Below are positions 1-64,000 of a stretch of 64,000 nt of DNA, one piece after another; position 1 is the first letter of the stretch; each line of letters starts with the position of its first letter. Made by a program: the position numbers and the translations under genes. Source of the DNA: Micromonospora chersina (GTDB taxonomy: Bacteria > Actinomycetota > Actinomycetes > Mycobacteriales > Micromonosporaceae); the NCBI RefSeq assembly GCF_900091475.1, contig NZ_FMIB01000002.1:3658001-3722000 (forward strand), written 5' to 3'. The notes beneath the pieces are model-generated. The model saw only the letters and a program-made list of their open reading frames with translations. It had not been told where the DNA came from and ran no database searches.

Positions 1-197
1 CGCGCTGCTCCTCGGTCAGGTCCAGGTGGGCCAGCACCTGCATCTCGAACTGCTCGAAGCGGCCACCGGAGATGATCAGCACGTCCACCTCGGTGAGCAG
101 GTGGCCGAGGAGTTCCGCCATCCGACGATCGATCTGGGACTTGGAAACCGCCAGGGTGTCGTCCAGGTCGAACGCCACCACTCGAAGATCGTTCACG
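1..197 (-). CDS. HAD-family hydrolase, N-terminal fragment
   Basis: Only the first 65 codons are inside the window; the gene continues past the left edge. The translation starts at GTG (197) and has HAD motif I, FDLDDTLAVSK, at residues 9-19, with the two aspartates that form and protonate the aspartyl-phosphate. A second motif, LIISGG, follows near residue 45 and matches motif II (T/S). The spacing resembles HAD-IIB (Cof/phosphomannomutase-like) phosphatases, which dephosphorylate sugar phosphates in the cytoplasm. The cap domain and motifs III/IV are outside the window, so the substrate cannot be inferred. Confidence 0.75.
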
Positions 198-410
198 AAG
201 TACCACCATGTCGTCGCGGGCAGGCCAGGACTAGCAGGGTACCGACGAAGACCATCCGGCACCCGCGAGCCCCGATCGTCACCCCACGCGGCACCCCGAT
301 CGCAGGCTATCGCCTTCTTTCCCGCCGGCCTTCCGGAACGGCCGCCGAAGAGCCGCCGGCCGGCGGAAACCCGTTGGACAGCGCCGGGATCGACGACGAT
401 CGTGGGCGCC

Positions 411-1148
411 ATGCGTCAGGAGGAGATCTGGGACGCCGAGACGGCCCAGCGCTACGACACACCGGGCAGCGGGATGTTCGCGCCGGAGGTCCTCGGGCCC
501 ACCGTGGACCGCCTCGCCGCCCTCGCCGGCGACGGCCGCGCGCTCGAGTTCGCCGTCGGCACCGGCCGGGTGGCCGTGCCGCTCGCGGAACGCGGCGTGC
601 CGGTGACCGGGATCGAGCTGTCCGCACCGATGGTCGAGCAGCTCCGGACGAAGGTCGACGAGGCGACCATCCCCGTGGTCGTCGGCGACATGGCCACCGC
701 CACGGCGCCCGGCGAATACACGCTGGTCTACCTGGTCTACAACACCATCTCCAACCTGCTCGACCAGGCCGAACAGGTCGCCTGCTTCCGCAACGCGGCC
801 CGCCACCTGCGGCCGGGCGGGCGGTTCGTGATCGAGCTGTGGGTGCCCGAGCTGCGCAAACTGCCTCCCGGGCAGGAGGCCGTGGTGTGGTGCGCCGAGC
901 CCGGCTACATCGGCCTGGACACGTACGACGTGCTGCGCCAGCAGGTCGTGTCCCACCACTTCCGGTTCGGCGAGGGCCGCGAGGCGCGGCTGGGCCGCAG
1001 CCCGCACCGCTACATCTGGCCGGCCGAGCTGGACCTCATGGGCCAGCTCGCCGGATTCGAACTGGAGGCTAGGCACGCGGACTGGTCCGGGGCGGAGTTC
1101 ACGGCCGAGTCCCGTTCCCACGTCTCCGTCTACCGCCTGCCCGGCTGA
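411..1148 (+). CDS. Class I SAM-dependent methyltransferase
   Basis: This 245-aa protein has a Rossmann-type methyltransferase fold. The glycine-rich SAM loop LEFAVGTGR is at residues 45-53, an acidic residue ends beta-2 (GIELS, 67-71), VGDMAT lies at 91-96 and a motif-IV-like VYLVYNTISNL at about 106-116. I chose ATG 411 because the frame upstream has no family similarity and AGGAGGAGATC-like purines surround this start. It is divergent from the HAD gene, and its last 50 bases overlap the 3' end of the opposite-strand SRPBCC gene. The acceptor substrate is unknown; small-molecule methylation is only a guess from the family. Confidence 0.8.
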   Translation: MRQEEIWDAETAQRYDTPGSGMFAPEVLGPTVDRLAALAGDGRALEFAVGTGRVAVPLAERGVPVTGIELSAPMVEQLRTKVDEATIPVVVGDMATATAPGEYTLVYLVYNTISNLLDQAEQVACFRNAARHLRPGGRFVIELWVPELRKLPPGQEAVVWCAEPGYIGLDTYDVLRQQVVSHHFRFGEGREARLGRSPHRYIWPAELDLMGQLAGFELEARHADWSGAEFTAESRSHVSVYRLPG

Positions 1149-1599
1149 CCAACGCCTCGGCCAGGAAGACGTTCCGGCGGGCGATCAGCCGGCGCAGGTA
1201 CGGCCGCAGGACGACGCGGGCGACCAGGGCGCCGGCCGGTCCCATCGGGGCGCCGAACTCGATGCGGTCGCGCATGATCGTGACCGACGGGTCGGCGGGG
1301 TCGGGCGCGAAGAGGTGCTCGTGGCGCCAGCGCGCGAACGGGCCGCTGGTCTGCTCGTCCACGAACCGGTGCGGCCGCTGGTGGTCGGTGATCCGCACGG
1401 TCATGCGCCACGGCAGGCCGAAGTGCCGCGCCTGCCAGGTGACGACGTCGCCGGCCGAGAGGCGGCCGGTCGTGACGCCTCCGGTCGCGCGCTCGCCGCT
1501 GGCGCCCATCGACGTGGTGTGCAGGTCGACGTCCAGACAGGCGTCGAAGACGGCCTCGGGGGTGGCACTGACCCTCGTGGTCAGGTCGATACGCGGCAC
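1099..1599 (-). CDS. SRPBCC-superfamily (START/Bet v1-like) protein
   Basis: 166 aa. The start MPRIDLTTRVSATPEAVFDA is typical of the SRPBCC ligand-binding fold (polyketide cyclase/AHSA1-like), in which a helix-grip barrel encloses a hydrophobic ligand. Later segments such as PHRFVDEQTSGPFARWRHEH and IMRDRIEF match the family's central strands. The last ~16 residues are arginine-rich and are encoded inside the convergent methyltransferase gene, so the C-terminus may simply be read-through from an eroded stop. The ligand and function are unknown. Confidence 0.75.
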   Translation of the reverse strand: MPRIDLTTRVSATPEAVFDACLDVDLHTTSMGASGERATGGVTTGRLSAGDVVTWQARHFGLPWRMTVRITDHQRPHRFVDEQTSGPFARWRHEHLFAPDPADPSVTIMRDRIEFGAPMGPAGALVARVVLRPYLRRLIARRNVFLAEALVSRAGGRRRRGNGTRP

Positions 1600-1614
1600 G
1601 CGGCCACCCTAAGC

Positions 1615-1663
1615 GCCCACGCGCCGCGCGCCCGCCCCCCTGGTCGAGGACGGGCGCGTGGGC
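1615..1663 (-). terminator. Hairpin downstream of arsI-like gene
   Basis: GCCCACGCGCC (1615-1625) pairs perfectly with GGCGCGTGGGC (1653-1663), starting 8 bases after the stop of the arsI-like gene. The loop is long (27 nt) and contains a competing GC-rich stem, and there is no clear U-tract. A terminator is likely but not certain. Confidence 0.5.
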
Positions 1664-1671
1664 CTCGCGTG

Positions 1672-2130
1672 TCAGCAGCAGCTTCCGGCGGCTCCGGCCG
1701 CGGCGGGCTCCTTGTCGGCGGCCGGGGTGCAGCAGGCACTCTCGGTCGCCTTCTCGAGCTGCCCGGAGTCGGCCTTGACGGTGTAGACCTCCCACGGCTC
1801 GTTGCCGGGGCCGCGCACCCACACCTTGTCCTGGAGGGCGTAACAGCACTCGGTGTCGTTCTCCTCCAGCGTGATCAGGCCGGAGTCGGTGAGGCGCCTG
1901 GTCGCGGCGTTGACCTCGTCGGTGCTGAACACCTCGACGCCGAGGTGGTCCATGACCGTGGGCTGGTCGGCCTCACCTTCGAGGAGGACGAGCTTCAGCG
2001 GCGGGTTCTCGACGGCGAAGTTGGCGTAGCCGGGGCGGCGCTTGGCCGGCTCGACGCCGAACAGCTTCGAGTAGAAGGCCACGGAGCCTTCGAGGTCGGA
2101 CACGCGCAGGGCGAGCTGGACACGGGACAT
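1672..2130 (-). CDS. arsI: ArsI/CadI-type VOC dioxygenase
   Basis: A 152-aa vicinal-oxygen-chelate protein of the ArsI/CadI family. Characterised ArsI enzymes use Fe(II) and O2 to cleave the C-As bond of trivalent organoarsenicals. Candidate metal ligands Gln5, His62 and Glu114 are present, as is the substrate-binding pair Cys95-Cys96 (TECCYALQDKVWV). The C-terminus adds two more Cys pairs (ACC and SCC), which is common in the family. ATG 2130 is preferred over an upstream ATG at 2157 because AGGAGG lies 7 nt before it. The gene is divergent from arsR and so probably shares its As-responsive control. Its exact substrate (methylarsenite, or Cd binding as for CadI) is not proven. Confidence 0.88.
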   Translation of the reverse strand: MSRVQLALRVSDLEGSVAFYSKLFGVEPAKRRPGYANFAVENPPLKLVLLEGEADQPTVMDHLGVEVFSTDEVNAATRRLTDSGLITLEENDTECCYALQDKVWVRGPGNEPWEVYTVKADSGQLEKATESACCTPAADKEPAAAGAAGSCC

Positions 2131-2235
2131 GATCGTTCCTCCTGACGGATTCGTCATCGCTTCGGACCTTGTCTAGATGTTTTTCGAAGCAAGACCTACG
2201 TTGCACCCTGTTTTGAAATCTGTCAACCTAGAGGC
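2131..2235. promoter_or_regulatory. Divergent arsI/arsR promoter with candidate ArsR operator
   Basis: This 105-bp region separates the divergent arsI and arsR genes and is AT-richer than its surroundings. TTGAAATCTGTCAA at 2213-2226 is an imperfect inverted repeat (TTGA-N6-TCAA), similar to ArsR/SmtB operators. Read on the minus strand it contains TTGACA, a possible -35 box for arsI, though no good -10 follows at ideal spacing. A second small palindrome, TTCGAA, lies within 2191-2200. Assignment as an operator is an inference from context. Confidence 0.4.
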
Positions 2236-2610
2236 ATGTCGAAACAAGAGCTGCCGGTGGTGGACCTCAACGCGGTCGCCTGCTGCTCCCCCATCGCCGT
2301 CCGCCCGATGGACGCCGATCAGGCGGCGGTGGTCGCGCCGATGTTCAAGGCCCTGGGCGACCCGGTCCGGCTGCGCCTGATGTCGATGATCGCCTCGGTG
2401 CCGGAGATGTGCGTCTGCGACCTGACCCCGGCGTTCGACCTGTCCGCGCCGACCATCTCCCACCACCTCAAGGTGCTGCGCGAGGCCGGCCTGGTCGACT
2501 CCGAGCGGCGCGGCACGTGGGTCTGGTACCGGGTCAAGCCGGAGGCGTTCCGCCAGCTCGGCGCACTGCTCGACGTGTCTGCCGCCCCGACCGCCGGCAG
2601 CGCCGCGTGA
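2236..2610 (+). CDS. arsR: ArsR/SmtB-family metalloregulator
   Basis: A 124-aa winged-helix repressor. The HTH runs over residues ~66-86 (DLSAPTISHHLKVLREAGLV), followed by the wing (RRGTWVWYRV). The motif CVCDL at residues 59-63 is the classic alpha-3 arsenite-binding motif (ELCVCDL). A Cys16-Cys17 pair near the N-terminus may give a third ligand, as in actinobacterial ArsRs. It is expected to repress the divergent arsI and its own operon until As(III) binds. Its stop overlaps the GTG start of the aquaporin gene (GTGA), indicating translational coupling. Confidence 0.93.
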   Translation: MSKQELPVVDLNAVACCSPIAVRPMDADQAAVVAPMFKALGDPVRLRLMSMIASVPEMCVCDLTPAFDLSAPTISHHLKVLREAGLVDSERRGTWVWYRVKPEAFRQLGALLDVSAAPTAGSAA

Positions 2611-3338
2611 GCCTCGCCCTGCCCCGGCGGGCCTCGGCGGAGTTCGCGGGCACCGCGCTCCTGGTCGCCGCCGTCGTCGGCTCCGGGATCGCCGCCGCCC
2701 GGCTCTCCCCCACCGACGTCGGCCTCCAACTGCTGGAGAACGCGATCGCCACCGCCCTAGCCCTGGGCGCGCTGATCCTGATGTTCGGCCCGGTGTCCGG
2801 CGCGCACTTCAACCCGGTCGTCTCGGCGGTCGACTGGTGGCTCGGCCGCCGCGCCGGCACCGGCCTGACCGCCCGCGAGCTGGTCGCCTACGCCACCGCC
2901 CAGACCGGCGGCGCCATCGTGGGCGCCGTGCTGGCCGACCTGATGTTCGATCTTCCGGCCGTTGCCTGGTCGCGCACCGACCGGACCGGGGGAAACCTGT
3001 GGCTGGCCGAGGTGGTCGCCACCGCCGGCCTCGTCGTCCTGGTCTTCGCCCTCGCCCGCTCCGGTCGCACCGCCGCCGCCCCGGCCGCCGTGGGCGCCTA
3101 CATCGGCGCGGCGTACTGGTTCACCTCGTCGACGTCGTTCGCGAATCCCGCCGTCACCATCGGCCGGGCCTTCACCGACACCTTCGCCGGCATCGCCCCG
3201 GCGTCGGTGCCCGGCTTCGTCGCCGCCCAGGTCGTCGGCGGCCTGGTCGCCGTCGCCGCCCTCGCCGCCTGGTACCCCCACGCCGCCGAATCGGCGGACG
3301 CCGTCGTCGTGCCGCACCTCGCCGAGGAGAAACCATGA
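2607..3338 (+). CDS. MIP/aquaporin-family channel of the ars operon
   Basis: 243 aa with about six hydrophobic helices and two half-helix loops. The first loop carries HFNPV (N69-P70-V71, a variant of NPA) and the second FANPAVT (N180-P181-A182). In actinobacterial and rhizobial ars operons such channels (AqpS-like) are proposed to pass As(III) down its gradient after ArsC has reduced arsenate. There is no dedicated Acr3/ArsB pump in this cluster, which fits that model. GTG 2607 overlaps the arsR stop, and the TGA at 3336-3338 sits in an ATGA overlap with the former start of the next gene. Confidence 0.9.
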   Translation: MSLALPRRASAEFAGTALLVAAVVGSGIAAARLSPTDVGLQLLENAIATALALGALILMFGPVSGAHFNPVVSAVDWWLGRRAGTGLTARELVAYATAQTGGAIVGAVLADLMFDLPAVAWSRTDRTGGNLWLAEVVATAGLVVLVFALARSGRTAAAPAAVGAYIGAAYWFTSSTSFANPAVTIGRAFTDTFAGIAPASVPGFVAAQVVGGLVAVAALAAWYPHAAESADAVVVPHLAEEKP

Positions 3339-3690
3339 CCACTGCTGGGTCGCCGTCGACCCCACGGGCCGTGTCCTCGGCTGGGTCGCCTGCACCGCTG
3401 TCTCCGACCGGTGCGTCTACGCCGGGGTGGTGGAGCACTCCGTCTACGTCCACCCCGACGCCCGCGGTCAGGGCGTCGGCCGGCTCCTGCTCGACGCCCT
3501 GATCGCCTCCACCGAGCGGGCGGGCATCTGGACTATCCAGTCCGGCGTCTTCCCCGAGAACACCGCGAGCCTGGCCCTGCACGCCGCCTGCGGCTTCCGC
3601 ACCGTCGGCACCCGGGAACGCGTCGGCCGACACCACGGCACCTGGCGCGACGTGACCCTCATCGAACGCCGCAGCCCCACCATCACCTGA
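3334..3690 (+). pseudogene. Truncated arsN-like GNAT acetyltransferase
   Basis: The frame from 3334 encodes the C-terminal two thirds of a GNAT domain: WVAVDPTGRVLGWVA, then EHSVYVHPDARGQGVGRLLL with the acetyl-CoA loop (RGQGVG), and ENTASLALHAACGF. The usual ~45-50 N-terminal residues are missing. The ATG overlapping the aquaporin stop (3335) is one frame off and leads into an unrelated reading, so no normal start serves the GNAT frame. Similar enzymes in ars operons (ArsN) acetylate arsinothricin/phosphinothricin. I infer a deletion or frameshift at the aquaporin/arsN junction. A shortened product from an internal GTG would lack the first strand and helices. Confidence 0.7.
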
Positions 3691-3704
3691 CCGGAGAATC
3701 CGCG

Positions 3705-4112
3705 ATGAGCGACAAGCCCACCGTCCTGTTCGTCTGCGTCCACAACGCCGGCCGCTCCCAGATGGCCGCCGGCTGGCTGCGCCACCTCGCCGGCGACACC
3801 GTCGAGGTCCGGTCCGCCGGCTCCGAACCCGCCGACCAGATCAACCCCGTCGCCGTCGAGGCCATGCACGAAGTCGGCATCGACATCACCGGCCAGACCC
3901 CGGCCCGCCTCACCTGGGACGCGGCCGAGGCCAGCGACGTCATCGTCACCATGGGCTGCGGCGACGCCTGCCCCGTCTTCCCCGGCAAACGCTACGAGGA
4001 CTGGAAGCTCACCGATCCGGCCGGGCAACCCGTCGAGGTGGTCCGCCAGGTCCGGGACGACATCAGGGCCCGGGTCGCCGCGCTGGTCGCCGATCTCCAC
4101 GGCGAGCGGTGA
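3705..4112 (+). CDS. arsC: Arsenate reductase, low-molecular-weight phosphatase type
   Basis: 135 aa. It has the P-loop C11-V-H-N-A-G-R17-S of the LMW tyrosine-phosphatase/ArsC fold, a Cys85/Cys89 pair (GCGDACP) suited to the disulfide relay, and the conserved acid in TDP (D104-P105). These features match thioredoxin- or mycothiol/mycoredoxin-coupled ArsC enzymes that reduce As(V) to As(III) in the cytoplasm. ATG 3705 has GGAG nine bases upstream. It is the last gene of the arsR-aquaporin-(arsN)-arsC operon and ends 15 bp before the 3' end of an opposite-strand tRNA gene. Confidence 0.92.
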   Translation: MSDKPTVLFVCVHNAGRSQMAAGWLRHLAGDTVEVRSAGSEPADQINPVAVEAMHEVGIDITGQTPARLTWDAAEASDVIVTMGCGDACPVFPGKRYEDWKLTDPAGQPVEVVRQVRDDIRARVAALVADLHGER

Positions 4113-4127
4113 TCTCTGTGTTGGAGG

Positions 4128-4200
4128 TGCCCCCGGCAGGATTCGAACCTGCGACACACGGTTTAGGAAACCGATGCTCTATCCCCTGAGCTACGAGGGC
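4128..4200 (-). tRNA. tRNA-Arg (anticodon CCT)
   Basis: A full cloverleaf can be folded on the minus strand. The acceptor GCCCTCG pairs with CGGGGGC (one G-U), the D-arm is GCTC/GAGC, and the anticodon arm carries loop TTCCTAA (anticodon CCT). The T-arm is CAGG-TTCGAAT-CCTG and the discriminator base is A. CCA is not encoded. It lies convergently at the end of the arsenic operon. Confidence 0.95.
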
Positions 4201-4286
4201 GCGAGGGCCCAGTCTAGCGACCTGCGGGGTGGCCCGCGTGGGCAGGGAGCGGCAGACGTCGACCTGTGACGGCCGCTGGTTGCCGC

Positions 4287-4982
4287 CTAGGAATCCCGTC
4301 CGCGCCCGGGCAGCTTCCGCGCCAAGCTCAGAGCCACCGCGTGGACGCCGGTCACCGTCCGGGCGAGATGGGTCCGGTTCTGGTGGACGTACGCGGCGAC
4401 CAGCGCGACGAGGAAACTCAGCCCGGTGAGCCAGGCCAGCCACTCCCCGACCGAACCCAGGAGCGGAAGGGTCACGAACAGGCAGACGGCTCCGGACAGC
4501 GGGAAGACCAGTTGCAGCCCGAACTCGTACAGCAGGGAGCGGGAGTCCTTCTGCCGCGCGTAGAAGTCGTCCCACTGGAAGACCCGGTCGTCGCCGGAGC
4601 ACTCGACGGCGACCGGCCGGAGCACGTCGCGGATGTAGGTGTTCGCCGCCTCGCGGTCCCGGCGGCGCCGGAGAATGGTGATTCCGGAGATCGCCGCCAG
4701 CACGGGCACAGCCAGCAGCAGGCGGGGATCGGCGCGGTTGGCGACGACGAACCCCAGGATCACCGCCACGACGGTCAGGTACGCGCCGACGAGGGTGTGC
4801 GACGCGGCGGATTTCTGCGCCATCACGGCACGGATCGCGTTGTACTCCGCGACGAGCAGGTTGGTGCGGCTGTCGGCGCGGGCGGCCGCCAGGGGAGCGT
4901 GCACGGCTTCGTCGCCCGGTGCGGTGCCGCTCTGTCGGACCAGGTCATCCCACACCACGTATCGATGATGGCAATCCCCCAC
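4287..4982 (-). CDS. Membrane protein of unknown function
   Basis: 231 aa, not recognised as a named family. A soluble N-terminal third with an EYNAIRAVMAQK-like helix (~residues 46-57) is followed by two hydrophobic helices (~66-84, 86-103), a charged cytoplasmic stretch (RRRRDREAAN..., WDDFYARQKDSR) and two more helices (~152-172, 178-195). The basic C-terminus ends in a short arginine/lysine tail. The layout recalls small bacterial membrane proteins with the 'LL-EY--LR' pre-TM helix. GTG 4982 has GGGAGG only 2 nt before it, so a slightly downstream GTG (VVWDDLV) is possible. Confidence 0.6.
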   Translation of the reverse strand: MGDCHHRYVVWDDLVRQSGTAPGDEAVHAPLAAARADSRTNLLVAEYNAIRAVMAQKSAASHTLVGAYLTVVAVILGFVVANRADPRLLLAVPVLAAISGITILRRRRDREAANTYIRDVLRPVAVECSGDDRVFQWDDFYARQKDSRSLLYEFGLQLVFPLSGAVCLFVTLPLLGSVGEWLAWLTGLSFLVALVAAYVHQNRTHLARTVTGVHAVALSLARKLPGRGRDS

Positions 4983-5094
4983 AACCTCCCAGCGGTGCCT
5001 ACTGTCCGATTGCTGATCGTCACCTACGGTGAGTCGCCCCTACCCTGACGCCGGAAGCGCCGCTTCCCGACCACCGGCCAGGAGGCGCGACGGC

Positions 5095-5628
5095 ATGGGT
5101 CCCACCAGGCACGCTTCGGACACGAGCACCGAGGACGAACTCGTCCGGCTGGCGATCCGCGCGGTCGCGCCCGAGGAGGAGCACCTGCTGCCGTTCCTCG
5201 AACCCGCCTACCGGCGCCGTCCGGCCCGGTGGCGGCGGGACCCCCGGGCGCTGACGCGGGTGGGCGGCGGGGAGGCCGGTGGCGGCGGGTTCGCCGAGGT
5301 CGTCGAGCCGGTGCTGCCGTACGTGATGGTGTTGTGCGGTGTCGGTCTCGCGGCGCTGCGCGACGCCGTGCAGGGCGAGGCGACCGACGCGGTCCGGGGT
5401 GGCCTGCGGGCGCTCGGCCGGCGGTGGCGGTCCCGCCGTCCCCCGGAGTTGGCGACGGCCGCTCAGGTACGGCTGCGGCCGGGCCAGTTGCTGCGGATCG
5501 AGGAAGCGGTCACGGCGGCGGCCCGTGACCCGCGCTGGCAGCTCACGGAGGACCAGGTGGCGGTCCTGCGGGACGCGGTGCGCGAGGCGTTCGCCGCCCG
5601 GTTCGGCACGGACGCCGACGGTGGGTGA
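5095..5628 (+). CDS. Hypothetical protein coupled to M48-like protease
   Basis: 177 aa. ATG 5095 is preceded by AGGAGG. The sequence is mostly helical and charged, with one modestly hydrophobic stretch (VLPYVMVLCGVGLAAL, ~residues 71-86) and a C-terminal helical region (LRIEEAVTAAARD..., EDQVAVLRDAVREAF). No known domain was recognised. Its stop overlaps the GTG start of the following protease by 8 bp, so the two are almost certainly co-translated and may work together. Confidence 0.65.
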   Translation: MGPTRHASDTSTEDELVRLAIRAVAPEEEHLLPFLEPAYRRRPARWRRDPRALTRVGGGEAGGGGFAEVVEPVLPYVMVLCGVGLAALRDAVQGEATDAVRGGLRALGRRWRSRRPPELATAAQVRLRPGQLLRIEEAVTAAARDPRWQLTEDQVAVLRDAVREAFAARFGTDADGG

Positions 5629-8323
5629 GCCGGCGCCGCGCACCGGGACGCCGCACCCGCCGCTCCCGTCGGCCACCCTGGGCCGGTTCGTCGCCGCGGC
5701 GACGGCGGTGGTCGGGACCAGCATGTTCGGCTGGCAGATCGTGCTGGTCGATGCGGCCGCCACCCGGGAGCGGGCCACCTGCCTGGCCGGGTTGCGGGGC
5801 CTGCCGCCCGCCATCGACGTGCGGGCCGGCACTGTCGACGCCGAGTCGGAGGCCGCCGTGAACCGGTGCCTCGGCACCCTCGACTCGGACGTGCGGCGGC
5901 AGTTGCTCACCGGCCTGGCGGTGCTCCTGGTGGTGACGGCGCTGGTCTACCTGGCCGCGCCGTGGGTCGAGCGGAGGCTGCGCGGCCTGCGCCGGCTGGA
6001 CCGGGTGCCGGGTACGGAGGCGCTGCGGGCCGACCTGGCCGCGCTGGTGCGGGAGGCGGGCCTGCGGCGGGCACCCACGTTCCTGGTCTCCCGGTCGGCC
6101 CGGGTCAGCGGGAACACCTTCGGCACGGTGGCCGGCCGCTACGTCCGGCTCGATCTGGGGCTGGTGCACGCGCATCGCACGGCCCCGGCGCGGTTCCGCG
6201 CCGTCGTGCTGCACGAACTCGCGCACCTGCGCAACGCGGACGTGGACCTGACCCGGCTGACCGTCGCGCTGGCGTGGGCGTTCCCGCTGGGTGTGGTCGT
6301 CCCGGCCGCCGTCACCTTCGTCGGCGCGCGCCGGGCGCCGGACCTGGGCCGGGACGTGTGGCGGCTGGCGCTGTTCGCGGTGGTGGTGCAGGTCTCCGCC
6401 TGGTCGGTGCTGCGGGCCCGCGAGTTCGCGGCGGACGCCCGCCTCGGCGGCGACGACGCGGTGGGTGCCCGGGCGCTGCTCGGCGTCGAGGGACGGCCGG
6501 CCGGGTGGCGGGACCGGTTGGGTGCCCTGTTCCGGTTCCATCCGCTGGCCCGGGCGCGCGCCGACGAGCTGGACCGGCCCCGACGGCTGGTGTCCGCCCG
6601 GCCGGTCGAGGCGCTCGGCGCCGGGCTTGCCGCCGGCATCGCGGCACCGCCGCTCATGGACCTGCTGTCCCACCTGCCGCGCCGGCTGGTCGGGCTCGAC
6701 GCGCTCACCGGCGGGTCCTACGCGGCGGGGTTGCTGCTCGGTGCGCCGCTGGCGTTGGTGCTCACCGGGACGCTGTGGCGGTCGGCGTGGTGGGCGCGGC
6801 GGCACGGTGGGCGGCCGGTCCGGGGGGCGGTGTTCGGGGCGGCGCTGGTGGTCGGGCTGCTGGTGGGCCGGCGGCTCGCCTGGTCGGCCGGGTACGCGGA
6901 CGACCGTCCGGTGTGGTGGGTGGAACTGACGCTGGCGCTGGGCGCGGTGGCCGGTGGTGCCCTGCTCGGCCGCTGGGTGGTGCTGGGCGCCGACGCCTGG
7001 CTGCGCCGCCTCCCCCGGCACGCGGACGGCCGCGCGGTGCGGCGCGTCTGGGCCGCCGCCGCCGTGGCGGCGACCGTGCTGACCGCCGGTTTCCTCGGTT
7101 CGCTGCTGATGCTGGACACATGGTTCGCCGACGGCGAGGTGAGCCTCGTGCGCCTGGTCGCCGCCCGCGAGGGCCACCCGGACCACGTCACAGTCGTCAC
7201 GGTGGCCGACACCCTCGGCTGGCACGTGCGGGCCCTCGCCGACCAGGCGCCGTACCTGCTGGCCGCCCCGCTGGCCGCCGCGCTCCTCCCGCTGGTCGCC
7301 ACGCGGGCCGCCACCCGGCTGGCGCTCCGGCTCGGCGCGGTCAGCGGGATCGTGGCCGCCGTGGCGCTGCCGGTGGTGGCGGCCGGCGTGGCGGTGGCCG
7401 CCCGGGACCCGGGCCTCGGGCCGGGCGCGCTGCGCGGCCTGGTCGACGGGCACACCCTGCTGCCCGTGACGCTTGTCGAGGTCACCGCCGCGGTGGCCGT
7501 CGTGGCGGGCCGCCGGCTGTCGATCTGGCACGGCACGCTCGCCGCGCTCACCGCCGGCGTGCTGCTCGCGCCGGCGGTGCTGGCCGCCGGCGTACTGCTG
7601 TCCTGCGGGGCGGGCTGCGTCGCTCCCGACCGGGCGGCGGTGGCCCGCGCGTTGGGGCACGCGCTGCTCGTCGCGCCGGTGGTCGCCACAGTCGCCGCGG
7701 CGCTCGGCGCCGCCGTGACGGCCGGGCTGGTCCGGGCCGCGTCCCGGCGCTGGCTCGCCTCCGGTACGGCGGCGGCCGTGCTGCTCGGCCTGGCCGCCGC
7801 GGCCGTCACGGGCGACGGGCCGGGCAGCCGCTCCGCCGCGCCGGTGGACCGGGACCGCTGCCTCGTCGGCGTGTGGCGGCTCTCCGCCGGCCGCTACCAC
7901 TTTCCCGTGGCGACGGACTCGGTGCTGGGCCGGCTGGCCGGGGTGTCGGCGGCCACGACCGTCGACCTGACCAGCGGGGCGTCGACCGGGTACGCCACCG
8001 CGTACCGGGTGGACGGCACGGCGACGGACCTGTACGACCTGGCGGTGGCGGAGGGGACGCTGAACGGGCACCGCGTCCAGCGGGTGCGCCGGGGCACCCA
8101 GACCTACCGGTGGACGGCCGGGTCGGGCCGGTACACCCAGCGGAACGTGGTGACCAGCGGTGACCTCGCCCTGCTGCGGGTGGACGGGCGGGAGGCCGAC
8201 GTGACGACGGTGGTGGACGACTCGGCCAGCACGTACCGGTGCGGACCGGCCGAGCTGGTGATCCGGTCCGACGGCGACGACGGTTCGTGGGGCGAGGAGA
8301 CGTTCGTCCGCAGCCCGGCGTGA
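5621..8323 (+). CDS. Large M48-type membrane metalloprotease
   Basis: 900 aa. A first transmembrane helix (~24-42) and a second (~97-112) precede an M48 (Ste24/HtpX-like) catalytic region. It has H198-E-L-A-H202 as the zinc motif and REFAADARL with E268 as probable third ligand. At least ten further hydrophobic helices follow (~430-760), then a ~130-residue C-terminal soluble domain with no recognised fold. M48 proteases with so many added helices are far longer than HtpX (~290 aa). GTG 5621 is chosen because it overlaps the previous stop and begins the family-like N-terminus. Substrate unknown; a role in membrane protein quality control is inferred. Confidence 0.8.
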   Translation: MGEPAPRTGTPHPPLPSATLGRFVAAATAVVGTSMFGWQIVLVDAAATRERATCLAGLRGLPPAIDVRAGTVDAESEAAVNRCLGTLDSDVRRQLLTGLAVLLVVTALVYLAAPWVERRLRGLRRLDRVPGTEALRADLAALVREAGLRRAPTFLVSRSARVSGNTFGTVAGRYVRLDLGLVHAHRTAPARFRAVVLHELAHLRNADVDLTRLTVALAWAFPLGVVVPAAVTFVGARRAPDLGRDVWRLALFAVVVQVSAWSVLRAREFAADARLGGDDAVGARALLGVEGRPAGWRDRLGALFRFHPLARARADELDRPRRLVSARPVEALGAGLAAGIAAPPLMDLLSHLPRRLVGLDALTGGSYAAGLLLGAPLALVLTGTLWRSAWWARRHGGRPVRGAVFGAALVVGLLVGRRLAWSAGYADDRPVWWVELTLALGAVAGGALLGRWVVLGADAWLRRLPRHADGRAVRRVWAAAAVAATVLTAGFLGSLLMLDTWFADGEVSLVRLVAAREGHPDHVTVVTVADTLGWHVRALADQAPYLLAAPLAAALLPLVATRAATRLALRLGAVSGIVAAVALPVVAAGVAVAARDPGLGPGALRGLVDGHTLLPVTLVEVTAAVAVVAGRRLSIWHGTLAALTAGVLLAPAVLAAGVLLSCGAGCVAPDRAAVARALGHALLVAPVVATVAAALGAAVTAGLVRAASRRWLASGTAAAVLLGLAAAAVTGDGPGSRSAAPVDRDRCLVGVWRLSAGRYHFPVATDSVLGRLAGVSAATTVDLTSGASTGYATAYRVDGTATDLYDLAVAEGTLNGHRVQRVRRGTQTYRWTAGSGRYTQRNVVTSGDLALLRVDGREADVTTVVDDSASTYRCGPAELVIRSDGDDGSWGEETFVRSPA

Positions 8324-8353
8324 CGGGACCACCGGGTGTCCGGTGGTCCCGTC
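8322..8353. terminator. Bidirectional terminator hairpin
   Basis: GACGGGACCACCGG (8322-8335) pairs perfectly with CCGGTGGTCCCGTC (8340-8353) around a GTGT loop. It sits exactly between the convergent protease and MauE-like genes. There is no U-tract, which is common in high-GC actinobacteria. Confidence 0.8.
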
Positions 8354-8358
8354 GACCG

Positions 8359-9225
8359 CTACGCGGGGACCACGTCGAGCCGCGGGCCGGCGGGCCGCCC
8401 GGCCCCGGCCAGGGCCAGCAGCGTCTGCCCGGTGGCGTCGTCGACGACGGCGACGCGTACCGCGTCGGGCTCGCCGCCGACCAGCGGCACCGCGAAGACC
8501 GCGGTGGCCGGCCGGCCCTGGTAGCGCGCGGCGTGGCCGACGAAGCGCCACTCGCCGTCGTCCCAGTGTTCGCGGACGTCGGAGCGGAGCAGCGGCGCCA
8601 CCCGCCGGTACGAGTCGCTGAGCTGGACCTGCTGCACGGTGGCGAGCAGCGGCAGACCGGTGCCGCCGCGCAGCGGGTTGGTCAGCCGGGCGCGCAGCCG
8701 GCGCAGCGGCAGCAGCCAGGCGGCGTCCAGTTCGGGCGAGAGCGCCACCACGGCCGCCGCCTCGGCCAGGAGCGCGGCGCCGCCGGCGAGCGGGCGGTCG
8801 GCGAGTGCGGCGGGCCAGCCGCCGGGCGCCAGGGTGGCCAGCCCGGCCGCCGCCACCAGCAGAGCGGCCCGGCCGAGGCCGCGACCGGAGACCGGGGTCG
8901 GCCGGCTGCTCAGGCAGCCGCACGAGGAGGTGGGCGCGGTCCGGCGGGCGTACGTGAGGTAGCCGAGGAAGCCGGCGGCCAGGGCGGTGGCGACGGCGTT
9001 CTCCAGCCGCAGGGCGGGCGGCAGCACGAGGAGCGCGCCGAGGATCAGCTCGACGCCTCCGAGCAGCCGGTACGCGGGCAGCGCGCGGCCCTCCCCGAGC
9101 AGCGGGGCGAGCGCGGAGCGGCGGGCGACCGTCGCGGCGTGCCGGTTGAGGAGTTTGACGCGTGCGGACCAGATCAGCACCGCACCGACGACCAGCGGTT
9201 GCAGCGCCGCGATCATGTCGATCAT
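8359..9225 (-). CDS. MauE-like/DoxX-type membrane protein with C-terminal domain
   Basis: 288 aa. Four hydrophobic helices in the first ~140 residues and the cysteine motif TSSCGCL (~residues 98-104) match the MauE family, thought to help disulfide formation or maturation of the cysteine-rich methylamine dehydrogenase light chain. A further hydrophobic segment (~145-165) and a ~110-residue soluble C-terminal region extend the protein beyond MauE (~180 aa). No other mau genes are present. Upstream on the same strand lie a Tat-exported protein and a 15-cysteine protein, which suggests that the latter is the oxidation client. This partnership is inference. Confidence 0.75.
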   Translation of the reverse strand: MIDMIAALQPLVVGAVLIWSARVKLLNRHAATVARRSALAPLLGEGRALPAYRLLGGVELILGALLVLPPALRLENAVATALAAGFLGYLTYARRTAPTSSCGCLSSRPTPVSGRGLGRAALLVAAAGLATLAPGGWPAALADRPLAGGAALLAEAAAVVALSPELDAAWLLPLRRLRARLTNPLRGGTGLPLLATVQQVQLSDSYRRVAPLLRSDVREHWDDGEWRFVGHAARYQGRPATAVFAVPLVGGEPDAVRVAVVDDATGQTLLALAGAGRPAGPRLDVVPA

Positions 9226-9290
9226 GGGTTCTCCCCTCGGGTGGGGCCGACGGGTGACGCCCGGGCGGCACGGGTGGCGTGCCGCCCTGC

Positions 9291-9334
9291 GACGGCTCCG
9301 GGCTCGGCGTGCCTGACGCCGGGCCGGAGCCGTC
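9291..9334 (-). terminator. Hairpin between Tat-protein and mauE-like genes
   Basis: GACGGCTCCGG (9291-9301) pairs with CCGGAGCCGTC (9324-9334), and an inner stem GGCGT/ACGCC closes the loop. On the minus strand it begins 12 nt after the stop of the Tat-exported protein gene. It may be a terminator or a partial attenuator that lowers expression of the downstream mauE-like gene. Confidence 0.65.
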
Positions 9335-9345
9335 GGGCGTACCGG

Positions 9346-9942
9346 TCAGGCGGCGGCGTAGACGGTGGCGATGTCGATCTCGTTGGTGTCCGGGTGCCAG
9401 GCGCCGAGCACCTGGACGTGCCGGCCGACCCGGAGCAGCGACAGGTCGCTGACGGCCGGGGTGCCGTTGTAGACCGCGGCGGACCGGCCGGGCACGACGT
9501 GGGCGACGATGCGCTGGCCCTTGTGGTCGAGGTGCAGCAGGTTGCGGCCGACGGCGGCGATGTGCGCGTGCAGGTTGACGATGTTGACCCACACCGAGTC
9601 GGCGGCGAGCGTGCCGTCGGGCAGGCGGACGCCGCGGGCGTAGAGCCCGTCGCCGATGGCGACCTGGTCGAACGTGGTCGGGTGCAGTTTCCAGATGCTC
9701 GTGCCGTCGGTGATCCGGATCGAGTGCAGCACGGTGTCGGATCCGGTGACCAGCAGCAGGTGGCCGGAGATCTTGCTGATGCGGCCCTCGACGAAGTTCG
9801 GGTCGGGGGCGCCGGGTTCGACTGTCGCCGGCTCGGCGGCGAAGGCCGCCTCGGGGGCGAGCGAGCCGAGTCCGGTGGCGCCCACCACGCCGCCGAGCGC
9901 GGCGGTGGCGAGGAGGCGGCGGCGGTCCAGGGTCTGGGGCAT
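9346..9942 (-). CDS. Tat-exported beta-rich protein (DUF5666-like)
   Basis: 198 aa. The N-terminus LDRRRLLATAALGG plus a hydrophobic stretch ending in AAFAAE is a good twin-arginine signal peptide with cleavage near residue 35. The mature part is beta-rich, with the segments FVEGRISKISGHLLLVTG and LLRVGRHVQVLGAW, and looks like a small OB/DUF5666-type domain, perhaps two copies. It has no cysteines, unlike its neighbour. ATG 9942 follows GGGAGG and is preferred over an in-frame upstream start at 10014 that would bury the signal peptide. It is the middle gene of the cysteine-rich operon. Confidence 0.7.
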   Translation of the reverse strand: MPQTLDRRRLLATAALGGVVGATGLGSLAPEAAFAAEPATVEPGAPDPNFVEGRISKISGHLLLVTGSDTVLHSIRITDGTSIWKLHPTTFDQVAIGDGLYARGVRLPDGTLAADSVWVNIVNLHAHIAAVGRNLLHLDHKGQRIVAHVVPGRSAAVYNGTPAVSDLSLLRVGRHVQVLGAWHPDTNEIDIATVYAAA

Positions 9943-9958
9943 GGCGGAACCCTCCCGT

Positions 9959-10369
9959 TCAGACGGTGTCGACCGAGCAGGGCCGCAGCCCCACGGACAG
10001 GCTGCCGATCGCACTGAACGCCGCGGGCGTCAGGTCGATGATCCGGTTGCTGCCGCAGGCCGAGCCGCAGCAGGTGCGCTCACCGCAGAACAGGTCGGTC
10101 TGCGGGCCGCAGTCGGCGATGGTGGTGCCGACCCGGGCGCCGTTGCAGAGGTTTGTGGTGTAGTGCCGGAAGCCGCACCCCCGCCGGCTCATGCTGAGGC
10201 CACAGGTGTCCGGGTGGGTGATGGCGTAGCACGCGTCCGAGGTGTTCGGCCAGGCGTGCTGGTAGTTGCCGGACTTGCAGGTGCCGCAGGCGCCGCCACC
10301 GGCGGTGCCGCACGGTCCCCAGGCGGTGCCGCAGCAGAACCACGACACCTCGCCTCGTATGGCCGCCAT
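9959..10369 (-). CDS. Cysteine-rich double-psi-barrel-like protein
   Basis: 136 aa with 15 cysteines, including clusters WFCCGTAWGPCG, CGTC and RTCCGSAC. The C-terminal part, IADCGPQ...RIIDLTPAAFSAIGSLS, matches the core of RlpA/expansin/barwin double-psi beta-barrels (DRGP...IDLSPAAF). The N-terminal GTAWGPCGT fits the family's first strand. No signal peptide is present: the protein starts MAAIRGEVSWFCC. GGAGAGGAGG before ATG 10369 is an excellent ribosome site. Given the Tat-exported and MauE-like neighbours, it may be oxidised and exported with a partner. The function, and whether it binds glycan, are unknown. Confidence 0.75.
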   Translation of the reverse strand: MAAIRGEVSWFCCGTAWGPCGTAGGGACGTCKSGNYQHAWPNTSDACYAITHPDTCGLSMSRRGCGFRHYTTNLCNGARVGTTIADCGPQTDLFCGERTCCGSACGSNRIIDLTPAAFSAIGSLSVGLRPCSVDTV

Positions 10370-10394
10370 GGATACCTCCTCTCCGATCGCTTAC

Positions 10395-10453
10395 CGACAA
10401 CGATGGATGTCGATATAGATGGCGATTGTTGTGTTGGAAATCACCTGAGTCAA
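10395..10453 (-). promoter_or_regulatory. Candidate promoter and operator of the cysteine-rich operon
   Basis: On the minus strand TTGACT (10448-10453) and AACAAT (10425-10430) are spaced 17 bp, a plausible housekeeping promoter in an AT-rich island. Downstream, CGACA/TGTCG form an inverted repeat at 10395-10412, between the promoter and the strong ribosome site, where a repressor could bind. This is prediction from pattern only. Confidence 0.4.
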
Positions 10454-10472
10454 TATCCCGAACGGAGAATTC

Positions 10473-11111
10473 CTACATACGGCGGAGCGCGACCAGGGAA
10501 ACCAGCCCGACCAGGGCCGCCGCGGGCGCCGGCGCCCAGGCCGGCGCGACCTCCAGCAGCACCCCGCCGAGTGCCGCGCCGGCGAGCAACCCGGCCAACC
10601 GACCCAGCCCACCCCGGGTGGCGGCGAACCGGCGCGGACCCGACAGCACCCGCCGCACCGCGTCGGTGAGCGACCCGGTGAAGTACGTGGTCGACGCGCC
10701 GGGCACCCCGAGGCTCAGGGTGAGCGCGGTCTGCGTACCGCTGGCGGTCGCGGCGAGGCCGAGCAGGACGAGGCCGGTGCCGTAGCCGGGCCGCGCGCCG
10801 GCCGCCAGCCAGCCGGCGGCCACCACGACCAGCAACGCCGCCTCGGCCGTCGCGACAGCCGTGGAACGCGGGCGCCAGCCCGGCCCGGCGCGGCGCAACG
10901 CGTGGCTGGCGGCGCCGACCCCGGCCGCGTACCCGCCCACCGCGACGGCACCGCCCGCCAGGGCGCGGAGGTCCCCCGCGGCGAGCGCCCGGCCGACCTG
11001 CACCAGGTTGCCGGTGATCACGCTGGCGAAGAAGCCGCCGAGGCGGGTCACACACACCACGTCCAGCACGCCCGACGCGACGGCCAGCAGCACCAGCAGT
11101 CGTGGCACCAC
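10473..11111 (-). CDS. YoaK/DUF1275-family membrane protein
   Basis: 212 aa, nearly all hydrophobic, with about six transmembrane helices. The N-terminal pattern SGVLDVVCVTRLGGFFASVITGNLV carries the DUF1275 signature (D-x-V-x-y-...-G-x-F-x-S-x-x-T-G-N), and a second related segment, TQTALTLSLG...TTYFTGSLTDAV, follows in the middle. The start is GTG 11111. The family is widespread, uncharacterised and probably transports a small solute. No operon partner is evident. Confidence 0.85.
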   Translation of the reverse strand: MVPRLLVLLAVASGVLDVVCVTRLGGFFASVITGNLVQVGRALAAGDLRALAGGAVAVGGYAAGVGAASHALRRAGPGWRPRSTAVATAEAALLVVVAAGWLAAGARPGYGTGLVLLGLAATASGTQTALTLSLGVPGASTTYFTGSLTDAVRRVLSGPRRFAATRGGLGRLAGLLAGAALGGVLLEVAPAWAPAPAAALVGLVSLVALRRM

Positions 11112-11184
11112 GGGGCGCGGAACGGCGGCCGGGCCCGTCGGGTCGTGGCCGCCCGGGGGCGCGGGCCCGACCCGGCTCAGGAGC

Positions 11185-12213
11185 TCACCGCCCGGCGGGG
11201 ACCACGTACGGGAAGGCGGCGGCCCGGGCGTCCCTGGTGATGTCCGGGGTGAGGCCGGAGGTCACCCCCGTGTTGAGCACCAGGGAGAACATCACCTCGG
11301 GGGCGTTGTCGGCCATGGTGCGCCCGTTGCGGAGGGCGAAGCCGTAGTTCGCCGGCGTGCCGACCTGGTAGGACAGCACGTCCGGGTAGACCTCGCGGGC
11401 CACGCTCCAGCCGTACGCCCCCGGGTCGGGCGCGGTGCCGTTGGCGGCCACCACCCGGGCGACGGTCGAGGCGATCTCCTCCCCGTCGGCCCGCAGGTCC
11501 TCGCAGGGGTGGCGGGTGTTCGCGGGGTTCGAGAAGTCGGTGTCGGTGGGCCAGAAGATCGGCCACATCATCGGGTGCCCGGCGCGGTTGATCTGCCGCC
11601 ATCCGCCGGCGTCCGTGGCCAGCTTGGTGGCCGCCCAGACGCCGATCCGGGTGCCGACGCGCAGCATCGGCGCGTCCCGGGACACCTCCAGCACGATCGA
11701 GTCGACGGTGGTGCCGGCGAAGCTGTTCTTCGCGTTCTCGGGCCGCCAGGCGGAGCGGTCCAGCGCGGCGCCGTTCTTGAAGGCGTCGTTGACGGTGGCG
11801 AGCTGGTCCAGGTCGATGTAGAAGGGGTCGGTGATCCGCCCGGCCCAGACCCGCAGGTGGTCGCCGGTCACCTCCTCGCCGGTGCGGCCCTGGGCGACCG
11901 GCGTGCCGGTGGCGGCGTCGTCGTACGCCTCCGCGCCGGTGAGGGCGTGCACGGTCAGTTCCTGCCGGCCCTGCCCGTCGAGTTCACCGAAGGCCACCCG
12001 GTAGGTCAGCTCCTCCATCTCGCTGCCGTCGACGTGCACCTTGAACTCGTACCGCGCCTCGTGGTGGAAGCCCGGCTTGATGTCGGCGCGGGTCACCGAG
12101 CTGTTGACGTCCATGACCAGGACGGTCCCGCGCTCGCCGTCGAAGACGTAGAGGTCGTCGAGGTAGAGCTGGCCGCTCTGGGCGGCGAGCGGGGTGTCGA
12201 GGTGGTGCGACAT
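11185..12213 (-). CDS. DUF4331-family protein
   Basis: 342 aa. The start MSHHLDTPLAAQSGQLYLDD and later DVNSSV..., DPFYIDLDQLATVNDAFKNG, and FAGTTVDSIVLEV are typical of DUF4331, a family usually starting SSHREAP. Most members carry a signal peptide; this one starts directly at the conserved block, so it appears cytoplasmic, or is exported by another route. It follows YoaK on the same strand, but a 73-bp gap and different families argue against a shared role. No biochemical function is established. Confidence 0.82.
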   Translation of the reverse strand: MSHHLDTPLAAQSGQLYLDDLYVFDGERGTVLVMDVNSSVTRADIKPGFHHEARYEFKVHVDGSEMEELTYRVAFGELDGQGRQELTVHALTGAEAYDDAATGTPVAQGRTGEEVTGDHLRVWAGRITDPFYIDLDQLATVNDAFKNGAALDRSAWRPENAKNSFAGTTVDSIVLEVSRDAPMLRVGTRIGVWAATKLATDAGGWRQINRAGHPMMWPIFWPTDTDFSNPANTRHPCEDLRADGEEIASTVARVVAANGTAPDPGAYGWSVAREVYPDVLSYQVGTPANYGFALRNGRTMADNAPEVMFSLVLNTGVTSGLTPDITRDARAAAFPYVVPAGR

Positions 12214-12270
12214 GGCTGTCTCCCGGGTCAGCGGCTCGGCAGGGCACGGCAGAGCCTATCCGCGCAGAAC

Positions 12271-12296
12271 GCCCCAAATGCTCCAATCGGAGCTTT
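12271..12296. promoter_or_regulatory. Small palindrome upstream of the DUF4331 gene
   Basis: GCTCC-AATC-GGAGC (12280-12293) is flanked by AA...TT-rich bases and lies ~65 bp upstream of the DUF4331 start. It could be an operator in the promoter region or a hairpin; there is no further support. Confidence 0.3.
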
Positions 12297-12329
12297 CCGT
12301 CCGGCTGGCCGGTGGGTTACCGTCGGCGG

Positions 12330-12431
12330 GTGATCCCGGTGGAGGCCGCGGCGGCCGCGTACGCCCAGTGGCTCACTCCTGCCCTGCCGCTCTACGGCAA
12401 CGACCACGAGCGGGCCGACTTCGCTCCCTGA
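12330..12431 (+). CDS. 33-aa possible small ORF or gene remnant
   Basis: GTG 12330 opens a frame of 33 codons, VIPVEAAAAAYAQWLTPALP..., ending ADFAP at TGA 12431, just before the MFS gene. The codon use is like that of real genes here (GC at third positions) and the segment reads like the start of a longer protein, so it may be the 5' remnant of a deleted gene. No ribosome site is convincing. Low confidence as a functional gene. Confidence 0.25.
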   Translation: MIPVEAAAAAYAQWLTPALPLYGNDHERADFAP

Positions 12432-12489
12432 GGCGCCCCGGCACCTGACGCCTCCTGTCCCCGTCACGTCGCACCGGGAGCGATGTCCC

Positions 12490-13707
12490 ATGTCCGTCGA
12501 CAGTTCCGGGATCCGGGCGGTGCTGCGCGCACCCCAGGTCCTCCGGGTCCTCCTCAGCAGCCAGGTCGGCCGGCTGCCCACCGCCAGCGGGCCGCTGGCC
12601 CTGCTCCTCTTCGCCCGCCAGTCGCTGAGCCTGGCCGCGGCCGGCCTGCTCGTCGCCGCGTACACGGCCGGGATGGCGGTGGGCACCCCGCTGCTGGCCC
12701 GGGCCGTGGACCGCTGGCGGCAGCCGCCCGTGCTGTGGGGCGCCGCGATCCTCTCCGGCCTCGGGTTCGGCGCGGTGGCGCTGACCGGCGGGCACGTCAC
12801 CGGCGCCGTGCTCGGCGCCGCCGTGGCCGGGCTGGGCACGCCGCCGCTGGAGGCGTGCCTGCGTACCCTCTGGCCCGCCCTGCTCCCGCCCGCCACGGTG
12901 CCCACCGCGTACACGCTGGACATCGCCGTGCAGGAGGTGATCTTCGTGGTCGGCCCGCTGGTCACCCTCCTCGCGGTGACCGTGGCCGGCCCGGCCGCCG
13001 GGCTGGTCGCCGCCGGGGTCCTCCAGCTCGCCGGCACCGCGGCGTACGCGCTCAGCCCCGCCGTCCGCGCCTGGCGCGGCGTGCCGGCGGTGCGGCACTG
13101 GGCCGGGCCGCTGCGCGTACCCCGGTTCACCCTCCTGATGGCCGGCGTGGTCGGCGTCGGCGCGGCGGTCGGGAGCATCGCCGTGGCGGTGACCGGCTAC
13201 GCCGAGACGGCCGGCGACCGGCGGCTCAGCGGCTGGCTGCTCGCGGCGCAGGCGGCCGGGGCGCTGGCCGGGGGCCTGCTCTACACCCGGGCGCGGCCGG
13301 GCGGGCCCGGGCGGCTGCCGCTGCTGGCCGCCGCGCTCACGATCGGCTACCTGCCGCTGCTGCTCGCCCCCGGCCCGGTCCCGATGGCCGGCCTGCTCGT
13401 GGTGAGCGGGCTGGCGCTGCCCCCGGTGCTCACCGCCATCTTCCTCACCGCCGAGCGGCTCGCCGAGCCGGGCACGGTGGCCGAGGCGTTCGCCTGGGTG
13501 AGCACGGCGTTCGTGGTGGGCAGCGCCGCCGGCTCCGCGCTCGCCGGCCCGCTGGTGTCGACGAGCCTCCGGTACGGGCTGGCGATCGCCCCGGTCGCCG
13601 CGCTGCTCGGCACCGTGGTGCTCTGGGCCGTCTCCCGTGCCGACCGGTCGCGACACCCGGAGAACGGCCCCGGGCCGGGGGCGGAGGTCTACGCTCGGTC
13701 CTCATGA
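12490..13707 (+). CDS. MFS transporter
   Basis: 405 aa with about 12 hydrophobic helices in two halves and a loop near residues 190-210 (RAWRGVPAVRHWAGPLR). The region after TM2 (LLARAVDRWRQPP) resembles the MFS motif A (G-x-x-x-D-R-x-G-R/K), with D and R retained. It is the upstream partner of the LtrA gene, sharing an ATGA overlap (13704-13707). The substrate cannot be deduced; the pattern is of a drug-efflux-like MFS with many alanines and glycines. Confidence 0.85.
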   Translation: MSVDSSGIRAVLRAPQVLRVLLSSQVGRLPTASGPLALLLFARQSLSLAAAGLLVAAYTAGMAVGTPLLARAVDRWRQPPVLWGAAILSGLGFGAVALTGGHVTGAVLGAAVAGLGTPPLEACLRTLWPALLPPATVPTAYTLDIAVQEVIFVVGPLVTLLAVTVAGPAAGLVAAGVLQLAGTAAYALSPAVRAWRGVPAVRHWAGPLRVPRFTLLMAGVVGVGAAVGSIAVAVTGYAETAGDRRLSGWLLAAQAAGALAGGLLYTRARPGGPGRLPLLAAALTIGYLPLLLAPGPVPMAGLLVVSGLALPPVLTAIFLTAERLAEPGTVAEAFAWVSTAFVVGSAAGSALAGPLVSTSLRYGLAIAPVAALLGTVVLWAVSRADRSRHPENGPGPGAEVYARSS

Positions 13708-14876
13708 CACCCGCGCGTCCGGGGCCCGGGGACCCGGCACCGGCCGACCGGGTGACCACCGTCGAGGTCTTCTTCGACCTCGTGTTCGTCTTCACCCTGA
13801 CCCAGCTCACCCGGGTGCTGGAGGCGGACCTGTCGCCGACCGGGCTGGCCCGCGTGCTGCTGCTCTTCGGCGTCCTGTGGTGGATGTTCGACGGGTACGT
13901 GTGGCTGGCCAACCACGTGCCGCCCCGCGTGCCCGCGCAGAAGCTGCTGCTCTTCGTGGGGATGGTCGGCTTCCTGCTGGCCGCGGTCGCGGTGCCGGAC
14001 GCCTTCGGCGGCACCGGGCTGCTCTTCGGCGTGGGCTACCTCGTGGTGATCAGCGTCCACCTGCTGCTGTTCACCCGGGCCCGCATCGGTCCGGCACTGG
14101 CCCGGCTCGCCGTCTACAACCTGGGGTCGGCAGTGCTGGTGCTCGTGGGCGGCCTCCTCGACGGCACGGCCCGGTACGCGTGCTGGCTCGCGGCGCTCGC
14201 GCTCCAGTCGGTGGTCCCGTACCTGGTGCCCCGGATCTCCTGGGTGCGCCTGCTGTCCGCGTTCCACCTCCAGCCCGGGCACTTCGTCGAACGGCACGGG
14301 CTCCTGGTGATCATCGCGCTGGGCGAGTCGGTGGTGGCGATCGGGATGGGTGTCGACACCGCCCACGTGGGGATCGGCACGGTTGCCGTCATCGCCCTGG
14401 CGCTGGCGCTGCCCGCCGCGCTGTGGTGGACGTACTTCACCGACACCCCGGGGCAGGAGGAGCGGCTGGCGGCGGCCGGCCCGGAGCGGACCCGGCTGGC
14501 CCTCCGGCTGGGCTTCGGGCACATCCCGCTGCTGCTCGGCATCGTGGTGGCGGCGGCCGGCATCCACGCCGCGGTGGCCCATCCGGGTCACACGGCGGGT
14601 TGGCGCCCGGCGCTGACGCTGGCCGGCGGCGTGGCGCTGTACCTGGCCGGGATCGCGGGCCTGCGCCGGTCGCTGCACGGCGTTCCGGCGCTGAGCCGGC
14701 TGGTCACCGGCGCCGCCGTGCTCGCCACCATCCCGGTCGGCACGCGGCTCAACGCCGGCGCGCAGCTCGCCGCCGTGGTGCTGGTGCTGGTCGTGATGCT
14801 GGTTGTCGACCGGCGGTGGCACGAGGCCGCGACCAGCGGGCCCGCGGCGGCCGGCGGCCCGGGTCAGGGCCGGTAG
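13704..14876 (+). CDS. Low temperature requirement protein A (LtrA) family
   Basis: 390 aa. The opening VTTVEVFFDLVFVFTLTQLT is the LtrA signature (E-x-F-F-D-L-x-F/V-V), followed by LWWMFDGYVWLAN, FVERHGLLVIIALGES and LALPAALWWTYF, also hallmarks. About ten transmembrane helices are visible. Listeria LtrA was linked to growth at low temperature; the molecular role is unknown. It starts inside the MFS stop (ATGA), so it is translationally coupled. Its stop overlaps the convergent kdpE by 13 bp. Confidence 0.9.
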   Translation: MTPARPGPGDPAPADRVTTVEVFFDLVFVFTLTQLTRVLEADLSPTGLARVLLLFGVLWWMFDGYVWLANHVPPRVPAQKLLLFVGMVGFLLAAVAVPDAFGGTGLLFGVGYLVVISVHLLLFTRARIGPALARLAVYNLGSAVLVLVGGLLDGTARYACWLAALALQSVVPYLVPRISWVRLLSAFHLQPGHFVERHGLLVIIALGESVVAIGMGVDTAHVGIGTVAVIALALALPAALWWTYFTDTPGQEERLAAAGPERTRLALRLGFGHIPLLLGIVVAAAGIHAAVAHPGHTAGWRPALTLAGGVALYLAGIAGLRRSLHGVPALSRLVTGAAVLATIPVGTRLNAGAQLAAVVLVLVVMLVVDRRWHEAATSGPAAAGGPGQGR

Positions 14877-15544
14877 CGGTAACCCATCCCCGGCTCGGTG
14901 ATCAGATGCCGCGGCCGGGCCGGGTCGTCCTCCAGCTTGCGCCGGAGCTGGGCCATGTACTGCCGCAGGTAGTTGGTCTCGTGCTGGTACTCCGGTCCCC
15001 ACACGTCGTGCAGCAACTGGCGCTGGCTGACCAGCTTGCCCGGGTTGCGCAGCAGCTTCTCCAGCATGGCCCACTGGGTCGGGGTGAGCCTGACCTCGGC
15101 GCCGTCGTCCCGCGTCACGGTCCGGTCGGCCAGGTCGACGGTGTGCCGGCCGATCCGCAGCGCGGGCCCGGCGGGGGCGGCGCCGCCGAGGCGGCGGGTG
15201 ACCGCCCGGATCCGGGCGAGCAGTTCGTCCACCCCGAACGGCTTGGTGACGTAGTCGTCGGCCCCGGCGTCCAGCGCGGAGACCTTGTCCTCGCTGCCGG
15301 CCCGGCCGGAGAGCACGATGATCGGCACGGTGGTCCAGCCGCGCAGGCCCCGGATCACCTCGACGCCGTCCAGGTCGGGCAGGCCGAGGTCGAGCACCAC
15401 CAGGTCGGGCGGGTGGCTCGCCGCGGTCTTCAGCGCCGCCGTGCCGGTCTCGGCGACCTGGACCTCGTAGCCGCGGGCGCGCAGGTTGATCCGCAGCGCG
15501 CGGAGGATCTGCGGTTCGTCGTCGACGACCAGGATGCGGGTCAC
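14864..15544 (-). CDS. kdpE: KdpE response regulator
   Basis: 226 aa, OmpR/PhoB type. The receiver has D8-D9, phospho-acceptor D52 (VVLDLGLP) and K101 (VTKPF). The winged helix includes RLTPTQWAMLEKLLRNPGKLVS and DVWGPEYQHETNYLRQYMAQ, which is distinctive of KdpE. Phosphorylated by KdpD, it activates the kdp operon under K+ limitation. GTG 15544 overlaps the kdpD stop (GTGA). Confidence 0.96.
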   Translation of the reverse strand: MTRILVVDDEPQILRALRINLRARGYEVQVAETGTAALKTAASHPPDLVVLDLGLPDLDGVEVIRGLRGWTTVPIIVLSGRAGSEDKVSALDAGADDYVTKPFGVDELLARIRAVTRRLGGAAPAGPALRIGRHTVDLADRTVTRDDGAEVRLTPTQWAMLEKLLRNPGKLVSQRQLLHDVWGPEYQHETNYLRQYMAQLRRKLEDDPARPRHLITEPGMGYRYRP

Positions 15545-18081
15545 CCCTCGCCCCTCTCCTCGGCGGCGGGCAGCCGCAACACCATGGTCAGCCCTCCGCC
15601 CGGGGTGGTCTCCGGGGTGATGCTGCCACCCATCGCCTCGGCCAGCCCGCGCGACAGGGCGAGCCCGAGCCCGACCCCGGTCTGGTTGTCCCGGTCGCCG
15701 AGACGCTGGAACGGGAGGAAGACGTGCTCCCACTGGTCCTCGGGGATGCCCGGCCCGGTGTCGATGACCCGCAGCTCGACCTGCCCGGCGTGGGCGCTGG
15801 CGGTGATGGTGGGCGGCCGGCCGGGCGGGCTGTGCCGCAGCGCGTTGGCCACGATGTTGACCAGCACCCGCTCCAGCAGGCCCGGGTCGGCGGCGGCGGC
15901 CGGCAGGTCGGCGGGGATGTCCGTGGTGACGTCGGCCGCCGATGGGCCCAGCTCGTCCAGGGCCCGCGGTACGGCGTCCTCCAGCCCGATCGCGGTCGCG
16001 GTGACGCCGAGCGCGCCGGCTTGGAGCCGGCTCATGTCGAGCAGGTTCGCCACGAGCCGGCCCAGCCGGTCCAGCGACTCGTCGGCGGTGGCCAGCAGTT
16101 CCTCGCGGTCGTCGGCGTCGAACTCGACGTCGTGGCTGCGCAGGCTGCTCACGGCCGCCTTCGCCGAGGCCAGCGGCGTACGCAGGTCGTGGCTGACGGC
16201 GGCGAGCAGCGCGGTGCGCATCCGGTCGGCCTCGGCGAGCGGCCGGACCGCGGCGGCCTCCGCGGCGAGGCGTTCCTGGCGCAGCGCGACGGCGGCCTGG
16301 GCGGCGAACGCCTCGACCACCCGCCGGTCGGCGGCCTCCAGCCGGCGACCGGCGAGGACCACGGTGAGCCGGTCGTCGACGGGCACGGCGGTCTCCCCGG
16401 CGCCGGGGCTGCCCGGCGGCGCCTCCCCGACGCTCGCCACCACCCGCCAGGCCGCCGCCTCCCGGGCCCGGCCCGGCCGCCCCTCCGCCTCCGCCACCAG
16501 TTCCAGCACGCTCACCGCGCGCAACGCGAAGGTCTCCCGCAGCTGGTCGAGAAGCGCGGGCAGCGGCCGTTCACCGCGCAGCACCCCACCGGCCACGGTG
16601 GCCAGGGTCTGCGCGTCCGCCGAGGCCCGGGCGGCCTCCCGGGTACGCCGGGCGGCCACGTCCACCACCCAGCTCACCGCGATGGCCACCCCGACGAACA
16701 CGCCGAGGGCGAGGAGATTGTCCGCCTCGGCGATGGTCAGCGTGTGGAACGGCGGGGTGAAGAACCAGTTCAGCAGCAGCGAGCTGCCCAGCGCGGCGAC
16801 CAGCGCCGGCCACATCCCACCGACCAGCGCCACCCCGACCACCCCGGCCAGGAAGAGCAGGATGTCGTTGGTCAGGCTGAGGTCGGGCAGGGCCGCGAGG
16901 AGCAGGGTCAGCAGGGGCATGCCGAGCACCGCGAGCGCGTAACCGAGCAGCCGGCGCCGCCGGGACAGCGCGGCCGGCACCTCCGCCGCCCGCCGGCCCC
17001 GGCCGGCCTCGGGATGGGTCACCAGGTGCACGTCGATCGGCCCGGAGAGCGCCGTGGTGGTGACCCCGACGCCCCGGGAGAGCAGCTGGGCGAAGCGCCC
17101 GCGCCGGCTCGCGCCGAGCACCAGCTGGGTGGCGTTGACGCCGCGGGCGAAGTCGAGCAGCGCCGCCGGGATGTTCGCGCCGAGCACCTGGTGGTACGTC
17201 CCGCCCAGGCTCTCCACCAGCACCCGTTGCCGGGCCAGCCGGGCCGGGTCGGCCCCGGCCAGCCCGTCGCTGCGCGCCACGTGCACGGCGAGCAGGTCGG
17301 CGCCCTTCCCGCGGGCGGCGATCCGGGCCGCCCGGCGGATCAGCGTCTCCCCCTCCGGCCCGCCGGTCAGGGCGACGACCACCCGCTCCCGGGCCTCCCA
17401 GGTGGCCGAGATCCCCTGCTGCGCCCGGTACGCGTCGAGCTGCTCGTCGACCTTGTCGGCCAGCCAGAGCAGGGCCAGCTCGCGCAGCGCGGTGAGGTTG
17501 CCGACCCGGAAGTAGTTCCCGAGGGCCGCGTCGATCTTGTCCGGGCGGTAGATGTTGCCGTGGGCCATCCGGCGGCGCAGCGCCTCCGGGGTCATGTCGA
17601 CAAGCTCGACCTGCTCGGCGGCGCGGACCACCTGGTCGGGCAGGGTCTCCCGCTGGGTGGTGCCGGTGATCTGGGTGACGACGTCGTTGAGCGACTCCAG
17701 GTGCTGGATGTTCACGGTGGTGAGCACGCTGATCCCGGCGTCGAGCAGCTCCTGGACGTCCTGCCAGCGCTTCTCGTTGCGGGAGCCGGGCACGTTGGTG
17801 TGTGCCAGCTCGTCGACGACGGCGACCTCGGGGTGCCGGGCCAGCACGGCGTCGAGGTCCATCTCGGTGAATTCGGCCGCGCGATAGATCATCGAACGGC
17901 GCGGCACCACCTCCAGGTCACCGACCATGGCGGCGGTGTGCGGCCGGCCGTGCGTCTCGACCAGCCCGATCACCACGTCGGTGCCGCGCTCGGCCCGCCG
18001 CTGGGCCTCCTCCAGCATCGCGTACGTCTTGCCGACGCCGGGGGCGGCCCCGAGGTAGATGCGGAGTTCTCCCCTGGCCAC
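15541..18081 (-). CDS. kdpD: KdpD sensor histidine kinase
   Basis: 846 aa. The N-terminal KdpD domain has Walker-A-like GAAPGVGKTYAML (~residues 11-23) and the DELAHTN motif. A universal-stress-like domain (~250-370) and four clustered transmembrane helices (~380-480) follow. A GAF-like region precedes the kinase core with the phospho-histidine box AAVSHDLRTPL (~620) and the N, G1 and G2 boxes (NIVANALRHS, DTGPGIP, GVGLGLALSRG). KdpD senses K+ limitation and, in some bacteria, c-di-AMP through the Usp domain. It is located after kdpC with a 17-bp gap. Confidence 0.96.
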   Translation of the reverse strand: MARGELRIYLGAAPGVGKTYAMLEEAQRRAERGTDVVIGLVETHGRPHTAAMVGDLEVVPRRSMIYRAAEFTEMDLDAVLARHPEVAVVDELAHTNVPGSRNEKRWQDVQELLDAGISVLTTVNIQHLESLNDVVTQITGTTQRETLPDQVVRAAEQVELVDMTPEALRRRMAHGNIYRPDKIDAALGNYFRVGNLTALRELALLWLADKVDEQLDAYRAQQGISATWEARERVVVALTGGPEGETLIRRAARIAARGKGADLLAVHVARSDGLAGADPARLARQRVLVESLGGTYHQVLGANIPAALLDFARGVNATQLVLGASRRGRFAQLLSRGVGVTTTALSGPIDVHLVTHPEAGRGRRAAEVPAALSRRRRLLGYALAVLGMPLLTLLLAALPDLSLTNDILLFLAGVVGVALVGGMWPALVAALGSSLLLNWFFTPPFHTLTIAEADNLLALGVFVGVAIAVSWVVDVAARRTREAARASADAQTLATVAGGVLRGERPLPALLDQLRETFALRAVSVLELVAEAEGRPGRAREAAAWRVVASVGEAPPGSPGAGETAVPVDDRLTVVLAGRRLEAADRRVVEAFAAQAAVALRQERLAAEAAAVRPLAEADRMRTALLAAVSHDLRTPLASAKAAVSSLRSHDVEFDADDREELLATADESLDRLGRLVANLLDMSRLQAGALGVTATAIGLEDAVPRALDELGPSAADVTTDIPADLPAAAADPGLLERVLVNIVANALRHSPPGRPPTITASAHAGQVELRVIDTGPGIPEDQWEHVFLPFQRLGDRDNQTGVGLGLALSRGLAEAMGGSITPETTPGGGLTMVLRLPAAEERGEG

Positions 18082-18098
18082 GGCACCATCCTCCCTGA

Positions 18099-18980
18099 TC
18101 AGCGGGCGGGGAACTGCCGGTCGAGCGCCAGGTTGAGGTCGAGGACGTTCACCCCGGGCTCGCCCATGAAGCCGAGCGCCCGGCCCGTGGTGTGCCGTTC
18201 GACAAGCCTCCGGACCGCCGCCGGGTCCGCGCCGCGCTCGCGCGCCACCCGGGCCACCTGGATCTCCGCGTACGCCGGGGAGATGTGCGGGTCGAGCCCG
18301 CTGGCGCTGGCGGTGACCGCGTCGGCGGGGACGGCGGACCGGGCGGGCGCGTCGCCCCGGACGGGGGTGACCAGGCCGCCCTCGGCCACGTAGTCGTGGC
18401 CGGGCTCGGCCAGCTCCACCGGCACGCCCTGCCAGGTGCCGACGAACGGCGTCGCCGGCGCGACCTGGTTGACGCTCACCACCCGGGTGATCCGCCCGGT
18501 CAGCCCGTCGGCACGGAACACGGCCAGCACCGCGCCGACGCCGTCCGGGGTGCAGTAGGGCCGCCGCCCGTCGACGCCGTCGAGTTCGCCGACCGCCCTG
18601 CTGCGGGAGCAGACCTGGGTGAGCAGGCTCCGCGTCGAGTCGTCGGGGTCGGTGGCGATGGTGTCGACCACGCTCTCCGGCCCGAGGTTGCTGGCCGAGG
18701 TGGAGGTGGGGTCGTAGCCCTCGCCGGCGCCCGACGGCCGGGACTGGAAGTAGCGCGGGACGGGGTTGCCGTCCGCGTCGGTGAAGGACTGGCCGATGAG
18801 CGAGCTGCCCGCGGTCGTGCCGTTCACGCGCACCAGCGAGCCCTCGGCCTTGCCGTCGAGCCCGGGGACCCGGCCGACGGCGACCAGGGCCAGCGGGTAG
18901 GCGAGGCCGAGCAGGACGGTGAAGACGAGCAGCGCGCGCAGGGCGGCCAGGTGCTGGGAGAGCCAGGAAGGAAGGCGCAT
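18099..18980 (-). CDS. kdpC: KdpC subunit
   Basis: 293 aa, longer than the ~190 aa of E. coli KdpC. A single N-terminal transmembrane helix (~16-36, LLVFTVLLGLAYPLALVAV) is followed by GSSLIGQSFTDADGNPVPRYF and, near the end, ASGLDPHISPAYAEIQVARVA, the KdpC signature. An inserted ~100-residue segment between these blocks (VVDTIATDPDDSTRS...VNQVAPATPF) is typical of actinobacteria. KdpC stabilises the KdpFABC complex. ATG 18980 forms a TGATG overlap with the kdpB stop. Confidence 0.95.
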   Translation of the reverse strand: MRLPSWLSQHLAALRALLVFTVLLGLAYPLALVAVGRVPGLDGKAEGSLVRVNGTTAGSSLIGQSFTDADGNPVPRYFQSRPSGAGEGYDPTSTSASNLGPESVVDTIATDPDDSTRSLLTQVCSRSRAVGELDGVDGRRPYCTPDGVGAVLAVFRADGLTGRITRVVSVNQVAPATPFVGTWQGVPVELAEPGHDYVAEGGLVTPVRGDAPARSAVPADAVTASASGLDPHISPAYAEIQVARVARERGADPAAVRRLVERHTTGRALGFMGEPGVNVLDLNLALDRQFPAR

Positions 18981-21166
18981 CACGAGATCCCCGGGATGAA
19001 CTGGATGAGCAGGTCGATGAGCTTGATGCCGATGAACGGCACGATGATTCCGCCGAGGCCGTAGACCAGCAGGTTGCGGCTGAGCAGCTTCGACGCGGCA
19101 GCCGGGCGGTAGCGCACGCCCCGCAGGGCCAGCGGGATCAACGCGACGATGATGATCGCGTTGAAGACGACAGCGGACAGGATCGCCGACTCCGGGCTGG
19201 CCAGCCGCATGACGTTCAGCCGGTCCAGGCTCGGGTAGATGCCGGCGAACATGGCCGGGATGATCGCGAAGTACTTGGCGATGTCGTTCGAGATGCTGAA
19301 CGTGGTCAGCGCCCCACGCGTGATCAGCAACTGCTTGCCGATCTCGACGATCTCGATGAGCTTGGTCGGGTCGGAGTCGAGGTCGACCATGTTGCCGGCC
19401 TCCTTGGCGGCCGACGTGCCGGTGTTCATGGCCACGCCGACGTCGGCCTGGGCGAGGGCCGGCGCGTCATTGGTGCCGTCGCCGGTCATCGCGACCAGCC
19501 GGCCGCCCTCCTGCTCCTTGCGGATCAGGGCGAGCTTGTCCTCCGGCGTGGCCTCGGCGAGGAAGTCGTCCACCCCGGCCTCGTCCGCGATGGCCTTGGC
19601 CGTACGCGGGTTGTCACCGGTGATCATGACGGTCCGGATGCCCATCCGGCGCATCTCGTCGAACCGCTCCTTCATCCCCGTCTTGACGATGTCCTTCAGG
19701 TGGATGACGCCGAGCGTGCGGGCCGGTTGGCCGTCGAGGTGCTCGGCGACGACGAGCGGGGTGCCGCCGATGCCGCTGATCTCGTCGACGAGCTGCCCCA
19801 CCTGCTCGGTCGGGTGGCCGCCGTTCTCGCGGACCCACTTCATGACCGCGGCGGCGGCGCCCTTGCGGATCTGCCGCACGGGCCCGTCGTCCGGAGTGAG
19901 GTCGACGCCGCTCATCCGGGTCTGGGCGGTGAACGGCACGAAGGTGGCGTGCGGGATGAAGCCGGGCTCGCGCTCGCGCAGCCCGAACTCGTTCTTCGCC
20001 AGGACCACGATGGAGCGGCCTTCGGGGGTCTCGTCGGCGAGGCTGGACAGCTGCGCCGCGTCGGCGACGTCGGCGGCCGTCACGCCCTCCACGGGGAGGA
20101 ACTCGTCCGCCTGCCGGTTGCCGAGGGTGATCGTGCCGGTCTTGTCGAGCAGCAGCGTGTTCACGTCCCCGGCCGCCTCGACGGCCCGGCCGCTCATGGC
20201 GAGCACGTTGCGCTGCACGAGGCGGTCCATGCCGGCGATGCCGATGGCCGACAGCAGTGCCCCGATGGTGGTCGGGATCAGGCAGACCAGCAGCGACACC
20301 AGCACCACACCGGTGACCCCGGCGTCGGTGACCGCGCCGGAGTCGGGTGCGGCAGCCTGGTAGGTCTTGGAGAAGATGGCGAGCGGCTGGAGCGTGACCA
20401 CGGCCAGCAGGAAGATGATCGTGAGCGCGGCGAGCAGGATGTTCAGCGCGATCTCGTTCGGGGTCTTCTGCCGGTTGGCTCCCTCGACCAGGTTGATCAT
20501 CCGGTCGATGAAGCTCTCCCCCGGCTTCTGGGTGATCATCACGACGATCCGGTCGGAGAGCACCCTCGTGCCGCCGGTGACCGCGCTGCGGTCACCCCCG
20601 GATTCCCGGATCACCGGCGCGGACTCGCCGGTGATGGCGGACTCGTCGACGCTGGCGATGCCCTCGACCACGTCCCCGTCGCCGGGGATGACCTCTCCGG
20701 CCTCGACCACGACGACGTCGCCCTGCCGCAGTTGCGGAGCGGGCACCGACTCGGTGCGGAAGGTCCCGGGCGCGGCGCCAGGGGTCCAGCCCAGGGCGCG
20801 GGTGGCGACCGTGTCCGTCTTCGCCTTCCGGAGAGCGGCGGCCTGGGCCTTGCCCCGGCCCTCCGCGACGGCCTCGGCGAGGTTCGCGAAGATCACCGTC
20901 AGCCAGAGCCAGACCGTGATCGCCCAGGCGAACACCGACGGATCCGCCACGGCGAGGACGGTGGTGAACAGCGCGCCGATCTCGACGATCAGCATCACCG
21001 GGTTGCGCCACAGGGTGCGCGGGTCGAGCTTGCGCAGCGCGTCGGGCAGGGACCGGACGAGTTGCCTCGGGTCGAGCAGTCCGCCGCCCCGGTTGCCGTG
21101 GGTGGCGGGTGTGCCGGCGGTGGGGGCGTCCGCCGTACCGTGCGGTGCCGGCGTGGAGGTGGTCAT
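18980..21166 (-). CDS. kdpB: KdpB, P-type ATPase subunit
   Basis: 728 aa. It has the phosphorylation motif [11 protein letters not shown], the phosphatase-like TGES in the actuator domain ([10 protein letters not shown]), nucleotide-binding [14 protein letters not shown], and the hinge [16 protein letters not shown]. Several helices near the N-terminus (~60-100) and mid-sequence match KdpB. It hydrolyses ATP to drive K+ uptake by KdpA. I chose ATG 21166, with GAGAG six bases upstream. ATG 21181 and a GTG at 21190 overlapping the kdpA stop are alternatives. Confidence 0.96.
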
Positions 21167-21186
21167 GTCGTTCTCTCTCATGGTGG

Positions 21187-22842
21187 TCACAGCCCCTCGG
21201 CGAGGGGGCCGAGCGCGAGGGCCGGCAGGAAGGTGAGCGCCACGAGGACCACCGTGACGCCGACGACCATCCCGACGAACAGCGGCCGGTGGGTCGGCAG
21301 GGTGCCCTCGGAGGCGGGGGTGGGCTGCTGGCGGGCGAGCGAACCGGCCAGCGCGAGCACGAAGACGATCGGCAGGAACCGGCCGAGCAGCATGCACAAC
21401 CCCAGCGCGGTGTTCCACCACGGCGTGCTCACCGTGATGCCCGCGAAGGCGGAGCCGTTGTTGTTGCTCGCCGAGGTGAATGCGTAGAGGACCTCGGACA
21501 GGCCGTGCGGGCCGACGTTCAAGGCCGTCGAGTTGTTGCCCGTGGCGAATGCCGCCGCCGTGCCGGCCAACACGAGCGCCGGAGTCACCAGGAAGTACAG
21601 CGACGCCAGCTTGATCTCGCGGGAACTGATCTTCTTGCCGACGTACTCCGGCGTGCGGCCGACCATCAGGCCCGCCACGAACACCGTGATCACCGCGAGG
21701 ACCAGTAGGCCGTACAGGCCGGCGCCGACACCGCCGGGCGCCACCTCACCGAGCATCATGTTGAGGATCAACATCCCGCCGCCGAGCGCCGTGTACGAGT
21801 CGTGGAACGAGTCGACCGAGCCGGTGGAGGTCAGCGTGGTCGACGACGCGAACATGGCCGAGTTGGACACGCCGAACCGCGTCTCCTTGCCCTCGAGCGC
21901 CGCGCTGACCGCCTGCGGCACGGTGCCGCTGTGCGCCAGCTCGAACCCGTTGGTCACGGCGATGCTGCCCAGCGCCAGGATCGCCATGACGGCGACGATC
22001 GCGTACCCCTGCCGGTTCTGCCCCACCATGCGGCCGAAGACGCGGGGCAGGCTGAACGGGATCACCAGCAGCAGGAAGATCTCGATCCAGTTCGTCCAGC
22101 CCGTCGGGTTCTCGAACGGGTGGGCGCTGTTGACGTTGTAGAAGCCGCCGCCGTTGGTGCCGAGGTCCTTGATCGCCTCCTGGCTGGCGACCGGTCCGCC
22201 GGTGACGTGCTGGGTGGCGCCGGTCAGGGTGGTGACGTCGGTGCCGGCCGACAGGTTCTGCACCGCACCGCCGATCATCAGCGCGATCGTGGCGAGCACG
22301 CAGACCGGCAGCAGGACGCGCAGGGTGATCCGGGTCAGGTCGACCCAGAAGTTGCCCAGCTCACCGGTGCGGCTGCGGGCGAAGCCGCGGACCAGGGCGA
22401 CCGCCACGGCGATGCCGACCGCGGCCGAGACGAAGTTCTGCACGGCCAGGCCGGCCATCTGCACCAGGTGGCCCATGGTCGACTCGCCCGAGTACCACTG
22501 CCAGTTCGTGTTGGTCACGAACGAGACCGCGGTGTTCCAGGCGCCGTGCGTCATAACCGGTGGCAGCCCCAGGGAGAGCCACAGGTGGTTCTGCAGCCGC
22601 ATGAACGCGTACAGGAAGAGGATCGACACGGCAGAGAAGGCCAGCAGGCTGCGGGCGTACACGCCCCAGGTCTGCTCGGCGGCCGGGTTCACCCCGACCA
22701 GGCGGTAGATGCCCCGCTCGACCCGGGAGTGCCGGGTGCCGGAGACCACCCGGTACAGGTAGTCACCGAACGGCCGGTAGACGGCGACGAGCGCCGCCAC
22801 CAGGGACACGATGAACAGCACACCGGCTGCTGTCGTGCTCAT
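21187..22842 (-). CDS. kdpA: KdpA, K+-translocating subunit
   Basis: 551 aa with ~10 transmembrane helices and four selectivity-filter-like loops. Recognisable blocks include [34 protein letters not shown] (filter 1 region), [20 protein letters not shown] and [12 protein letters not shown], all canonical KdpA. ATG 22842 forms a TGATG overlap with the kdpF stop. As the ion-binding channel-like subunit, it works with KdpB, KdpC and KdpF in the membrane. Confidence 0.97.
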
Positions 22843-22931
22843 CAGAACCGCTCCGGGAGCAGCAGGGCGACGACCAGGAACACGCCCAGGCCGATCGCCA
22901 GCACCAGGCCGACGGCGTTGACGGTGCTCAC
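22842..22931 (-). CDS. kdpF: KdpF small membrane subunit
   Basis: 29 aa: a single hydrophobic helix ([20 protein letters not shown]) and the end ERF, as in other KdpF peptides (~29 aa). GTG 22931 overlaps the stop of the upstream 27-codon gene and its TGA overlaps kdpA's ATG. KdpF packs between KdpA and KdpB and stabilises the complex. Confidence 0.9.
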
Positions 22932-23011
22932 AGCTTCTCCACACCCCTCACGACGAGGGCGAGAGCCGCGAACAGCCCCACCGTCACCAGCACGAACACC
23001 ACGTCGGACAC
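22928..23011 (-). CDS. 27-aa membrane peptide leading the kdp operon
   Basis: GTG 23011, with AGAGGAG six bases upstream, opens a 27-codon frame: [20 protein letters not shown] then a charged end RGVEKL. The one transmembrane helix and basic tail make it a KdpF-sized peptide, but it is a different sequence. Its stop overlaps kdpF's start (GTGA). Comparable short ORFs occur ahead of kdpF in other actinomycetes, to my knowledge without a tested function. The strong ribosome site and the coupling support that it is translated. Confidence 0.7.
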
Positions 23012-23387
23012 GGCTGACTCCTCTTACCGGACGTTGTCGGGCGACCGTCTTGTGGTCGCGCCGGCCCATCACAACGCCGGTTCGAGCGAGCGGACAGGGG
23101 CTATAACGGGACCGTGACGGCGCCCGCCGGTTTCTTGACGCGCCTTTCACGCGGTCCGGCGCCTCGGGTGAGCCCGGTCACCCGGCGTACGCCCGCCGTC
23201 GACGCGGCGGAGGTGCCGCTCATCGGCACGTGCCTGGAGAGGATCCGCGATGCGGTGACCTGCCGGCGGCGTTCGTCGTCACGCCGGCAGGCGTGCCGGC
23301 GGCCCGGAGCGGGCGGGTTTTCACGCCCGGCGGGCCGCCGTGGAACTCAGCGTCGGCGACCAGGGCCGACGCGGTGAAGGGGGTGCG
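23012..23387. other. Gene-free stretch upstream of kdp
   Basis: The 376 bases between the kdp leader peptide and the next gene hold no convincing coding frame on either strand. The kdp promoter and any KdpE site must lie in the part nearest 23012, but no clear -10/-35 pair could be picked. A small hairpin (GCCGGCA-GGCG-TGCCGGC, 23283-23300) lies in the distal half and could end transcription of the 71-aa gene. No riboswitch of the c-di-AMP type was recognised here. Confidence 0.5.
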
Positions 23388-23603
23388 TCAGCGCCGCACC
23401 TCGCGCCAGCCGGCGCCGCTGCCGCGCCACGCACCGGCCAGGATGCTCGCCGAGCCCCGGCTCGGGCATTCCTGGATCTTCGACCGGCCGGCGGCGCCGC
23501 CGATCTGGGCCTGCACTTCCCAGCGCTGCCCGTCCGTGCGGATGTAGACGTCACGGCGCCCACGCGGGGCGCTGACCCCGTTCCACCAGTGCTCCTCGAC
23601 CAT
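23388..23603 (-). CDS. Small conserved-looking hypothetical protein (71 aa)
   Basis: 71 aa: MVEEHWWNGVSAPRGRRDVY, then IRTDGQRWEVQAQIGG and a C-terminal SILAGAWRGSGAGWREVRR. The sequence reads like a real protein (tryptophans, DVYIRTDGQRWEV strand pattern) and not an out-of-frame shadow. ATG 23603 or GTG 23606 could start it; no strong ribosome site precedes either. Its function is unknown. It lies 65 bp downstream of the esterase gene on the same strand. Confidence 0.6.
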   Translation of the reverse strand: MVEEHWWNGVSAPRGRRDVYIRTDGQRWEVQAQIGGAAGRSKIQECPSRGSASILAGAWRGSGAGWREVRR

Positions 23604-23668
23604 CACGTGGTGACGGTATCGCAGCAGCCGACCGGCCCGCACCTGCCGGTACGGGCCGGATTCCCGGC

Positions 23669-24703
23669 TCAGCCGTCCAGACGGCGCACCATGTTCATGA
23701 TCGTCTCGACCTGGGCACCTCCCTTGATCGGATAGTTCGTCGCGCCGAGGTAGCCCCACCAGTCCCAGCAGCCGTTCGGGTTCACCCCGCTGGCGACCGC
23801 CTGCGGATAGAGCACGATGAGTCGGTTGGTGTCGGCGTACTGGTTGAGGTTGGCCCGGTCGACGAAGGCGGTGCCGACCTTCGCGTACCCCTGGGCGCAG
23901 CCGTGCAGGGCGACCAGCAGGCGGCAGGTGGTCCCGGCGGCGCAGGTGCTCGGCACGTACGCGAAGCCGTTGGCGTCCATGCTCAGCCCGTTGGCCCAGC
24001 CGTTGGTGGCGAAGGTGTCCTGACCGAACCGGATCAGGGTGCCGCCCAGCGGGCCGGTGTTCGGCGCGGCGACCGAGCCGAGCAGCTTGCCGAGGAAGGC
24101 GCCCTGCGGGTCGGTGCCGCAGTCGGCGAGGAACGGCGAGGCGGTGGCCGTGCACCCCACAGTGCCGTACGGGGTGACCCAGGAGTGGCCGGCCGCGCTG
24201 CCGGAGTCGTAGCGGACGCTCGCCCCGAAGTCCTGGTAGTACCGGACCAGGTCGTCGGTGACCGACTTCTTCACGGTGCCGTCGTTGCCGCCGTGGTAGA
24301 CGTACACCGGCTGGCCGGCGAGGTTGCCGGTGCCGTCGACCCAGCCGTAGGACGCCCAGGTGCGGGTGTAGCTCTCCAGGGTGGCGACGTGGGTCGGGTA
24401 GAGGTTGTCGCCGCAGCCGTAGAGGGCCTGGGAGACGTTGTTCTGGGCGCAGTAGTAGGGGCCGGCCGCGAAGATCGCGGCGCCCCGGATCCGCGCCGAG
24501 TAGGCCACCTGGAGCTGGGTGGCCATGTACCCGCCGGAGGAGACCCCGGCGACGTACACGGCGGAGACCGGGTAGCTGCGCAGCGAGCCGGCGACCGGCG
24601 TCTTGGTGTAGGGCGTGCTCGCGGCCCGGGCGGCGACGCCGCCGGGCAGGACCAGGAGGAGGGCCGCGGCGAGGGTGGCGGCGGCTTTCCACGGTGTCTT
24701 CAT
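23669..24703 (-). CDS. Secreted PHB-depolymerase-like esterase
   Basis: 344 aa. The Sec signal peptide is at residues 1-28 (LAAALLLVLPGGVAARAA). The lipase-box-like GVSSG puts the nucleophile at S55 (VYVAGVSSGGYMA). It has a His-containing AAGHSWVTPYG block and a final CWDWWGYLGATNY segment, together matching extracellular poly(3-hydroxybutyrate) depolymerase/LpqC-type esterases (with a GYAKVGTAFVDRANLNQYAD core). Seven to eight cysteines suggest disulfides. GGGAG precedes ATG 24703 by 6 nt. It likely acts on short-chain polyesters outside the cell; the substrate is not proven. Confidence 0.88.
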   Translation of the reverse strand: MKTPWKAAATLAAALLLVLPGGVAARAASTPYTKTPVAGSLRSYPVSAVYVAGVSSGGYMATQLQVAYSARIRGAAIFAAGPYYCAQNNVSQALYGCGDNLYPTHVATLESYTRTWASYGWVDGTGNLAGQPVYVYHGGNDGTVKKSVTDDLVRYYQDFGASVRYDSGSAAGHSWVTPYGTVGCTATASPFLADCGTDPQGAFLGKLLGSVAAPNTGPLGGTLIRFGQDTFATNGWANGLSMDANGFAYVPSTCAAGTTCRLLVALHGCAQGYAKVGTAFVDRANLNQYADTNRLIVLYPQAVASGVNPNGCWDWWGYLGATNYPIKGGAQVETIMNMVRRLDG

Positions 24704-24863
24704 GGCGTTCTCCCGTCGGAGCGCCGGCGGGACGGCCGGCGTGCCGGCACGCTAACGTGACATAGACCACAGCAGATATCCGCGTGGCCGACACCTCGGC
24801 GACGGCGGCGGTGTGGCCGGCCCACGGTCGTTTCCGCCCCGCCCGGCCGGGTACGCGCCGGAC

Positions 24864-25619
24864 ATGCCCGAGGGTCACCTCATCCACCGGTACGCACGGG
24901 AGCAGCACGATGCGCTCGCCGGGAGCGACGTCACGCTCTCCAGCCCGCAGGGGCGCTTCGACCCGGCCCCCTACGCGGGACGGCCGCTGCGGGCCGTCGA
25001 GGCCGACGGCAAGCACCTGCTCTACCACTTTCCCGACGCGCCCGTCCTGCACGTGCACCTCGGCATGCGCGGGCTCTTCCTGCGCTACGACGACCCGGCC
25101 GTCCCACCCCGCCCCGGCACCCGGCTGCGGCTGGCCGGCCCGGCGGTGGCGTACGACCTCATCGCGCCGATCCGCTGCGAGCCGCTGCCGGCGGACGCGG
25201 AACGCGCGCTGCGGGCCTCGCTCGGGCCCGACCCCCTGCGGGCCGACGCCGACCCGGCCGAGGCGGTCCGCCGGCTCACCGCGGCCGGGGCGCCGGTGGG
25301 CGCCGCGCTGCTCGACCAGGCGGTCTGGGCCGGCATCGGCAACGCCTGGCGGGCCGAACTGCTCTTCCTGGCCGGGCTGGACCCGGACGCCCGCTCGGTG
25401 GACGTTCCGGCGGCGGAGCGCCTGTGGCGGCTCGCCGTCGTCCACCTCGCGCTCGGCCGGGACCTCGGCCAGGTGGTCAGCGACCCGGCCGCGCCGGACG
25501 AGCGGTGGGTGTACAAGCGGGAGCGCTGCCGCCGCTGCGGCAGCCCGGTGCGGACCTGGCAGCTGGGCGGCCGCACCGCGTACGCGTGCCCGGTGGACCA
25601 GCCGGCGGGCGGGCCCTAG
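24864..25619 (+). CDS. Fpg/Nei-family DNA glycosylase with degenerate zinc finger
   Basis: 251 aa. It begins MPEGHLIHR, with catalytic Pro2 and Glu3 after methionine removal, as in Nei (endonuclease VIII). The helix-two-turn-helix includes LLDQAVWAGIGNAWRAELLF. The C-terminal zinc finger reads CRRCGSP...YACPVDQP: the fourth ligand, normally Cys in CPxC, is Asp here (GAC). Nei-type enzymes excise oxidised pyrimidines through a Schiff base on Pro1. ATG 24864 is set by the MPEG start. It overlaps the convergent kinase gene by 4 bp. Zinc binding may be weakened or use Asp. Confidence 0.88.
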   Translation: MPEGHLIHRYAREQHDALAGSDVTLSSPQGRFDPAPYAGRPLRAVEADGKHLLYHFPDAPVLHVHLGMRGLFLRYDDPAVPPRPGTRLRLAGPAVAYDLIAPIRCEPLPADAERALRASLGPDPLRADADPAEAVRRLTAAGAPVGAALLDQAVWAGIGNAWRAELLFLAGLDPDARSVDVPAAERLWRLAVVHLALGRDLGQVVSDPAAPDERWVYKRERCRRCGSPVRTWQLGGRTAYACPVDQPAGGP

Positions 25620-27157
25620 TCGTCGCCCTCCTCGTCCCTGCCCTTCTTCCCGCCCTTGCCCTTCTTCCCGTCCTCGCCCTTCCGGTCGTCGTTCGGGGGC
25701 GGAGCCGGACGGCTGGTCTGCCCGGCGACCGTGAGGCTGCTGCGGCACGGTGTGTCGTTCAGCCGAAACTGGCCGGGCAGGGAGGTGGCCTCGCGGTAGG
25801 TGACCGCCACGGTGGCGGTGACGGCCCGCCGGGGCGGCAGGTCACCGATGCGCGCCTGTACCGTCTCGCCGCTCTGCCGCCACGTGCCGGGCGCACCCCG
25901 CACGAGGCGCTGCCGGTCGGGCAGGCTGAACACCAGCCGCGCCTCGTCGATCGGCACCGTACCGGTGTTGGTGACGGTCACCCGGCCGGTGGACCGCCCG
26001 TTCACGGCGCCGGCGACGGCGTACCGGACGTTGCACTCCGGCTGGCGTTGGCCGATGCCCGCGAGAGCGGCCGGGGTGCTGGGCCGGGCCGGATCGCCGT
26101 CGCCGGACGGGCCACCCCCGGACAGCGCGGCGGCCGCCCCGGCGGCCAGCAGCGTCACCGCGGCGGCCCCGGCGACGGCGACCCGCCGCCGTGCGGGAAG
26201 CCGCCGCCAGCGTGCGAGCGGCACCGCGACCAGCGGCACGGCGGCCAGATTCCGGCGGAGGGACGGCGTCCAGGCACGGGTGGGCGTCGGCTCGTCGTCG
26301 GTGGCGGCGCCGGAGCGCAGCAGGGTGGCCGGTGGCAGCCCGGCGACGGCGCCGAGGGCGGCGGCGGCTTCCGTGGCCGGTGGGCGGTCGCCCGGGTCCT
26401 TGGCCAGGCAGCGCCGGCACAGGTCACCGATCTCGGCGGGCACCTCCGCGAGGTCCGGCAGGGCCGCGGGTTCCCGGTACCGGTGAGCGGCGAGCATCTG
26501 CGTGGTGGTGGAGGCCCGCCACGGCAACCGGCCGGCCAGGGCCCGGTAGAGCAGCAGCCCCAGGGCGTACACGTCCGTGGCCGGCCGCACCGCCCCCTGC
26601 TCAAGCCGCTCGGGGGCCAGGTACGCCGGTGTGCCCAGCAGCCCTTCGGACAGCCCGTCCGGGTCCCCCGAGGTGGCCGAGATGCCGAAGTCGACGAGTT
26701 TGACGCCGGTGCCGGCCACCATCACGTTGGCGGGCTTGACGTCCCGGTGCACGATCCCGCGGCGGTGGGCGGCGGCCAGCGCGGCGGCGACCTGGGCGCA
26801 GATCAGCACCGCCACCCGCCAGGGCAGCGGACCGCCGCTGAGCAGCTGGGCCAGTGAGCGGCCCTCGACGACCTCCATGACCACGTACGGCACCGGCGGG
26901 CCGTCGCCGTCGGCCGCCTCCCCGTAGTCGTACACCTCGACGATGTTCGGATGCCGCAGCCGGGCGGCGGCGCGGGCCTCGGCGCGGATCCGGTGCAGCA
27001 GCTGGGGGTCGGCCGCCAGGTCCGGGGAGAGCAGCTTCACCGCCACGTCCCGCCCCAGCACCTCGTCGTGGGCACGCCAGACCACCGACATGCCGCCCGA
27101 CCCGAGCGGGTCCAGCAGCCGGTAGCGACCGTCCAGCATCGACCCGGCGTCCACCAC
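25616..27157 (-). CDS. Receptor-type Ser/Thr protein kinase (PknB-like)
   Basis: 513 aa. The kinase domain (~10-275) has Gly-loop GSGGMS (19-24), K41, HRDVKPAN with D139, DFG at 156-158, and APERL. A proline/threonine-rich linker and basic region precede one transmembrane helix (~336-355). The extracellular part (~375-490) is beta-rich (GRVTVTNTGTVPIDEARLVF, RIGDLPPRRAVTATVAVTY) and resembles a CBM2/DUF11-like Ig fold. The tail is an unusual Lys/Gly/Glu-rich stretch (~495-513). GTG 27157 starts it; ATG 27139 is possible. Ligand and targets are unknown. Confidence 0.9.
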   Translation of the reverse strand: MVDAGSMLDGRYRLLDPLGSGGMSVVWRAHDEVLGRDVAVKLLSPDLAADPQLLHRIRAEARAAARLRHPNIVEVYDYGEAADGDGPPVPYVVMEVVEGRSLAQLLSGGPLPWRVAVLICAQVAAALAAAHRRGIVHRDVKPANVMVAGTGVKLVDFGISATSGDPDGLSEGLLGTPAYLAPERLEQGAVRPATDVYALGLLLYRALAGRLPWRASTTTQMLAAHRYREPAALPDLAEVPAEIGDLCRRCLAKDPGDRPPATEAAAALGAVAGLPPATLLRSGAATDDEPTPTRAWTPSLRRNLAAVPLVAVPLARWRRLPARRRVAVAGAAAVTLLAAGAAAALSGGGPSGDGDPARPSTPAALAGIGQRQPECNVRYAVAGAVNGRSTGRVTVTNTGTVPIDEARLVFSLPDRQRLVRGAPGTWRQSGETVQARIGDLPPRRAVTATVAVTYREATSLPGQFRLNDTPCRSSLTVAGQTSRPAPPPNDDRKGEDGKKGKGGKKGRDEEGDD

Positions 27158-27204
27158 GGATCGGTGCCCCCACGCGCGGCGGGGGAAACATCGGGCGGCG
27201 GGGC

Positions 27205-27825
27205 TCAGCGGGCGGGCAGGGCCTGGGCGAGCTGCGTGGCCCCGGCGACGAGGAGGTCGTAGCCGCGTGCGCTCAGCTTGTCCTCGCGGCGCAGGTCGAT
27301 CAGATCCTCGGCGAACTCGCGCAGCGTCGCCCGCGCCTCCTCCGGCTCGCCGTCGGCGATCTTCTCCTCCACCTCCCGCAGCCGTTTCCGCAGCTCCTTG
27401 CCGTCGCGGGGACGAAGCTGCCGCTGCTCCACGAGCCCGTCCACCACGGCGCGCAGCCCGGCCGCAAGCGCCGCGGGATCAGCCGAGCGGCGTGAGGCCG
27501 GTGACGACGGGGACGGCGAGGCGGTGGGCGTCGGGGAGACCTCGTCGGTCACGGGCCCGGAGGGTTCGGAAGGGACGGACGGGGCGACCGCGACGGTGGC
27601 GCCGGTGACCGGAGCGGCGCCATCCTCACCGCCGATGAGGGCCAGCGCGAGCAGGGCGGCCACCAGCGCGAGGGCGGCTCCGCCCGACGCGAGCCACATC
27701 ACCCGGCTACCGTCGTCCGGCGCCCGATGTCGGCTGCCGGCCGGGCGGACCAGCGGCAGGACGCTGGTCGGCTGCGCCAGGTCACCGCTGCTCGGGTCGG
27801 AAGGAACGGACACGCGGGAAATCAT
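27205..27825 (-). CDS. Single-pass membrane protein, kinase-associated
   Basis: 206 aa. A cytoplasmic N-terminus (~40 residues) is followed by one transmembrane helix (VMWLASGGAALALVAALLALALIG, ~43-65), a Pro/Ser/Thr linker and a charged helical domain (~125-200) with LRPRDGKELRKRLREVEEK. That C-terminal helical region resembles those found at the extracellular ends of actinobacterial PknB-like kinases. It lies 47 bp upstream of the receptor kinase on the same strand, so it may be its partner or a kinase substrate. ATG 27825. Confidence 0.6.
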   Translation of the reverse strand: MISRVSVPSDPSSGDLAQPTSVLPLVRPAGSRHRAPDDGSRVMWLASGGAALALVAALLALALIGGEDGAAPVTGATVAVAPSVPSEPSGPVTDEVSPTPTASPSPSSPASRRSADPAALAAGLRAVVDGLVEQRQLRPRDGKELRKRLREVEEKIADGEPEEARATLREFAEDLIDLRREDKLSARGYDLLVAGATQLAQALPAR

Positions 27826-27864
27826 GCCAGCCGGTGGCCCGCTCCGGAGCCCGGAGCGGCCGGG

Positions 27865-30060
27865 TCAGGTGACCGGCTGGGTGTGCGCCGCCGCGACCTC
27901 GCCGGTGCGGCGCAGCTTCTGCCACTTGAGCCGGCCACCGCTCAGGGCGGTGATCACCGAGTGCAGCAGGACCAGGTACATGACCTGCCGGTAGACGAAC
28001 TGCTGGAGGGGCAGCGCCCACAACGGCCGCAGGGGTTCCCGGTCCAGCCGGAAGGCCAGGATGGCGGTGACGACCTGCACCACGAGGACGGCCAGCCAGG
28101 CCGCCACGGTCTCGTACCGGTCGAGGAAGAACAGCCCGTAGACGGCGAAGATGTCCACGACCGGGGCGAGCAGCGGCAGCAGCACGGAGAACAGGGCGAT
28201 GAACGGCAGCCCGCGGCGCCCGAACCGTCCCGACGGGCCCCGCTCCACCAGCGCCCTCCGGTGCCGCCAGAGCGCCTGCATGGTGCCGTAGCTCCACCGG
28301 TAGCGCTGCCGCCACAGCTCCGGCAGGGTGACCGGCGCCTCGGTACGGGCCACCGCGGTCTCCTCGTACACCACCCGCCAGCCGGCCCGGTGGATGCCCA
28401 TGGTGAGGTCGGTGTCCTCGGCCAGGGTGGCCCGGCTGAGGCCGCCGGCGGCGCGCACGGCCTCCCGGCGGAACGCGCCGAGCGCGCCCGGGATGGTCGG
28501 CATGCAGTGCAGCGTGTCGTAGAGCCGGCGGTCCAGGCTGAACCCGATGACGTACTCGATGTGCTGCCAGCGGCCCAGCAGCCGCCGCCGGTTGCCCACC
28601 TTGACGTTGCCGGCCACCGCCCCGACCCGGGGGTCGGCGAACGGCTGCACCAGGCGGTGGATCGCGTCGGGGTCGACCACCGTGTCGGCGTCGACCATCA
28701 CCAGCAGGTCGTGCCGGGCCAGCGCCACCCCGGCGTTGAGCGCGGCGGCCTTCCCGCCACCGGGCACCCGGGCCACCCGCACGTTCGGCAGCCCCAGCCG
28801 CTCGACCTCCTCGGCGGTGCCGTCGTCGGACTCGTCGTCCACCACCAGCACCTCGATACCGGGGTGGCTCCCGGTGGCCAGCGACCGCACGGCCGCCGCG
28901 ATCGTGGTCCGCTCGTTGTATGCCGGCACGATGATCGTCACGGGGTCGGTCACCACGCCACCCCAGGACCAGGTGGGCGCCCGGCGCCGGCGGGCGTGCG
29001 CGACGGCGTACCCGAACAGCAGCAGCGTGCGGGCCAGGGTGAGCAGTCCCACCACGATCAGCAGCAGCCACAGCAGCCGGATCGTCCCGTCTGCCGCCCG
29101 CACGCCCCAGACCAGCAGTGCCCCCCGCGCCCGGTCCAGGGCGTCCAGCCGGGCGGTGCCCGCCCCCGGCTGACCCAGGCCCTGCGAGACCGTCGTGAAG
29201 CGGTAGCCGCGGGCCTGCATCTCCGGGATGAACCGGTCCAGCGCCGCCACCGTCTGGGAGCGGTCGCCGCCGCTGTCGTGCATCAGCACGACGGCCCCCC
29301 GGTCGCCGTCGGGGGTGGCGTTCCGGACGATCGCCGGGACGCCAGGCCGCGCCCAGTCGCGGCTGTCGGTGTCGTTGAACACCGACACGTACCCCCACCG
29401 CCCGGTCTCCCGCACCACCGGCCAGCTCGCGTCATCGAGCGAGTCGACACCGCTGGAGTACGGCAGCCGGGCCAGCGAGGTGCTGACGCCGGTGAGGTGC
29501 GCGATGGCGGCCTGGGTCTGCGAGTACTCCAGCTTCCGCCGCCACGCCGGCAGGTCCGCCATCTGCGGATGGGTGAAGGTGTGGATGCCCAGCTCGTGCC
29601 CCTCGCGGGCCATCCGCTCGGCCAGCTCGGGGTGCCGCGCGACCTGCGAGCCCACCACGAAGAACGTCGCCGGCGCGTGGTGCCGGGCGAGCACGTCCAG
29701 CACCTGCGGCGTCCACTTCGGATCCGGACCGTCGTCGAAGGTCAGCGCTATCGTCTTCGGCGGCATCCGCCGGGCCTCCAGCCGGCCGTCCGGGAAGTCC
29801 ACCACGGTCCCGCCGTCGCGCACCGGCTTCGGCACCGTCGCCGTGCCGGCCGGCCCCTCGGCGCGGTGGTCGGGGGTGAACCGGGCGTTCGCGTAAGCGC
29901 CGATCGCCAGCAGGTTGAGCAGGATGAACGTGGCAACGGCCGCGAGCAGCCAGCGCCGGCGGTCGCGCCGCCGCTGCCGCCGTCCCCACGTGGTGAGGCC
30001 CGGTGGCGCGGGGACGTCGCCGGTCCCGTCCAGCCGTCGTCCGGCACGCCAGACGCCCAT
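27865..30060 (-). CDS. Polysaccharide deacetylase/GT2 glycosyltransferase fusion
   Basis: 731 aa. After a basic cytoplasmic end and a TM helix (~37-57), a NodB deacetylase domain (~100-290) has TFDDGPDP (D109/D110) and HTFTHP (H160/H164) for metal binding. A TM helix (~328-350) leads to a GT2 domain with VTIIVPAYNE (374-383), DAD (457-459), AEDTDL (548-553) and QRYRW (585-589), then several TM helices to the end. The QRYRW-type GT2 is typical of processive synthases of beta-linked polymers. The fusion suggests one enzyme both makes and de-N-acetylates a surface glycan. It starts in a TGATG overlap with the upstream small membrane protein gene. Confidence 0.9.
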   Translation of the reverse strand: MGVWRAGRRLDGTGDVPAPPGLTTWGRRQRRRDRRRWLLAAVATFILLNLLAIGAYANARFTPDHRAEGPAGTATVPKPVRDGGTVVDFPDGRLEARRMPPKTIALTFDDGPDPKWTPQVLDVLARHHAPATFFVVGSQVARHPELAERMAREGHELGIHTFTHPQMADLPAWRRKLEYSQTQAAIAHLTGVSTSLARLPYSSGVDSLDDASWPVVRETGRWGYVSVFNDTDSRDWARPGVPAIVRNATPDGDRGAVVLMHDSGGDRSQTVAALDRFIPEMQARGYRFTTVSQGLGQPGAGTARLDALDRARGALLVWGVRAADGTIRLLWLLLIVVGLLTLARTLLLFGYAVAHARRRRAPTWSWGGVVTDPVTIIVPAYNERTTIAAAVRSLATGSHPGIEVLVVDDESDDGTAEEVERLGLPNVRVARVPGGGKAAALNAGVALARHDLLVMVDADTVVDPDAIHRLVQPFADPRVGAVAGNVKVGNRRRLLGRWQHIEYVIGFSLDRRLYDTLHCMPTIPGALGAFRREAVRAAGGLSRATLAEDTDLTMGIHRAGWRVVYEETAVARTEAPVTLPELWRQRYRWSYGTMQALWRHRRALVERGPSGRFGRRGLPFIALFSVLLPLLAPVVDIFAVYGLFFLDRYETVAAWLAVLVVQVVTAILAFRLDREPLRPLWALPLQQFVYRQVMYLVLLHSVITALSGGRLKWQKLRRTGEVAAAHTQPVT

Positions 30061-30377
30061 CAGGTGCCGAACTCGAACACGTCCAGGCCCTGGAGCAGCC
30101 AGAACGCCGCCAGCAGCACAAGCAGGACCGCGACCAGCGCGTACACGGCACGGCGCAGCCGCCGCCCCCGGCGGCCCGAGCCGTCCACGAAGATCGCGCC
30201 GGTGACGTCCGGCGGCTGGAACATCATCGTGGCCGGTTCCATCGGCTCCGCGTGCCGGGCCCCGGTCACCGGGGAGGCGATGCCTCGCGCGACGGGACCG
30301 GGTAGCCCGGACACCGGCGGTTCACGGGTGACCCGGGCCGTCGCCACGGCCCGGGGCGCGGCCCGGCCGCCCCTCAT
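30060..30377 (-). CDS. Small membrane protein coupled to deacetylase/GT2 gene
   Basis: 105 aa. A disordered N-terminus rich in Ala/Pro/Arg leads to a single C-terminal transmembrane helix (AVYALVAVLLVLLAAFWLLQ, ~80-99). ATG 30377 is preferred over ATG 30242 because AGGACGG lies upstream, but both are open. The stop overlaps the next start (TGATG), indicating co-translation. It may be an accessory subunit of the glycan synthase. No known family. Confidence 0.6.
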   Translation of the reverse strand: MRGGRAAPRAVATARVTREPPVSGLPGPVARGIASPVTGARHAEPMEPATMMFQPPDVTGAIFVDGSGRRGRRLRRAVYALVAVLLVLLAAFWLLQGLDVFEFGT

Positions 30378-30626
30378 CGGAATCCGTCCTATGTGACGCT
30401 CGTTCAGCTCCTTCACCTGGGGAGCAATACCCCGGCTGCCGGTCCGAACCACCTCCGCCGACGTGGCGGTTCTGTGCCACCGCTCAGCCGACCGGCAATT
30501 CGGTTGGCGGACGACGGGCGGCGGGCTAGCCTCGCGCCAGTTCGCTCCGATCTCCCGAAGAAGGTGTCTTGATGCCCGTGTCGCGCCGCACCGACCAGCC
30601 GCTCGTGCCGACACCTCTCACTGGGA

Positions 30627-31382
30627 GTGACCGCTTTGGATCTGCCACGTAGCTTCACCATCCGCGAGGGCGACCTCCGGATCCTCAACCCGTTCGACGA
30701 CGCCAAGCTCGCCACCCTGGGCCGGGCGATCAAGCTCCGGCCCGGCGCGTCGATCCTCGACCTGTGCAGCGGCAAGGGCGAGCTGCTCTGCACCTGGGCC
30801 CGGGACCACGGCGTCACGGGCACCGGGGTGGACATCAGCACCGCCTTCACCGCCGCCGCCCGGGAGCGCGCCGCCGAACTGGGCGTCGCCGACCGGGTGC
30901 GGTTCGTGCACGACGACGCCGCGACCTACGTACCGGAGCAGCGGGTCGACCTGGCCGCCTGCGTCGGGGCGACCTGGATCGGCGGGGGTGTCCCCGGCAC
31001 CCTGGAGATCCTGGAGCGCGGCCTGCGCCCCGGCGGGATGGCCCTGGTGGGCGAGCCGTACTGGCGGCTCGACCCGCCCGACGAGGAGACCGTGGCGGGC
31101 TGCCACGCCCGCTCCCGGGACGAGTTCCAGGACCTGCCCGGGCTGGTCGGGCTCTTCGGCGAGTGCGGCTGGGACCTGGTCGAGATGGTCCTCGCCGACC
31201 AGGACAGCTGGGACCGGTACGCCGCCGCGCACTGGCTCAACCTGCGCCGCTGGCTGGACGCGAACCCCGACGACGAGTTGGCGGGCGAGCTGCGCCGGGA
31301 ACTGACCGAGGACCCGCTGCGGCACGTGCGCTATCGACGGGAGCACCTGGGCTGGGGCGTCTTCGCCCTGCTCCGCCGCTGA
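30627..31382 (+). CDS. Class I SAM-dependent methyltransferase
   Basis: 251 aa. SAM-binding motif I is ILDLCSGKGELL (~residues 43-54) and motif II is GTGVDIS (~65-71). DDAATYVPEQ and LAACVGATWIGGG fit motifs III/IV, and the later ERGLRPGGMALVGEPYWR is typical. GTG 30627 follows GGGA only weakly. Small-molecule methyltransferases with LCSGKGE resemble those acting on thiols or metalloids, but I cannot assign a substrate. A terminator hairpin follows. Confidence 0.82.
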   Translation: MTALDLPRSFTIREGDLRILNPFDDAKLATLGRAIKLRPGASILDLCSGKGELLCTWARDHGVTGTGVDISTAFTAAARERAAELGVADRVRFVHDDAATYVPEQRVDLAACVGATWIGGGVPGTLEILERGLRPGGMALVGEPYWRLDPPDEETVAGCHARSRDEFQDLPGLVGLFGECGWDLVEMVLADQDSWDRYAAAHWLNLRRWLDANPDDELAGELRRELTEDPLRHVRYRREHLGWGVFALLRR

Positions 31383-31390
31383 CGCGCCGG

Positions 31391-31421
31391 ACCGGCTCCC
31401 GACCACCGGTCGGGAGCCGGT
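31391..31421 (+). terminator. Terminator hairpin after the methyltransferase gene
   Basis: ACCGGCTCCCGACC (31391-31404) pairs perfectly with GGTCGGGAGCCGGT (31408-31421) around an ACC loop, 9 nt after the stop. 14 bp of stem, no U-tract. Confidence 0.8.
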
Positions 31422-31464
31422 CCCGGTCGGCTTAGCGGACGGCTACGCAGGGTAAAGCCAGATC

Positions 31465-31890
31465 ATGGGACAGCTGCGAACCTCGCCGCCACCGCCGCAG
31501 GCCGCCGAGCTGGAGCAGTGGGTGCTCAGCACGGCCGAGGAACTGCGGGAGCTGCGGGCCTCGCTGCGCGACGCGCTGACCGGGCACGGCCTGGTCCAGG
31601 GCGAGGACCTCGACGAGGTGCCCCACCTCGTGGTGCTCGTCGCCACCGAACTGGCGACGAACGCGCTGCGGCACGGCCGGCCGCCGACGATCGTCACCCT
31701 GCTCGCGACCGACGACTGCTTCCTGCTCGACGTGGCGGACCACGACCTCGGCACCGTCCCCGGGCTGGGCGACATCCACCCGCTCGACTCGGGCGGCCGC
31801 GGGCTGATGCTGGCCGAGTCGGTCTCGCTGGCCGTCGGCTGGTACGCCACCGACGTGACCAAGAACATCTGGGCCTCGTTCCCCCGCTGA
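31465..31890 (+). CDS. RsbW/SpoIIAB-like ATP-binding protein
   Basis: 141 aa with a GHKL ATPase fold. The N box is VATELATNALRHG (~residues 59-71), and GGRGLMLAESVS (~111-122) supplies the G2-like lid. Such single-domain HATPases in actinomycetes are anti-sigma factors or partners of PP2C phosphatases in stress signalling. No sigma gene or anti-anti-sigma gene is adjacent. The family partner is unknown. Confidence 0.85.
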   Translation: MGQLRTSPPPPQAAELEQWVLSTAEELRELRASLRDALTGHGLVQGEDLDEVPHLVVLVATELATNALRHGRPPTIVTLLATDDCFLLDVADHDLGTVPGLGDIHPLDSGGRGLMLAESVSLAVGWYATDVTKNIWASFPR

Positions 31891-32065
31891 GCCGTTCAAG
31901 AATTGCGTAACAAATTGTTCTCCACGTAATGTGACCTGCTTTACACCGTCCGCAGTGGACGGCTCGTATGGTCCTTTCCGAACCGCCCGGGAGAAGACCC
32001 TTCCGCCGGTTGTCCCGAGAAACCGCGGGAGATCCCCGCGACTATTCGAGAAGGACCCGAAAAAG

Positions 32066-32467
32066 ATGCGCAAGCTCACCCGATCCCTCGTCCTGGCCAG
32101 CGTCGCCGGGGCCGTGCTGGCCCCGTCCACCGCACACGCGGCATCCCCCGAGCCCACCACCGCGCTGCTCGGCACGTACGGCTTCGGCCGCGCCGCCGTC
32201 ATCGGTGAGGCCGGGCGGAACGCCGGCACCTGGGAGTCGTTCTCGGTGCGGTCGGGCTTCGCCGGCGACGACCTGATCATCACCTACCGGCCCCGCACCA
32301 CGGCCTACCCGGCGGAGAAGCAGGTCTACACCGCCGCCTTCGACCAGGTGGCCGACGCCCAGGCCGAATGCCGGCAGGTCGGCGCCGACGGCGTGGCGCA
32401 CGGGGTCTGGGTGTCGTTCCGCTGCCGGACCGGCTTCGCCCCGAGCTACACCCTGTTCGTGCGCTGA
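32066..32467 (+). CDS. Small secreted hypothetical protein
   Basis: 133 aa. The signal peptide MRKLTRSLVLASVAGAVLAP ends near AHAA (residue ~27). The mature ~105 residues have two cysteines (AECRQV, SFRCRTG), probably a disulfide, and beta-like stretches (ALLGTYGFGRAAVIG, DLIITYRP). No domain was recognised. The 175-bp upstream region is AT-richer than average. A strong terminator follows. Confidence 0.7.
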   Translation: MRKLTRSLVLASVAGAVLAPSTAHAASPEPTTALLGTYGFGRAAVIGEAGRNAGTWESFSVRSGFAGDDLIITYRPRTTAYPAEKQVYTAAFDQVADAQAECRQVGADGVAHGVWVSFRCRTGFAPSYTLFVR

Positions 32468-32532
32468 CGCCTCCGGCGTCTATTCCGCCTTCATTTCGCC
32501 CCCTGCCGAATGCGGCCGGGACATCAAGTGTG

Positions 32533-32567
32533 AAAAGCGTCGCCGGCCCGCCGCCGGCGACGCTTTT
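32533..32567. terminator. Bidirectional terminator with U-tracts
   Basis: AAAAGCGTCGCCGG (32533-32546) and CCGGCGACGCTTTT (32554-32567) form a 14-bp stem. The U-tract is on each strand's 3' side, so it can stop transcription both from the secreted-protein gene and from the convergent aldo/keto reductase. Confidence 0.9.
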
Positions 32568-32577
32568 CGCGCACCGC

Positions 32578-33558
32578 CTACTGGAAGCCGGCGACCGGGT
32601 GCGGGACGTAGGGCGCCTCCAGGGCGGCCACCTCCTCGTCGGTCAACTCCAACTCCAGCGCGGCCACCGCGTCGGTCAGGTGGTGCGGCTTCGTGGCGCC
32701 CACGATCGGGGCGGTGACCGCCGGGTTGTGGGCCACCCAGGCCAGCGCCACCTGCGCCCGGGGCACGTTGCGCTCCGCCGCGATCCGGGCCACCGCGTCC
32801 ACCACCGCCCGGTCGTTCTCCTCGGTACGCGCGTACAGCGCCCGGCCGAACTCGTCGGTCTCCGCCCGCGCGGTGCGCTCCCCCCAGTCCCGGGTCAGCC
32901 GGCCCCGGGCCAGCGGGCTCCACGGGATCACCGCGACGCCCTGGTCGAGGCAGAGCGGCAGCATCTCCCGCTCCTCCTCCCGGTAGAGCAGGTTGTAGTG
33001 GTTCTGCATCGAGACGAACCGGGTCCAGCCGTGCCGCTCGGCGGCCCAGAGCGCCTTGGCGAACTGCCACGCGTACATGGAGGAGGCACCGAGGTAGCGG
33101 ACCTTGCCGGCCCGGACCAGGTCGTGCAGCGCCTCCAGGGTCTCCTCGATCGGGGTGCCCGGGTCGAACCGGTGGATCTGATAGAGGTCGACGTAGTCGG
33201 TGCCCAGCCGGCGCAGGCTCGCGTCGATCTCGCTCATGATGTGCTTGCGGGACAGCCCGCCCCGGTTCGGCCCGGGGCCCATCCGGCCGTGCACCTTGGT
33301 GGCGATCACCACGTCGTCGCGGCGGGCGAAGTCCTTCAGCGCCCGGCCGACGATCTCCTCGCTGGTGCCGTCGGAGTAGACGTTGGCGGTGTCGAAGAAG
33401 GTGACCCCCAGTTCCAGCGCCTGCTGGATGAAGGGGCGGCTCTCCTGCTCCGGCAGGGACCAGGGGTGGCCGCCGCGACTCGGCTCGCCGTAGCTCATGC
33501 AGCCCAGGCAGAGCCGGGACACCTCCAGGCCGGTGGATCCGAACTTCACGTACTCCAT
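32578..33558 (-). CDS. Aldo/keto reductase
   Basis: 326 aa TIM-barrel oxidoreductase. The catalytic tetrad is D56 and Y61 (FFDTANVYSDG), K88 (IATKVHG) and H129 (LYQIHRFD). SPLARGRLTR and VGATKPHHLTDA are the typical NADPH-binding segments. It resembles AKR families 11-14 (YhdN/Tas-like) that reduce a range of aldehydes and ketones with NADPH. It is a single gene bounded by a terminator. Confidence 0.93.
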   Translation of the reverse strand: MEYVKFGSTGLEVSRLCLGCMSYGEPSRGGHPWSLPEQESRPFIQQALELGVTFFDTANVYSDGTSEEIVGRALKDFARRDDVVIATKVHGRMGPGPNRGGLSRKHIMSEIDASLRRLGTDYVDLYQIHRFDPGTPIEETLEALHDLVRAGKVRYLGASSMYAWQFAKALWAAERHGWTRFVSMQNHYNLLYREEEREMLPLCLDQGVAVIPWSPLARGRLTRDWGERTARAETDEFGRALYARTEENDRAVVDAVARIAAERNVPRAQVALAWVAHNPAVTAPIVGATKPHHLTDAVAALELELTDEEVAALEAPYVPHPVAGFQ

Positions 33559-33600
33559 GGGCCCATCTCACCACCGGCCGGCGCGCGGCGCAGGCACCGC

Positions 33601-34116
33601 TCAGTCACCGTCGTCGTCGCCGTGCCCGGCGGTCGCCGCCGGGGTGTCGCCCCAGACGGCCTTCGCCCCGGAGTCGCCCACGCGGTAGACCTGCACGAGG
33701 TTCGCCGCCGCGACGGCCACGGCCAGCACCGCGACCACCACGCCGACCCCGCCACGGCCGGGGGTACGCGGGCCTTCCGTGCCGCCCTCGGCCGGCCCGG
33801 GGGACCGGCGGTGCAGCCAGACCAGCGCGACCGCGGCGACCAGCAGCGGCAGCGCGAACCAGATCAGGGTGTCCCCCAGCTCGGCGTGCCGGCCCGGGTC
33901 ACCGACCCGGCGCTCCAGGCCCTCGCCGCTCTCGGTGGCGAGCGGGACGGCGGCGGTGGCCAGCGCGGCGATCAGCACGACGAGCACACCGAAGCGGCCC
34001 CTCCAGGACGGGCGGACGGCCAGCGCGACCACGCCCAGCGCGGCCAGCGGCAGGAGGACCACGACGGCGTGCACCACGAGCGGGTGCACCGGCAGTCCGT
34101 TGACGGTGTCGGGCAC
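33601..34116 (-). CDS. DUF2231-family membrane protein
   Basis: 171 aa with four hydrophobic helices. The opening VNGLPVHPLVVHAVVVLLPL is the DUF2231 signature (GxPxHPxxVH). GTG 34116 has GAGGAG five bases upstream and is preferred over an in-frame ATG at 34146. A hydrophilic loop rich in Gly/Pro/Glu lies between TM3 and TM4 (SPGPAEGGTEGPRTPGRGG). The function is unknown; some members bind haem. It precedes the two-component genes but in a separate unit. Confidence 0.82.
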   Translation of the reverse strand: MPDTVNGLPVHPLVVHAVVVLLPLAALGVVALAVRPSWRGRFGVLVVLIAALATAAVPLATESGEGLERRVGDPGRHAELGDTLIWFALPLLVAAVALVWLHRRSPGPAEGGTEGPRTPGRGGVGVVVAVLAVAVAAANLVQVYRVGDSGAKAVWGDTPAATAGHGDDDGD

Positions 34117-34196
34117 GATCTCTCCTCGACGATCGGGGGCGTTCACTGTCCGGCCCCACAGTGCCCAGCGTTTCTTGGGAAGTTCTTGCGGCGGGT

Positions 34197-35387
34197 TCAG
34201 GCCGCCGGCAGGACCAGGGTGACGGTGGCGCCCCGCCCCGGCGCCCCGGCGACCTCGACCGCGCCGCGGTGGGCCCGCGCCACGTGCTGCACCAGGGCCA
34301 GTCCCAGCCCGAACCGGCGGCCGGCTCCGGCCGTGCCGTGCGCGAAGCGCTCGAAGAGCCGGTCCGCCGCGGCCGGGTCCAGCCCCACCCCGTCGTCGGC
34401 GACCGCGGCGGCCACCTGGCCGTCGCGACGGGTCACGGTCACCGTGACGTGGCCGCCGTCGGTCGTGTGCCCGACGGCGTTGTCCACCAGCGCGGTCAGC
34501 GCCCGGCGCAGGGCCGTACGGGCGCCCCGGACCCGGGCCGGACCGGCCGCCTCGACCCGCAGCTCGACGTCGTGCTCCCGCGCGTACGCGGACATGCTCG
34601 CCACCACCTCGCGTGCCACCTCGGCCAGGTCCACCTCGATGTCCGGCAGCGGCTGGTGCTCGGCGGCGGCCGACACCAGCAGGTCCTCGACCACCTCGCC
34701 GAGCGCCCGGGTGTCCGCCACGAGCTGGTCGAGCTGGTCGGTGAGCCGGTCCGCCGGCTGGCTCCGGGCGCGGCGAGCCAGCATCTGCGCACGGGTGTGC
34801 AGCACGGTGAGCGGGGTGCGCAGCTCGTGCGAGGCGTCGGCGACGAAGCGGCGTTGCAGGGTCAGCGCGGTGGCCAGCGGCGCGACCGCCCGCCGCGCCA
34901 GCAACGCGGCGGCGACCAGCGCGCCCGCCAGGCCGGCCAGCTCGGCCACGAGCAGCGCCACGGCGAGCTGGCCCTGCCGCCGGCGCAGCGGCGCGAGGTC
35001 GGCGGCGACCGCCCAGCGGCTGCCGTCCGCCCGGCGGGCGACCAGCACCCGGACCCGCCGGTCGTCCCCGGCGCCGGTCTCGTACCGCCCGGGCGGCCGC
35101 CCGACCGCGCCGTCCAGGATCCGGACCAGCTCCGGGGACGCGCTCCTGGTCACCTCGACCGCCGCGGTGCCGGGGCGCTGCCGGGCCAGGAACTGGCCGG
35201 GCGGCGGGTCGTCCACGTCCTCGGCCGCCGCCAGCACCTCGGTCAGCCCGGCGTCCAGCGCCCGGGACTCCTGCCGGCTGGTGAGCACGAACATCAGCGC
35301 GCCGACCAGCAGCAGGACGATCCCGATCACCCCGGCGGTCTGGGCCACGCTGGTTCGCCGGGCGCGGTCCAGCCGGGCCTCGTCCAC
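34197..35387 (-). CDS. Sensor histidine kinase
   Basis: 396 aa. Two TM helices (~17-36 and ~141-163) flank a ~100-residue extracellular sensor (~40-138). A short linker leads to the phospho-acceptor box FVADASHELRTPL with H187, then the N box (ALVDNAVGHT) and the G boxes (DDGVGLDP, RFGLGLALVQ). It lies 13 bp after the response regulator gene on the same strand and is its cognate partner. The signal is unknown. Confidence 0.93.
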   Translation of the reverse strand: MDEARLDRARRTSVAQTAGVIGIVLLLVGALMFVLTSRQESRALDAGLTEVLAAAEDVDDPPPGQFLARQRPGTAAVEVTRSASPELVRILDGAVGRPPGRYETGAGDDRRVRVLVARRADGSRWAVAADLAPLRRRQGQLAVALLVAELAGLAGALVAAALLARRAVAPLATALTLQRRFVADASHELRTPLTVLHTRAQMLARRARSQPADRLTDQLDQLVADTRALGEVVEDLLVSAAAEHQPLPDIEVDLAEVAREVVASMSAYAREHDVELRVEAAGPARVRGARTALRRALTALVDNAVGHTTDGGHVTVTVTRRDGQVAAAVADDGVGLDPAAADRLFERFAHGTAGAGRRFGLGLALVQHVARAHRGAVEVAGAPGRGATVTLVLPAA

Positions 35388-35400
35388 GCCGCTGCCCGCC

Positions 35401-36066
35401 TCAGCCCGGCCCGAGCCGGTAGCCCAGCCCGTGCACCGTGCGCACGGCGTCCCGGCCCAGCTTGCGGCGCAGGTGGTGGACGCAGGCGTCGACGGTGCCC
35501 GGCGCGTCGGCGTTGTCGAAGACGGTGCTGAGCAGTTCGGCCCGGGTGAAGACCTTCGTCGGCCGGCCGGCGAGGGCGTGCAGCACGGCGAACTCGCGGG
35601 CGGAGAGCGGGATCTCCCCGGCGCCGTCGAGCACCCGGCGGTTGTCGACGTCCAGCCGGCGCCGCCCGAGCGGCAGCCAGCCGGCCGCCTCCGGGTGCCG
35701 GCGGCGCAGCGCCCGGAGCCGGGCCAGCAGCTCGGCCACCTCGAACGGCTTGACCAGGTAGTCCTCCGCGCCCGCGTCCAGCCCCTCCACCCGGTCGTCG
35801 ACCGATCCCCGGGCGGTCAGCAGCAGCACCGGGCAGGTCACACCGCGGGCCCGCAACCTGGCGACCAGCGCCAACCCGTCCAGCGCCGGCAGCCCCCGGT
35901 CGACCACCATGAGCTGGTAGTCGCGGGTCAGCGCGTGGTGCAGGCCGCTGTGCCCGTCGCCGGCCACGTCGACCTCGTACCCCTCCTCGGTCAGCAGGTC
36001 GGCGAGCAGGCCGGTGAGGGCGCGGTCGTCCTCGACCAGCAGCAGGCGGGGGCGGGGGCTCTCCAC
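35401..36066 (-). CDS. OmpR-family response regulator
   Basis: 221 aa. The receiver has E12-D13-D14, phospho-acceptor D56 (MVVDRGLP), T84 and K106 (LVKPF). A winged-helix DNA-binding domain follows (LSAREFAVLHALAGRPTKVFTR, VDACVHHLRRKLG). It is transcribed before the histidine kinase and is likely phosphorylated by it; the targets cannot be read from the sequence. An additional candidate target is the divergent 36-37 kb genes. Confidence 0.93.
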   Translation of the reverse strand: MESPRPRLLLVEDDRALTGLLADLLTEEGYEVDVAGDGHSGLHHALTRDYQLMVVDRGLPALDGLALVARLRARGVTCPVLLLTARGSVDDRVEGLDAGAEDYLVKPFEVAELLARLRALRRRHPEAAGWLPLGRRRLDVDNRRVLDGAGEIPLSAREFAVLHALAGRPTKVFTRAELLSTVFDNADAPGTVDACVHHLRRKLGRDAVRTVHGLGYRLGPG

Positions 36067-36111
36067 GCGCCCAGTATCACCCCCTCTGTGACCACTCCGG
36101 CTCGGCGCGCG

Positions 36112-37035
36112 TCAGTCCTCGGCCGGGATCGGGTCGTCGTACTGGCCGGACGGGCCGCTGTGCGGCGCGCCGTCCACGAGTGGCCAGGCGTTCGGGGTGC
36201 AGCCGTGCAGGCCGAGCGTCTGCTGCTCCATGACCGGCGCCGGGCCGCCGGCCCGGGGGCAGAGTTCGTGACCCTGGCCGAGCCGGTGCCCGACCTCGTG
36301 GTTGAGCAGGTACTGCCGGTAGCGGCCGAGGTCGGGGAAGTGCGGCACGCCGTGCACCCAGCGGGCCACGTTGATCACCACCTGGTCGCCGTTGCGGCAG
36401 GAGGTGTAGCGGTCCGTGGTGTCGGCGCAGAGCCGGCCCCGGGTCACCGGCGTGGTCAGCAGCACCGTGAAGTCGGCCGGGTCGTCGCGTCCGACCCGTT
36501 GCAGCCGCCACCGGCCGTCGCCGGTCCAGCCGCGGGGGTCGGCCAGGGTCACCGCCACCTCCCGGGCGAAGCGCTCCACGTCGACGTTGCCGATGCCGTC
36601 CTCCACGGCGACCCGGTACCGGAGCAGTTCGCCGCTGCGGCCGGCCACGGCGCCCACGCCGGTGGCGGTGCGGAAGGCGCCCGTACCCCGGGCCGGGTAG
36701 CTGATGCCGGGCGGCACCCGGCCGGCGGCCGGCACCGGCGGTGCGGCGGGCCTGGTCATCGCCGGGCGGGCCGGCCCGGCGGCCGGGGCGCCGGCCCGCA
36801 CGCCGGCCGCGACCAGCAGGTCCGGGTGCCGCCGGGCGGCGTACCCGGCGAGCCCGGCCGCGACCAGCAGCACCACCAGGGTCAGGGCGCCGGCGCGGGA
36901 CGCCCGCCGCCGACGGTGCAGCCCCCGGTCCCGCCCACGCCGCCCGCCCACGCCGATCTCCGTCCGTCGCGCCGCCCCGGTCCGGCCAGGAGTACGGACG
37001 CCGGGCCCGGACGGATGAACGGTGAGCGCGCTCAC
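36112..37035 (-). CDS. DUF3152 metzincin-like protein
   Basis: 307 aa from GTG 37035 (GGAGG upstream); an ATG at 37113 would overlap the divergent gene's promoter. A basic N-terminus and one TM helix (~48-64) precede a Pro/Ala linker. The conserved DUF3152 domain contains HEVGHRLGQGH (H246, H250, H256), the zinc pattern of metzincin proteases, and conserved C-x-N and W motifs (CRNGDQVVINVARWVHG). Probably an extracytoplasmic peptidase; no substrate is known. The family is common in actinobacteria. Confidence 0.85.
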   Translation of the reverse strand: MSALTVHPSGPGVRTPGRTGAARRTEIGVGGRRGRDRGLHRRRRASRAGALTLVVLLVAAGLAGYAARRHPDLLVAAGVRAGAPAAGPARPAMTRPAAPPVPAAGRVPPGISYPARGTGAFRTATGVGAVAGRSGELLRYRVAVEDGIGNVDVERFAREVAVTLADPRGWTGDGRWRLQRVGRDDPADFTVLLTTPVTRGRLCADTTDRYTSCRNGDQVVINVARWVHGVPHFPDLGRYRQYLLNHEVGHRLGQGHELCPRAGGPAPVMEQQTLGLHGCTPNAWPLVDGAPHSGPSGQYDDPIPAED

Positions 37036-37115
37036 GGGTCGGGGACGCCTCCGCGCCGGTACCGTTCGTTCCCGGGTGCGCGACCCGCCACCTGCCGCCA
37101 GAGAGGGAGCCACCC

Positions 37116-38309
37116 GTGCCGGACGCCGAGCAGGTGCTCGCCGACGCCCTCGCGGCGGCGCGCGGCACCGACGTACGCGCGGCCGAGCGGGCCCTCGACC
37201 GGCTGGTGGTCGGCGACCCGCCGGCCGTGGACGCGGCGCTGCTCGCCCGGCTGACCCACGGCGTGGCGCGGCTCTGGCCGCGCGGCTGGCAACCCGTCGA
37301 CCTGGAGCGGATCGCCACCCGACGGCTGACCCCGCGAGGCGCCCGGCTGGTCCGGGACGCGCTGGCCGCGCAGCGGCGGGCCATGCCCCAGCCGGTCCCG
37401 TCCTGGTTCGACGACCAGCTCGCCGAGCTGGACGCGCGATGGGACGGCGACCCGGGCTGGCTGGACCGCCGCGCCGACGGCGACCGGATCAGCGCGCTGC
37501 GGGACGCCGTCGACGCCCTCGCCCTGCTGGAGGGCCTTCCGCCCATCGCGGTGCTGCGCCCGCCGCCCGGCGGTCCGGCCGCCGCCCCGCGCGCCGCCGC
37601 CCCGCCCACCGGCTCCCGGATGCTGGACCGGGTACGCGCGCTGCTGGCCAAGGCCGAGTCGACCACCTTCCCGGCCGAGGCGGAGGCGCTCACCGGCAAG
37701 GCGCAGGAGCTGATGGCCCGGCACAGCATCGACGCCGCCCTCCTCGACGCCGCCGCCGAGCGACCCGACCGGCCCGGCGGGGTGCGGCTCGGCACCGACG
37801 CCCCGTACGCGGCCGCGAAGGCGCTGCTCATCCAGGAGGTGGCGGCGGCCAACCGCTGCGAGTCGATCTGGTCCGACGACCTGGGCTTCGCCACCGTCCT
37901 CGGCTTCCCGGCCGACCTGACCGCCGTCGAGCTGCTGCACACCTCGCTGCTGGTGCAGGCCACCGCCGCGATGCTGCGCGGCCGGGGCGAGCGCCGCGCC
38001 GGCAGCGGCCGGCGCACCAAGGGCTACGACGAGTCCTTCCTCAACGCGTTCGCGCTGCGCATCGGGGAGCGGCTGCGGGCGGCCACCGCCACGGCGGCCG
38101 AGGAACGGGCCGACGACCGCCTGCTCCCGGTGCTGGCCGCCCGCTCGGACGCCGTGAAGGAGCGGGTCGACCAGCTCTTCCCCGGCGTCACCCGGCACCG
38201 GCTCCAGGTCCGCGACGCCGAGGGCTGGACCTCGGGCACCACGGCCGCCGACCGGGCCTCGCTCGACGCCGGCACGCCGACGCGCCGACCGGTACGCGGC
38301 GGCCGCTGA
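37116..38309 (+). CDS. DUF2786-domain protein
   Basis: 397 aa. The DUF2786 block is at ~168-205 (RVRALLAKAESTTFPAEAEA, then AQELMARHSIDAALL). The central and C-terminal regions contain the conserved NRCESIWSDDLGFATVLGFP and GRRTKGYDESFLNAFALRI segments common in actinobacterial homologues. GTG 37116 with GAGGGAG upstream. No enzymatic role is known; phage and bacterial DUF2786 proteins are thought to be nucleic-acid-related. It is divergent from the DUF3152 gene. Confidence 0.82.
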   Translation: MPDAEQVLADALAAARGTDVRAAERALDRLVVGDPPAVDAALLARLTHGVARLWPRGWQPVDLERIATRRLTPRGARLVRDALAAQRRAMPQPVPSWFDDQLAELDARWDGDPGWLDRRADGDRISALRDAVDALALLEGLPPIAVLRPPPGGPAAAPRAAAPPTGSRMLDRVRALLAKAESTTFPAEAEALTGKAQELMARHSIDAALLDAAAERPDRPGGVRLGTDAPYAAAKALLIQEVAAANRCESIWSDDLGFATVLGFPADLTAVELLHTSLLVQATAAMLRGRGERRAGSGRRTKGYDESFLNAFALRIGERLRAATATAAEERADDRLLPVLAARSDAVKERVDQLFPGVTRHRLQVRDAEGWTSGTTAADRASLDAGTPTRRPVRGGR

Positions 38310-38404
38310 GATTTTCCTCGGGGATGATGTCGGATCAGGCGAGCCGGCTCCGACCCGTCTGCGAGAGGCGCCACCGCCGGTGGCCCGAACCCGAGGAGTC
38401 AATC

Positions 38405-38773
38405 GTGAAGTACATGCTGCTGATCTGGAACCGGCCCGGCTTCGTCGAGGAGCTGTCCGAGGAGGAGCGGAACGCCATCTTCAGTGACGTCGACGTCATC
38501 ATGAAGGAGCTGACCGAGTCCGGCGAGCTGGTGGGCGGCGAGGCGCTCGCCCACCCGTCGCAGACGCGTACCGTCCGGCCCGGCGCCGGGGGCGCCGAGA
38601 TCACCGACGGGCCGTTCGTGGAGAGCAAGGAGCAGTTCGCCGGCTACCTGATGGTCGACTGCGAGACCCCCGAGCGGGCCGCCGAGATCGCCGCCAGCTG
38701 GCCGGACGTCGCGCGCGGCGTCGGCGTGCTGGAGGTGCGGCCGGTGATGGAGCAGGCCGGGACGGAGATGTGA
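38405..38773 (+). CDS. YciI/DGPF-domain protein
   Basis: 122 aa. It starts VKYMLLIWNRPGF and contains DGPFVESKEQFAGYLMVDC, the DGPF motif. Such proteins are nearly always next to an ECF42 sigma factor and are thought to sense or process a small ligand. The stop ATGTGA overlaps the GTG of the sigma gene, so the two are coupled. GTG 38405 is preceded by GAGG ten bases upstream. Confidence 0.9.
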   Translation: MKYMLLIWNRPGFVEELSEEERNAIFSDVDVIMKELTESGELVGGEALAHPSQTRTVRPGAGGAEITDGPFVESKEQFAGYLMVDCETPERAAEIAASWPDVARGVGVLEVRPVMEQAGTEM

Positions 38774-40014
38774 CCGACCGGGCGGTCGAGGACCTGCTGC
38801 GCGCCCTCGCGCCGCAGGTCCTCGGCGTGCTCGTCCGCCGGCACGGCCAGTTCTACGCGTGCGAGGACGCCGTCCAGGAGGCGCTGCTCGCCGCCGCCAC
38901 CCAGTGGCCGGAGCAGGGCCTGCCGGAGCATCCCCGCTCCTGGCTGGTCACCGTGGCGACCCGCCGGCTCACCGACGAGTGGCGCAGCGAGCGGGCCCGC
39001 CGGGACCGGGAGGTCGCGGTGGCGGTCCGGGAACCGGCGTACGCGGCGGTCGCCCCGCCCGCCGACGAGGAGCCGCCCAGTGGGGACGACACCCTGAAGC
39101 TGCTCTTCCTCTGCTGCCATCCGGCACTCACGGTCAGCGCCCAGGTGGCGCTCACCCTGCGGGCGGTGGGCGGGTTGAGCACCGCCGAGATCGCCCGGGC
39201 GTACCTGGTGCCCGAGGCCACGATGAGCCAGCGGATCCGCCGGGCCAAGCAGCGGATCGAGGCGGCCGGGGCCCGGTTCGACATGCCCTCGGCGGCCGAC
39301 CGCGACGCCCGGCTGCGCGCCGTGCTGCACGTCCTCTACCTGGTCTTCAACGAGGGGTACACCGCCTCCAGCGGTGCCGAACTGCACCGGGCCGAGTTGA
39401 CCGGGGAGGCGATCCGGCTGGCCCGGGAGCTGCGCCGGCTGCTCCCCGACGACGGCGAGGTGGCCGGGCTGCTGGCCCTCATGCTGCTCACCGACGCGCA
39501 CCGGGCGGCGCGTACCGGCCCGGGTGGCGAGCTGGTGCCGCTGACCGAGCAGGACCGCACCCGCTGGGACCGGGCCGGGATCGCCGAGGGCGTGGCCCTG
39601 GTGACCGAGGCGCTGACCTGGTCGGCGCCCGGCCCGTACCAGGTGCAGGCGGCCATCGCCGCGGTGCACGCCGAGGCGCCCACCGCTGCCGACACCGACT
39701 GGCGGCAGATCGTCGCGCTGTACCGGCTGCTGGCCCGGCTGGCGCCCAACCCGATGGTCACCCTCAACCAGGCCGCCGCGGTGGCCATGGTGGACGGTCC
39801 CCGGGCCGGGCTCGCCCTGCTGGCGCCGCTGGACGCCGACGAGCGGACCGCCGGCCACCACCGGCTGGCCGCCGTCCGCGCCCACCTCCTCGAACTGGCC
39901 GGCGACCGGGACGACGCCCGGACCGCCTACCTGGCCGCCGCCCGGGCCACCACCAGCCTTCCCGAGCGGCACTACCTGGAGGTACGCGCCGCGCGGCTCG
40001 CCACCGACCGATGA
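38770..40014 (+). CDS. ECF42-type RNA polymerase sigma factor
   Basis: 414 aa. Sigma region 2 (~10-75: CEDAVQEALLAAATQWPEQG) and region 4 (~115-165: GGLSTAEIARAYLVPEATMSQRI) are followed by a ~200-residue C-terminal extension with TPR-like helices (LFLCCHPAL, LVFNEGYTASSG, YRLLARLAPNPMVTLNQA). That is the architecture of the ECF42 group, whose extension contacts a DGPF partner. It has no anti-sigma gene. It is coupled to the DGPF gene upstream and to the reductase downstream (ATGA). Confidence 0.93.
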   Translation: MTDRAVEDLLRALAPQVLGVLVRRHGQFYACEDAVQEALLAAATQWPEQGLPEHPRSWLVTVATRRLTDEWRSERARRDREVAVAVREPAYAAVAPPADEEPPSGDDTLKLLFLCCHPALTVSAQVALTLRAVGGLSTAEIARAYLVPEATMSQRIRRAKQRIEAAGARFDMPSAADRDARLRAVLHVLYLVFNEGYTASSGAELHRAELTGEAIRLARELRRLLPDDGEVAGLLALMLLTDAHRAARTGPGGELVPLTEQDRTRWDRAGIAEGVALVTEALTWSAPGPYQVQAAIAAVHAEAPTAADTDWRQIVALYRLLARLAPNPMVTLNQAAAVAMVDGPRAGLALLAPLDADERTAGHHRLAAVRAHLLELAGDRDDARTAYLAAARATTSLPERHYLEVRAARLATDR

Positions 40015-40772
40015 GTTACGCCGGCCGGGACAGTCCACCTCGCATGGGAGAGGTCACCAGTCAGATGTCGGTGTCGCTGGACGGGTACGTCGCGGCGCCG
40101 GGGCAGAGCCGGCAGGACCCGCTCGGCCGGGGCGGCCTGCGGCTGCACGAGTGGTTGTTCGCCAGCGAGAGCTGGCGCGAGCGGCACGGGCTGGCCGGCG
40201 GGGACCGGAACGTCGACGCCGAGGTGGTCGACGAGGTCACGGCGGGAGTCGGCGCGTACGTGATGGGGCGCCGCATGTTCGGCGGCGGCGAGGGCGGGTG
40301 GGACCTGGACTGGACCGGCTGGTGGGGTGACGAGCCGCCGTGGCGGGTCCCGGTCTTCGTGCTGACCCACCACCCGCGCGAGCCGCTGGTGATGCGGGGC
40401 GGCACCGAGTTCCACTTCGTCACCGACGGCATCGAGGCGGCGCTGGCGCGGGCCCGCGCGGCGGCCGGCGACCTCGACGTGGCCGTGGCGGGCGGGGGCG
40501 GGACGGTGCGCCAGTACCTGGCGGCCGGGCTGCTCGACTCGCTGTGGCTGCACGTGGTGCCGATCGTCCTGGGCGGCGGCACGCCCCTCTTCGACGGCCC
40601 CGTCGACGCGGTGTGGGAACCGGTCAAGGTGGTCCCCGCCCCCACGGTCACCCACATCCACTACCGGGTCAGAACAGCCGGCCCCGGTACGGATGCGACC
40701 GCTTCCACGTCTCCTCCCACTGAAGCAGCTCCGCCTGCCAGAGCGGAAGCTCAGGATGGTAGTCCCGGATGA
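40011..40772 (+). CDS. Dihydrofolate-reductase-like (RibD C-terminal) protein
   Basis: 253 aa from ATG 40011, overlapping the sigma-factor stop; ATG 40044 (MGEVTSQMSVSLDGYVA) is an equally likely start. It has the RibD_C fold: MSVSLDGYVA (~15-24), AYVMGRRMFGGG, VPVFVLTHHPREPL, LDVAVAGGGGTVRQYLAAGL and LHVVPIVLGGGTPLF. The natural end would be near THIHYRVRT. The last ~30 residues (AGPGTDATASTSPPTE...) are read across the 3' end of the convergent immunity-like gene and look non-native, so the original 3' end may have been replaced. The reductase substrate is unknown. Confidence 0.78.
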   Translation: MSYAGRDSPPRMGEVTSQMSVSLDGYVAAPGQSRQDPLGRGGLRLHEWLFASESWRERHGLAGGDRNVDAEVVDEVTAGVGAYVMGRRMFGGGEGGWDLDWTGWWGDEPPWRVPVFVLTHHPREPLVMRGGTEFHFVTDGIEAALARARAAAGDLDVAVAGGGGTVRQYLAAGLLDSLWLHVVPIVLGGGTPLFDGPVDAVWEPVKVVPAPTVTHIHYRVRTAGPGTDATASTSPPTEAAPPARAEAQDGSPG

Positions 40773-41103
40773 GATGGAGACTGTCCGGGCGACTGGAGAG
40801 GAACGCCCAGTACGCCTCAACCGCCTCGCGCAGTTCGTCGAGGGAATACCGGCCCTTCTCGCCCGCCACCCATTGGTTCTCGAAGTCGATGCCGTCGCTG
40901 GTCAGCGTGACGTCGTACTTGTCGCTGCTCCACTCCTCGAACGGATGCCGACCGTGGGAAACGTCGTCGATCATCGCCAGCGCGTCGAGACAGGCCGCAT
41001 GGTAGATCGAGACGTCGGTGATCAGCCAGGCACCGAGAGCCCGGTATCGCTGGTCGGCGACGTGGAACAGGGGCAGCCGGTACTGGTCGACCGAGAAGGT
41101 CAT
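40669..41103 (-). CDS. Candidate immunity protein 2 (tandem paralogue)
   Basis: 144 aa, alpha/beta, soluble, no signal peptide. It begins MTFSVDQYRLPLFHV and ends SHPYRGRLF, matching the upstream paralogue along its whole length (about 60% identical by eye). The most conserved core is CLDALAMIDDVSHGR-PFEEWSSDKYDV. It overlaps the reductase gene's 3' end by 104 bp (convergent). As the last gene after an EndoU-type nuclease, an immunity role is inferred. The pattern 'EW--D-YDVT....NQW' recalls YacL-type proteins, but I am not sure. Confidence 0.65.
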   Translation of the reverse strand: MTFSVDQYRLPLFHVADQRYRALGAWLITDVSIYHAACLDALAMIDDVSHGRHPFEEWSSDKYDVTLTSDGIDFENQWVAGEKGRYSLDELREAVEAYWAFLSSRPDSLHLIRDYHPELPLWQAELLQWEETWKRSHPYRGRLF

Positions 41104-41111
41104 GCCGACGC

Positions 41112-41555
41112 TCAGAACAACCGCCCCCGATAGGGGTGCGGGCGCTTCCACGTTTCCTCCCAGAGCAGCAGGTCGGCCTGCCACTGGGGCAGGTCCGGGT
41201 GATACTCCCGGATCAGATGGGTTCGCTCCGGCATGCTCACCAGAAAGCGCCAGTACCGCTCCAGCACCTCACGGATCTCCGGGACTGGGTACTCGCCGTG
41301 CTGAAACTCCAACCACTGGTTCTGGAGCGACACCCGTTCGGGCGTGAAGTGGACATCGAACTTGTCGCTGCTCCACTCCTCGAACGGCTGCCGACCGTGG
41401 GAAACATCGTCGATCATCGCCAGCGCGTCCAGGCAGACGCGGAAGTAGATGGAGATGTCGGTGGTCAGCCACACTCCCAGCGCCTCGTAACGTTCGTCGT
41501 CCACCTGGTACAGCGGCAGCTTGAACTGGTCGATCGAGAACGTCATCGAACTCAC
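41112..41555 (-). CDS. Candidate immunity protein 1 (tandem paralogue)
   Basis: 147 aa. GTG 41555 has GGAGG six bases upstream; ATG 41546 is an alternative. It shares MTFSIDQ, CLDALAMIDDVSHGRQPFEE, ETWKRPHPYRGRLF and overall length with the gene that follows it. Differences cluster in the first ~35 and ~80-100 residues. It lies 17 bp after the nuclease gene, the usual place for the cognate immunity gene; the second copy may protect against a variant toxin. Acidic residues dominate, which would suit binding of a basic nuclease. Function is inferred. Confidence 0.68.
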   Translation of the reverse strand: MSSMTFSIDQFKLPLYQVDDERYEALGVWLTTDISIYFRVCLDALAMIDDVSHGRQPFEEWSSDKFDVHFTPERVSLQNQWLEFQHGEYPVPEIREVLERYWRFLVSMPERTHLIREYHPDLPQWQADLLLWEETWKRPHPYRGRLF

Positions 41556-41572
41556 GGATTACCTCCGGGTTG

Positions 41573-42082
41573 TCACACGACAGGCCAGCCGTGCTTCAGT
41601 GCGCCTGTTTGCGGATGGTAGTAGCCCTCGATCGTCAGATTGCGGTACGTGCCGCGCCACGTGCCGTTGGGCAGACGTTGTGCGTTACGGAACGCGCCAC
41701 TGATGGCCGCGTCCACCTCCGCCGGGGTCCAGTGGTCCGGGAAGAAGGAGCTCACTCCCTGGTTACCGCCCTTCGGCTTCCAGGTGCCGGCCGGCGGGTT
41801 GACGGTCGGGTCGAAGTACTCCGGTTGGGCGGTGTAGGCCCGGGTCCGGGGATCCCGCTGTATGGTGCCGGGCTTGAGCCTGCGACCCGGGAAGTCCTGC
41901 CCGCCGGGTCGGTAGTGGTAGCCGGAGCCGGTTGCCATGCCGGGGCGCTCGTGACCGAGAAACACGTGGTCGCGTGAGTGGGCCGTCATACGGCCCGGAC
42001 GGTTGCGCTTGTTGGCGCGCCTCAAATACTGAAGCGCGGCGCGCATCAGGCGGCCGCCGGCCTTCCCCGATCCCTTGGCCAT
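41573..42082 (-). CDS. EndoU-type nuclease toxin
   Basis: 169 aa, basic. The first ~35 residues are an arginine/lysine linker (MAKGSGKAGGRLMRAALQYL). The rest matches the bacterial EndoU nuclease domain of polymorphic toxins: RDHVFLGH (H39, H44), GSGYHYRPG (H56), VSSFFPDHWT (110-119), EVDAAISGAFRNA and YYHPQTGALKHGWPV (154-168). EndoU domains cleave RNA with two His and a Lys. It lacks the long N-terminal secretion region usual in toxins and starts 7 bp after the CpnT-N-like gene, so the translocation part appears to be encoded separately. Start ATG 42082, weak ribosome site. Confidence 0.75.
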   Translation of the reverse strand: MAKGSGKAGGRLMRAALQYLRRANKRNRPGRMTAHSRDHVFLGHERPGMATGSGYHYRPGGQDFPGRRLKPGTIQRDPRTRAYTAQPEYFDPTVNPPAGTWKPKGGNQGVSSFFPDHWTPAEVDAAISGAFRNAQRLPNGTWRGTYRNLTIEGYYHPQTGALKHGWPVV

Positions 42083-42089
42083 CAGCCGG

Positions 42090-42584
42090 TCACCCGTCGA
42101 TCAGTTTCCAGATGACCTCTTGGACGAGGTTGCCGACGATGGTCCGGGCCAGCTGCTGGAAGATCGGGATCTCCAGGAGCGAGGCCCCGAAGGTGACCGC
42201 CGCCGTCGCGACCGCCTGGGCGATCTGGATGGCCAGGACGACGAGTTGCACGATCACGGCGATCTTCAGGGCGAGCACGATCGCGCCGCAGATGATCAGC
42301 CCGGTGCCGGTGAGCACCGCGGCCGTCACCCCGTCGCGCAGGCTGTCGGCGGGGCTGTCCTCCCGGTTCCACCAGGACTGGAAGGCGGTGATGTCCTGGC
42401 CCGAGTGACTGGACCAGACGGTGGCGGCCCCGGTGTTCGCCTCGGCCACGACGCCGGACAGGGTGCCGGAGAAACGGATCCAGGCGTTGCCCATCTCGAA
42501 GAGCTTGACCTCGTCGGCCTCCGGCCACGTGTAGCCGAGGATGCCGAGCAGCGAGCGCAGTTCGCCGGGCAGTTCGAGGCCCAC
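42090..42584 (-). CDS. CpnT-N/WXG-like membrane protein (toxin carrier part)
   Basis: 164 aa from GTG 42584 (GGGAGG six bases upstream). Residues 1-90 resemble the CpnT-like N-terminal domain of T7SS toxins (LPGELRSLLGILGYTWPEAD, then EMGNAWIRFSGTLSGVV). The C-terminal part is hydrophobic, with two long helices (~98-140, LIICGAIVLALKIAVIVQLV). In full toxins this domain is followed by the effector region in one chain; here a stop follows at IDG and the EndoU gene begins at once. It may carry the nuclease as a complex, or the pair may be a split gene. Confidence 0.68.
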   Translation of the reverse strand: MGLELPGELRSLLGILGYTWPEADEVKLFEMGNAWIRFSGTLSGVVAEANTGAATVWSSHSGQDITAFQSWWNREDSPADSLRDGVTAAVLTGTGLIICGAIVLALKIAVIVQLVVLAIQIAQAVATAAVTFGASLLEIPIFQQLARTIVGNLVQEVIWKLIDG

Positions 42585-42586
42585 CG

Positions 42587-42910
42587 TCAGCCTCCCAGCG
42601 CCTGTCGCAGCCCGTCGAAGCCCTGCTTGATGGCGGCCTCGATCCCGGCGTAGCGAACGGCCATGTCGGTGAGGTCGGTGCCGGCGGCGGCGATCTCCTC
42701 CAGGGCGGTGTCGAAGCATTCGAAGGCGAACGCGGAGACCTCGTCGTGAGCGGCGCCGATCAGAGATCCGATGTCGTCGGAGCCCCAGGGCCGGCCGAAG
42801 GCGGCCAACTCGGCCTGGAATGCCGTCATGGCCTCGCTGAACCGGACGGCCACGTCGCCCAGGGCGCGGCCGGAGCCGCCCAGCCCGTCCGGGTCGACCT
42901 CGATGGCCAT
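42587..42910 (-). CDS. WXG100-like protein of the toxin cassette
   Basis: 107 aa, helical hairpin. PWGSDDIGSLIGAAHDEV (~41-58) holds the WGxD turn of a WXG100-type subfamily that lacks strict W-x-G. No signal peptide or TM helix. ATG 42910 sits in a TGATG overlap with the upstream YbaB-like gene's stop. WXG100 proteins are T7SS substrates or chaperone partners; this one probably pairs with the CpnT-N-like protein. Compare the gene at 56908-57201. Confidence 0.75.
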   Translation of the reverse strand: MAIEVDPDGLGGSGRALGDVAVRFSEAMTAFQAELAAFGRPWGSDDIGSLIGAAHDEVSAFAFECFDTALEEIAAAGTDLTDMAVRYAGIEAAIKQGFDGLRQALGG

Positions 42911-43335
42911 CACCGGCCGCCCTGGCCGGACAGCCGGTCCTGGGCCTGGACCAGCGCGTCAGTGAAGGTGGTGAGCTGCCGGCCGGCGTCCTCCTGGATC
43001 CGGCGCAGTTGCTCGCCGAGGGAGCTGAGGTCGACCTGGCCGGGAACGGCGGCGGTCGCCTTCTCCTGGAGGTCGGCGAGGGCCGCGTTGACCGCCGTGC
43101 TGATCTCCTCGGCCAGGGATTCGCTCGGCAGCCGCATCACCCGGGGGTCGAGGGTCAGCGCGGTGACCCGCCCGGGCGGACCGGCCGTCACCCGGACCAG
43201 GCCGTCGGCCGCCTCGCCGACGCCCTCCGGCGGAGCGGGCGCCTCGCCGTCGGCGCCGGCGGTGAACCGCCCCAGCGCGGACATGGTCTCGGACAGCACG
43301 CGGCCGAGGCCGGACGGATCGACGGGCTGGGCCAT
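42910..43335 (-). CDS. YbaB/EbfC-like protein of the toxin cassette
   Basis: 141 aa. A YbaB-type core is visible in DGLVRVTAGPPGRVTALTLD (~44-63) and DPRVMRLPSESLAEEISTAV. It is preceded by a disordered Ala/Gly/Pro stretch and followed by a helical C-terminus. YbaB proteins bind DNA as dimers, but ESX-linked members are thought to be T7SS-associated (EspL-like) chaperones. ATG 43335 has GGAGGAG upstream, so this is the first gene of the cassette. It shares DGLVRVT and the LAE-helix pattern with the gene at 57218-57637. Confidence 0.75.
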   Translation of the reverse strand: MAQPVDPSGLGRVLSETMSALGRFTAGADGEAPAPPEGVGEAADGLVRVTAGPPGRVTALTLDPRVMRLPSESLAEEISTAVNAALADLQEKATAAVPGQVDLSSLGEQLRRIQEDAGRQLTTFTDALVQAQDRLSGQGGR

Positions 43336-43421
43336 GGGCGTAGCTCCTCCGGGTCGAGGTCGCTTCGCATCCTACGAACTGGCCGCCACGAATGTGACCC
43401 CTGGTGAGTCACTGTGGACTG

Positions 43422-43919
43422 TCAGGCGCGGCACTCCCGGGTGAGCCGCTGCGGGATCTCGACGAAGCTGGAGCCGAGCCACTTCACCGGGGCCGACGAG
43501 TTCGCCCCGGCCTCGATCCGCCGGGCGGCGTCGCCGACCAGCGCCTTGATCTCCGGGTCCTCGGCCCGGGCGGCCTGCCCGCGTACGTCGTCGGCCAGGT
43601 CGGCCAGGTCGGCCTTGACCTGGTCGTTGATCTGCTCGGGGGTGAGCTGGCGGCGGGTCGCGGCCGCGGAGTCGGCGGCGATCTCCTTGCTCTTCGCGAT
43701 GATCAGCTTGTCGACCGCGGCGCAGACGGCGGCGGTGTTCGCGGCGGTGACCGGTGACGGCGTGGCGGTGGCCGCGGGAGGGGCGGTGGCGCTGGGCACG
43801 GCGGTGGCGCTGGGCGCCGCGGTCGGCTCGGCGGCCGGCTCCTCGGTGGACTGGCAGGCCGCGGCGAGCGCGGTCATCGTCACGAGGGCGGCGGCGCGGA
43901 TCGCGGTGGTACCGGACAT
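43422..43919 (-). CDS. Putative lipoprotein
   Basis: 165 aa. The signal sequence MSGTTAIRAAALVTMTALAA ends in a lipobox, LAAAC (Cys22). A Pro/Ala/Thr-rich linker of ~35 residues precedes a helical domain (CAAVDKLIIAKSKEIAADSA, INDQVKADLADLADDVRG) with two further cysteines. It should be anchored to the outer face of the membrane. No family was recognised. GGGAG precedes ATG 43919. Confidence 0.75.
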   Translation of the reverse strand: MSGTTAIRAAALVTMTALAAACQSTEEPAAEPTAAPSATAVPSATAPPAATATPSPVTAANTAAVCAAVDKLIIAKSKEIAADSAAATRRQLTPEQINDQVKADLADLADDVRGQAARAEDPEIKALVGDAARRIEAGANSSAPVKWLGSSFVEIPQRLTRECRA

Positions 43920-44005
43920 CGTTCTCCCGTGTGGTGGGCGGCCGTCGGTCCGGCCGGAGCGGGCGGTGACGACGCGCGGCGGCCGGGCCACCCCCGCGCG
44001 CAGCA

Positions 44006-44035
44006 CGCCGGGCCGGCAGGGCTGCCGGCCCGGCG
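44006..44035 (-). terminator. Hairpin after csbD-like gene
   Basis: CGCCGGGCCGGCA (44006-44018) pairs perfectly with TGCCGGCCCGGCG (44023-44035), loop GGGC, 15 nt after the CsbD-family stop. 13-bp stem without U-tract. Confidence 0.8.
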
Positions 44036-44050
44036 GAGCGTACGGCGTGC

Positions 44051-44224
44051 TCAGCTCTTGAAGGCGTCCTTGATCTTCTCGCCGGCCTGCTTCAGGTTGG
44101 CGGCGGCCTGGTCGTTGCGGCCCTCGGCCTCGAGGCGCTCGTCGTCGGTGGCCCGGCCGACGCCCTCCTTGACCTTGCCGGCGGTGTTCTCGGTCGCGTT
44201 GTCGATCTTGTCGTCGATACCCAT
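44051..44224 (-). CDS. CsbD-family stress protein
   Basis: 57 aa, charged and helical: MGIDDKIDNATENTAGKVKE then GVGRATDDERLEAEGRNDQA and a C-terminal LKQAGEKIKDAFKS. This is the CsbD signature (sigma-B general stress protein family). ATG 44224 has GGAGG five bases upstream and is preferred over 44236. Function unknown; induced by stress in Bacillus. Confidence 0.93.
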   Translation of the reverse strand: MGIDDKIDNATENTAGKVKEGVGRATDDERLEAEGRNDQAAANLKQAGEKIKDAFKS

Positions 44225-44314
44225 GGGAACCTCCACTCAGCAGTTCCTGACGAAGTGGAGGTACCCCGGCCGCCACCCGCTCAACCGCACCTTCATCACA
44301 CCGGGTGAACCGAC

Positions 44315-44349
44315 GTGCCGCCGGACCCGGAGTCCGGGACCGGCGGCAC
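44315..44349 (-). terminator. Hairpin after copA
   Basis: GTGCCGCCGG (44315-44324) pairs with CCGGCGGCAC (44340-44349), with an inner CCGGA/TCCGG stem, starting 9 nt after the copA stop on the minus strand. Confidence 0.8.
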
Positions 44350-44357
44350 GCGGCTGG

Positions 44358-46613
44358 TCAGCCGACCGGGCGGAAGCCGCGCAGCCGGAGGCTGTTGGCC
44401 ACCACGAAAACCGACGAGAAGGCCATCGCGGCGCCCGCGATCATCGGGTTGAGCAGGCCGGCGGCGGCCAGCGGCAGGGCGGCCAGGTTGTAGGCGAAGG
44501 CCCAGAACAGGTTGCCCTTGATGATCGCGAGGGTCCGCCGGGAGAGCCGGATGGCGTCCACGGCGGCCATGAGGTCGCCCCGGACCAGGGTCAGGTCGGA
44601 CGCTTCGATGGCCACGTCGGTGCCCGTGCCCATGGCCAGCCCCAGGTCGGCCCGGGCCAGCGCGGCGGCGTCGTTGATCCCGTCGCCGACCATGGCCACG
44701 GTCCGCCCCTCGCCCTGGAGCCGCTCGACCACGTCCACCTTGTCGGCCGGCAGCACCTCGGCGATCACCTCGTCGATGCCGACCTCGGCGGCCACCGCCT
44801 TCGCCACGGTGGCGTTGTCGCCGGTGAGCAGCACCGGGGCCAGCCCCAGCTCGCGCAGCCGGGCGACCGCCTCCCGGCTGGTCGGCTTCACCACGTCGGC
44901 CACGGCGAGGACGCCACGGGCCCGCCCGTCCCAGCCGGCCAGGACCGCCGTCCGGCCGGCGGCCTCCGCGCCGGTCGCCGCCCGCGCGACCTCCTCGGGT
45001 ACGTCGAGACCGCGCCCGCGCAGCAGCCGGAGCCGCCCGACCACCACCTCGCGGCCGTCCACCGCGCCGGTCACGCCGAGGCCCTCGGCGTTGGCGAAGC
45101 CGGTGACGGCGGGCAGCGGTCCCGCCTCGGCGGCGCCGTCGGCGACGGCCCGGGCGATCGGGTGCTCGGAGGCGGCCTCCAGCGCGCCGGCCAGCCGGAG
45201 AAGTTCGGCGGCGTCCTCGCCCTCGGCGGGCAGCACGTCGACAAGGGTCATCTTCCCGGTGGTCACGGTGCCGGTCTTGTCCAGCACCACGGTGTCGACC
45301 TGGCGGGTGGACTCCAGCACCTCCGGCCCCTTGATCAGGATGCCGAGCTGGGCACCCCGCCCGGTGCCGACCAGCAGCGCCGTCGGCGTGGCGAGCCCCA
45401 GCGCGCAGGGGCAGGCGATGATCAGCACCGCCACCGCGGCGGTGAACGCGGCGGTCGTCCCGGAGCCGGTGCCGAGCCACCAGCCCAGCGTGCCGGCGGC
45501 CAGCGCGATCACGATCGGCACGAAGACCCCGGAGATCCGGTCGGCGAGCCGCTGCACGGCCGCCTTGCCGGTCTGCGCCTGCTCCACCAGCTTCGCCATC
45601 TGGGCGAGCTGGGTGTCCCCGCCAACCCGGGTGGCCCGGACGACCAGCCGGCCGCCGGCGTTCACGGTGGCGCCGACCACGGTGTCGCCCGGCCCCACCT
45701 CGACCGGCACGGACTCGCCGGTCAGCATGCTGGCGTCGACCGCCGAGGTGCCCTCCTCCACCACGCCGTCGGTGGCGACCTTCTCGCCCGGGCGGACCAC
45801 GAACCGGTCCCCGACCACGAGCTGGTCCACCGGGATCCGGGTCTCCTGCCCGCCGCGCACCACCGCGACGTCCTTGGCGCCCAGCTCCAGCAGGGCGCGC
45901 AGGGCGGCGCCGGCGGTCCGCTTGGACCGGGCCTCGAAGTAGCGGCCGGCGAGGATGAACACGGTCACCCCGGCCGCGGCCTCCAGGTAGATGTTGCCGG
46001 CCCCGTCGGTGCGGGTGATGTCCAGCCGGAACGGGTGGGTCATCCCGGGCATCCCGGCGTCGCCGAGGAAGAGGGCCCAGAGCGACCAGCCGAACGCGGC
46101 CAAGGTGCCGAGCGAGACCAGGGTGTCCATGGTCGCCGCGCCGTGCCGCAGGTTGATCCAGGCGGCCCGGTGGAACGGCAGCCCGCCGTAGACGACCACC
46201 GGGGCGGCCAGGGTCAGCGACAGCCACTGCCAGTAGTCGAACTGCCAGGCCGGCACCATGGCCAGCACGATCACCGGCACGGTCAGCGCCACCGACACCC
46301 ACAGCCGGGTACGCAGCCCGTGCAGCTCGTCCACCGGCTCGGCGGTCGCCTCGGCCCCCGCCTGGCGGGGCGGCGGCGGGACGACGGCCGTGTAGCCGGT
46401 CTTCTCGACGGTGGCGATCAGGTCGTCCGGGGTGACCTCGTCGGCGTACCGGACGCTGGCCTTCTCGGTGGCGTAGTTGACCGTGGCCTCGACGCCGTCC
46501 ATCCGGTTGAGCTTCTTCTCGATCCGGGCGGCGCAGGAGGCGCACGTCATGCCGCCGATCGCGAGTTCGATCATGTTCGGCGCGACCGGCAGGGACTTCG
46601 CGGTCGATGTCAT
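44358..46613 (-). CDS. copA: Cu(+)-exporting P1B-type ATPase
   Basis: 751 aa. An N-terminal HMA domain with GMTCASC (~20-26), then the MA/MB helices, TGES in the actuator ([10 protein letters not shown]), and the transport motif [10 protein letters not shown] in TM6. Further motifs are [19 protein letters not shown] (the nucleotide-binding HP) and [13 protein letters not shown] plus the C-terminal helix sequence ([17 protein letters not shown]) indicate Cu(I) export. ATG 46613 has GAAGGT upstream. It is the last gene of the copZ-YtkA-copA run and is expected to be derepressed by copper through CsoR. Confidence 0.95.
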
Positions 46614-46627
46614 CGCGGCACCTTCTG

Positions 46628-47608
46628 TCAACTGTGCCCGTGCCCCGGGGTGCCGTGGTCGGCGTCCGGGGTCGGTGCGGTCGTGGGGGCCGGCGCGGCG
46701 GACGCCGGAGCGGCCTGGTCACCGGCCACCACGGTGAACTCCGCGGTGTGCACCGCGTCGCCGTGCCGGAAGTCCAGGTAGAGACGGTACGTGCCGGCCG
46801 ACGGCACCTCGGCGGCGAAGGTCACCGCCGGCCCGGCCGGGGTCCGCCCGTCGCCGGGCGCGCCCTCCGGGTGCACGTGCAGGTACGCGAGGTCGCCCTG
46901 GCGCAGCGCCACCAGGTGCCCGTACGCCCCCAGGTAGGGCTGGAGGTCGGTGACGGGCCGGCCGTCCCGGCTGACGGTCAGGGTGAGTTGGCTGGTCCGG
47001 CCGGGCTCCGGGGTGCCGGTGAGGGTGACCGTGTAGCCGTCGACGGTGGTGCTGGTCGCCGGCGCGGGCAGCGGCCGGGCGTCCAGCGCGCCGGGGACGG
47101 TGACGTCGACCCCGAGGGTGAGCGGCTCCCCGCCGGTCGGGGTGAAGTCGGCGAACGCCCGCCAGACGCCGGGACCGGCGAGCGGTGAGGCGACCCGCCA
47201 GGTGCCGTCGGCGGCCAGCTCCGGGTGGACGTGCCGGAAGCCGGAGAGGTCGCGGCGGGCGACGATCAGGTGCATGCGCTTGTCGTGCGCCACGTCGTAG
47301 CGGGTGACGGGCCGGCCGTCGGGGCCGGTGATGCGGAAGGCGAACTCGCCAGCCGGCGCGGTGACCGGCTGGAGGGTGTAGCCGCGCTCGGAGACGAGCA
47401 GCCCGCCGGGCAGGTGGGCGGTGGCGGTGGCGCCGTGGCCGCCGTCACCGTGGTCGGCTCCGGCGGAGTCGTGGCCGGCGTCGGTGGCGTCGTGGCGGGT
47501 CTCGGCGGCCGGGGTGACGGGGCCGGCCGCGTGACCGACCCCGTACGCCGTGCCGAACACCGCCGCGAGGCCGAGGGCGAAGCCGCTCAGTTTCGTCGCC
47601 GTGTTCAT
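46628..47608 (-). CDS. Secreted YtkA-like copper-associated protein
   Basis: 326 aa. The signal peptide is at ~1-28 ([21 protein letters not shown]). A His/Asp-rich stretch follows ([20 protein letters not shown]). Then two Ig/YtkA-like beta domains (~70-170 and ~185-295), with HVHPEL and LHVHPEG in the strands, and a His-rich tail ([13 protein letters not shown]). The pattern suits metal binding outside the membrane. It lies between copZ and copA and ends 14 bp before copA. Confidence 0.8.
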
Positions 47609-47644
47609 CGTGGTACCTCGGTTTCTACGGGTCTTCCGGACCCG

Positions 47645-47854
47645 TCACGCCCCGACGAGGTCGTAACCGGCCTCGTCCACGGCGGCGCGGACGGTGTCCG
47701 TGTCCAACGGGCTCTCACTGGTGACGGTGACCCGGCCGGAGGCCAGGTCGACCTGGACGTCGGTGACGCCCGGCAGCGCGCTCACCTCGGTGCTGACCGA
47801 GTTGACGCAGTGCCCGCAGGTCATGCCCTGCACCTGGTACGTGGTGGTGACCAT
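47645..47854 (-). CDS. copZ: CopZ-like copper chaperone
   Basis: 69 aa, a single HMA domain with the metal motif GMTCGHC (C13, C16) and the usual beta-alpha-beta-beta-alpha-beta pattern. It should hand Cu(I) to CopA in the cytoplasm. ATG 47854 follows GGAAGGGGAG. It is the first gene of the copper operon and is divergent from csoR across a region holding three CsoR-like sites. Confidence 0.92.
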   Translation of the reverse strand: MVTTTYQVQGMTCGHCVNSVSTEVSALPGVTDVQVDLASGRVTVTSESPLDTDTVRAAVDEAGYDLVGA

Positions 47855-47888
47855 CGCGCATCTCCCCTTCCTGCCACCTCCGATCCTA

Positions 47889-47992
47889 TACCCCCAGGGG
47901 GTAAGCGGAAGGGAGACGGCTGCCACTTTTCGTACCGTTACCCGGTGGGGGTATCGGCCACGAACAGGACCGTACCATACCCCCGAGGGGTA
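47889..47992. promoter_or_regulatory. Three CsoR operator-like palindromes
   Basis: TACCCCCAGGGGGTA (47889-47903) is a perfect palindrome and a textbook CsoR box. TACCCC-CGA-GGGGTA (47978-47992) is a second near-perfect site, ending 16 bp before the csoR ATG. A weaker site, TACCCGGTGGGGGTA, lies between them (47939-47953). The first box is 35 bp from copZ's start, so each divergent gene has a nearby strong site. Confidence 0.85.
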
Positions 47993-48008
47993 CGCTATCC
48001 TTGATGTC

Positions 48009-48308
48009 ATGACCGCACCGACGACCCCGACCCGGGGCTACACCGCCAGCAAGGACCAGCTGCTCGCGCGGCTCCGCCGCATCGAGGGCCAGGTCCGCGG
48101 CATCGAGAAGATGGTCGAGGACGACCGCTACTGCATCGACGTGCTGACCCAGATCTCCGCCATCCAGGCCGCGCTGGACAAGGTCGGCCTCGGCCTGCTG
48201 GACGGGCACGCCCGGCACTGCATGCACGAGGGCGCCGCCGAGGGCCGCGCCGACGAGATGGCCACCGAGATGATGGCCGCCGTCGGCCGCCTCATGAAGC
48301 GCGGCTGA
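48009..48308 (+). CDS. csoR: CsoR-type copper-sensing repressor
   Basis: 99 aa, all helical. The Cu(I) ligands are present with CsoR spacing: C42, H67 and C71 (C-x24-H-x3-C). YCIDVLTQISAIQAALDKVG is the core helix. As a tetramer it represses until Cu(I) binds; the three CsoR boxes next to it support autoregulation and control of copZ. ATG 48009. Confidence 0.95.
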   Translation: MTAPTTPTRGYTASKDQLLARLRRIEGQVRGIEKMVEDDRYCIDVLTQISAIQAALDKVGLGLLDGHARHCMHEGAAEGRADEMATEMMAAVGRLMKRG

Positions 48309-48314
48309 CCGGGC

Positions 48315-48343
48315 CGGGTGCCCCGCCACCGGCGAGGCACCCG
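48315..48343. terminator. Bidirectional terminator between csoR and DUF305 gene
   Basis: CGGGTGCC (48315-48322) pairs with GGCACCCG (48336-48343), with an inner stem CGCC-ACC-GGCG. It lies 7 nt after the csoR stop and 10 nt from the convergent DUF305 stop. Confidence 0.75.
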
Positions 48344-48352
48344 ACACGTGGC

Positions 48353-48979
48353 TCAGAGCCGGTCGAGCATCTTCCTCATGGCGTCGATCTCGCCCTGCTG
48401 GGCGGTGACGATCTGCCGGGCCAGCGCCGTGGCGTCCGGGTGGGCGCCGCGGGTGATCTCCTCCCTCGCCATGGTGATGGCGCCCTCATGGTGGGCGATC
48501 ATCATGGTGAGGAACTGCCTGTCGAAGTCGGTGCCCGACGCCGCCCTCAGCTTCGCCAGGTCGGCCTCGGACATCATCCCGGGCATGCCGTGGTCCATCC
48601 CCGGCATCCCGTGCCCGGCGCTCATCGAGGGCGCCGGCCGGCCCCACGCGGCGAGCCAGCCGCGCATGGTGGCGATCTCCGGCCCCTGGGCCGCCCTGAT
48701 CTGCCCGGCCAGCTTCCTCACCTCCGGGTCGGCCGCCCGGGTCTCCGCCAGCTCGGACATCTCCACGGCCTGCTGGTGGTGCGGGATCATCATCTGGGCG
48801 AACATCACGTCGGCGGCGTCGAACGAGGCCGAGGCGCCCGCGGCGGGCGTGGCGGTGCCGGCCGCGCCCGGCATGTCGTGGCCGGCCGTCGGATCGTCGC
48901 CACAGGCGGCCAGGGCCAGAGCGACGGTGACGCTCGCGCCGGCCAGAGCGGCGCGGCGCGCGATGGTACGAGTGAACAC
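48353..48979 (-). CDS. DUF305 lipoprotein
   Basis: 208 aa. The N-terminus has ALALAACGDD, a lipobox, so it is a membrane-anchored lipoprotein. Two DUF305 repeats contain MFAQMMIPHHQQAVEMSELA and FLTMMIAHHEGAITMAREEI, each with the HH pair thought to bind metal. Between them is a Met/His-rich GHGMPGMDHGMPGMM loop suited to copper. GTG 48979 is used. The copper-cluster neighbours suggest a role in metal handling outside the cell. Confidence 0.88.
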   Translation of the reverse strand: MFTRTIARRAALAGASVTVALALAACGDDPTAGHDMPGAAGTATPAAGASASFDAADVMFAQMMIPHHQQAVEMSELAETRAADPEVRKLAGQIRAAQGPEIATMRGWLAAWGRPAPSMSAGHGMPGMDHGMPGMMSEADLAKLRAASGTDFDRQFLTMMIAHHEGAITMAREEITRGAHPDATALARQIVTAQQGEIDAMRKMLDRL

Positions 48980-49064
48980 GAGTGTGCCTTTCGAGTGTCG
49001 GAACGTACGCAGCGGACGGCGGACGCGGGGCACCGGTGGTCCGGTCCCCTCGCGTCGAGGCGTC

Positions 49065-49487
49065 CTATCTGCGCAGCACCGACGTCGTCGCCAGGCGCAG
49101 CCCGAAGGCCCGGGGCGGCGGGGCGCGCGGGCCGGCGGGGTGCCGGAGCGGGCCGCCGGCCGCCGCGACGGCGGACCGTGACCCGGTCCGCAGCAGCACG
49201 ACGACCAGCAGCGCGACGGCGAACGCGCCGAGCACCGCCAGGCAGACGCTCCACCCGGACGGATCCGCGCCCGGGTCGCCCGGCGGCAGGGCGCGTGCGG
49301 TGCAGCGGTCGCCCTCGCAGTCCGCCACCATGGCGAGCGCTGCGGAGTGCCCGGCCGGATGCCCCGCCGGCTGTCCGGACGGGGAGTGCGCGCCGTGGCC
49401 CAGGGTGTGCATGGCGGTCAGCCCGACAAGCGTGCAGACGAGCAGCAGGAGCCGGACCCACCGTCCGGTCGCCGCCGTGCCCGCCAT
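49065..49487 (-). CDS. DUF6153-like small membrane protein
   Basis: 140 aa. Two TM helices (~10-27 and ~80-99) surround a His/Gly-rich loop (TLGHGAHSPSGQPAGHPAGH) with two cysteines (DCEGDRCTA). The C-terminus is basic and Pro-rich. The His-rich extracytoplasmic loop and the DUF305 neighbour fit the DUF6153 family, which sits near copper genes in actinomycetes. The function is unknown. ATG 49487. Confidence 0.65.
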   Translation of the reverse strand: MAGTAATGRWVRLLLLVCTLVGLTAMHTLGHGAHSPSGQPAGHPAGHSAALAMVADCEGDRCTARALPPGDPGADPSGWSVCLAVLGAFAVALLVVVLLRTGSRSAVAAAGGPLRHPAGPRAPPPRAFGLRLATTSVLRR

Positions 49488-49684
49488 GCCACCACGGTAA
49501 CCGGCCGCTCGGGTACGCCCCGGGGGAACCGCCGCGGCACCGTGTCCCGGGGCGTCTCCGACCCGCCTGGCTACCATTCCGGGGCGACGACCCGGCCGCG
49601 CCCGTCCCGCGGCGCACCGGCCGGTCCGGCGAACCGGCCGGCCCGGAGACACGAATCCCGTTGCGAATCGTTGGGAGAGACGCC

Positions 49685-51010
49685 ATGGGCGCCGACCACA
49701 CCCGTCCCGCTCCGTCGGCCCCACCGGGGGTACGGCGGATCCTGGTCGCCACGGTGGTGCCGCTCTTCCTGATCACCGTGGTGGCCGCGCTGGTGCTCTG
49801 GCCCCGGCAGGACCGGGAAGCGGCGGACGCCCCGGCACTGCCCCGCTACCACGGCACGGTGACCCGGGTGGTGACCGTGCCCTGCCCGCCGACCCCGGAG
49901 GCGCCGGAGGGGAGCCCCGGCGGTTCGGCCGGGCCGTGCGGGACGGTGACCGTCGCCGCCGAGCAGGGCCCGGACGCCGGGCGGCAGGTCGAGACTCCGG
50001 TGCCCTCCGGCCCGGGCGCGCCCCGGGTCGAGGTCGGCGACGAGGTGATCCTGGTCGAGCTGATCGACCCGGCCGACCCGGCGGTGAAGAGCTACAACAT
50101 CGCCGAGCACCAGCGAGGCACGCCGCTGGTCTGGCTGGCGGTGCTCTTCGCCGTGGCGATCGTGGCGTTCGGCAGGTGGCGCGGGCTGGCCGCGCTCGGC
50201 GGGCTGGTGGCGAGTTTCGCCATCCTGCTCGGCTTCGTGCTGCCCGGGATCGGCGCCGGCCAGCCGCCGCTGCTCGTGGCGATCGTGGGCGCCGCGCTGA
50301 TCATGTTCGTGGTGCTCTACCTGACGCACGGGGTCACCGCGCAGACCTCGGTGGCCGTGCTCGGCACGCTCGGCAGCCTGGTGCTGACAGGTGTGCTCGG
50401 CACCCTGGCCACGGCCGCCACCCACCTCACCGGATTCGGCAGCGAGGACGCGACCACCCTGTCGATGTTCCAGGGCGACGTCGACCTGCACGGCCTGCTG
50501 CTCGCCGGCATCGTCATCGGCTCGCTGGGCGTGCTGGACGACGTCACGGTCACCCAGGCGGCCACTGTCACCGAGTTGGCCCACGCCAACCCGGCGCTGT
50601 CCCGCCGGCACCTCTACCGGGCGGCCACCCGGGTGGGCCGCGCGCACATCGCCTCCACCGTCAACACCATCGTGCTGGCGTACGCGGGCGCCTCGCTGCC
50701 GCTGCTGCTCCTGCTCGTCGCCGACTCCCGGCCGGTGAGCCAGATCCTGACGAGCGAGTTCCTGGCCCAGGAGATCGTCCGCAGCGCGGTGGCCACGCTC
50801 GGCCTGATCGCCGCCGTACCGCTGACCACCGGACTGGCCGCGGTGGTCACCACCGCCGGGCGGCGCGGGACCACCGAGGGCCCGGCCGACCCTCCCGCGC
50901 CCCGGCCGCCGGCCGGGCGGGACGAGGCGCTGGAGGCGCTCGGCGGGGCGCCCGGGCAGCGGGCCGGCGGGTGGCCCGGCGGCGACAGGAACACGGAGGC
51001 CGCATGGTGA
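49685..51010 (+). CDS. YibE/F-family membrane protein
   Basis: 441 aa. One N-terminal TM helix (~18-40) and an extracytoplasmic ~95-residue domain precede about seven TM helices. The conserved YibE/F core includes LYLTHGVTAQTSVAVLGTL, GLLLAGIVIGSLGVLDDVTV and NTIVLAYAGASLPLLLLL. The C-terminal ~40 residues are Pro/Gly-rich. ATG 49685 follows GGGAGAG. No transport substrate is known. Confidence 0.88.
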   Translation: MGADHTRPAPSAPPGVRRILVATVVPLFLITVVAALVLWPRQDREAADAPALPRYHGTVTRVVTVPCPPTPEAPEGSPGGSAGPCGTVTVAAEQGPDAGRQVETPVPSGPGAPRVEVGDEVILVELIDPADPAVKSYNIAEHQRGTPLVWLAVLFAVAIVAFGRWRGLAALGGLVASFAILLGFVLPGIGAGQPPLLVAIVGAALIMFVVLYLTHGVTAQTSVAVLGTLGSLVLTGVLGTLATAATHLTGFGSEDATTLSMFQGDVDLHGLLLAGIVIGSLGVLDDVTVTQAATVTELAHANPALSRRHLYRAATRVGRAHIASTVNTIVLAYAGASLPLLLLLVADSRPVSQILTSEFLAQEIVRSAVATLGLIAAVPLTTGLAAVVTTAGRRGTTEGPADPPAPRPPAGRDEALEALGGAPGQRAGGWPGGDRNTEAAW

Positions 51011-51167
51011 CACTCCGCAGCGTGATGACGGATTCCAAACGCGATCCTGGTCACGCACGGCGAGGACGAATTCTCGCTATTGGTCGGCTTCCGGACGTAG
51101 AACACCGGGAGGACTCTCGGGTAACCTCGCTGCCGGTCACCGCCGAAGGCGCGCACCGGCGCCAGCG

Positions 51168-51290
51168 GTGCCGCCGCCCAATCGCCCGCGGGCGAGCCGG
51201 GGAACCAGGTACATGGGGTGAATCCGCGCGAGCGGTAGGGGCCACTTCCGTCCCGAACCCGTCAGCTAACCCGGTCGGCGGCCGACGGAA
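51168..51290 (+). ncRNA. Cyclic di-AMP (ydaO/yuaA) riboswitch
   Basis: The leader of the next gene contains the hallmark blocks GGGGTGAATCCGC (51215-51227), GGTAGGG (51234-51240) and CCGAACCCGTCAGCTAACC (51253-51271). GCCGCC (51170-51175) can pair with GGCGGC (51277-51282) to close the P1 helix. This class binds c-di-AMP and in actinobacteria often precedes NlpC/P60, Rpf or other wall genes, turning them off when c-di-AMP is high. The exact 5' edge is approximate. Confidence 0.88.
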
Positions 51291-51299
51291 GGGAACACT

Positions 51300-52319
51300 G
51301 TGACGGCACCCCTGCGGCGCTGGCTGACCCCCGTGGTGGCCGTCGTGGCCGCGCTCACCGTGCTGGTGGGGCCGACCCCGGCGACGGCCGCTCCGAGCAC
51401 CCCCACCCCCTCGGGGCACTCCGAGGACGACGACGACCCCCTCATCACCGAGGCCATCGACGCCGCCAACCGGGCCTACCTCCAGGCCAAGGCGAAGCTG
51501 GACAAGTCGCGCAAGCGCCAGCTCCAGCTCGCCCTCGAGGTGAAGGCCGCGCAGAGCGAATTCGACGCGCTCAGCCCGCAGGTGGCCCAGATGGCCGCGC
51601 AGTCCTACCGCACCGGCCGGATGGGCGCCATGGCCATGCTGCTGGACAGCAGCACGCCCGACTCGTTCGTCCGGCGGGCGGCCGCCCTCGACGAGCTGAA
51701 CCTGATGAACGCGCAGAAGCTCGCCGCCATCAACGCCGCGAAGAACCGCGCCGAGCAGGCCAAGATCGCGCTCGACATCGAGGTGCGCGAGCAGGAGAAG
51801 CAGAAGAACGCGATGGCCCGCGAGAAGGCCGAGACGGAGAAGGCGCTGCAACTGGTCGGCGGCATCGGCTTCACCGGCGGCCTGGTCTCGGCCACCTCAC
51901 CGGTCGCCCGGGTCGGCCCCGGCCGGACCGCCGACGGCGACTGGAAGCCGGAGTCGTGCAGCGAGAACGACCCGACCACCTCGGGCTGCATCACCCCGCG
52001 CACACTGCACGCGTACAAGGAGGTGAAGCGGGCCGGCTTCAACCGCTTCGTGGGCTGCTACCGCCCGGGCGGGCCGTGGGAGCACCCCAAGGGCCGCGCC
52101 TGCGACTGGTCGCTCCAGAACAGCGGCTTCTCCCCGTGGCGGACCAAGGACCAGCGGATGTACGGCAACAACGTCGCCGCCTTCCTCATCCGCAACGCCG
52201 ACCGGCTCGGCATCTACTACGTGATCTGGAACCGGCAGATCTGGTTCCCGGCCACCGGCTGGAAGTCCTACAGCGGACCCTCCAACCACACCGACCACGT
52301 GCACATGTCGCTGCTCTGA
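51300..52319 (+). CDS. Secreted coiled-coil cell-wall protein
   Basis: 339 aa. The signal peptide ends near ATAA (residue ~31). A long coiled-coil (~60-185, e.g. AYLQAKAKLDKSRKRQLQLA) as in RipA/CwlO-type hydrolases is followed by a ~110-residue C-terminal domain. That domain has CSENDPTTSGCITPRTLHAY, GPWEHPKGRACDWSL, AAFLIRNADRLGIYYVIW and NHTDHVHMSLL. The His/Asp set (H-x-x-x-x-x-x-D, HTDHVH) resembles a D-Ala-D-Ala/VanY- or ARB_07466-like peptidase fold and not NlpC/P60. GTG 51300 follows AAGGGA. It is under the c-di-AMP riboswitch. Confidence 0.85.
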   Translation: MTAPLRRWLTPVVAVVAALTVLVGPTPATAAPSTPTPSGHSEDDDDPLITEAIDAANRAYLQAKAKLDKSRKRQLQLALEVKAAQSEFDALSPQVAQMAAQSYRTGRMGAMAMLLDSSTPDSFVRRAAALDELNLMNAQKLAAINAAKNRAEQAKIALDIEVREQEKQKNAMAREKAETEKALQLVGGIGFTGGLVSATSPVARVGPGRTADGDWKPESCSENDPTTSGCITPRTLHAYKEVKRAGFNRFVGCYRPGGPWEHPKGRACDWSLQNSGFSPWRTKDQRMYGNNVAAFLIRNADRLGIYYVIWNRQIWFPATGWKSYSGPSNHTDHVHMSLL

Positions 52320-52332
52320 CGACGTACGCCGA

Positions 52333-52365
52333 GAGGGGCCGGTCCGCGATGCGGGCCGGCCCCTC
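52333..52365. terminator. Bidirectional terminator hairpin
   Basis: GAGGGGCCGG (52333-52342) pairs with CCGGCCCCTC (52356-52365), continued by TCCGC/GCGGG pairs. An outer CGCCGA/TCGGCG extends it. It lies between the convergent wall-protein and carbonic anhydrase genes. Confidence 0.8.
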
Positions 52366-52382
52366 GACGTTCGGCGGATCGT

Positions 52383-53051
52383 TCAGCCGGCGAGCGCCGG
52401 GTCGGCGGGCGCGGCCGGGGCCGGCACCGGCGTGACCGGCGCGGTGGCCGGAATCTGGGCCACGATGCGCGCCTCGCCGGCGCTCAGCCGGTACGCCATG
52501 CCGACGATCGTGCACGCGCCGGCGTCCACCCGCTCGGCCAGCACGGCGGACCGGGCCACCAGGGCCTCGACGGTCTGCGCGATGTGGATGTCGATGATGG
52601 CGTCCAGGTCCTCCACGCCGTCCCGGCCGGCCCGGAGCAGGCTGGGCGCGACGGCGTCCACCACGGCGCCGAGGTGCCCGGCCGGCGAGGTGCCGGTGCG
52701 GACCGCCTCGCGGGCGGCCTGGACCGCGCCGCACGAGTCGTGGCCGAGCACCACCACGAGCGGGGTGCCCAGCACGGTCACCGCGTACTCGACGCTGCCG
52801 AGCACCTCGGGGCCGGCGGTGTGCCCGGCGGTGCGGACCACGAAGAGGTCACCGAGGCCGCGGTCGAAGATGATCTCGGCGGCGAGCCGGGAGTCGGAGC
52901 AGCCGACGATCACCGCGAACGGGTGCTGCCCGTCGGCGACCGCCGCCCGGTGTCCGGCGTCCTGGTTCGGATGACGCGGGACACCGGTGACGAACCGCCG
53001 GTTACCGGCCTGGAGTTCGGCGAGCGCCTGTTCGGGAGTGGTCGGCGGCAT
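52383..53051 (-). CDS. Beta-carbonic anhydrase
   Basis: 222 aa. The zinc ligands C51, D53 (CSDSR), H104 and C107 (GHDSCGA) are all present. VIVGCSDSR and the ARTAGHTAGPEVLGSVEYAV region match the family. It converts CO2 to bicarbonate. The C-terminal ~25 residues are Ala/Pro-rich. It is a single-gene unit; ATG 53051 lacks a strong ribosome site but fits the family start. Confidence 0.94.
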   Translation of the reverse strand: MPPTTPEQALAELQAGNRRFVTGVPRHPNQDAGHRAAVADGQHPFAVIVGCSDSRLAAEIIFDRGLGDLFVVRTAGHTAGPEVLGSVEYAVTVLGTPLVVVLGHDSCGAVQAAREAVRTGTSPAGHLGAVVDAVAPSLLRAGRDGVEDLDAIIDIHIAQTVEALVARSAVLAERVDAGACTIVGMAYRLSAGEARIVAQIPATAPVTPVPAPAAPADPALAG

Positions 53052-53139
53052 CCATCCTCACCTCGTCCTCGGGCGAAAAAGACCTGGTCAGCCGGCCGGC
53101 GACGGAGGCGGCCTCGGGACCAACCGTCACACGCAGTCC

Positions 53140-53185
53140 AAGGTACGTCAAGATTTACGTGATACGCGTTTCATACGTTGCGCCG
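53140..53185 (+). promoter_or_regulatory. AT-rich promoter-like region
   Basis: A short AT-rich patch in the 217-bp gap between the divergent anhydrase and regulator genes holds AAGATTTACGTGATACG and an imperfect repeat (ACGTGAT...ATACGT, 53157-53178). It is a likely promoter/operator area, but no box is certain. Confidence 0.3.
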
Positions 53186-53268
53186 CCCTTGACGGCGGCC
53201 CGGAACCCGGCCTCGCCCCGCACGCACGGACCGGGGCAGAACCGAGAGGCGCGGGAAAGGGCCATACC

Positions 53269-53610
53269 ATGACGACCATGGCGACGACACCAGGCGAGAA
53301 CGGGAGCGGCCGGAACTGGACCTTCCTCACCAATCACGGCCACGTGCTGCTGGCCATCGCGCGCAACCCCACGGCGCGGCTGCGGGACGTGGCCGAGGAG
53401 GTGGGGGTGACCGAGCGGGCCGCCCAGGCGATCGTCGCCGACCTGGAAGCCGGTGGCTACCTCCAGCGCACCCGGGTGGGCCGCCGCAACGAGTACACGA
53501 TCAACCCGAGCGGGCACTTCCGGCACCCGGCCGAGGCCGACCAGCAGGTGGGCGCCCTGCTCGCCCTCTTCACCACCGACCCCGCCGCGGAGCCGGTGAC
53601 CGAGAGCTGA
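53269..53610 (+). CDS. Winged-helix transcriptional regulator
   Basis: 113 aa. The DNA-binding core reads FLTNHGHVLLAIARNPTARL, RDVAEEVGVTERAAQAIVAD, then LEAGGYLQRTRVGRRNEYTI, a MarR/GntR-like winged helix. There is no ligand-binding domain. ATG 53269 is preceded by AAAGGG. Proteins of this size and type are common in actinomycetes; the targets are unknown, though the divergent carbonic anhydrase gene is a candidate. Confidence 0.85.
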   Translation: MTTMATTPGENGSGRNWTFLTNHGHVLLAIARNPTARLRDVAEEVGVTERAAQAIVADLEAGGYLQRTRVGRRNEYTINPSGHFRHPAEADQQVGALLALFTTDPAAEPVTES

Positions 53611-53669
53611 CCGTCTTCCCACGGCTGCCCGTCACCGCGCGGACGGCGCGGCGACGGTAATCTCACCGC

Positions 53670-54908
53670 GTGCGCGACAGCTTGCGGCCGGACGGGACGA
53701 CGGAGCACGTCCGTACCGGGCACCGGATCCGATCCGTCCTCTCCGGAGTGTCGGTGGCCGCCCTCCTCGGCGGCGTGCTGGCGATGCCCGCGCCCGCCGC
53801 GGCGGCCCCGAAGTGCGGCCCACCCGGCGGCCCCGCCCCCACCGCGGCGCCGTGGGCGCTGAACCGGCTCGACCCGGCCGCGGCCTGGCGGGTCACCAAG
53901 GGACAGGGCATCACCGTCGCGGTCATCGACTCCGGGGTCTCCCCCGCCCACCCGCTGCTGCGCGGCCGGGTGCTCACCGGCGAGGACTTCAACCAGCTCG
54001 CCAAGCTCGACGGGCAGTGCGACCTGGTCGGCCACGGCACCCTGATCGCCGGCATCATCGCCGGGAAGGAGGGCACCGGCGCGCCGTTCACCGGCATCGC
54101 GCCGGAGGCCCGGATCCTGCCGGTCCGCGTGCTCGCCGACAACCAGAAGGCCTTCGACGAGTCCATTCCGGCCGAGATCGGCAAGGCGATCCGGTGGGCG
54201 GTCGACCACGACGCCGACGTGATCAACCTGTCCCTGGTCACCCTCGACGACCCGGCGCTCAGGGCGGCCGTCGACTACGCCCTCGGCAAGGGCGTGATCC
54301 TGGTGGCCGCGGCCGGCAACCGGCAGGAGAACCAGCAGGACCAGCCGGCGTACCCGGCCGCGTACCCGGGGGTCATCGCGGTGGCCGGGGTGGACGAGAA
54401 CGGCGGGCACGTCGGCAGCTCGGTCACCGGGGACTATGTGGACATCGCCGCGCCCGGGCTGAACATCGTCGGCCCCGCGCCGCAGGGCGCCGGCTATCTG
54501 GCCGAGCCGAACGGCGGCACCAGCTTCGCCACCGGGTACGTCTCCGGGGTCGCCGCGCTGGTGCGGGCCGCGCACCCGGACATCAGCCCGAAGGACGTGG
54601 CGTTCCGGCTCACCCGCACGGCCGACAACCCGCCGGACGGGCACAACGCACTGGTCGGGTACGGCGTGGTCAACCCCTACCGGGCCGTGACCAGCCTGCT
54701 GGGCACCCGCAGCGACCCGCCGCTGGGCGCGATGCCGGCACCGGCGCCGCACACCGATCCGCTGGCCTGGCAGCGCACCGTGGCGATCTGGGCGGCGGCG
54801 GTCGGCGCGGTGCTGGCCGGGGTCCTGCTGGCGCTGCGGCCGATCCTGGTCCGGGGCCGGCGGCGCGGTTGGCGCCCCGGCCGTCGGACCGCGCCGCAGG
54901 ACGCCTGA
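53670..54908 (+). CDS. mycP: Type VII secretion-associated mycosin (S8 protease)
   Basis: 412 aa. A signal peptide (~20-46) precedes the subtilisin-like domain with D87 (VIDSGV), H122 (GHGT), oxyanion N217 (AAGN) and S285 (NGGTSFAT). One C-terminal TM helix (~368-388) anchors it, followed by a basic tail. This is the mycosin (MycP) architecture: it sits outside the membrane and processes ESX substrates or stabilises the ESX complex. GTG 53670. It is the first ESX-locus gene and runs convergent to the WXG pair. Confidence 0.93.
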   Translation: MRDSLRPDGTTEHVRTGHRIRSVLSGVSVAALLGGVLAMPAPAAAAPKCGPPGGPAPTAAPWALNRLDPAAAWRVTKGQGITVAVIDSGVSPAHPLLRGRVLTGEDFNQLAKLDGQCDLVGHGTLIAGIIAGKEGTGAPFTGIAPEARILPVRVLADNQKAFDESIPAEIGKAIRWAVDHDADVINLSLVTLDDPALRAAVDYALGKGVILVAAAGNRQENQQDQPAYPAAYPGVIAVAGVDENGGHVGSSVTGDYVDIAAPGLNIVGPAPQGAGYLAEPNGGTSFATGYVSGVAALVRAAHPDISPKDVAFRLTRTADNPPDGHNALVGYGVVNPYRAVTSLLGTRSDPPLGAMPAPAPHTDPLAWQRTVAIWAAAVGAVLAGVLLALRPILVRGRRRGWRPGRRTAPQDA

Positions 54909-55052
54909 CCCGGCTCGGGGCGGGGATCCCGCACGGCGCCGGGGTATGCGCCGGCGCCGGACCCGGCCCGGCGCGCCGGATTCCGGCGTGGAAAAGCACC
55001 ACGGCCCCGACCCCGGCGTGAGCCGGAGCGGAGCCGCAGCGGTTCGGTCGGG

Positions 55053-55331
55053 TCAGCCCCAGACCTTGGAGTTGCTCATCTCGGTGGTCATGTAGTTCTC
55101 GCGCGCGATGCCCACGGCACCGCCGATGTCGTTCAGGACCTTGTTGATGTCCCGCACGGCGGCGTCCCACTGAGCCTGGTGCTGCTCGTAGGCGGCGCGG
55201 TCCTGACCCTCCCACTCGAGCTTGGTCAGCATCGCGCGAAGCGTGTCCAGCTTCTCGTCGATGGTCCGCGAGATGGCCTGCATCTGCTGGTTGCTGCTCT
55301 CGAGGACAGCGTAGTCAACCTTGATGCTCAT
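55053..55331 (-). CDS. WXG100 protein (EsxA-like)
   Basis: 92 aa helical hairpin with W40-E-G42 at the turn (LEWEGQDRAAYEQH). It ends KVWG and lacks a strict C-terminal YxxxD/E. AGGAGG precedes ATG 55331. It lies 28 bp after a second WXG100 gene; the two are the likely heterodimer exported by the ESX apparatus. No signal peptide, as expected. Confidence 0.93.
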   Translation of the reverse strand: MSIKVDYAVLESSNQQMQAISRTIDEKLDTLRAMLTKLEWEGQDRAAYEQHQAQWDAAVRDINKVLNDIGGAVGIARENYMTTEMSNSKVWG

Positions 55332-55359
55332 CGATTCCTCCTCTGCCTGTCTTCGCGGA

Positions 55360-55668
55360 TCACGGGTTGAGAGCAGAGTGGAACTTGTCCAGCATCTGCT
55401 GCTGCTCTTCGTCGTTGACCTGGTGCGTCGTGCCGGACTTGTCAAGCAGGTCGGCGATGTTGTCCATCGCCGTCAGCAGCTTGTTCGTGTCCTCGTTCCA
55501 ACGCAGCATCAGGTTCTGGAAACCCGTGGACGCGCCGCCCTTCCAGGCCATGGCCAGGTCGTCGACGACATTCCACAGCTTCTTGAGCTCACCGTCGACG
55601 TCGCTGCGCGTGGACCGCACGTCACTCGCGGCGGTGTGCAGAGTCGCTGCACTGACCTCGAACGCCAT
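55360..55668 (-). CDS. WXG100 protein (EsxB-like)
   Basis: 102 aa helical hairpin with W42-K-G44 (AMAWKGGASTGFQN). The C-terminus QQQMLDKFHSALNP is longer than in EsxA. An acidic/polar second helix follows. First of the WXG pair in transcription order and the likely carrier of the export signal. GGTGTG/AAGGGTG before ATG 55668. Confidence 0.93.
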   Translation of the reverse strand: MAFEVSAATLHTAASDVRSTRSDVDGELKKLWNVVDDLAMAWKGGASTGFQNLMLRWNEDTNKLLTAMDNIADLLDKSGTTHQVNDEEQQQMLDKFHSALNP

Positions 55669-55873
55669 GCTTCACACCCTTCCGTCATCTCTGTGGCGGC
55701 GGATCCGCCGCGCCCCTCCCCCGCGGCAAGGCGTACACACCCCACCGACGGACACTTCAACCGAACCGTAGCGGACGACGTCCAATCCGCGCAGCCCTGC
55801 ATCCCCATGGCGCACAACGCCGTCCGGCGATCACGACCGTACGAGGTGGACGGTCACGGACACCAGCGGCCAC

Positions 55874-56134
55874 TCAGGACGGCCGCCGGTACGACCTCAG
55901 GTGCATGGCCGCGCCGAAGACCAGCACGACGGCCAGCAGCGCCACGAACAGCCAGAGCACCGGCCTGTCGAGCGCCCGGTCGAGCACCACCGGGATCAGC
56001 GCGGCGACACCGGTGAGCAACACCACCTCGCTGGCCCGCTTCGCCCACGTGGCGCGGGACAACTGGGCGACCAGCGCCAGCCCGATGAAGGCCGGCACGG
56101 TCACCAGGAAGTACACGAAGAGCACCAGCAGCAC
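55874..56134 (-). CDS. Small membrane protein of the ESX locus
   Basis: 86 aa with about three hydrophobic helices (VLFVYFLVTVPAFIGLALVA; VVLLTGVAALIPVVL; WLFVALLAVVLVFGAAMHL) and a short basic tail. GTG 56134 has GGGAAGGGG upstream. It lies 19 bp after the 241-aa gene in the same unit. No known family. Confidence 0.65.
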   Translation of the reverse strand: MLLVLFVYFLVTVPAFIGLALVAQLSRATWAKRASEVVLLTGVAALIPVVLDRALDRPVLWLFVALLAVVLVFGAAMHLRSYRRPS

Positions 56135-56153
56135 CCCGGGGCCCCCCTTCCCG

Positions 56154-56879
56154 TCACTGGTAGAACTTGGAGTCCTGCACCCAGTCGATTTTGATGTCCT
56201 TGATGTCCGGGTCCTGGCCCGTGGCCGCCCAGCCGGGCCGGGAGTCCGACACGAAGGCGAACCGGTCGTTGCCCTGGAAGCCGGCCATGACGGCCGAGAA
56301 CACCGCGCTGATGTCGCCGAAGACGAGTGCCAGGATCGCCGCGCTCGCCACCATCCCGGCCACGCCGATCGCCTCGGCGATGGGCGCGGTCGGCGGGAAC
56401 GCCTGGAGGGCCACCGACGCGATCACCGCGATGAGGATGGGGATGAGCGCGTCGACAAGCGCGTTCACCGCGTCGTTGAAGGCGTCCCGGGCGGAGGTCA
56501 GCGTGTCCTTGTTGGCGTTGAACGCCTCGGCCAGCGAGTTGATCTCGGCACCGAGCTTGCGGAGGAAGAGGTCGAACGCGTCCCGGTCGTCGAAGTCCCA
56601 CTCGGTGTCCGACGGTGGGACCTGCTCCAGCGCCGCGCCGAACTGGTCGCCGCCGAGCAGCCGCGCCGCGTCGCCCCACTCCTTGATGGACTTGTTGACC
56701 TCGTCGTTGTCGAACGTCTCCAGGTAGGCGATGGCGGCGCCCAGCGCCCCGGCGAACACCAGCCACATCCAGTTGGCCCGGGCCGCCGGCAGCAGCCCGC
56801 GCACCGGCGCCGTCGCGGCGGCGACCGTGTGCGTGCCGGTCACCGTGCCGGCCGCGTTGGCGATCAGGATCTCCGACAT
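56154..56879 (-). CDS. ESX-locus membrane/effector-like protein
   Basis: 241 aa. An N-terminal hydrophobic helix (~37-52, WMWLVFAGALGAAIAYLE) is followed by an amphipathic helical region (INSLAEAFNANKDTLTSARD, ~115-134). Two long hydrophobic helices come next (~145-190, LIPILIAVIASVALQAF; GVAGMVASAAILALVFG), then a ~40-residue polar end. The order YbaB-like, WXG-like, then this protein parallels the toxin cassette at 42-43 kb. The hydrophobic C-terminal half recalls the CpnT-N-like gene there, but sequence similarity by eye is weak. Unknown function. Confidence 0.6.
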   Translation of the reverse strand: MSEILIANAAGTVTGTHTVAAATAPVRGLLPAARANWMWLVFAGALGAAIAYLETFDNDEVNKSIKEWGDAARLLGGDQFGAALEQVPPSDTEWDFDDRDAFDLFLRKLGAEINSLAEAFNANKDTLTSARDAFNDAVNALVDALIPILIAVIASVALQAFPPTAPIAEAIGVAGMVASAAILALVFGDISAVFSAVMAGFQGNDRFAFVSDSRPGWAATGQDPDIKDIKIDWVQDSKFYQ

Positions 56880-56907
56880 CAGCTGCCCTCCCCGTCCACC
56901 CGGCCGG

Positions 56908-57201
56908 TCACTTGACCACCCAGGGCTGGTCCGACTTCTCCCAGTTCTTGGCGGTCTGCTCCAGCTGCTCGGCCGCCTTGTGCAGGTGCTCGATGCCCGT
57001 CTTGACGTTCTTCAGGTGACCGTCCACCGAGGCGTTGTGCGCCTGCACTGTCGCGCCGCCGAAGAGGGTCAGCGCACCGTCGGGCAGCTTCACGCTCTCC
57101 AGCAGCGCCTGCACGTTGCGCAGGTACTGGATCGGGCCGTCCGGAGCGTCGAGCTTCTGGCTCGCCTTGCGGATCGCGTCGACGTCGACCTTGTTCGCCA
57201 C
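56908..57201 (-). CDS. WXG100/EspC-like secretion target
   Basis: 97 aa, two helices joined near LFGGATVQAHNASV. It has no strict W-x-G turn, but VDVDAIRKASQKLD and the C-terminal LHKAAEQLEQTAKNWEKSDQ suit a type VII target of the EspC/DUF2580 type. It lies 16 bp after the YbaB-like gene. No signal peptide. Confidence 0.65.
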   Translation of the reverse strand: MANKVDVDAIRKASQKLDAPDGPIQYLRNVQALLESVKLPDGALTLFGGATVQAHNASVDGHLKNVKTGIEHLHKAAEQLEQTAKNWEKSDQPWVVK

Positions 57202-57217
57202 CGCGTCTCCTCCCTGG

Positions 57218-57637
57218 TCAGCGGCGCAGGCCGCGGGTCGGGTCGCTCAGGTCCACCCCGAACTGGCGGAACCAGTCCTCCGGGGTGAGGGTGCCCGCCT
57301 GCGCCTGACGGACCAGGTCCGAGCCACCGAGCATGTCGGTCATCAGCTCCTGCTGCCGTTCGGCGAAGGAGGCGTACGCCGCGTCGATGGCGGCCTGGAG
57401 CGACTCGGCCAGGGTGTAGCTGTCCAGCCGCATGGCCCGGGCGTTGATGTCGATGCCGCCGACCTTCATGTCACCGTCGACGGTCACCCGGACCAGGCCG
57501 TCCGGGCTCTCCCCGGTCACGCGCAGGTCGGCGCGCTGCTGCTGGAACTCCGCCAGCCGGCGCTGCTGCTCCTGCGCCTGGCGCAGCAGGTTCTCCACGG
57601 CGCCGCCGGCGCCGCCGTAACCCCACGAGGTGCTCAC
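57218..57637 (-). CDS. YbaB/EbfC-like ESX-associated protein
   Basis: 139 aa from GTG 57637 (GGAGAG seven bases upstream). A helical N-terminus (VENLLRQAQEQQRRLAEFQQ) leads to a YbaB core, SPDGLVRVTVDGDMKVGGID, then ARAMRLDSYTLAESLQAAID. The C-terminal ~35 residues are extra. Such genes sit directly downstream of eccC in actinobacterial ESX loci. It likely acts as a T7SS accessory or chaperone, not a nucleoid protein. Confidence 0.75.
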   Translation of the reverse strand: MSTSWGYGGAGGAVENLLRQAQEQQRRLAEFQQQRADLRVTGESPDGLVRVTVDGDMKVGGIDINARAMRLDSYTLAESLQAAIDAAYASFAERQQELMTDMLGGSDLVRQAQAGTLTPEDWFRQFGVDLSDPTRGLRR

Positions 57638-57706
57638 TACTGTTCTCTCCTCACCACTGGCGGTCGGGCCGACGCTACCGGACCCGTTCATGGGACGTCC
57701 GCCCCG

Positions 57707-60700
57707 TCACGCGGGCTCCGTCCAGGCGGTCTGGATCAGCTGCTGGCCGTCCCGGCGGCGGACCAGGGTGCCCCGGCCCGGCGGCTGCGGGCTCGGCCGC
57801 AGGTTGCCGAAGACCGCACCCTCCTCGCGGCTGCCGGACATGAGCAGGCCCGGCGAGTCCAGCTCGCGGAGGCGTTGCAGCACCGGCTCGTAGAGGGCCC
57901 GGGCCACGCCGCCCACCCGCCGGGTGATGATCAGGTGGAGGCCGATGTCCCGTGCCTGCGGCAGGAGCTCGTGCAGGGCGCTGAGCGGGTTGTTGCCGCC
58001 CGAGGCGACCAGGTCGTAGTCGTCCACCAGGATGTAGAGCTCCGGCCCCTTCCACCAGCTGCGGTCGCGCAACTGGGCGGTGGTCACATCCGGCCCCGGC
58101 AGCCGGTTCTGCAGAGCGCTGCGGATCGAGCCGAGGCCCTGGCTGAAGACCTGGTTGGACGGCGCGTAGTCGAGCAGGTGGTCGCCCTCGACGGCGCCCA
58201 GCAGACCGCGCCGGTAGTCGGCGATGACCAGCCGGGCCTCGGCCGGCGTGTACCGCTCGGCGATGCCCCGGGCGATCAGCCGCAGCAGGTTGGTCTTGCC
58301 GCACTCGGAGTCGCCGAACACGGTCAGGTGCGGCTCGGTCGTCAGGTCCAGGTAGACCGGGGCGAGCGCCGACTCGTTGACGCCGATCGGGATGCCCGGC
58401 GCCGAGCGGTCGACCACCTTCGCCAGCTCGCCGACCGCCAGCTTGCGCGGCAGCAGCCGCACCTTCGGCGCCGGGCGGCCCGGCCAGTTGGCCGCCACGT
58501 GCCCGGCCAGGGCGACCGACGCCTCGGTGAGGTCCTCGATGTCGCGCTTGCCGTCGATCCGCGAGATCCCGGTGAGGAAGTGCAGCTTGTCGCGGGTCAG
58601 ACCGCGGCCCGGCGTGCCGACCGGCACGTTCTGCGCGGCCCGCCGGTCGATCTCCGACTCGGCCGGGTCGCCGAGCCGCAGCTCCAGCTTGGTGCCGAGC
58701 AGGTCCCGCATGTTGATCCGGATCTCCGCCCACCGCACGGCCGTGATCACCACGTGTACGCCGAAACCCAGCCCGCGGTTGGCCAGGTTCGTGATTGTCT
58801 GCTCCAGCTCCTCGTACTCCTGGCGCAGCGTGTTCCAGCCGTCGACCACGAGGAAGACGTCACCGAACGGGTCGTCGGCGAACTCCCCGGCCGCCCGGCG
58901 TCGCCGGTAGCTGGCCACCGAGTCGATGCCGTGCTGGGTGAACCGGTTCTCCCGCTCGTCGATGACGGCGACCACCTCGGCCACGGTCCGGCGGACCGCC
59001 TCGACGTCCCGCCGCCCGGCCACACCGGAGGTGTGCGGCAGCCCGTCCAGGCTGCGCAGCGCGCCACCGCCGAAGTCGAGGCAGAAGAACTGCACCTCGC
59101 GCGGGGTGTGGGTGAGCGCCAGCGCGGCCAGCATCGTGCGCAGCATGGTGCTCTTGCCGCTCAGCGAGGCGCCGACGATCACCACGTTGCCGCCGGCGCC
59201 GGAGAGGTCGACCATCATGGGGTCGCGGCGCTGCTCGTACGGGCGGTCGACGATGCCCACCGGCACGGTGAGCCGACCCCGCCCCGGCCAGTCCGCGGTG
59301 GTGAGGCCGAACGTCGGGTGCACCTTCAGCGGCGGCAGCAGCTCGGCGAGGCCCGACGGCTCGGCCAGCGGCGGCAGCCAGACCTGGTGCGCCGGGCGGC
59401 CCTGCCCCTTGAGGCGGTCGATCAGCACGTCCAGCATGGCCACCGCCTTGCCGTCGCCGCTCTGCTCCGGCTCGGGCGCGGTCTCGGCCGGGCTCGGCAG
59501 GGCCGGCGCCGGGACGTAGTCGATGCCGTACGGGACGATCCGGCGCTGCACCTGCGCCCGGACCGAGCGCTGCACCTGCCCCGGTGCCCGGTACGGGCCC
59601 GAGACGTAGGCGGCGCGGAACCGGAGCATGGTGGCGGTGTCGGTCTTGAGGTAGCCGTGGCCGGGCGCGCTCGGCAGCTCGTACGCGTCCGGCACGCCGA
59701 GCACGATCCGGCTCTCCACCGCCGAGAAGGTCCGCAGACCGATCCGGTACGACAGGTGGGTGTCGAGTCCCCGGAGTTTCCCCTCCTCCAGCCGCTGCGA
59801 GGCCAGCAGCAGGTGGACGCCGAGCGACCGGCCGAGCCGGCCGATCATCACGAAGAGGTCGATGAAGTCCGGCTTCGCGGCGAGCAGCTCGGAGAACTCG
59901 TCACAGATGATGAGCAGGCTGGGCATCGGCTCCAGCGGCTCGCCCGCGGCCCGGGCCTTCTCGTAGTCGTAGCGCGAGACGTAGTTGCCGGCCGCCCGCA
60001 GCACCTCCTGGCGGCGGTTCATCTCACCGGCCAGGGCGTCCCGCATGCGGTCGACGAGCGGCAGCTCGTCGGAGAGGTTGGTGATGACCGCGCTGGTGTG
60101 CGGCAACGCGTCCAGCGAGGCGAAGGTGGCGCCACCCTTGAAGTCGACAAGGACGAAGTTGAGCTCCTCGGACGAGTGGGTCACGGCCAGCGCCGCGACC
60201 ACCGTACGCAGGAGTTCGCTCTTGCCCGAACCGGTCGCGCCGATGACCAGGCCGTGCGGGCCCATGCCCTCGTGCGCGGACTCCTTGAAGTCCAGCTCCA
60301 CCACGTTGCCGTCCGGCCCGACGCCGAGCGGGATGCGCAGCCGGTCCCGGTGGCTGCGCGGCCGCCAGGTCTGCTGGGTGTCCACTGTGGCGGCGTCGCC
60401 GACGCCGAGCAGGTCCGGCAGCTCCATGCTGCGGGCCAGCGGCTCCTCGGTGCTGGCGCCCTGCTGCTGCGACAGCCGGTAGGGGGCGATCTGCCGGGCC
60501 AGCCCCTCGGCGGCCGCCATGCTCAGCCGGTCCGGCCGGCCCAGCCGGGAGTTGGTCGTGCCGCGGACCAGGTCCAGCCCGCTGCCGTCGCCGGCGTCCA
60601 GGCAGAGCAGCCAGCGGCCGGCGTCGCGGGGCACCGCGCCGGAGAGGTCGATCACGGTGGCGCCCAGCAGGCCCGGTCCCATGAGCGCGCAGGTCGACGA

Positions 60701-61672
60701 GACCTCGCCGCCGTCGAGCACCACCACCACGTGCGGCGCGGTGGTGAGGGGCTTCGCCTCGGGGGCGAACCGGGGCCGGCCGCCCAGCTCGTTGGCGAGC
60801 GCCGCCTCCGCCTCGGCGAGGCTGGCGAAGACCATCCGGCGCGCGCCCGCCGCGTCCGTACGCCCCGGGTGCTGGGCGTGCGGCAGCCACTTCACCCAGT
60901 CCCACACCGGCTGCCGGTCCGGCGCGGCCACCACGGCCACCAGGAGGTCGTCCGGGGCGTGGAAGGTGACGAGCTGACCCAGCGCGGCCCGGGCCAGGTC
61001 GAGCACCGGCTCCCGGTCACCGCGCAACGCGACCCGGCTGAACGCGCGCAGCGACAGCGCGGTCGGCAGGTCCGGCACGCTGGAGTGGGCCCGCACGAAC
61101 CGGCGCAGCGCGATGGCGCTCATCGGCTCCAGGTCCTCCACCGGCTTGGTCTCCGGCGGCACGATCTCCACGGCCAGCCGCTGCGGGCCGAGCGCGATCC
61201 GGGCCTCGCCGAAGTCGTCCTCGGTGATCCGCCGCTCCCACAGCCGGCGCGAGGCGGCGACCGACCACAGCGCGTCCGGCTCCGGGTGCCGCCAGGTCAT
61301 CGCGGCGCGCTGCTGCTCGGCGGCCCGCCGGGTGCGCTTGCGCATCTGGGCCAGGTAGCGCATGTAGTCGCGCCGCTGGGCGTTCAGCTCGGCCTTGTCG
61401 TTGCCGCCGTTGCCGAGCGTGCCGACCGCCATGCCCAACATGGACACGCCGAACAGGCCACCGGCCACGTACGTCATCATGCCGCCGCCGCGGCCCGCGT
61501 AGAGGAAGGCCATCGCGCCGACGCCGCAGAGCATCGGCAGGATCATCAGCACCTGACCCATGCCCTTGGCCTGCGGCTCCGGCAGCTCGGGAGGGGACTC
61601 CAGCAGCACCTCACCGCGCGGCAGCGCGGGTCCCGGTTGACGCGGAAGCCGGCGGAACACCACCGTGCTCAA
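57707..61672 (-). CDS. eccC: EccC, FtsK/SpoIIIE-type ATPase of T7SS
   Basis: 1321 aa as a single chain (not split into EccCa/EccCb). Two TM helices at ~40-58 and ~65-85. Three ATPase domains have P-loops GATGSGKS (478-485), GASLSGKS (834-841) and GDSECGKT (1120-1127). The first domain also has Walker B CDEFSELL (~590-597). EccC drives export and binds substrates at its C-terminal domain. TTG 61672, with GGAGGAG eight bases before it, best fits the family start LSTVVFRR. Divergent from eccD across 171 bp. Confidence 0.95.
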
Positions 61673-61843
61673 CCTTGTCTCCTCCCCAGAGGCGGCCCTG
61701 CTCGTGGTCGGCCGACGCACCCGAGTCGTCGGGTGGGCAACCTGTGCGACCGCCATCGTAGGTAATCTCCCGGAGGCGCCGTGGACCCACGGGGGCGGCG
61801 CCGACGGCCGGGGTGGATCGTAGGCGAGCACGAGGAGGCCACT

Positions 61844-63241
61844 GTGGCGACGAAGACGGCGACCGGCGGGCTGAGCCGGATCACCATCGTGGCGCCGCGG
61901 ACCAGGATGGATCTGGCGCTGCCGTCCGACGTGCCGCTGGCCGACCTGTTGCCGACGCTGCTGCGCTACGCCGGCGAGGACCTCGCCGACGAGGGCGTGC
62001 GGCACGGCGGCTGGAGCCTGTCGCGGCTGGGCGGGCAGCCGCTCGACGGCGGCCGCACCGCAGCGCAGCTCGGCGTCCGCGACGGCGAGGTGCTCTACTT
62101 CAACCCGCGCGCCGCCGCCGCACCCGAGATCGTCTTCGACGACGTGGTGGACGCCGTCGCCACGGCGACCAACCAGCGGGCCGGCGCCTGGCAGGTCGGC
62201 ACCACGCGGGCCTTCTCGGTGCTGTTCGCCGGGGCGGCGCTGGCGGCCGGCGCGGCGGCCACGCTGCTCGCCGGGCCGCCGCAGCTGCCCGGCGCGCTCG
62301 CCGCACTGGTGGTCGCGATCGCGCTGCTGGTCAGCGCCGCGGTGCTCTCCCGGGCCGTCGGCGACAGCCGGACCGGTGCGGTGCTCGCCACGGGTGGCCT
62401 CGGCTACGCCGCGATCGGCGGCCTGCTGGTGCTCGCCGGTGACCGCGGGCTCACCGAGCTGGCCAGCCCGCACGTGCTGCTGGCGGCCACCGCGGTGGTG
62501 CTGTTCGGCGCGGTCGCCGCGCTGGCCGTCGGGGACCGGCTGCCGCTGTTCCTCGGCGCCGTCGGTGTGGGTGTGGCGGTCGGTTTCGGCGCGGCGCTCT
62601 GCCTGGCCTTCGGCATCGGCGCGGCGGCCGCCGCGGCCGTGGTGGCGACCGTGGCGTTCGGCGCGCTGCCGGCGCTGCCGATGATCTCCTACCGCCTGGC
62701 CCGGCTGCCGGTGCCGTCGATCCCGACCGGCCCGGACGACCTCAAGAGCGACACCGAGTCGGTGGACGGGCCGCAGGTGCTGCGCAACAGCGAGCGCGCC
62801 GACGCGTTCCTCACCGGTCTGCTGTGGACGGTGTCGCTGCTGGTGCTCGGCGGCGAGCTGGTGCTCGCCGGCAATGGCCGGCTGCCGGCGGTGCTGCTCT
62901 GCCTCGTGCTGGCCCTCCTCGCGCTGCTGCGGGCCCGGCCGTTCCTCGGCCGCGGCCAGCGCACCCCGGTGCTCCTGGCCGGCACGGTGGGCCTCGGGCT
63001 GGCCGCCGCCGCCACCTTCGGCGCGGGCTCGCTCGCGGTGCGGCTCGGGCTGATCCTGGGCGGCCTGCTGGTGGTGACCGTGATCAGCCTGATCTACGGG
63101 CTCACCGTGGCGGGCAAGCGGATCTCGCCGGTCTGGGGCCGCACCCTGGACATCGTCGAGATCCTGCTGATCGTCGCCCTGGTGCCGCTGGCCGTCTGGG
63201 TCTGCGGCCTCTACGGCTGGATCGTCAACCTTCGACCGTGA
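61844..63241 (+). CDS. eccD: EccD, T7SS membrane pore component
   Basis: 465 aa. An N-terminal ubiquitin-like (YukD) domain (~8-95: [33 protein letters not shown]) is followed by 11 TM helices with a cytoplasmic loop between TM6 and TM7 (~285-315, [20 protein letters not shown]). This is the EccD architecture; it forms the membrane part of the ESX complex. GTG 61844 has GAGGAGG five bases upstream. Confidence 0.95.
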
Positions 63242-64000
63242 CCGTGCCCATGGCGGTGCCCACCGGCGCGGTGGCGTAGACGCCCGGGCCGTGCTGGCCG
63301 TCCAGCGGGCGGGCCGGCACGCCGGAGCGGCGGGCCACGTCCCGGACCACCTTCACGAGCGCCTCGGCGTGGCCGTCCATGGCCGCCACCCGCAGCAACG
63401 GCGGGAGCTGCCGGCCCCCGGGGAGCACGACCGCCGCGACCGTGTGCGACGGGGCGGAGGTGGCGGTCACGGCGTCCACCAGCGCGCCCAGCGAGCCGTT
63501 GGGCCGGACCCGCAGCGCCAGGCACCGCTGCGTCCAGCCGCCGCCACGCAGCCCGGTCCAGCTCTCCACGGGGGACTCCGGAGCCAGGTCGAGGCCGGCG
63601 CCGGAGACCACCGCGGCGTGCAACTCCTCCCGCCCGAGCACCCGGTGGCCGAGGCCGGCCGCGTTGAGGGCCTTGCCGAGCCGGCCGATGCCGGCCGCGA
63701 CCGTGCGGTGCACGCCGCGCAGGCCGCCGCCCCGGCTGACCGTCTCGGCGCGGGCGTCGGCGACCGACAGGCGCAGCGCCACCCACACCGTGCGGTGGGC
63801 CGCCGGGGGCGACCCGGGCGCCGGGTACCAGACCAGGGTGTGCGAGACGACCTGGGTCTGCGTGACCGGCCCGGTGAAGTCGGCGAGCACCGCGAGGGCC
63901 CGGTCCACCACGGCCGCCTCGATCGACCCGGCCTGCGTGCCGGGCCGGCCGGTCAGCGCGACCGCGGCGAACCAGCCCCGGTCGTCCTGGCCGATGCCGA
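63225..64000 (-). CDS. eccE: EccE, T7SS component, C-terminal fragment
   Basis: The frame is open to the right edge, so the N-terminus (two TM helices in EccE) is missing. The visible 258 codons start [20 protein letters not shown] and include [58 protein letters not shown] and [11 protein letters not shown], the EccE soluble domain. Its last 17 bases overlap the convergent eccD. EccE lines the outside of the ESX complex. Confidence 0.9.

What the first reader, a model, noticed from the sequence alone, without database searches (positions are those of the whole stretch)
40669..43335. Six-gene type VII effector cassette with EndoU nuclease
Six co-directional genes, spaced by overlaps or at most ~17 bp, encode a YbaB-like protein, a WXG-like protein, a CpnT-N-like membrane protein, an EndoU-type nuclease and two tandem paralogues. 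EndoU motifs (RDHVFLGH, GYHYRPG, SSFFPDHW) and the WXG/CpnT features are seen directly. Polymorphic toxins with EndoU are known from CDI and T7SS systems; reading this as an antibacterial effector cassette exported by the ESX machine 10 kb away is inference. It lies well outside the core ESX locus, so it may be a mobile or exchangeable cargo unit.
Basis: partly seen in the sequence, partly recalled or inferred. Interest (0 to 1): 0.82.

Follow-up and report, generated by a model that had tools for sequence, protein, structure and literature searches.

The report
Split toxin cassette with separate carrier
A soil bacterium carries a small toxin cassette in which a conserved carrier protein and a predicted RNA-cutting toxin are encoded as two separate proteins instead of one, and the same carrier set is found with many other toxin types in related bacteria.

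Summary
The six genes are real; Pfam confirms EndoU, WXG100_2 and YbaB. The window is from Micromonospora (inferred). The cassette belongs to a modular system: YbaB, a WXG/PE-like protein with a YxxxD/E-type T7SS signal, and a stand-alone 164-aa WXG100_2 carrier, then a separately encoded toxin and one or two presumed immunity genes. In 104 sampled relatives plus the window, this chassis precedes 11 sequence-distinct payload types (EndoU, HNH-like, NS2 nuclease, nucleotidyltransferase and others); about half of the loci have SUKH, SUFU or HEAT-type immunity genes. In 94 of 95 split loci the next gene starts between -11 and +9 bp of the carrier stop. A toxin split from its carrier in Saccharothrix is fused to it in Micromonospora. 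Against M. fulviviridis the chassis is 94-97% identical in DNA, but EndoU 70% and ImmB 79%, with the change at the carrier/toxin junction: an exchanged payload at a fixed site, not a mobile cassette. Most likely this is a polymorphic ESX effector whose toxin rides in trans. Docking, export, toxicity and rescue are inferred, not shown. The literature searches I ran showed no description of this split form.

The parts
42910..43335 (-). YbaB/EbfC-like protein, 141 aa; proposed substrate chaperone (EspH-like role, inferred)
   Evidence: PF02575 7.5e-10; first gene of the chassis in most relatives
42587..42913 (-). WXG100/PE-like helical partner, 108 aa, with the T7SSa-type signal YAGIE at residues 88-92
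   Evidence: 11 of 23 aligned members hit WXG100 at E <= 0.1, best 4.7e-7, the window's own not; at the signal position acidic residue in 180 of 180 and Y/H/F in 163 of 180 rows
42090..42584 (-). Stand-alone WXG100_2 (CpnT-N-like) carrier, 164 aa; long helices, strongly hydrophobic residues about 85-134
   Evidence: PF25547 1.8e-13; model pLDDT 78, pTM 0.58, helices 23-58, 77-131, 139-162 of the 163-aa model; hydropathy
41573..42082 (-). EndoU nuclease toxin, 169 aa, encoded separately; basic N-terminal tail (about residues 1-32) then EndoU domain 35-168
   Evidence: PF14436 7.9e-17; H39, H56, K104 invariant in 25 of 25 aligned sequences
41112..41555 (-). ImmA, presumed immunity protein, 147 aa; the nearest relatives have one immunity gene here, not two
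   Evidence: position and paralogy; gapped in L042, L039 and L043; model pLDDT 93
40669..41103 (-). ImmB, presumed immunity protein, 144 aa, paralogue of ImmA (65% identity)
42083..42089 (-). Carrier/toxin junction (7 bp); approximate breakpoint of the toxin-immunity exchange
53269..63911 (.). Core ESX (T7SSa) locus proposed as exporter: subtilase, two WXG100, YbaB, EccC, EccD, EccE
   Evidence: Pfam; eccB at genome 3722565-3723953, just past the window end

Best explanation
This is a split polymorphic toxin-immunity cassette for type VII (ESX) secretion. YbaB, the small WXG/PE-like protein and the stand-alone WXG100_2 protein form a conserved chassis: chaperone, signal-bearing partner, carrier. 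The EndoU toxin is a separate 169-aa protein, encoded directly behind the carrier, that docks on it through its basic N-terminal tail, is exported with it by ESX, and cuts RNA (by analogy tRNA) in competing bacteria. ImmA and ImmB protect the producer. Shown: gene order, domains, modularity, payload exchange at this site, and split and fused forms of one toxin on one carrier. Inferred: translational coupling, docking, export, target and immunity.
For: Pfam domains above cut-off. Same chassis with 11 sequence-distinct split payload types among 104 loci plus the window, representatives with recognised toxin and immunity families. In 94 of 95 split loci the next gene starts -11..+7 bp from the carrier stop, 70 with the same 8-bp overlap. 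Split and fused forms of one toxin: Saccharothrix toxins (216 and 228 aa) match the C-terminal part of fused Micromonospora proteins at 50-59%, their carriers match residues 2-165 at 35-41%, and the immunity proteins also match. Basic tails on most toxin kinds; NTase and T19, with different bodies, share a homologous tail (z 11.4; 10 of 91 family pairs tested had z > 3, two of them between EndoU lineages). Payload exchange at the junction, also at silent sites (L042: 50-57% against 84-92%). Export signal conserved. EccB co-occurrence. EspH, with a YbaB-like part, binds the ESX-1 substrate EspE and is needed for its secretion (PMC6107294, abstract and passages).
Against: No secretion, binding or toxicity data. 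EccB is near-universal in the genus (150 of 151), so ESX dependence cannot be tested there; in the class sample most matches lie in long open frames, probably fused forms. Tail type does not strictly follow carrier lineage: tail motif needs 7 changes on the carrier tree, and L210 and L211 carriers are 92% identical but carry HNH-like and EndoU toxins with different tails. 7 of 72 cross-genus scan ORFs, all Actinomadura, have a hydrophobic N-terminal segment that could mean another export route or membrane anchoring. The nucleotidyltransferase tail is barely basic (+1) and the DnaQ-like gene directly behind six carriers is acidic. Cargo changes on the Micromonospora carrier tree are few (15 for 14 labels, least possible 13), so exchange between toxin families is mostly old there.
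Confidence: 0.65

Rival explanations
1. Intracellular system: EndoU and ImmA/ImmB act as a toxin-antitoxin or phage-defence pair inside the cell, next to an ESX substrate set that exports only its own helical proteins.
For: The toxin has no export domain of its own. A lone EndoU-immunity pair without chassis exists in G017 (L048), and a chassis without toxin in the same genome (L104).
Against: The carrier is followed within a few bases by sequence-distinct toxins in nearly every split locus (94 of 95). Split and fused forms of one toxin on one carrier. SUKH, SUFU and HEAT immunity families are listed with polymorphic toxins (PMC3482391, passages).
Confidence: 0.2
2. Carrier and toxin are made as one protein by ribosomal frameshifting or stop-codon readthrough, so the split is only apparent.
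For: 77 of 94 resolved junctions put the next gene in the +1 frame of the carrier, and true fusions exist.
Against: Frames vary (77 in +1, 6 in +2, 11 in frame behind a stop), even between close relatives: the window (7 bp, +1) and L042 (6 bp, in frame) have carriers 98% identical. The presence of a start codon is not counted as evidence, since the scan required one.
Confidence: 0.06
3. The toxin is exported separately (by Sec or another route), and the chassis genes only hitch-hike or form a pore on the target side.
For: Hydrophobic N-terminal segments in 7 of 72 cross-genus scan ORFs. The carrier is very hydrophobic. EsxEF is reported to form membrane channels for TNT secretion (PMC7810871, abstract start in search listings only).
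Against: 0 of 92 scan ORFs of the Micromonospora set have such a segment.
Confidence: 0.09

Closest known systems
[quoted passage not shown]
   Same: WXG100-like partner, WXG-like domain, variable toxin and adjacent immunity protein; recombination between cassettes; PEST3 likened there to CpnT with two upstream WXG100 genes
   Different: In PEST the toxin is fused to the WXG domain and the cassettes lie in prophages or PICIs; no YbaB gene is mentioned in the passages seen. Here the toxin is a separate gene and a YbaB gene leads the cassette.
EsxE-EsxF-CpnT (TNT) of mycobacteria
   Same: Small WXG partner(s) upstream of a CpnT-N/WXG100_2 type domain linked to a toxin
   Different: [quoted passage not shown] here carrier and toxin are two proteins and the target is presumably bacterial.
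LXG toxins with Lap partners (T7SSb)
   Same: Helical targeting module plus small helical partners, variable toxin, immunity gene
   Different: T7SSb of Bacillota; the LXG domain is in the toxin polypeptide. PMC10730906 (abstract, passages) says that all T7SS substrates described before TslA share an N-terminal helical domain; TslA has it at the C-terminus.
CdiA-CT/CdiI STECO31 EndoU pair (PMC9086364, passages)
   Same: Bacterial EndoU with His-His-Lys active site and an immunity protein
   Different: Different secretion route and covalent CdiA fusion. By sequence neither the window's EndoU nor its immunity proteins matched that or any EndoU/CdiI structure; by fold the immunity model had no match at E <= 0.001.
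EspH with EspE-EspF of ESX-1 (PMC6107294, abstract and passages)
   Same: YbaB-like protein serving a secreted substrate pair
   Different: No linked toxin-immunity pair is described in the passages seen.

Membership tests
EndoU_bacteria (PF14436) | Profile score above gathering cut-off | tested here: met
   62.3 bits against 25.3
EndoU_bacteria (PF14436) | His-His-Lys catalytic residues (triad as described for CdiA-CT STECO31, PMC9086364 passages) | tested here: met
   H39, H56 and K104 invariant in 25 of 25 aligned sequences; their assignment as the triad is by position, not by structure
EndoU_bacteria (PF14436) | Nuclease activity | not testable with these tools
   needs assay
WXG100_2 (PF25547, CpnT-N-like) | Profile score above gathering cut-off | tested here: met
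   51.2 bits against 27
WXG100 (PF06013) | Profile score above gathering cut-off for the 108-aa protein | tested here: not met
   no WXG100 hit for the window protein; 11 of 23 aligned members match at E <= 0.1, best 4.7e-7
T7SSa substrate | YxxxD/E-type signal after the helical hairpin | tested here: met
   window YAGIE at 88-92; acidic residue in 180 of 180 rows, Y/H/F in 163 of 180 (some rows are the same genome fetched twice); strict YxxxD/E in 104 of 156 distinct sequences against 29.4 by shuffling
T7SSa substrate | ESX-dependent secretion | not testable with these tools
   needs a secretion assay
Polymorphic toxin system (Zhang et al. 2012, PMC3482391, passages) | Variable toxin domains on a conserved trafficking module | tested here: met
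   11 sequence-distinct split payload types on one chassis
Polymorphic toxin system (Zhang et al. 2012, PMC3482391, passages) | Toxin fused C-terminally to the trafficking domain | tested here: not met
   separate genes in the window and 94 other loci; fused in 9 related loci
Polymorphic toxin system (Zhang et al. 2012, PMC3482391, passages) | Adjacent immunity gene that neutralises the toxin | tested here: inconclusive
   adjacent genes present; several sister cassettes have SUKH, SUFU or HEAT proteins; neutralisation untested
PEST cassette | Toxin fused to the WXG domain | tested here: not met
   toxin is a separate gene
PEST cassette | Location in a prophage or PICI | tested here: inconclusive
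   neighbours shared with close relatives speak against it, but no phage-gene search was run
UPF0231 (PF06062) | Profile score above gathering cut-off for ImmA/ImmB | tested here: not met
   17.6 and 15.4 bits against 25; 7 of 21 aligned members match at E <= 0.1, best 2.2e-4

The most novel reading that the evidence does not exclude
Actinobacterial ESX systems export toxins that carry no secretion domain themselves: a dedicated, reusable carrier complex (YbaB, WXG/PE-like, WXG100_2) takes many unrelated toxins in trans by a short N-terminal tail, so that payloads are swapped as whole genes. This would break the rule that a T7SS effector domain is covalently joined to its helical targeting domain.
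Probability: 0.55. Interest if true: 0.8.

Novelty: new variant of a known kind. Interest (0 to 1): 0.64.

Why it matters
T7SS effectors described so far carry their helical targeting domain in the same polypeptide (PMC10730906, abstract). Here a family of cassettes, with free carriers in loci of 14 named genera, separates carrier from payload. If export in trans holds, it explains how payloads are swapped cleanly at a gene boundary, gives a ready set of matched carrier, toxin and immunity genes for testing how ESX recognises substrates, and suggests that small 'orphan' nuclease genes behind such carriers in actinomycetes are secreted weapons. It also gives YbaB-like proteins a testable role as chaperones outside mycobacteria.

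Tried and rejected
Frameshift or readthrough fusion of carrier and toxin: held unlikely because frames differ between close relatives. 'Mobile unit': rejected as stated; in lineage A the neighbours are shared and the payload is what differs. Selection alone as the cause of toxin divergence: rejected, because silent sites diverge as well. Tail strictly specific to carrier lineage: not supported. Immunity fold: no PDB match at E <= 0.001 (best rows are large viral polymerases at E 0.09 or worse, taken as chance) and no convincing solved sequence relative (best E 0.025, a DNA endonuclease, short stretch). EndoU has no convincing solved sequence relative by HMMER (best E 0.49; 62, none). The carrier profile likewise (best E 0.24). 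The WXG100_2 model could not be fold-searched. No complex prediction was made; none of my tools offers one. Which of the two EccB-bearing loci of the genome would export the cassette cannot be told. Whether ImmA or ImmB is the cognate partner cannot be told from the trees (open forks).

Errors corrected: the junction scan took the first ORF of at least 100 aa between -14 and +45 bp. A recount found 89 of its 95 picks end like a called gene. Of the other six, L039, L042 and L043 are frame shadows whose EndoU starts at +6; L049 and L052 are EndoU though not called as genes; L134 is a shadow, its toxin being called from +33 with the true start unresolved. Hence 94 of 95 and the corrected frames. 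In six loci the gene behind the carrier is the DnaQ-like one, which may not be the toxin. Shadow picks in L172, L173, L185, L188, L191 were dropped but not; the suspect pick L195 was left in both, so the 21 clusters are an upper figure and I use the genus set. L163 was fetched with a wrong end and dropped. L048 and L060 had no carrier. The tail motif was written after seeing the sequences, so its expectation is no independent test. The charge control (902 genes) includes the toxins themselves. Pfam was run on one representative per payload cluster, and the immunity genes of NS2, T17, T19 and the nucleotidyltransferase type were not scanned.
Full report
OBSERVATION. The six minus-strand genes are present as described. 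Pfam gives YbaB_DNA_bd 7.5e-10, WXG100_2 1.8e-13 and EndoU_bacteria 7.9e-17, all above the curated cut-off; the 108-aa protein has no hit above cut-off, and the two paralogues only UPF0231 hits below cut-off. NCBIfam adds only a sub-cut-off YbaB hit. The core ESX locus lies at about 53.3-63.9 kb, with EccC, EccD, EccE, a subtilase, two WXG100 proteins and its own YbaB. EccB matches twice in this genome; one copy lies just past the window end.

ORGANISM AND SPREAD. The nearest named relatives of the carrier are Micromonospora (the M. fulviviridis contig NZ_BMRA01000001.1 has the same length as contig C1 of G097), so the window is Micromonospora or very close; this is inferred. EndoU relatives occur in 26 of 151 genomes of the genus, own genome included (one of these, G008, is a weak match with stops inside). 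Matches to the WXG100_2 carrier occur in 128 of 151, which includes weak matches to very long open frames. A scan of GTDB contigs found 262 relatives, of which the best 80 were kept; their titles name 14 genera, among them Actinoplanes, Asanoa, Dactylosporangium, Actinomadura, Thermomonospora, Saccharothrix and Glycomyces, and gene calls show a free carrier of about 163-166 aa in each of the 14. In the class sample, 23 of 345 genomes match the carrier profile at E <= 1e-15, mostly in much longer open frames, so fusion is probably the common form there and the free carrier the special one.

ONE CHASSIS, MANY PAYLOADS. I fetched 27 loci from the EndoU search and 80 from the carrier search (the 80 were taken down the ranking, with a choice of fused ones, and are not exhaustive). 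Two had no carrier and one was cut wrongly, leaving 104 plus the window. Behind the carrier were: HNH-like 40, EndoU 26 (window included), DnaQ-like plus nucleotidyltransferase 6, YwqJ-like deaminase 5, three unknown types 5, 4 and 2, NS2 endonuclease 4, three singletons, nine fused carrier-toxin proteins (six unknown, three papain-like), and one chassis without a toxin. These are BLAST clusters; two of the singletons may be distant kin of other types (weak Pfam hits to a nucleotidyltransferase, 0.008, and DddA-like, 0.082). Pfam on representatives: Endonuclea_NS_2 1.8e-28, NTP_transf_2 1.6e-7, Gln_amidase 1e-14; YwqJ only 0.0012 (below cut-off); the HNH-like label is mine, from a conserved DH..ELQLGG pattern recalled as HNH-like, and has no Pfam support. 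Immunity representatives: SUKH-4 8.3e-27 and 8.2e-17, SUKH-3 1.3e-23, SUFU 6.4e-11, HEAT 2.3e-6; two others of the eight scanned, those of one HNH-like branch and one singleton, had none. By cluster membership 50 of 94 fetched split loci have a SUKH or HEAT type gene downstream, and two singletons add a SUKH-4 and a SUFU.

THE SPLIT. In 94 of 95 loci with a free carrier and a payload the next gene starts -11 to +7 bp from the carrier stop; 70 share the same 8-bp overlap; in L134 the start is unresolved. In six of the 94 that gene is the DnaQ-like one. The frames of the 94 are 77 in +1, 6 in +2 and 11 in frame behind a stop; they differ between near-identical carriers (window and L042), so a programmed fusion is unlikely. 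On the carrier tree the 96 free carriers, including the toxin-less L104, are parted from the nine fused ones by one branch. The strongest evidence that free carrier and free toxin belong together is: in two Saccharothrix loci the 216- and 228-aa toxins match the C-terminal part (starting between residues 169 and 199, ending between 355 and 362, of 360-365 aa) of fused Micromonospora proteins at 50-59% identity, the free carriers match residues 2-165 at 35-41%, and the immunity proteins match at 27-43%.

TAILS. Free toxins of most kinds begin with a basic tail: mean net charge of the first 40 residues is +3 to +10 by family, against -1.5 (sd 4.3, 95th percentile 8) for 902 genes of 100-260 aa from the fetched loci, toxins included. 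The linker of seven fused proteins is +9 to +12 over 45 residues. Exceptions: the DnaQ-like gene (-4) and the nucleotidyltransferase (+1). The nucleotidyltransferase and the unknown type T19 have different bodies but homologous tails (z 11.4), and their carriers are sisters; of 91 family pairs tested 10 had z > 3, the highest being two EndoU lineages. Against a strict code: carriers of L210 and L211 (Actinomadura) are 92% identical but carry HNH-like and EndoU toxins with different tails, and the tail motif needs 7 changes on the carrier tree (shuffled mean about 14). 7 of 72 cross-genus scan ORFs have a hydrophobic segment before the tail, 0 of 92 in the genus set (both sets hold a few shadow picks).

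PAYLOAD EXCHANGE. Against M. fulviviridis (L042), YbaB, WXG and carrier are 94-97% identical in DNA; four flanking stretches 96, 94, 88 and 98%; EndoU 70%, ImmB 79%, ImmA missing. Four-fold silent sites agree at 84-92% in chassis and one flanking gene but at 50-57% in toxin and immunity genes. The change lies at the carrier/toxin junction, near 42,088; the other boundary, beyond ImmB, is less sharp. For chassis against payload L039 and L043 give the same picture (silent sites 77-88% against 43-57%), but parts of their flanks are missing or align poorly. The toxin-immunity segment therefore most likely came from a more distant lineage while the chassis stayed. At larger scale, cargo needs 15 changes for 14 labels on the carrier tree, the least possible being 13; EndoU is in three separate groups, starred branches forcing at least 3 changes. 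In L166 and L168 a fused cassette sits near orthologues (69-75%) of the window genes at 37116 and 38405, i.e. in the neighbourhood that the split cassette occupies here; the other fused loci examined there (L160, L164, L169, L171) showed no such neighbours.

EXPORT. The WXG/PE-like protein has the YxxxD/E-type signal (window YAGIE, residues 88-92): acidic residue in 180 of 180 rows, Y in 117, H in 28, F in 18; strict YxxxD/E in the last 45 residues in 104 of 156 distinct sequences against 29.4 by shuffling (that this is the T7SSa signal is recalled, and named in a passage of PMC6107294). EccB is present in 22 of 23 class genomes with the domain and 99 of 322 without (Fisher 4e-10); relatedness is not corrected for, and most of these matches are long-frame forms. 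The carrier is modelled as long helices at pLDDT 78, pTM 0.58, and its C-terminal half is very hydrophobic and conserved. EspH, part of which is predicted YbaB-like, binds EspE and is needed for its secretion in M. marinum, and the authors propose a chaperone role (PMC6107294, abstract and passages).

TOXIN AND IMMUNITY. H39, H56 and K104 of EndoU are invariant in 25 of 25 aligned sequences, fitting the His-His-Lys triad reported for CdiA-CT STECO31, which cuts tRNA-Glu in the anticodon loop (PMC9086364, passages). Which RNA is cut here is unknown. The immunity model is confident (pLDDT 93) but has no PDB match at E <= 0.001.

LITERATURE. The listings and passages of PMC3482391, PMC10654092, PMC4182475, PMC9086364, PMC6107294, PMC11217815 and PMC10730906 (up to 12 passages per look-up, no paper read whole) showed no free WXG100_2 carrier with a separately encoded toxin. 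The nearest are PEST cassettes, where the toxin is fused. YbaB occurs 0 times in the held text of PMC3482391 and of PMC11217815. The library lacks most subscription papers, so absence here is weak evidence.

VERDICT. A real, widespread and modular cassette; a new variant of polymorphic T7SS toxin systems in which carrier and payload are separate proteins. Export in trans is the bold and testable part.

Noticed in passing
L104 and L048 (both genome G017): A chassis with no toxin ORF behind its carrier, and elsewhere in the same genome a lone EndoU-immunity pair with no chassis beside it.
   Followed up: partly
L194, L203, L205, L210, L219, L224, L235 (Actinomadura): Toxin-slot ORFs with an extra hydrophobic N-terminal segment before the basic tail.
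   Followed up: partly
L210 and L211: Carriers 92% identical in two Actinomadura species carry unrelated toxins (HNH-like and EndoU); L210 also has a further EndoU-like gene 118 bp behind its second SUKH-like gene.
   Followed up: partly
L135, L137, L140, L141, L151, L157: A DnaQ-exonuclease-like gene (label recalled from its sequence, not scanned) stands between carrier and nucleotidyltransferase; it may be part of the payload or of the protection.
   Followed up: no
window 56908-57637: The core ESX locus has its own YbaB gene followed by a 97-aa protein without Pfam hit, similar to the order of the first two cassette genes.
   Followed up: no
L194, L210, L219, L203, L224, L234, L246, L238, L055-L059, L225, L229, L245, L218: A short tail motif (G-I/L/V-F-x4-W/F-L-R like) occurs in EndoU, HNH-like and other toxins; noticed first, then counted (17 ORFs in 5 clusters; L245, L225 and L229).
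   Followed up: partly
genome G000:C2 3281559-3282035: A second, stronger WXG100_2 domain in a 1439-aa open frame elsewhere in the genome, possibly a large fused effector.
   Followed up: no
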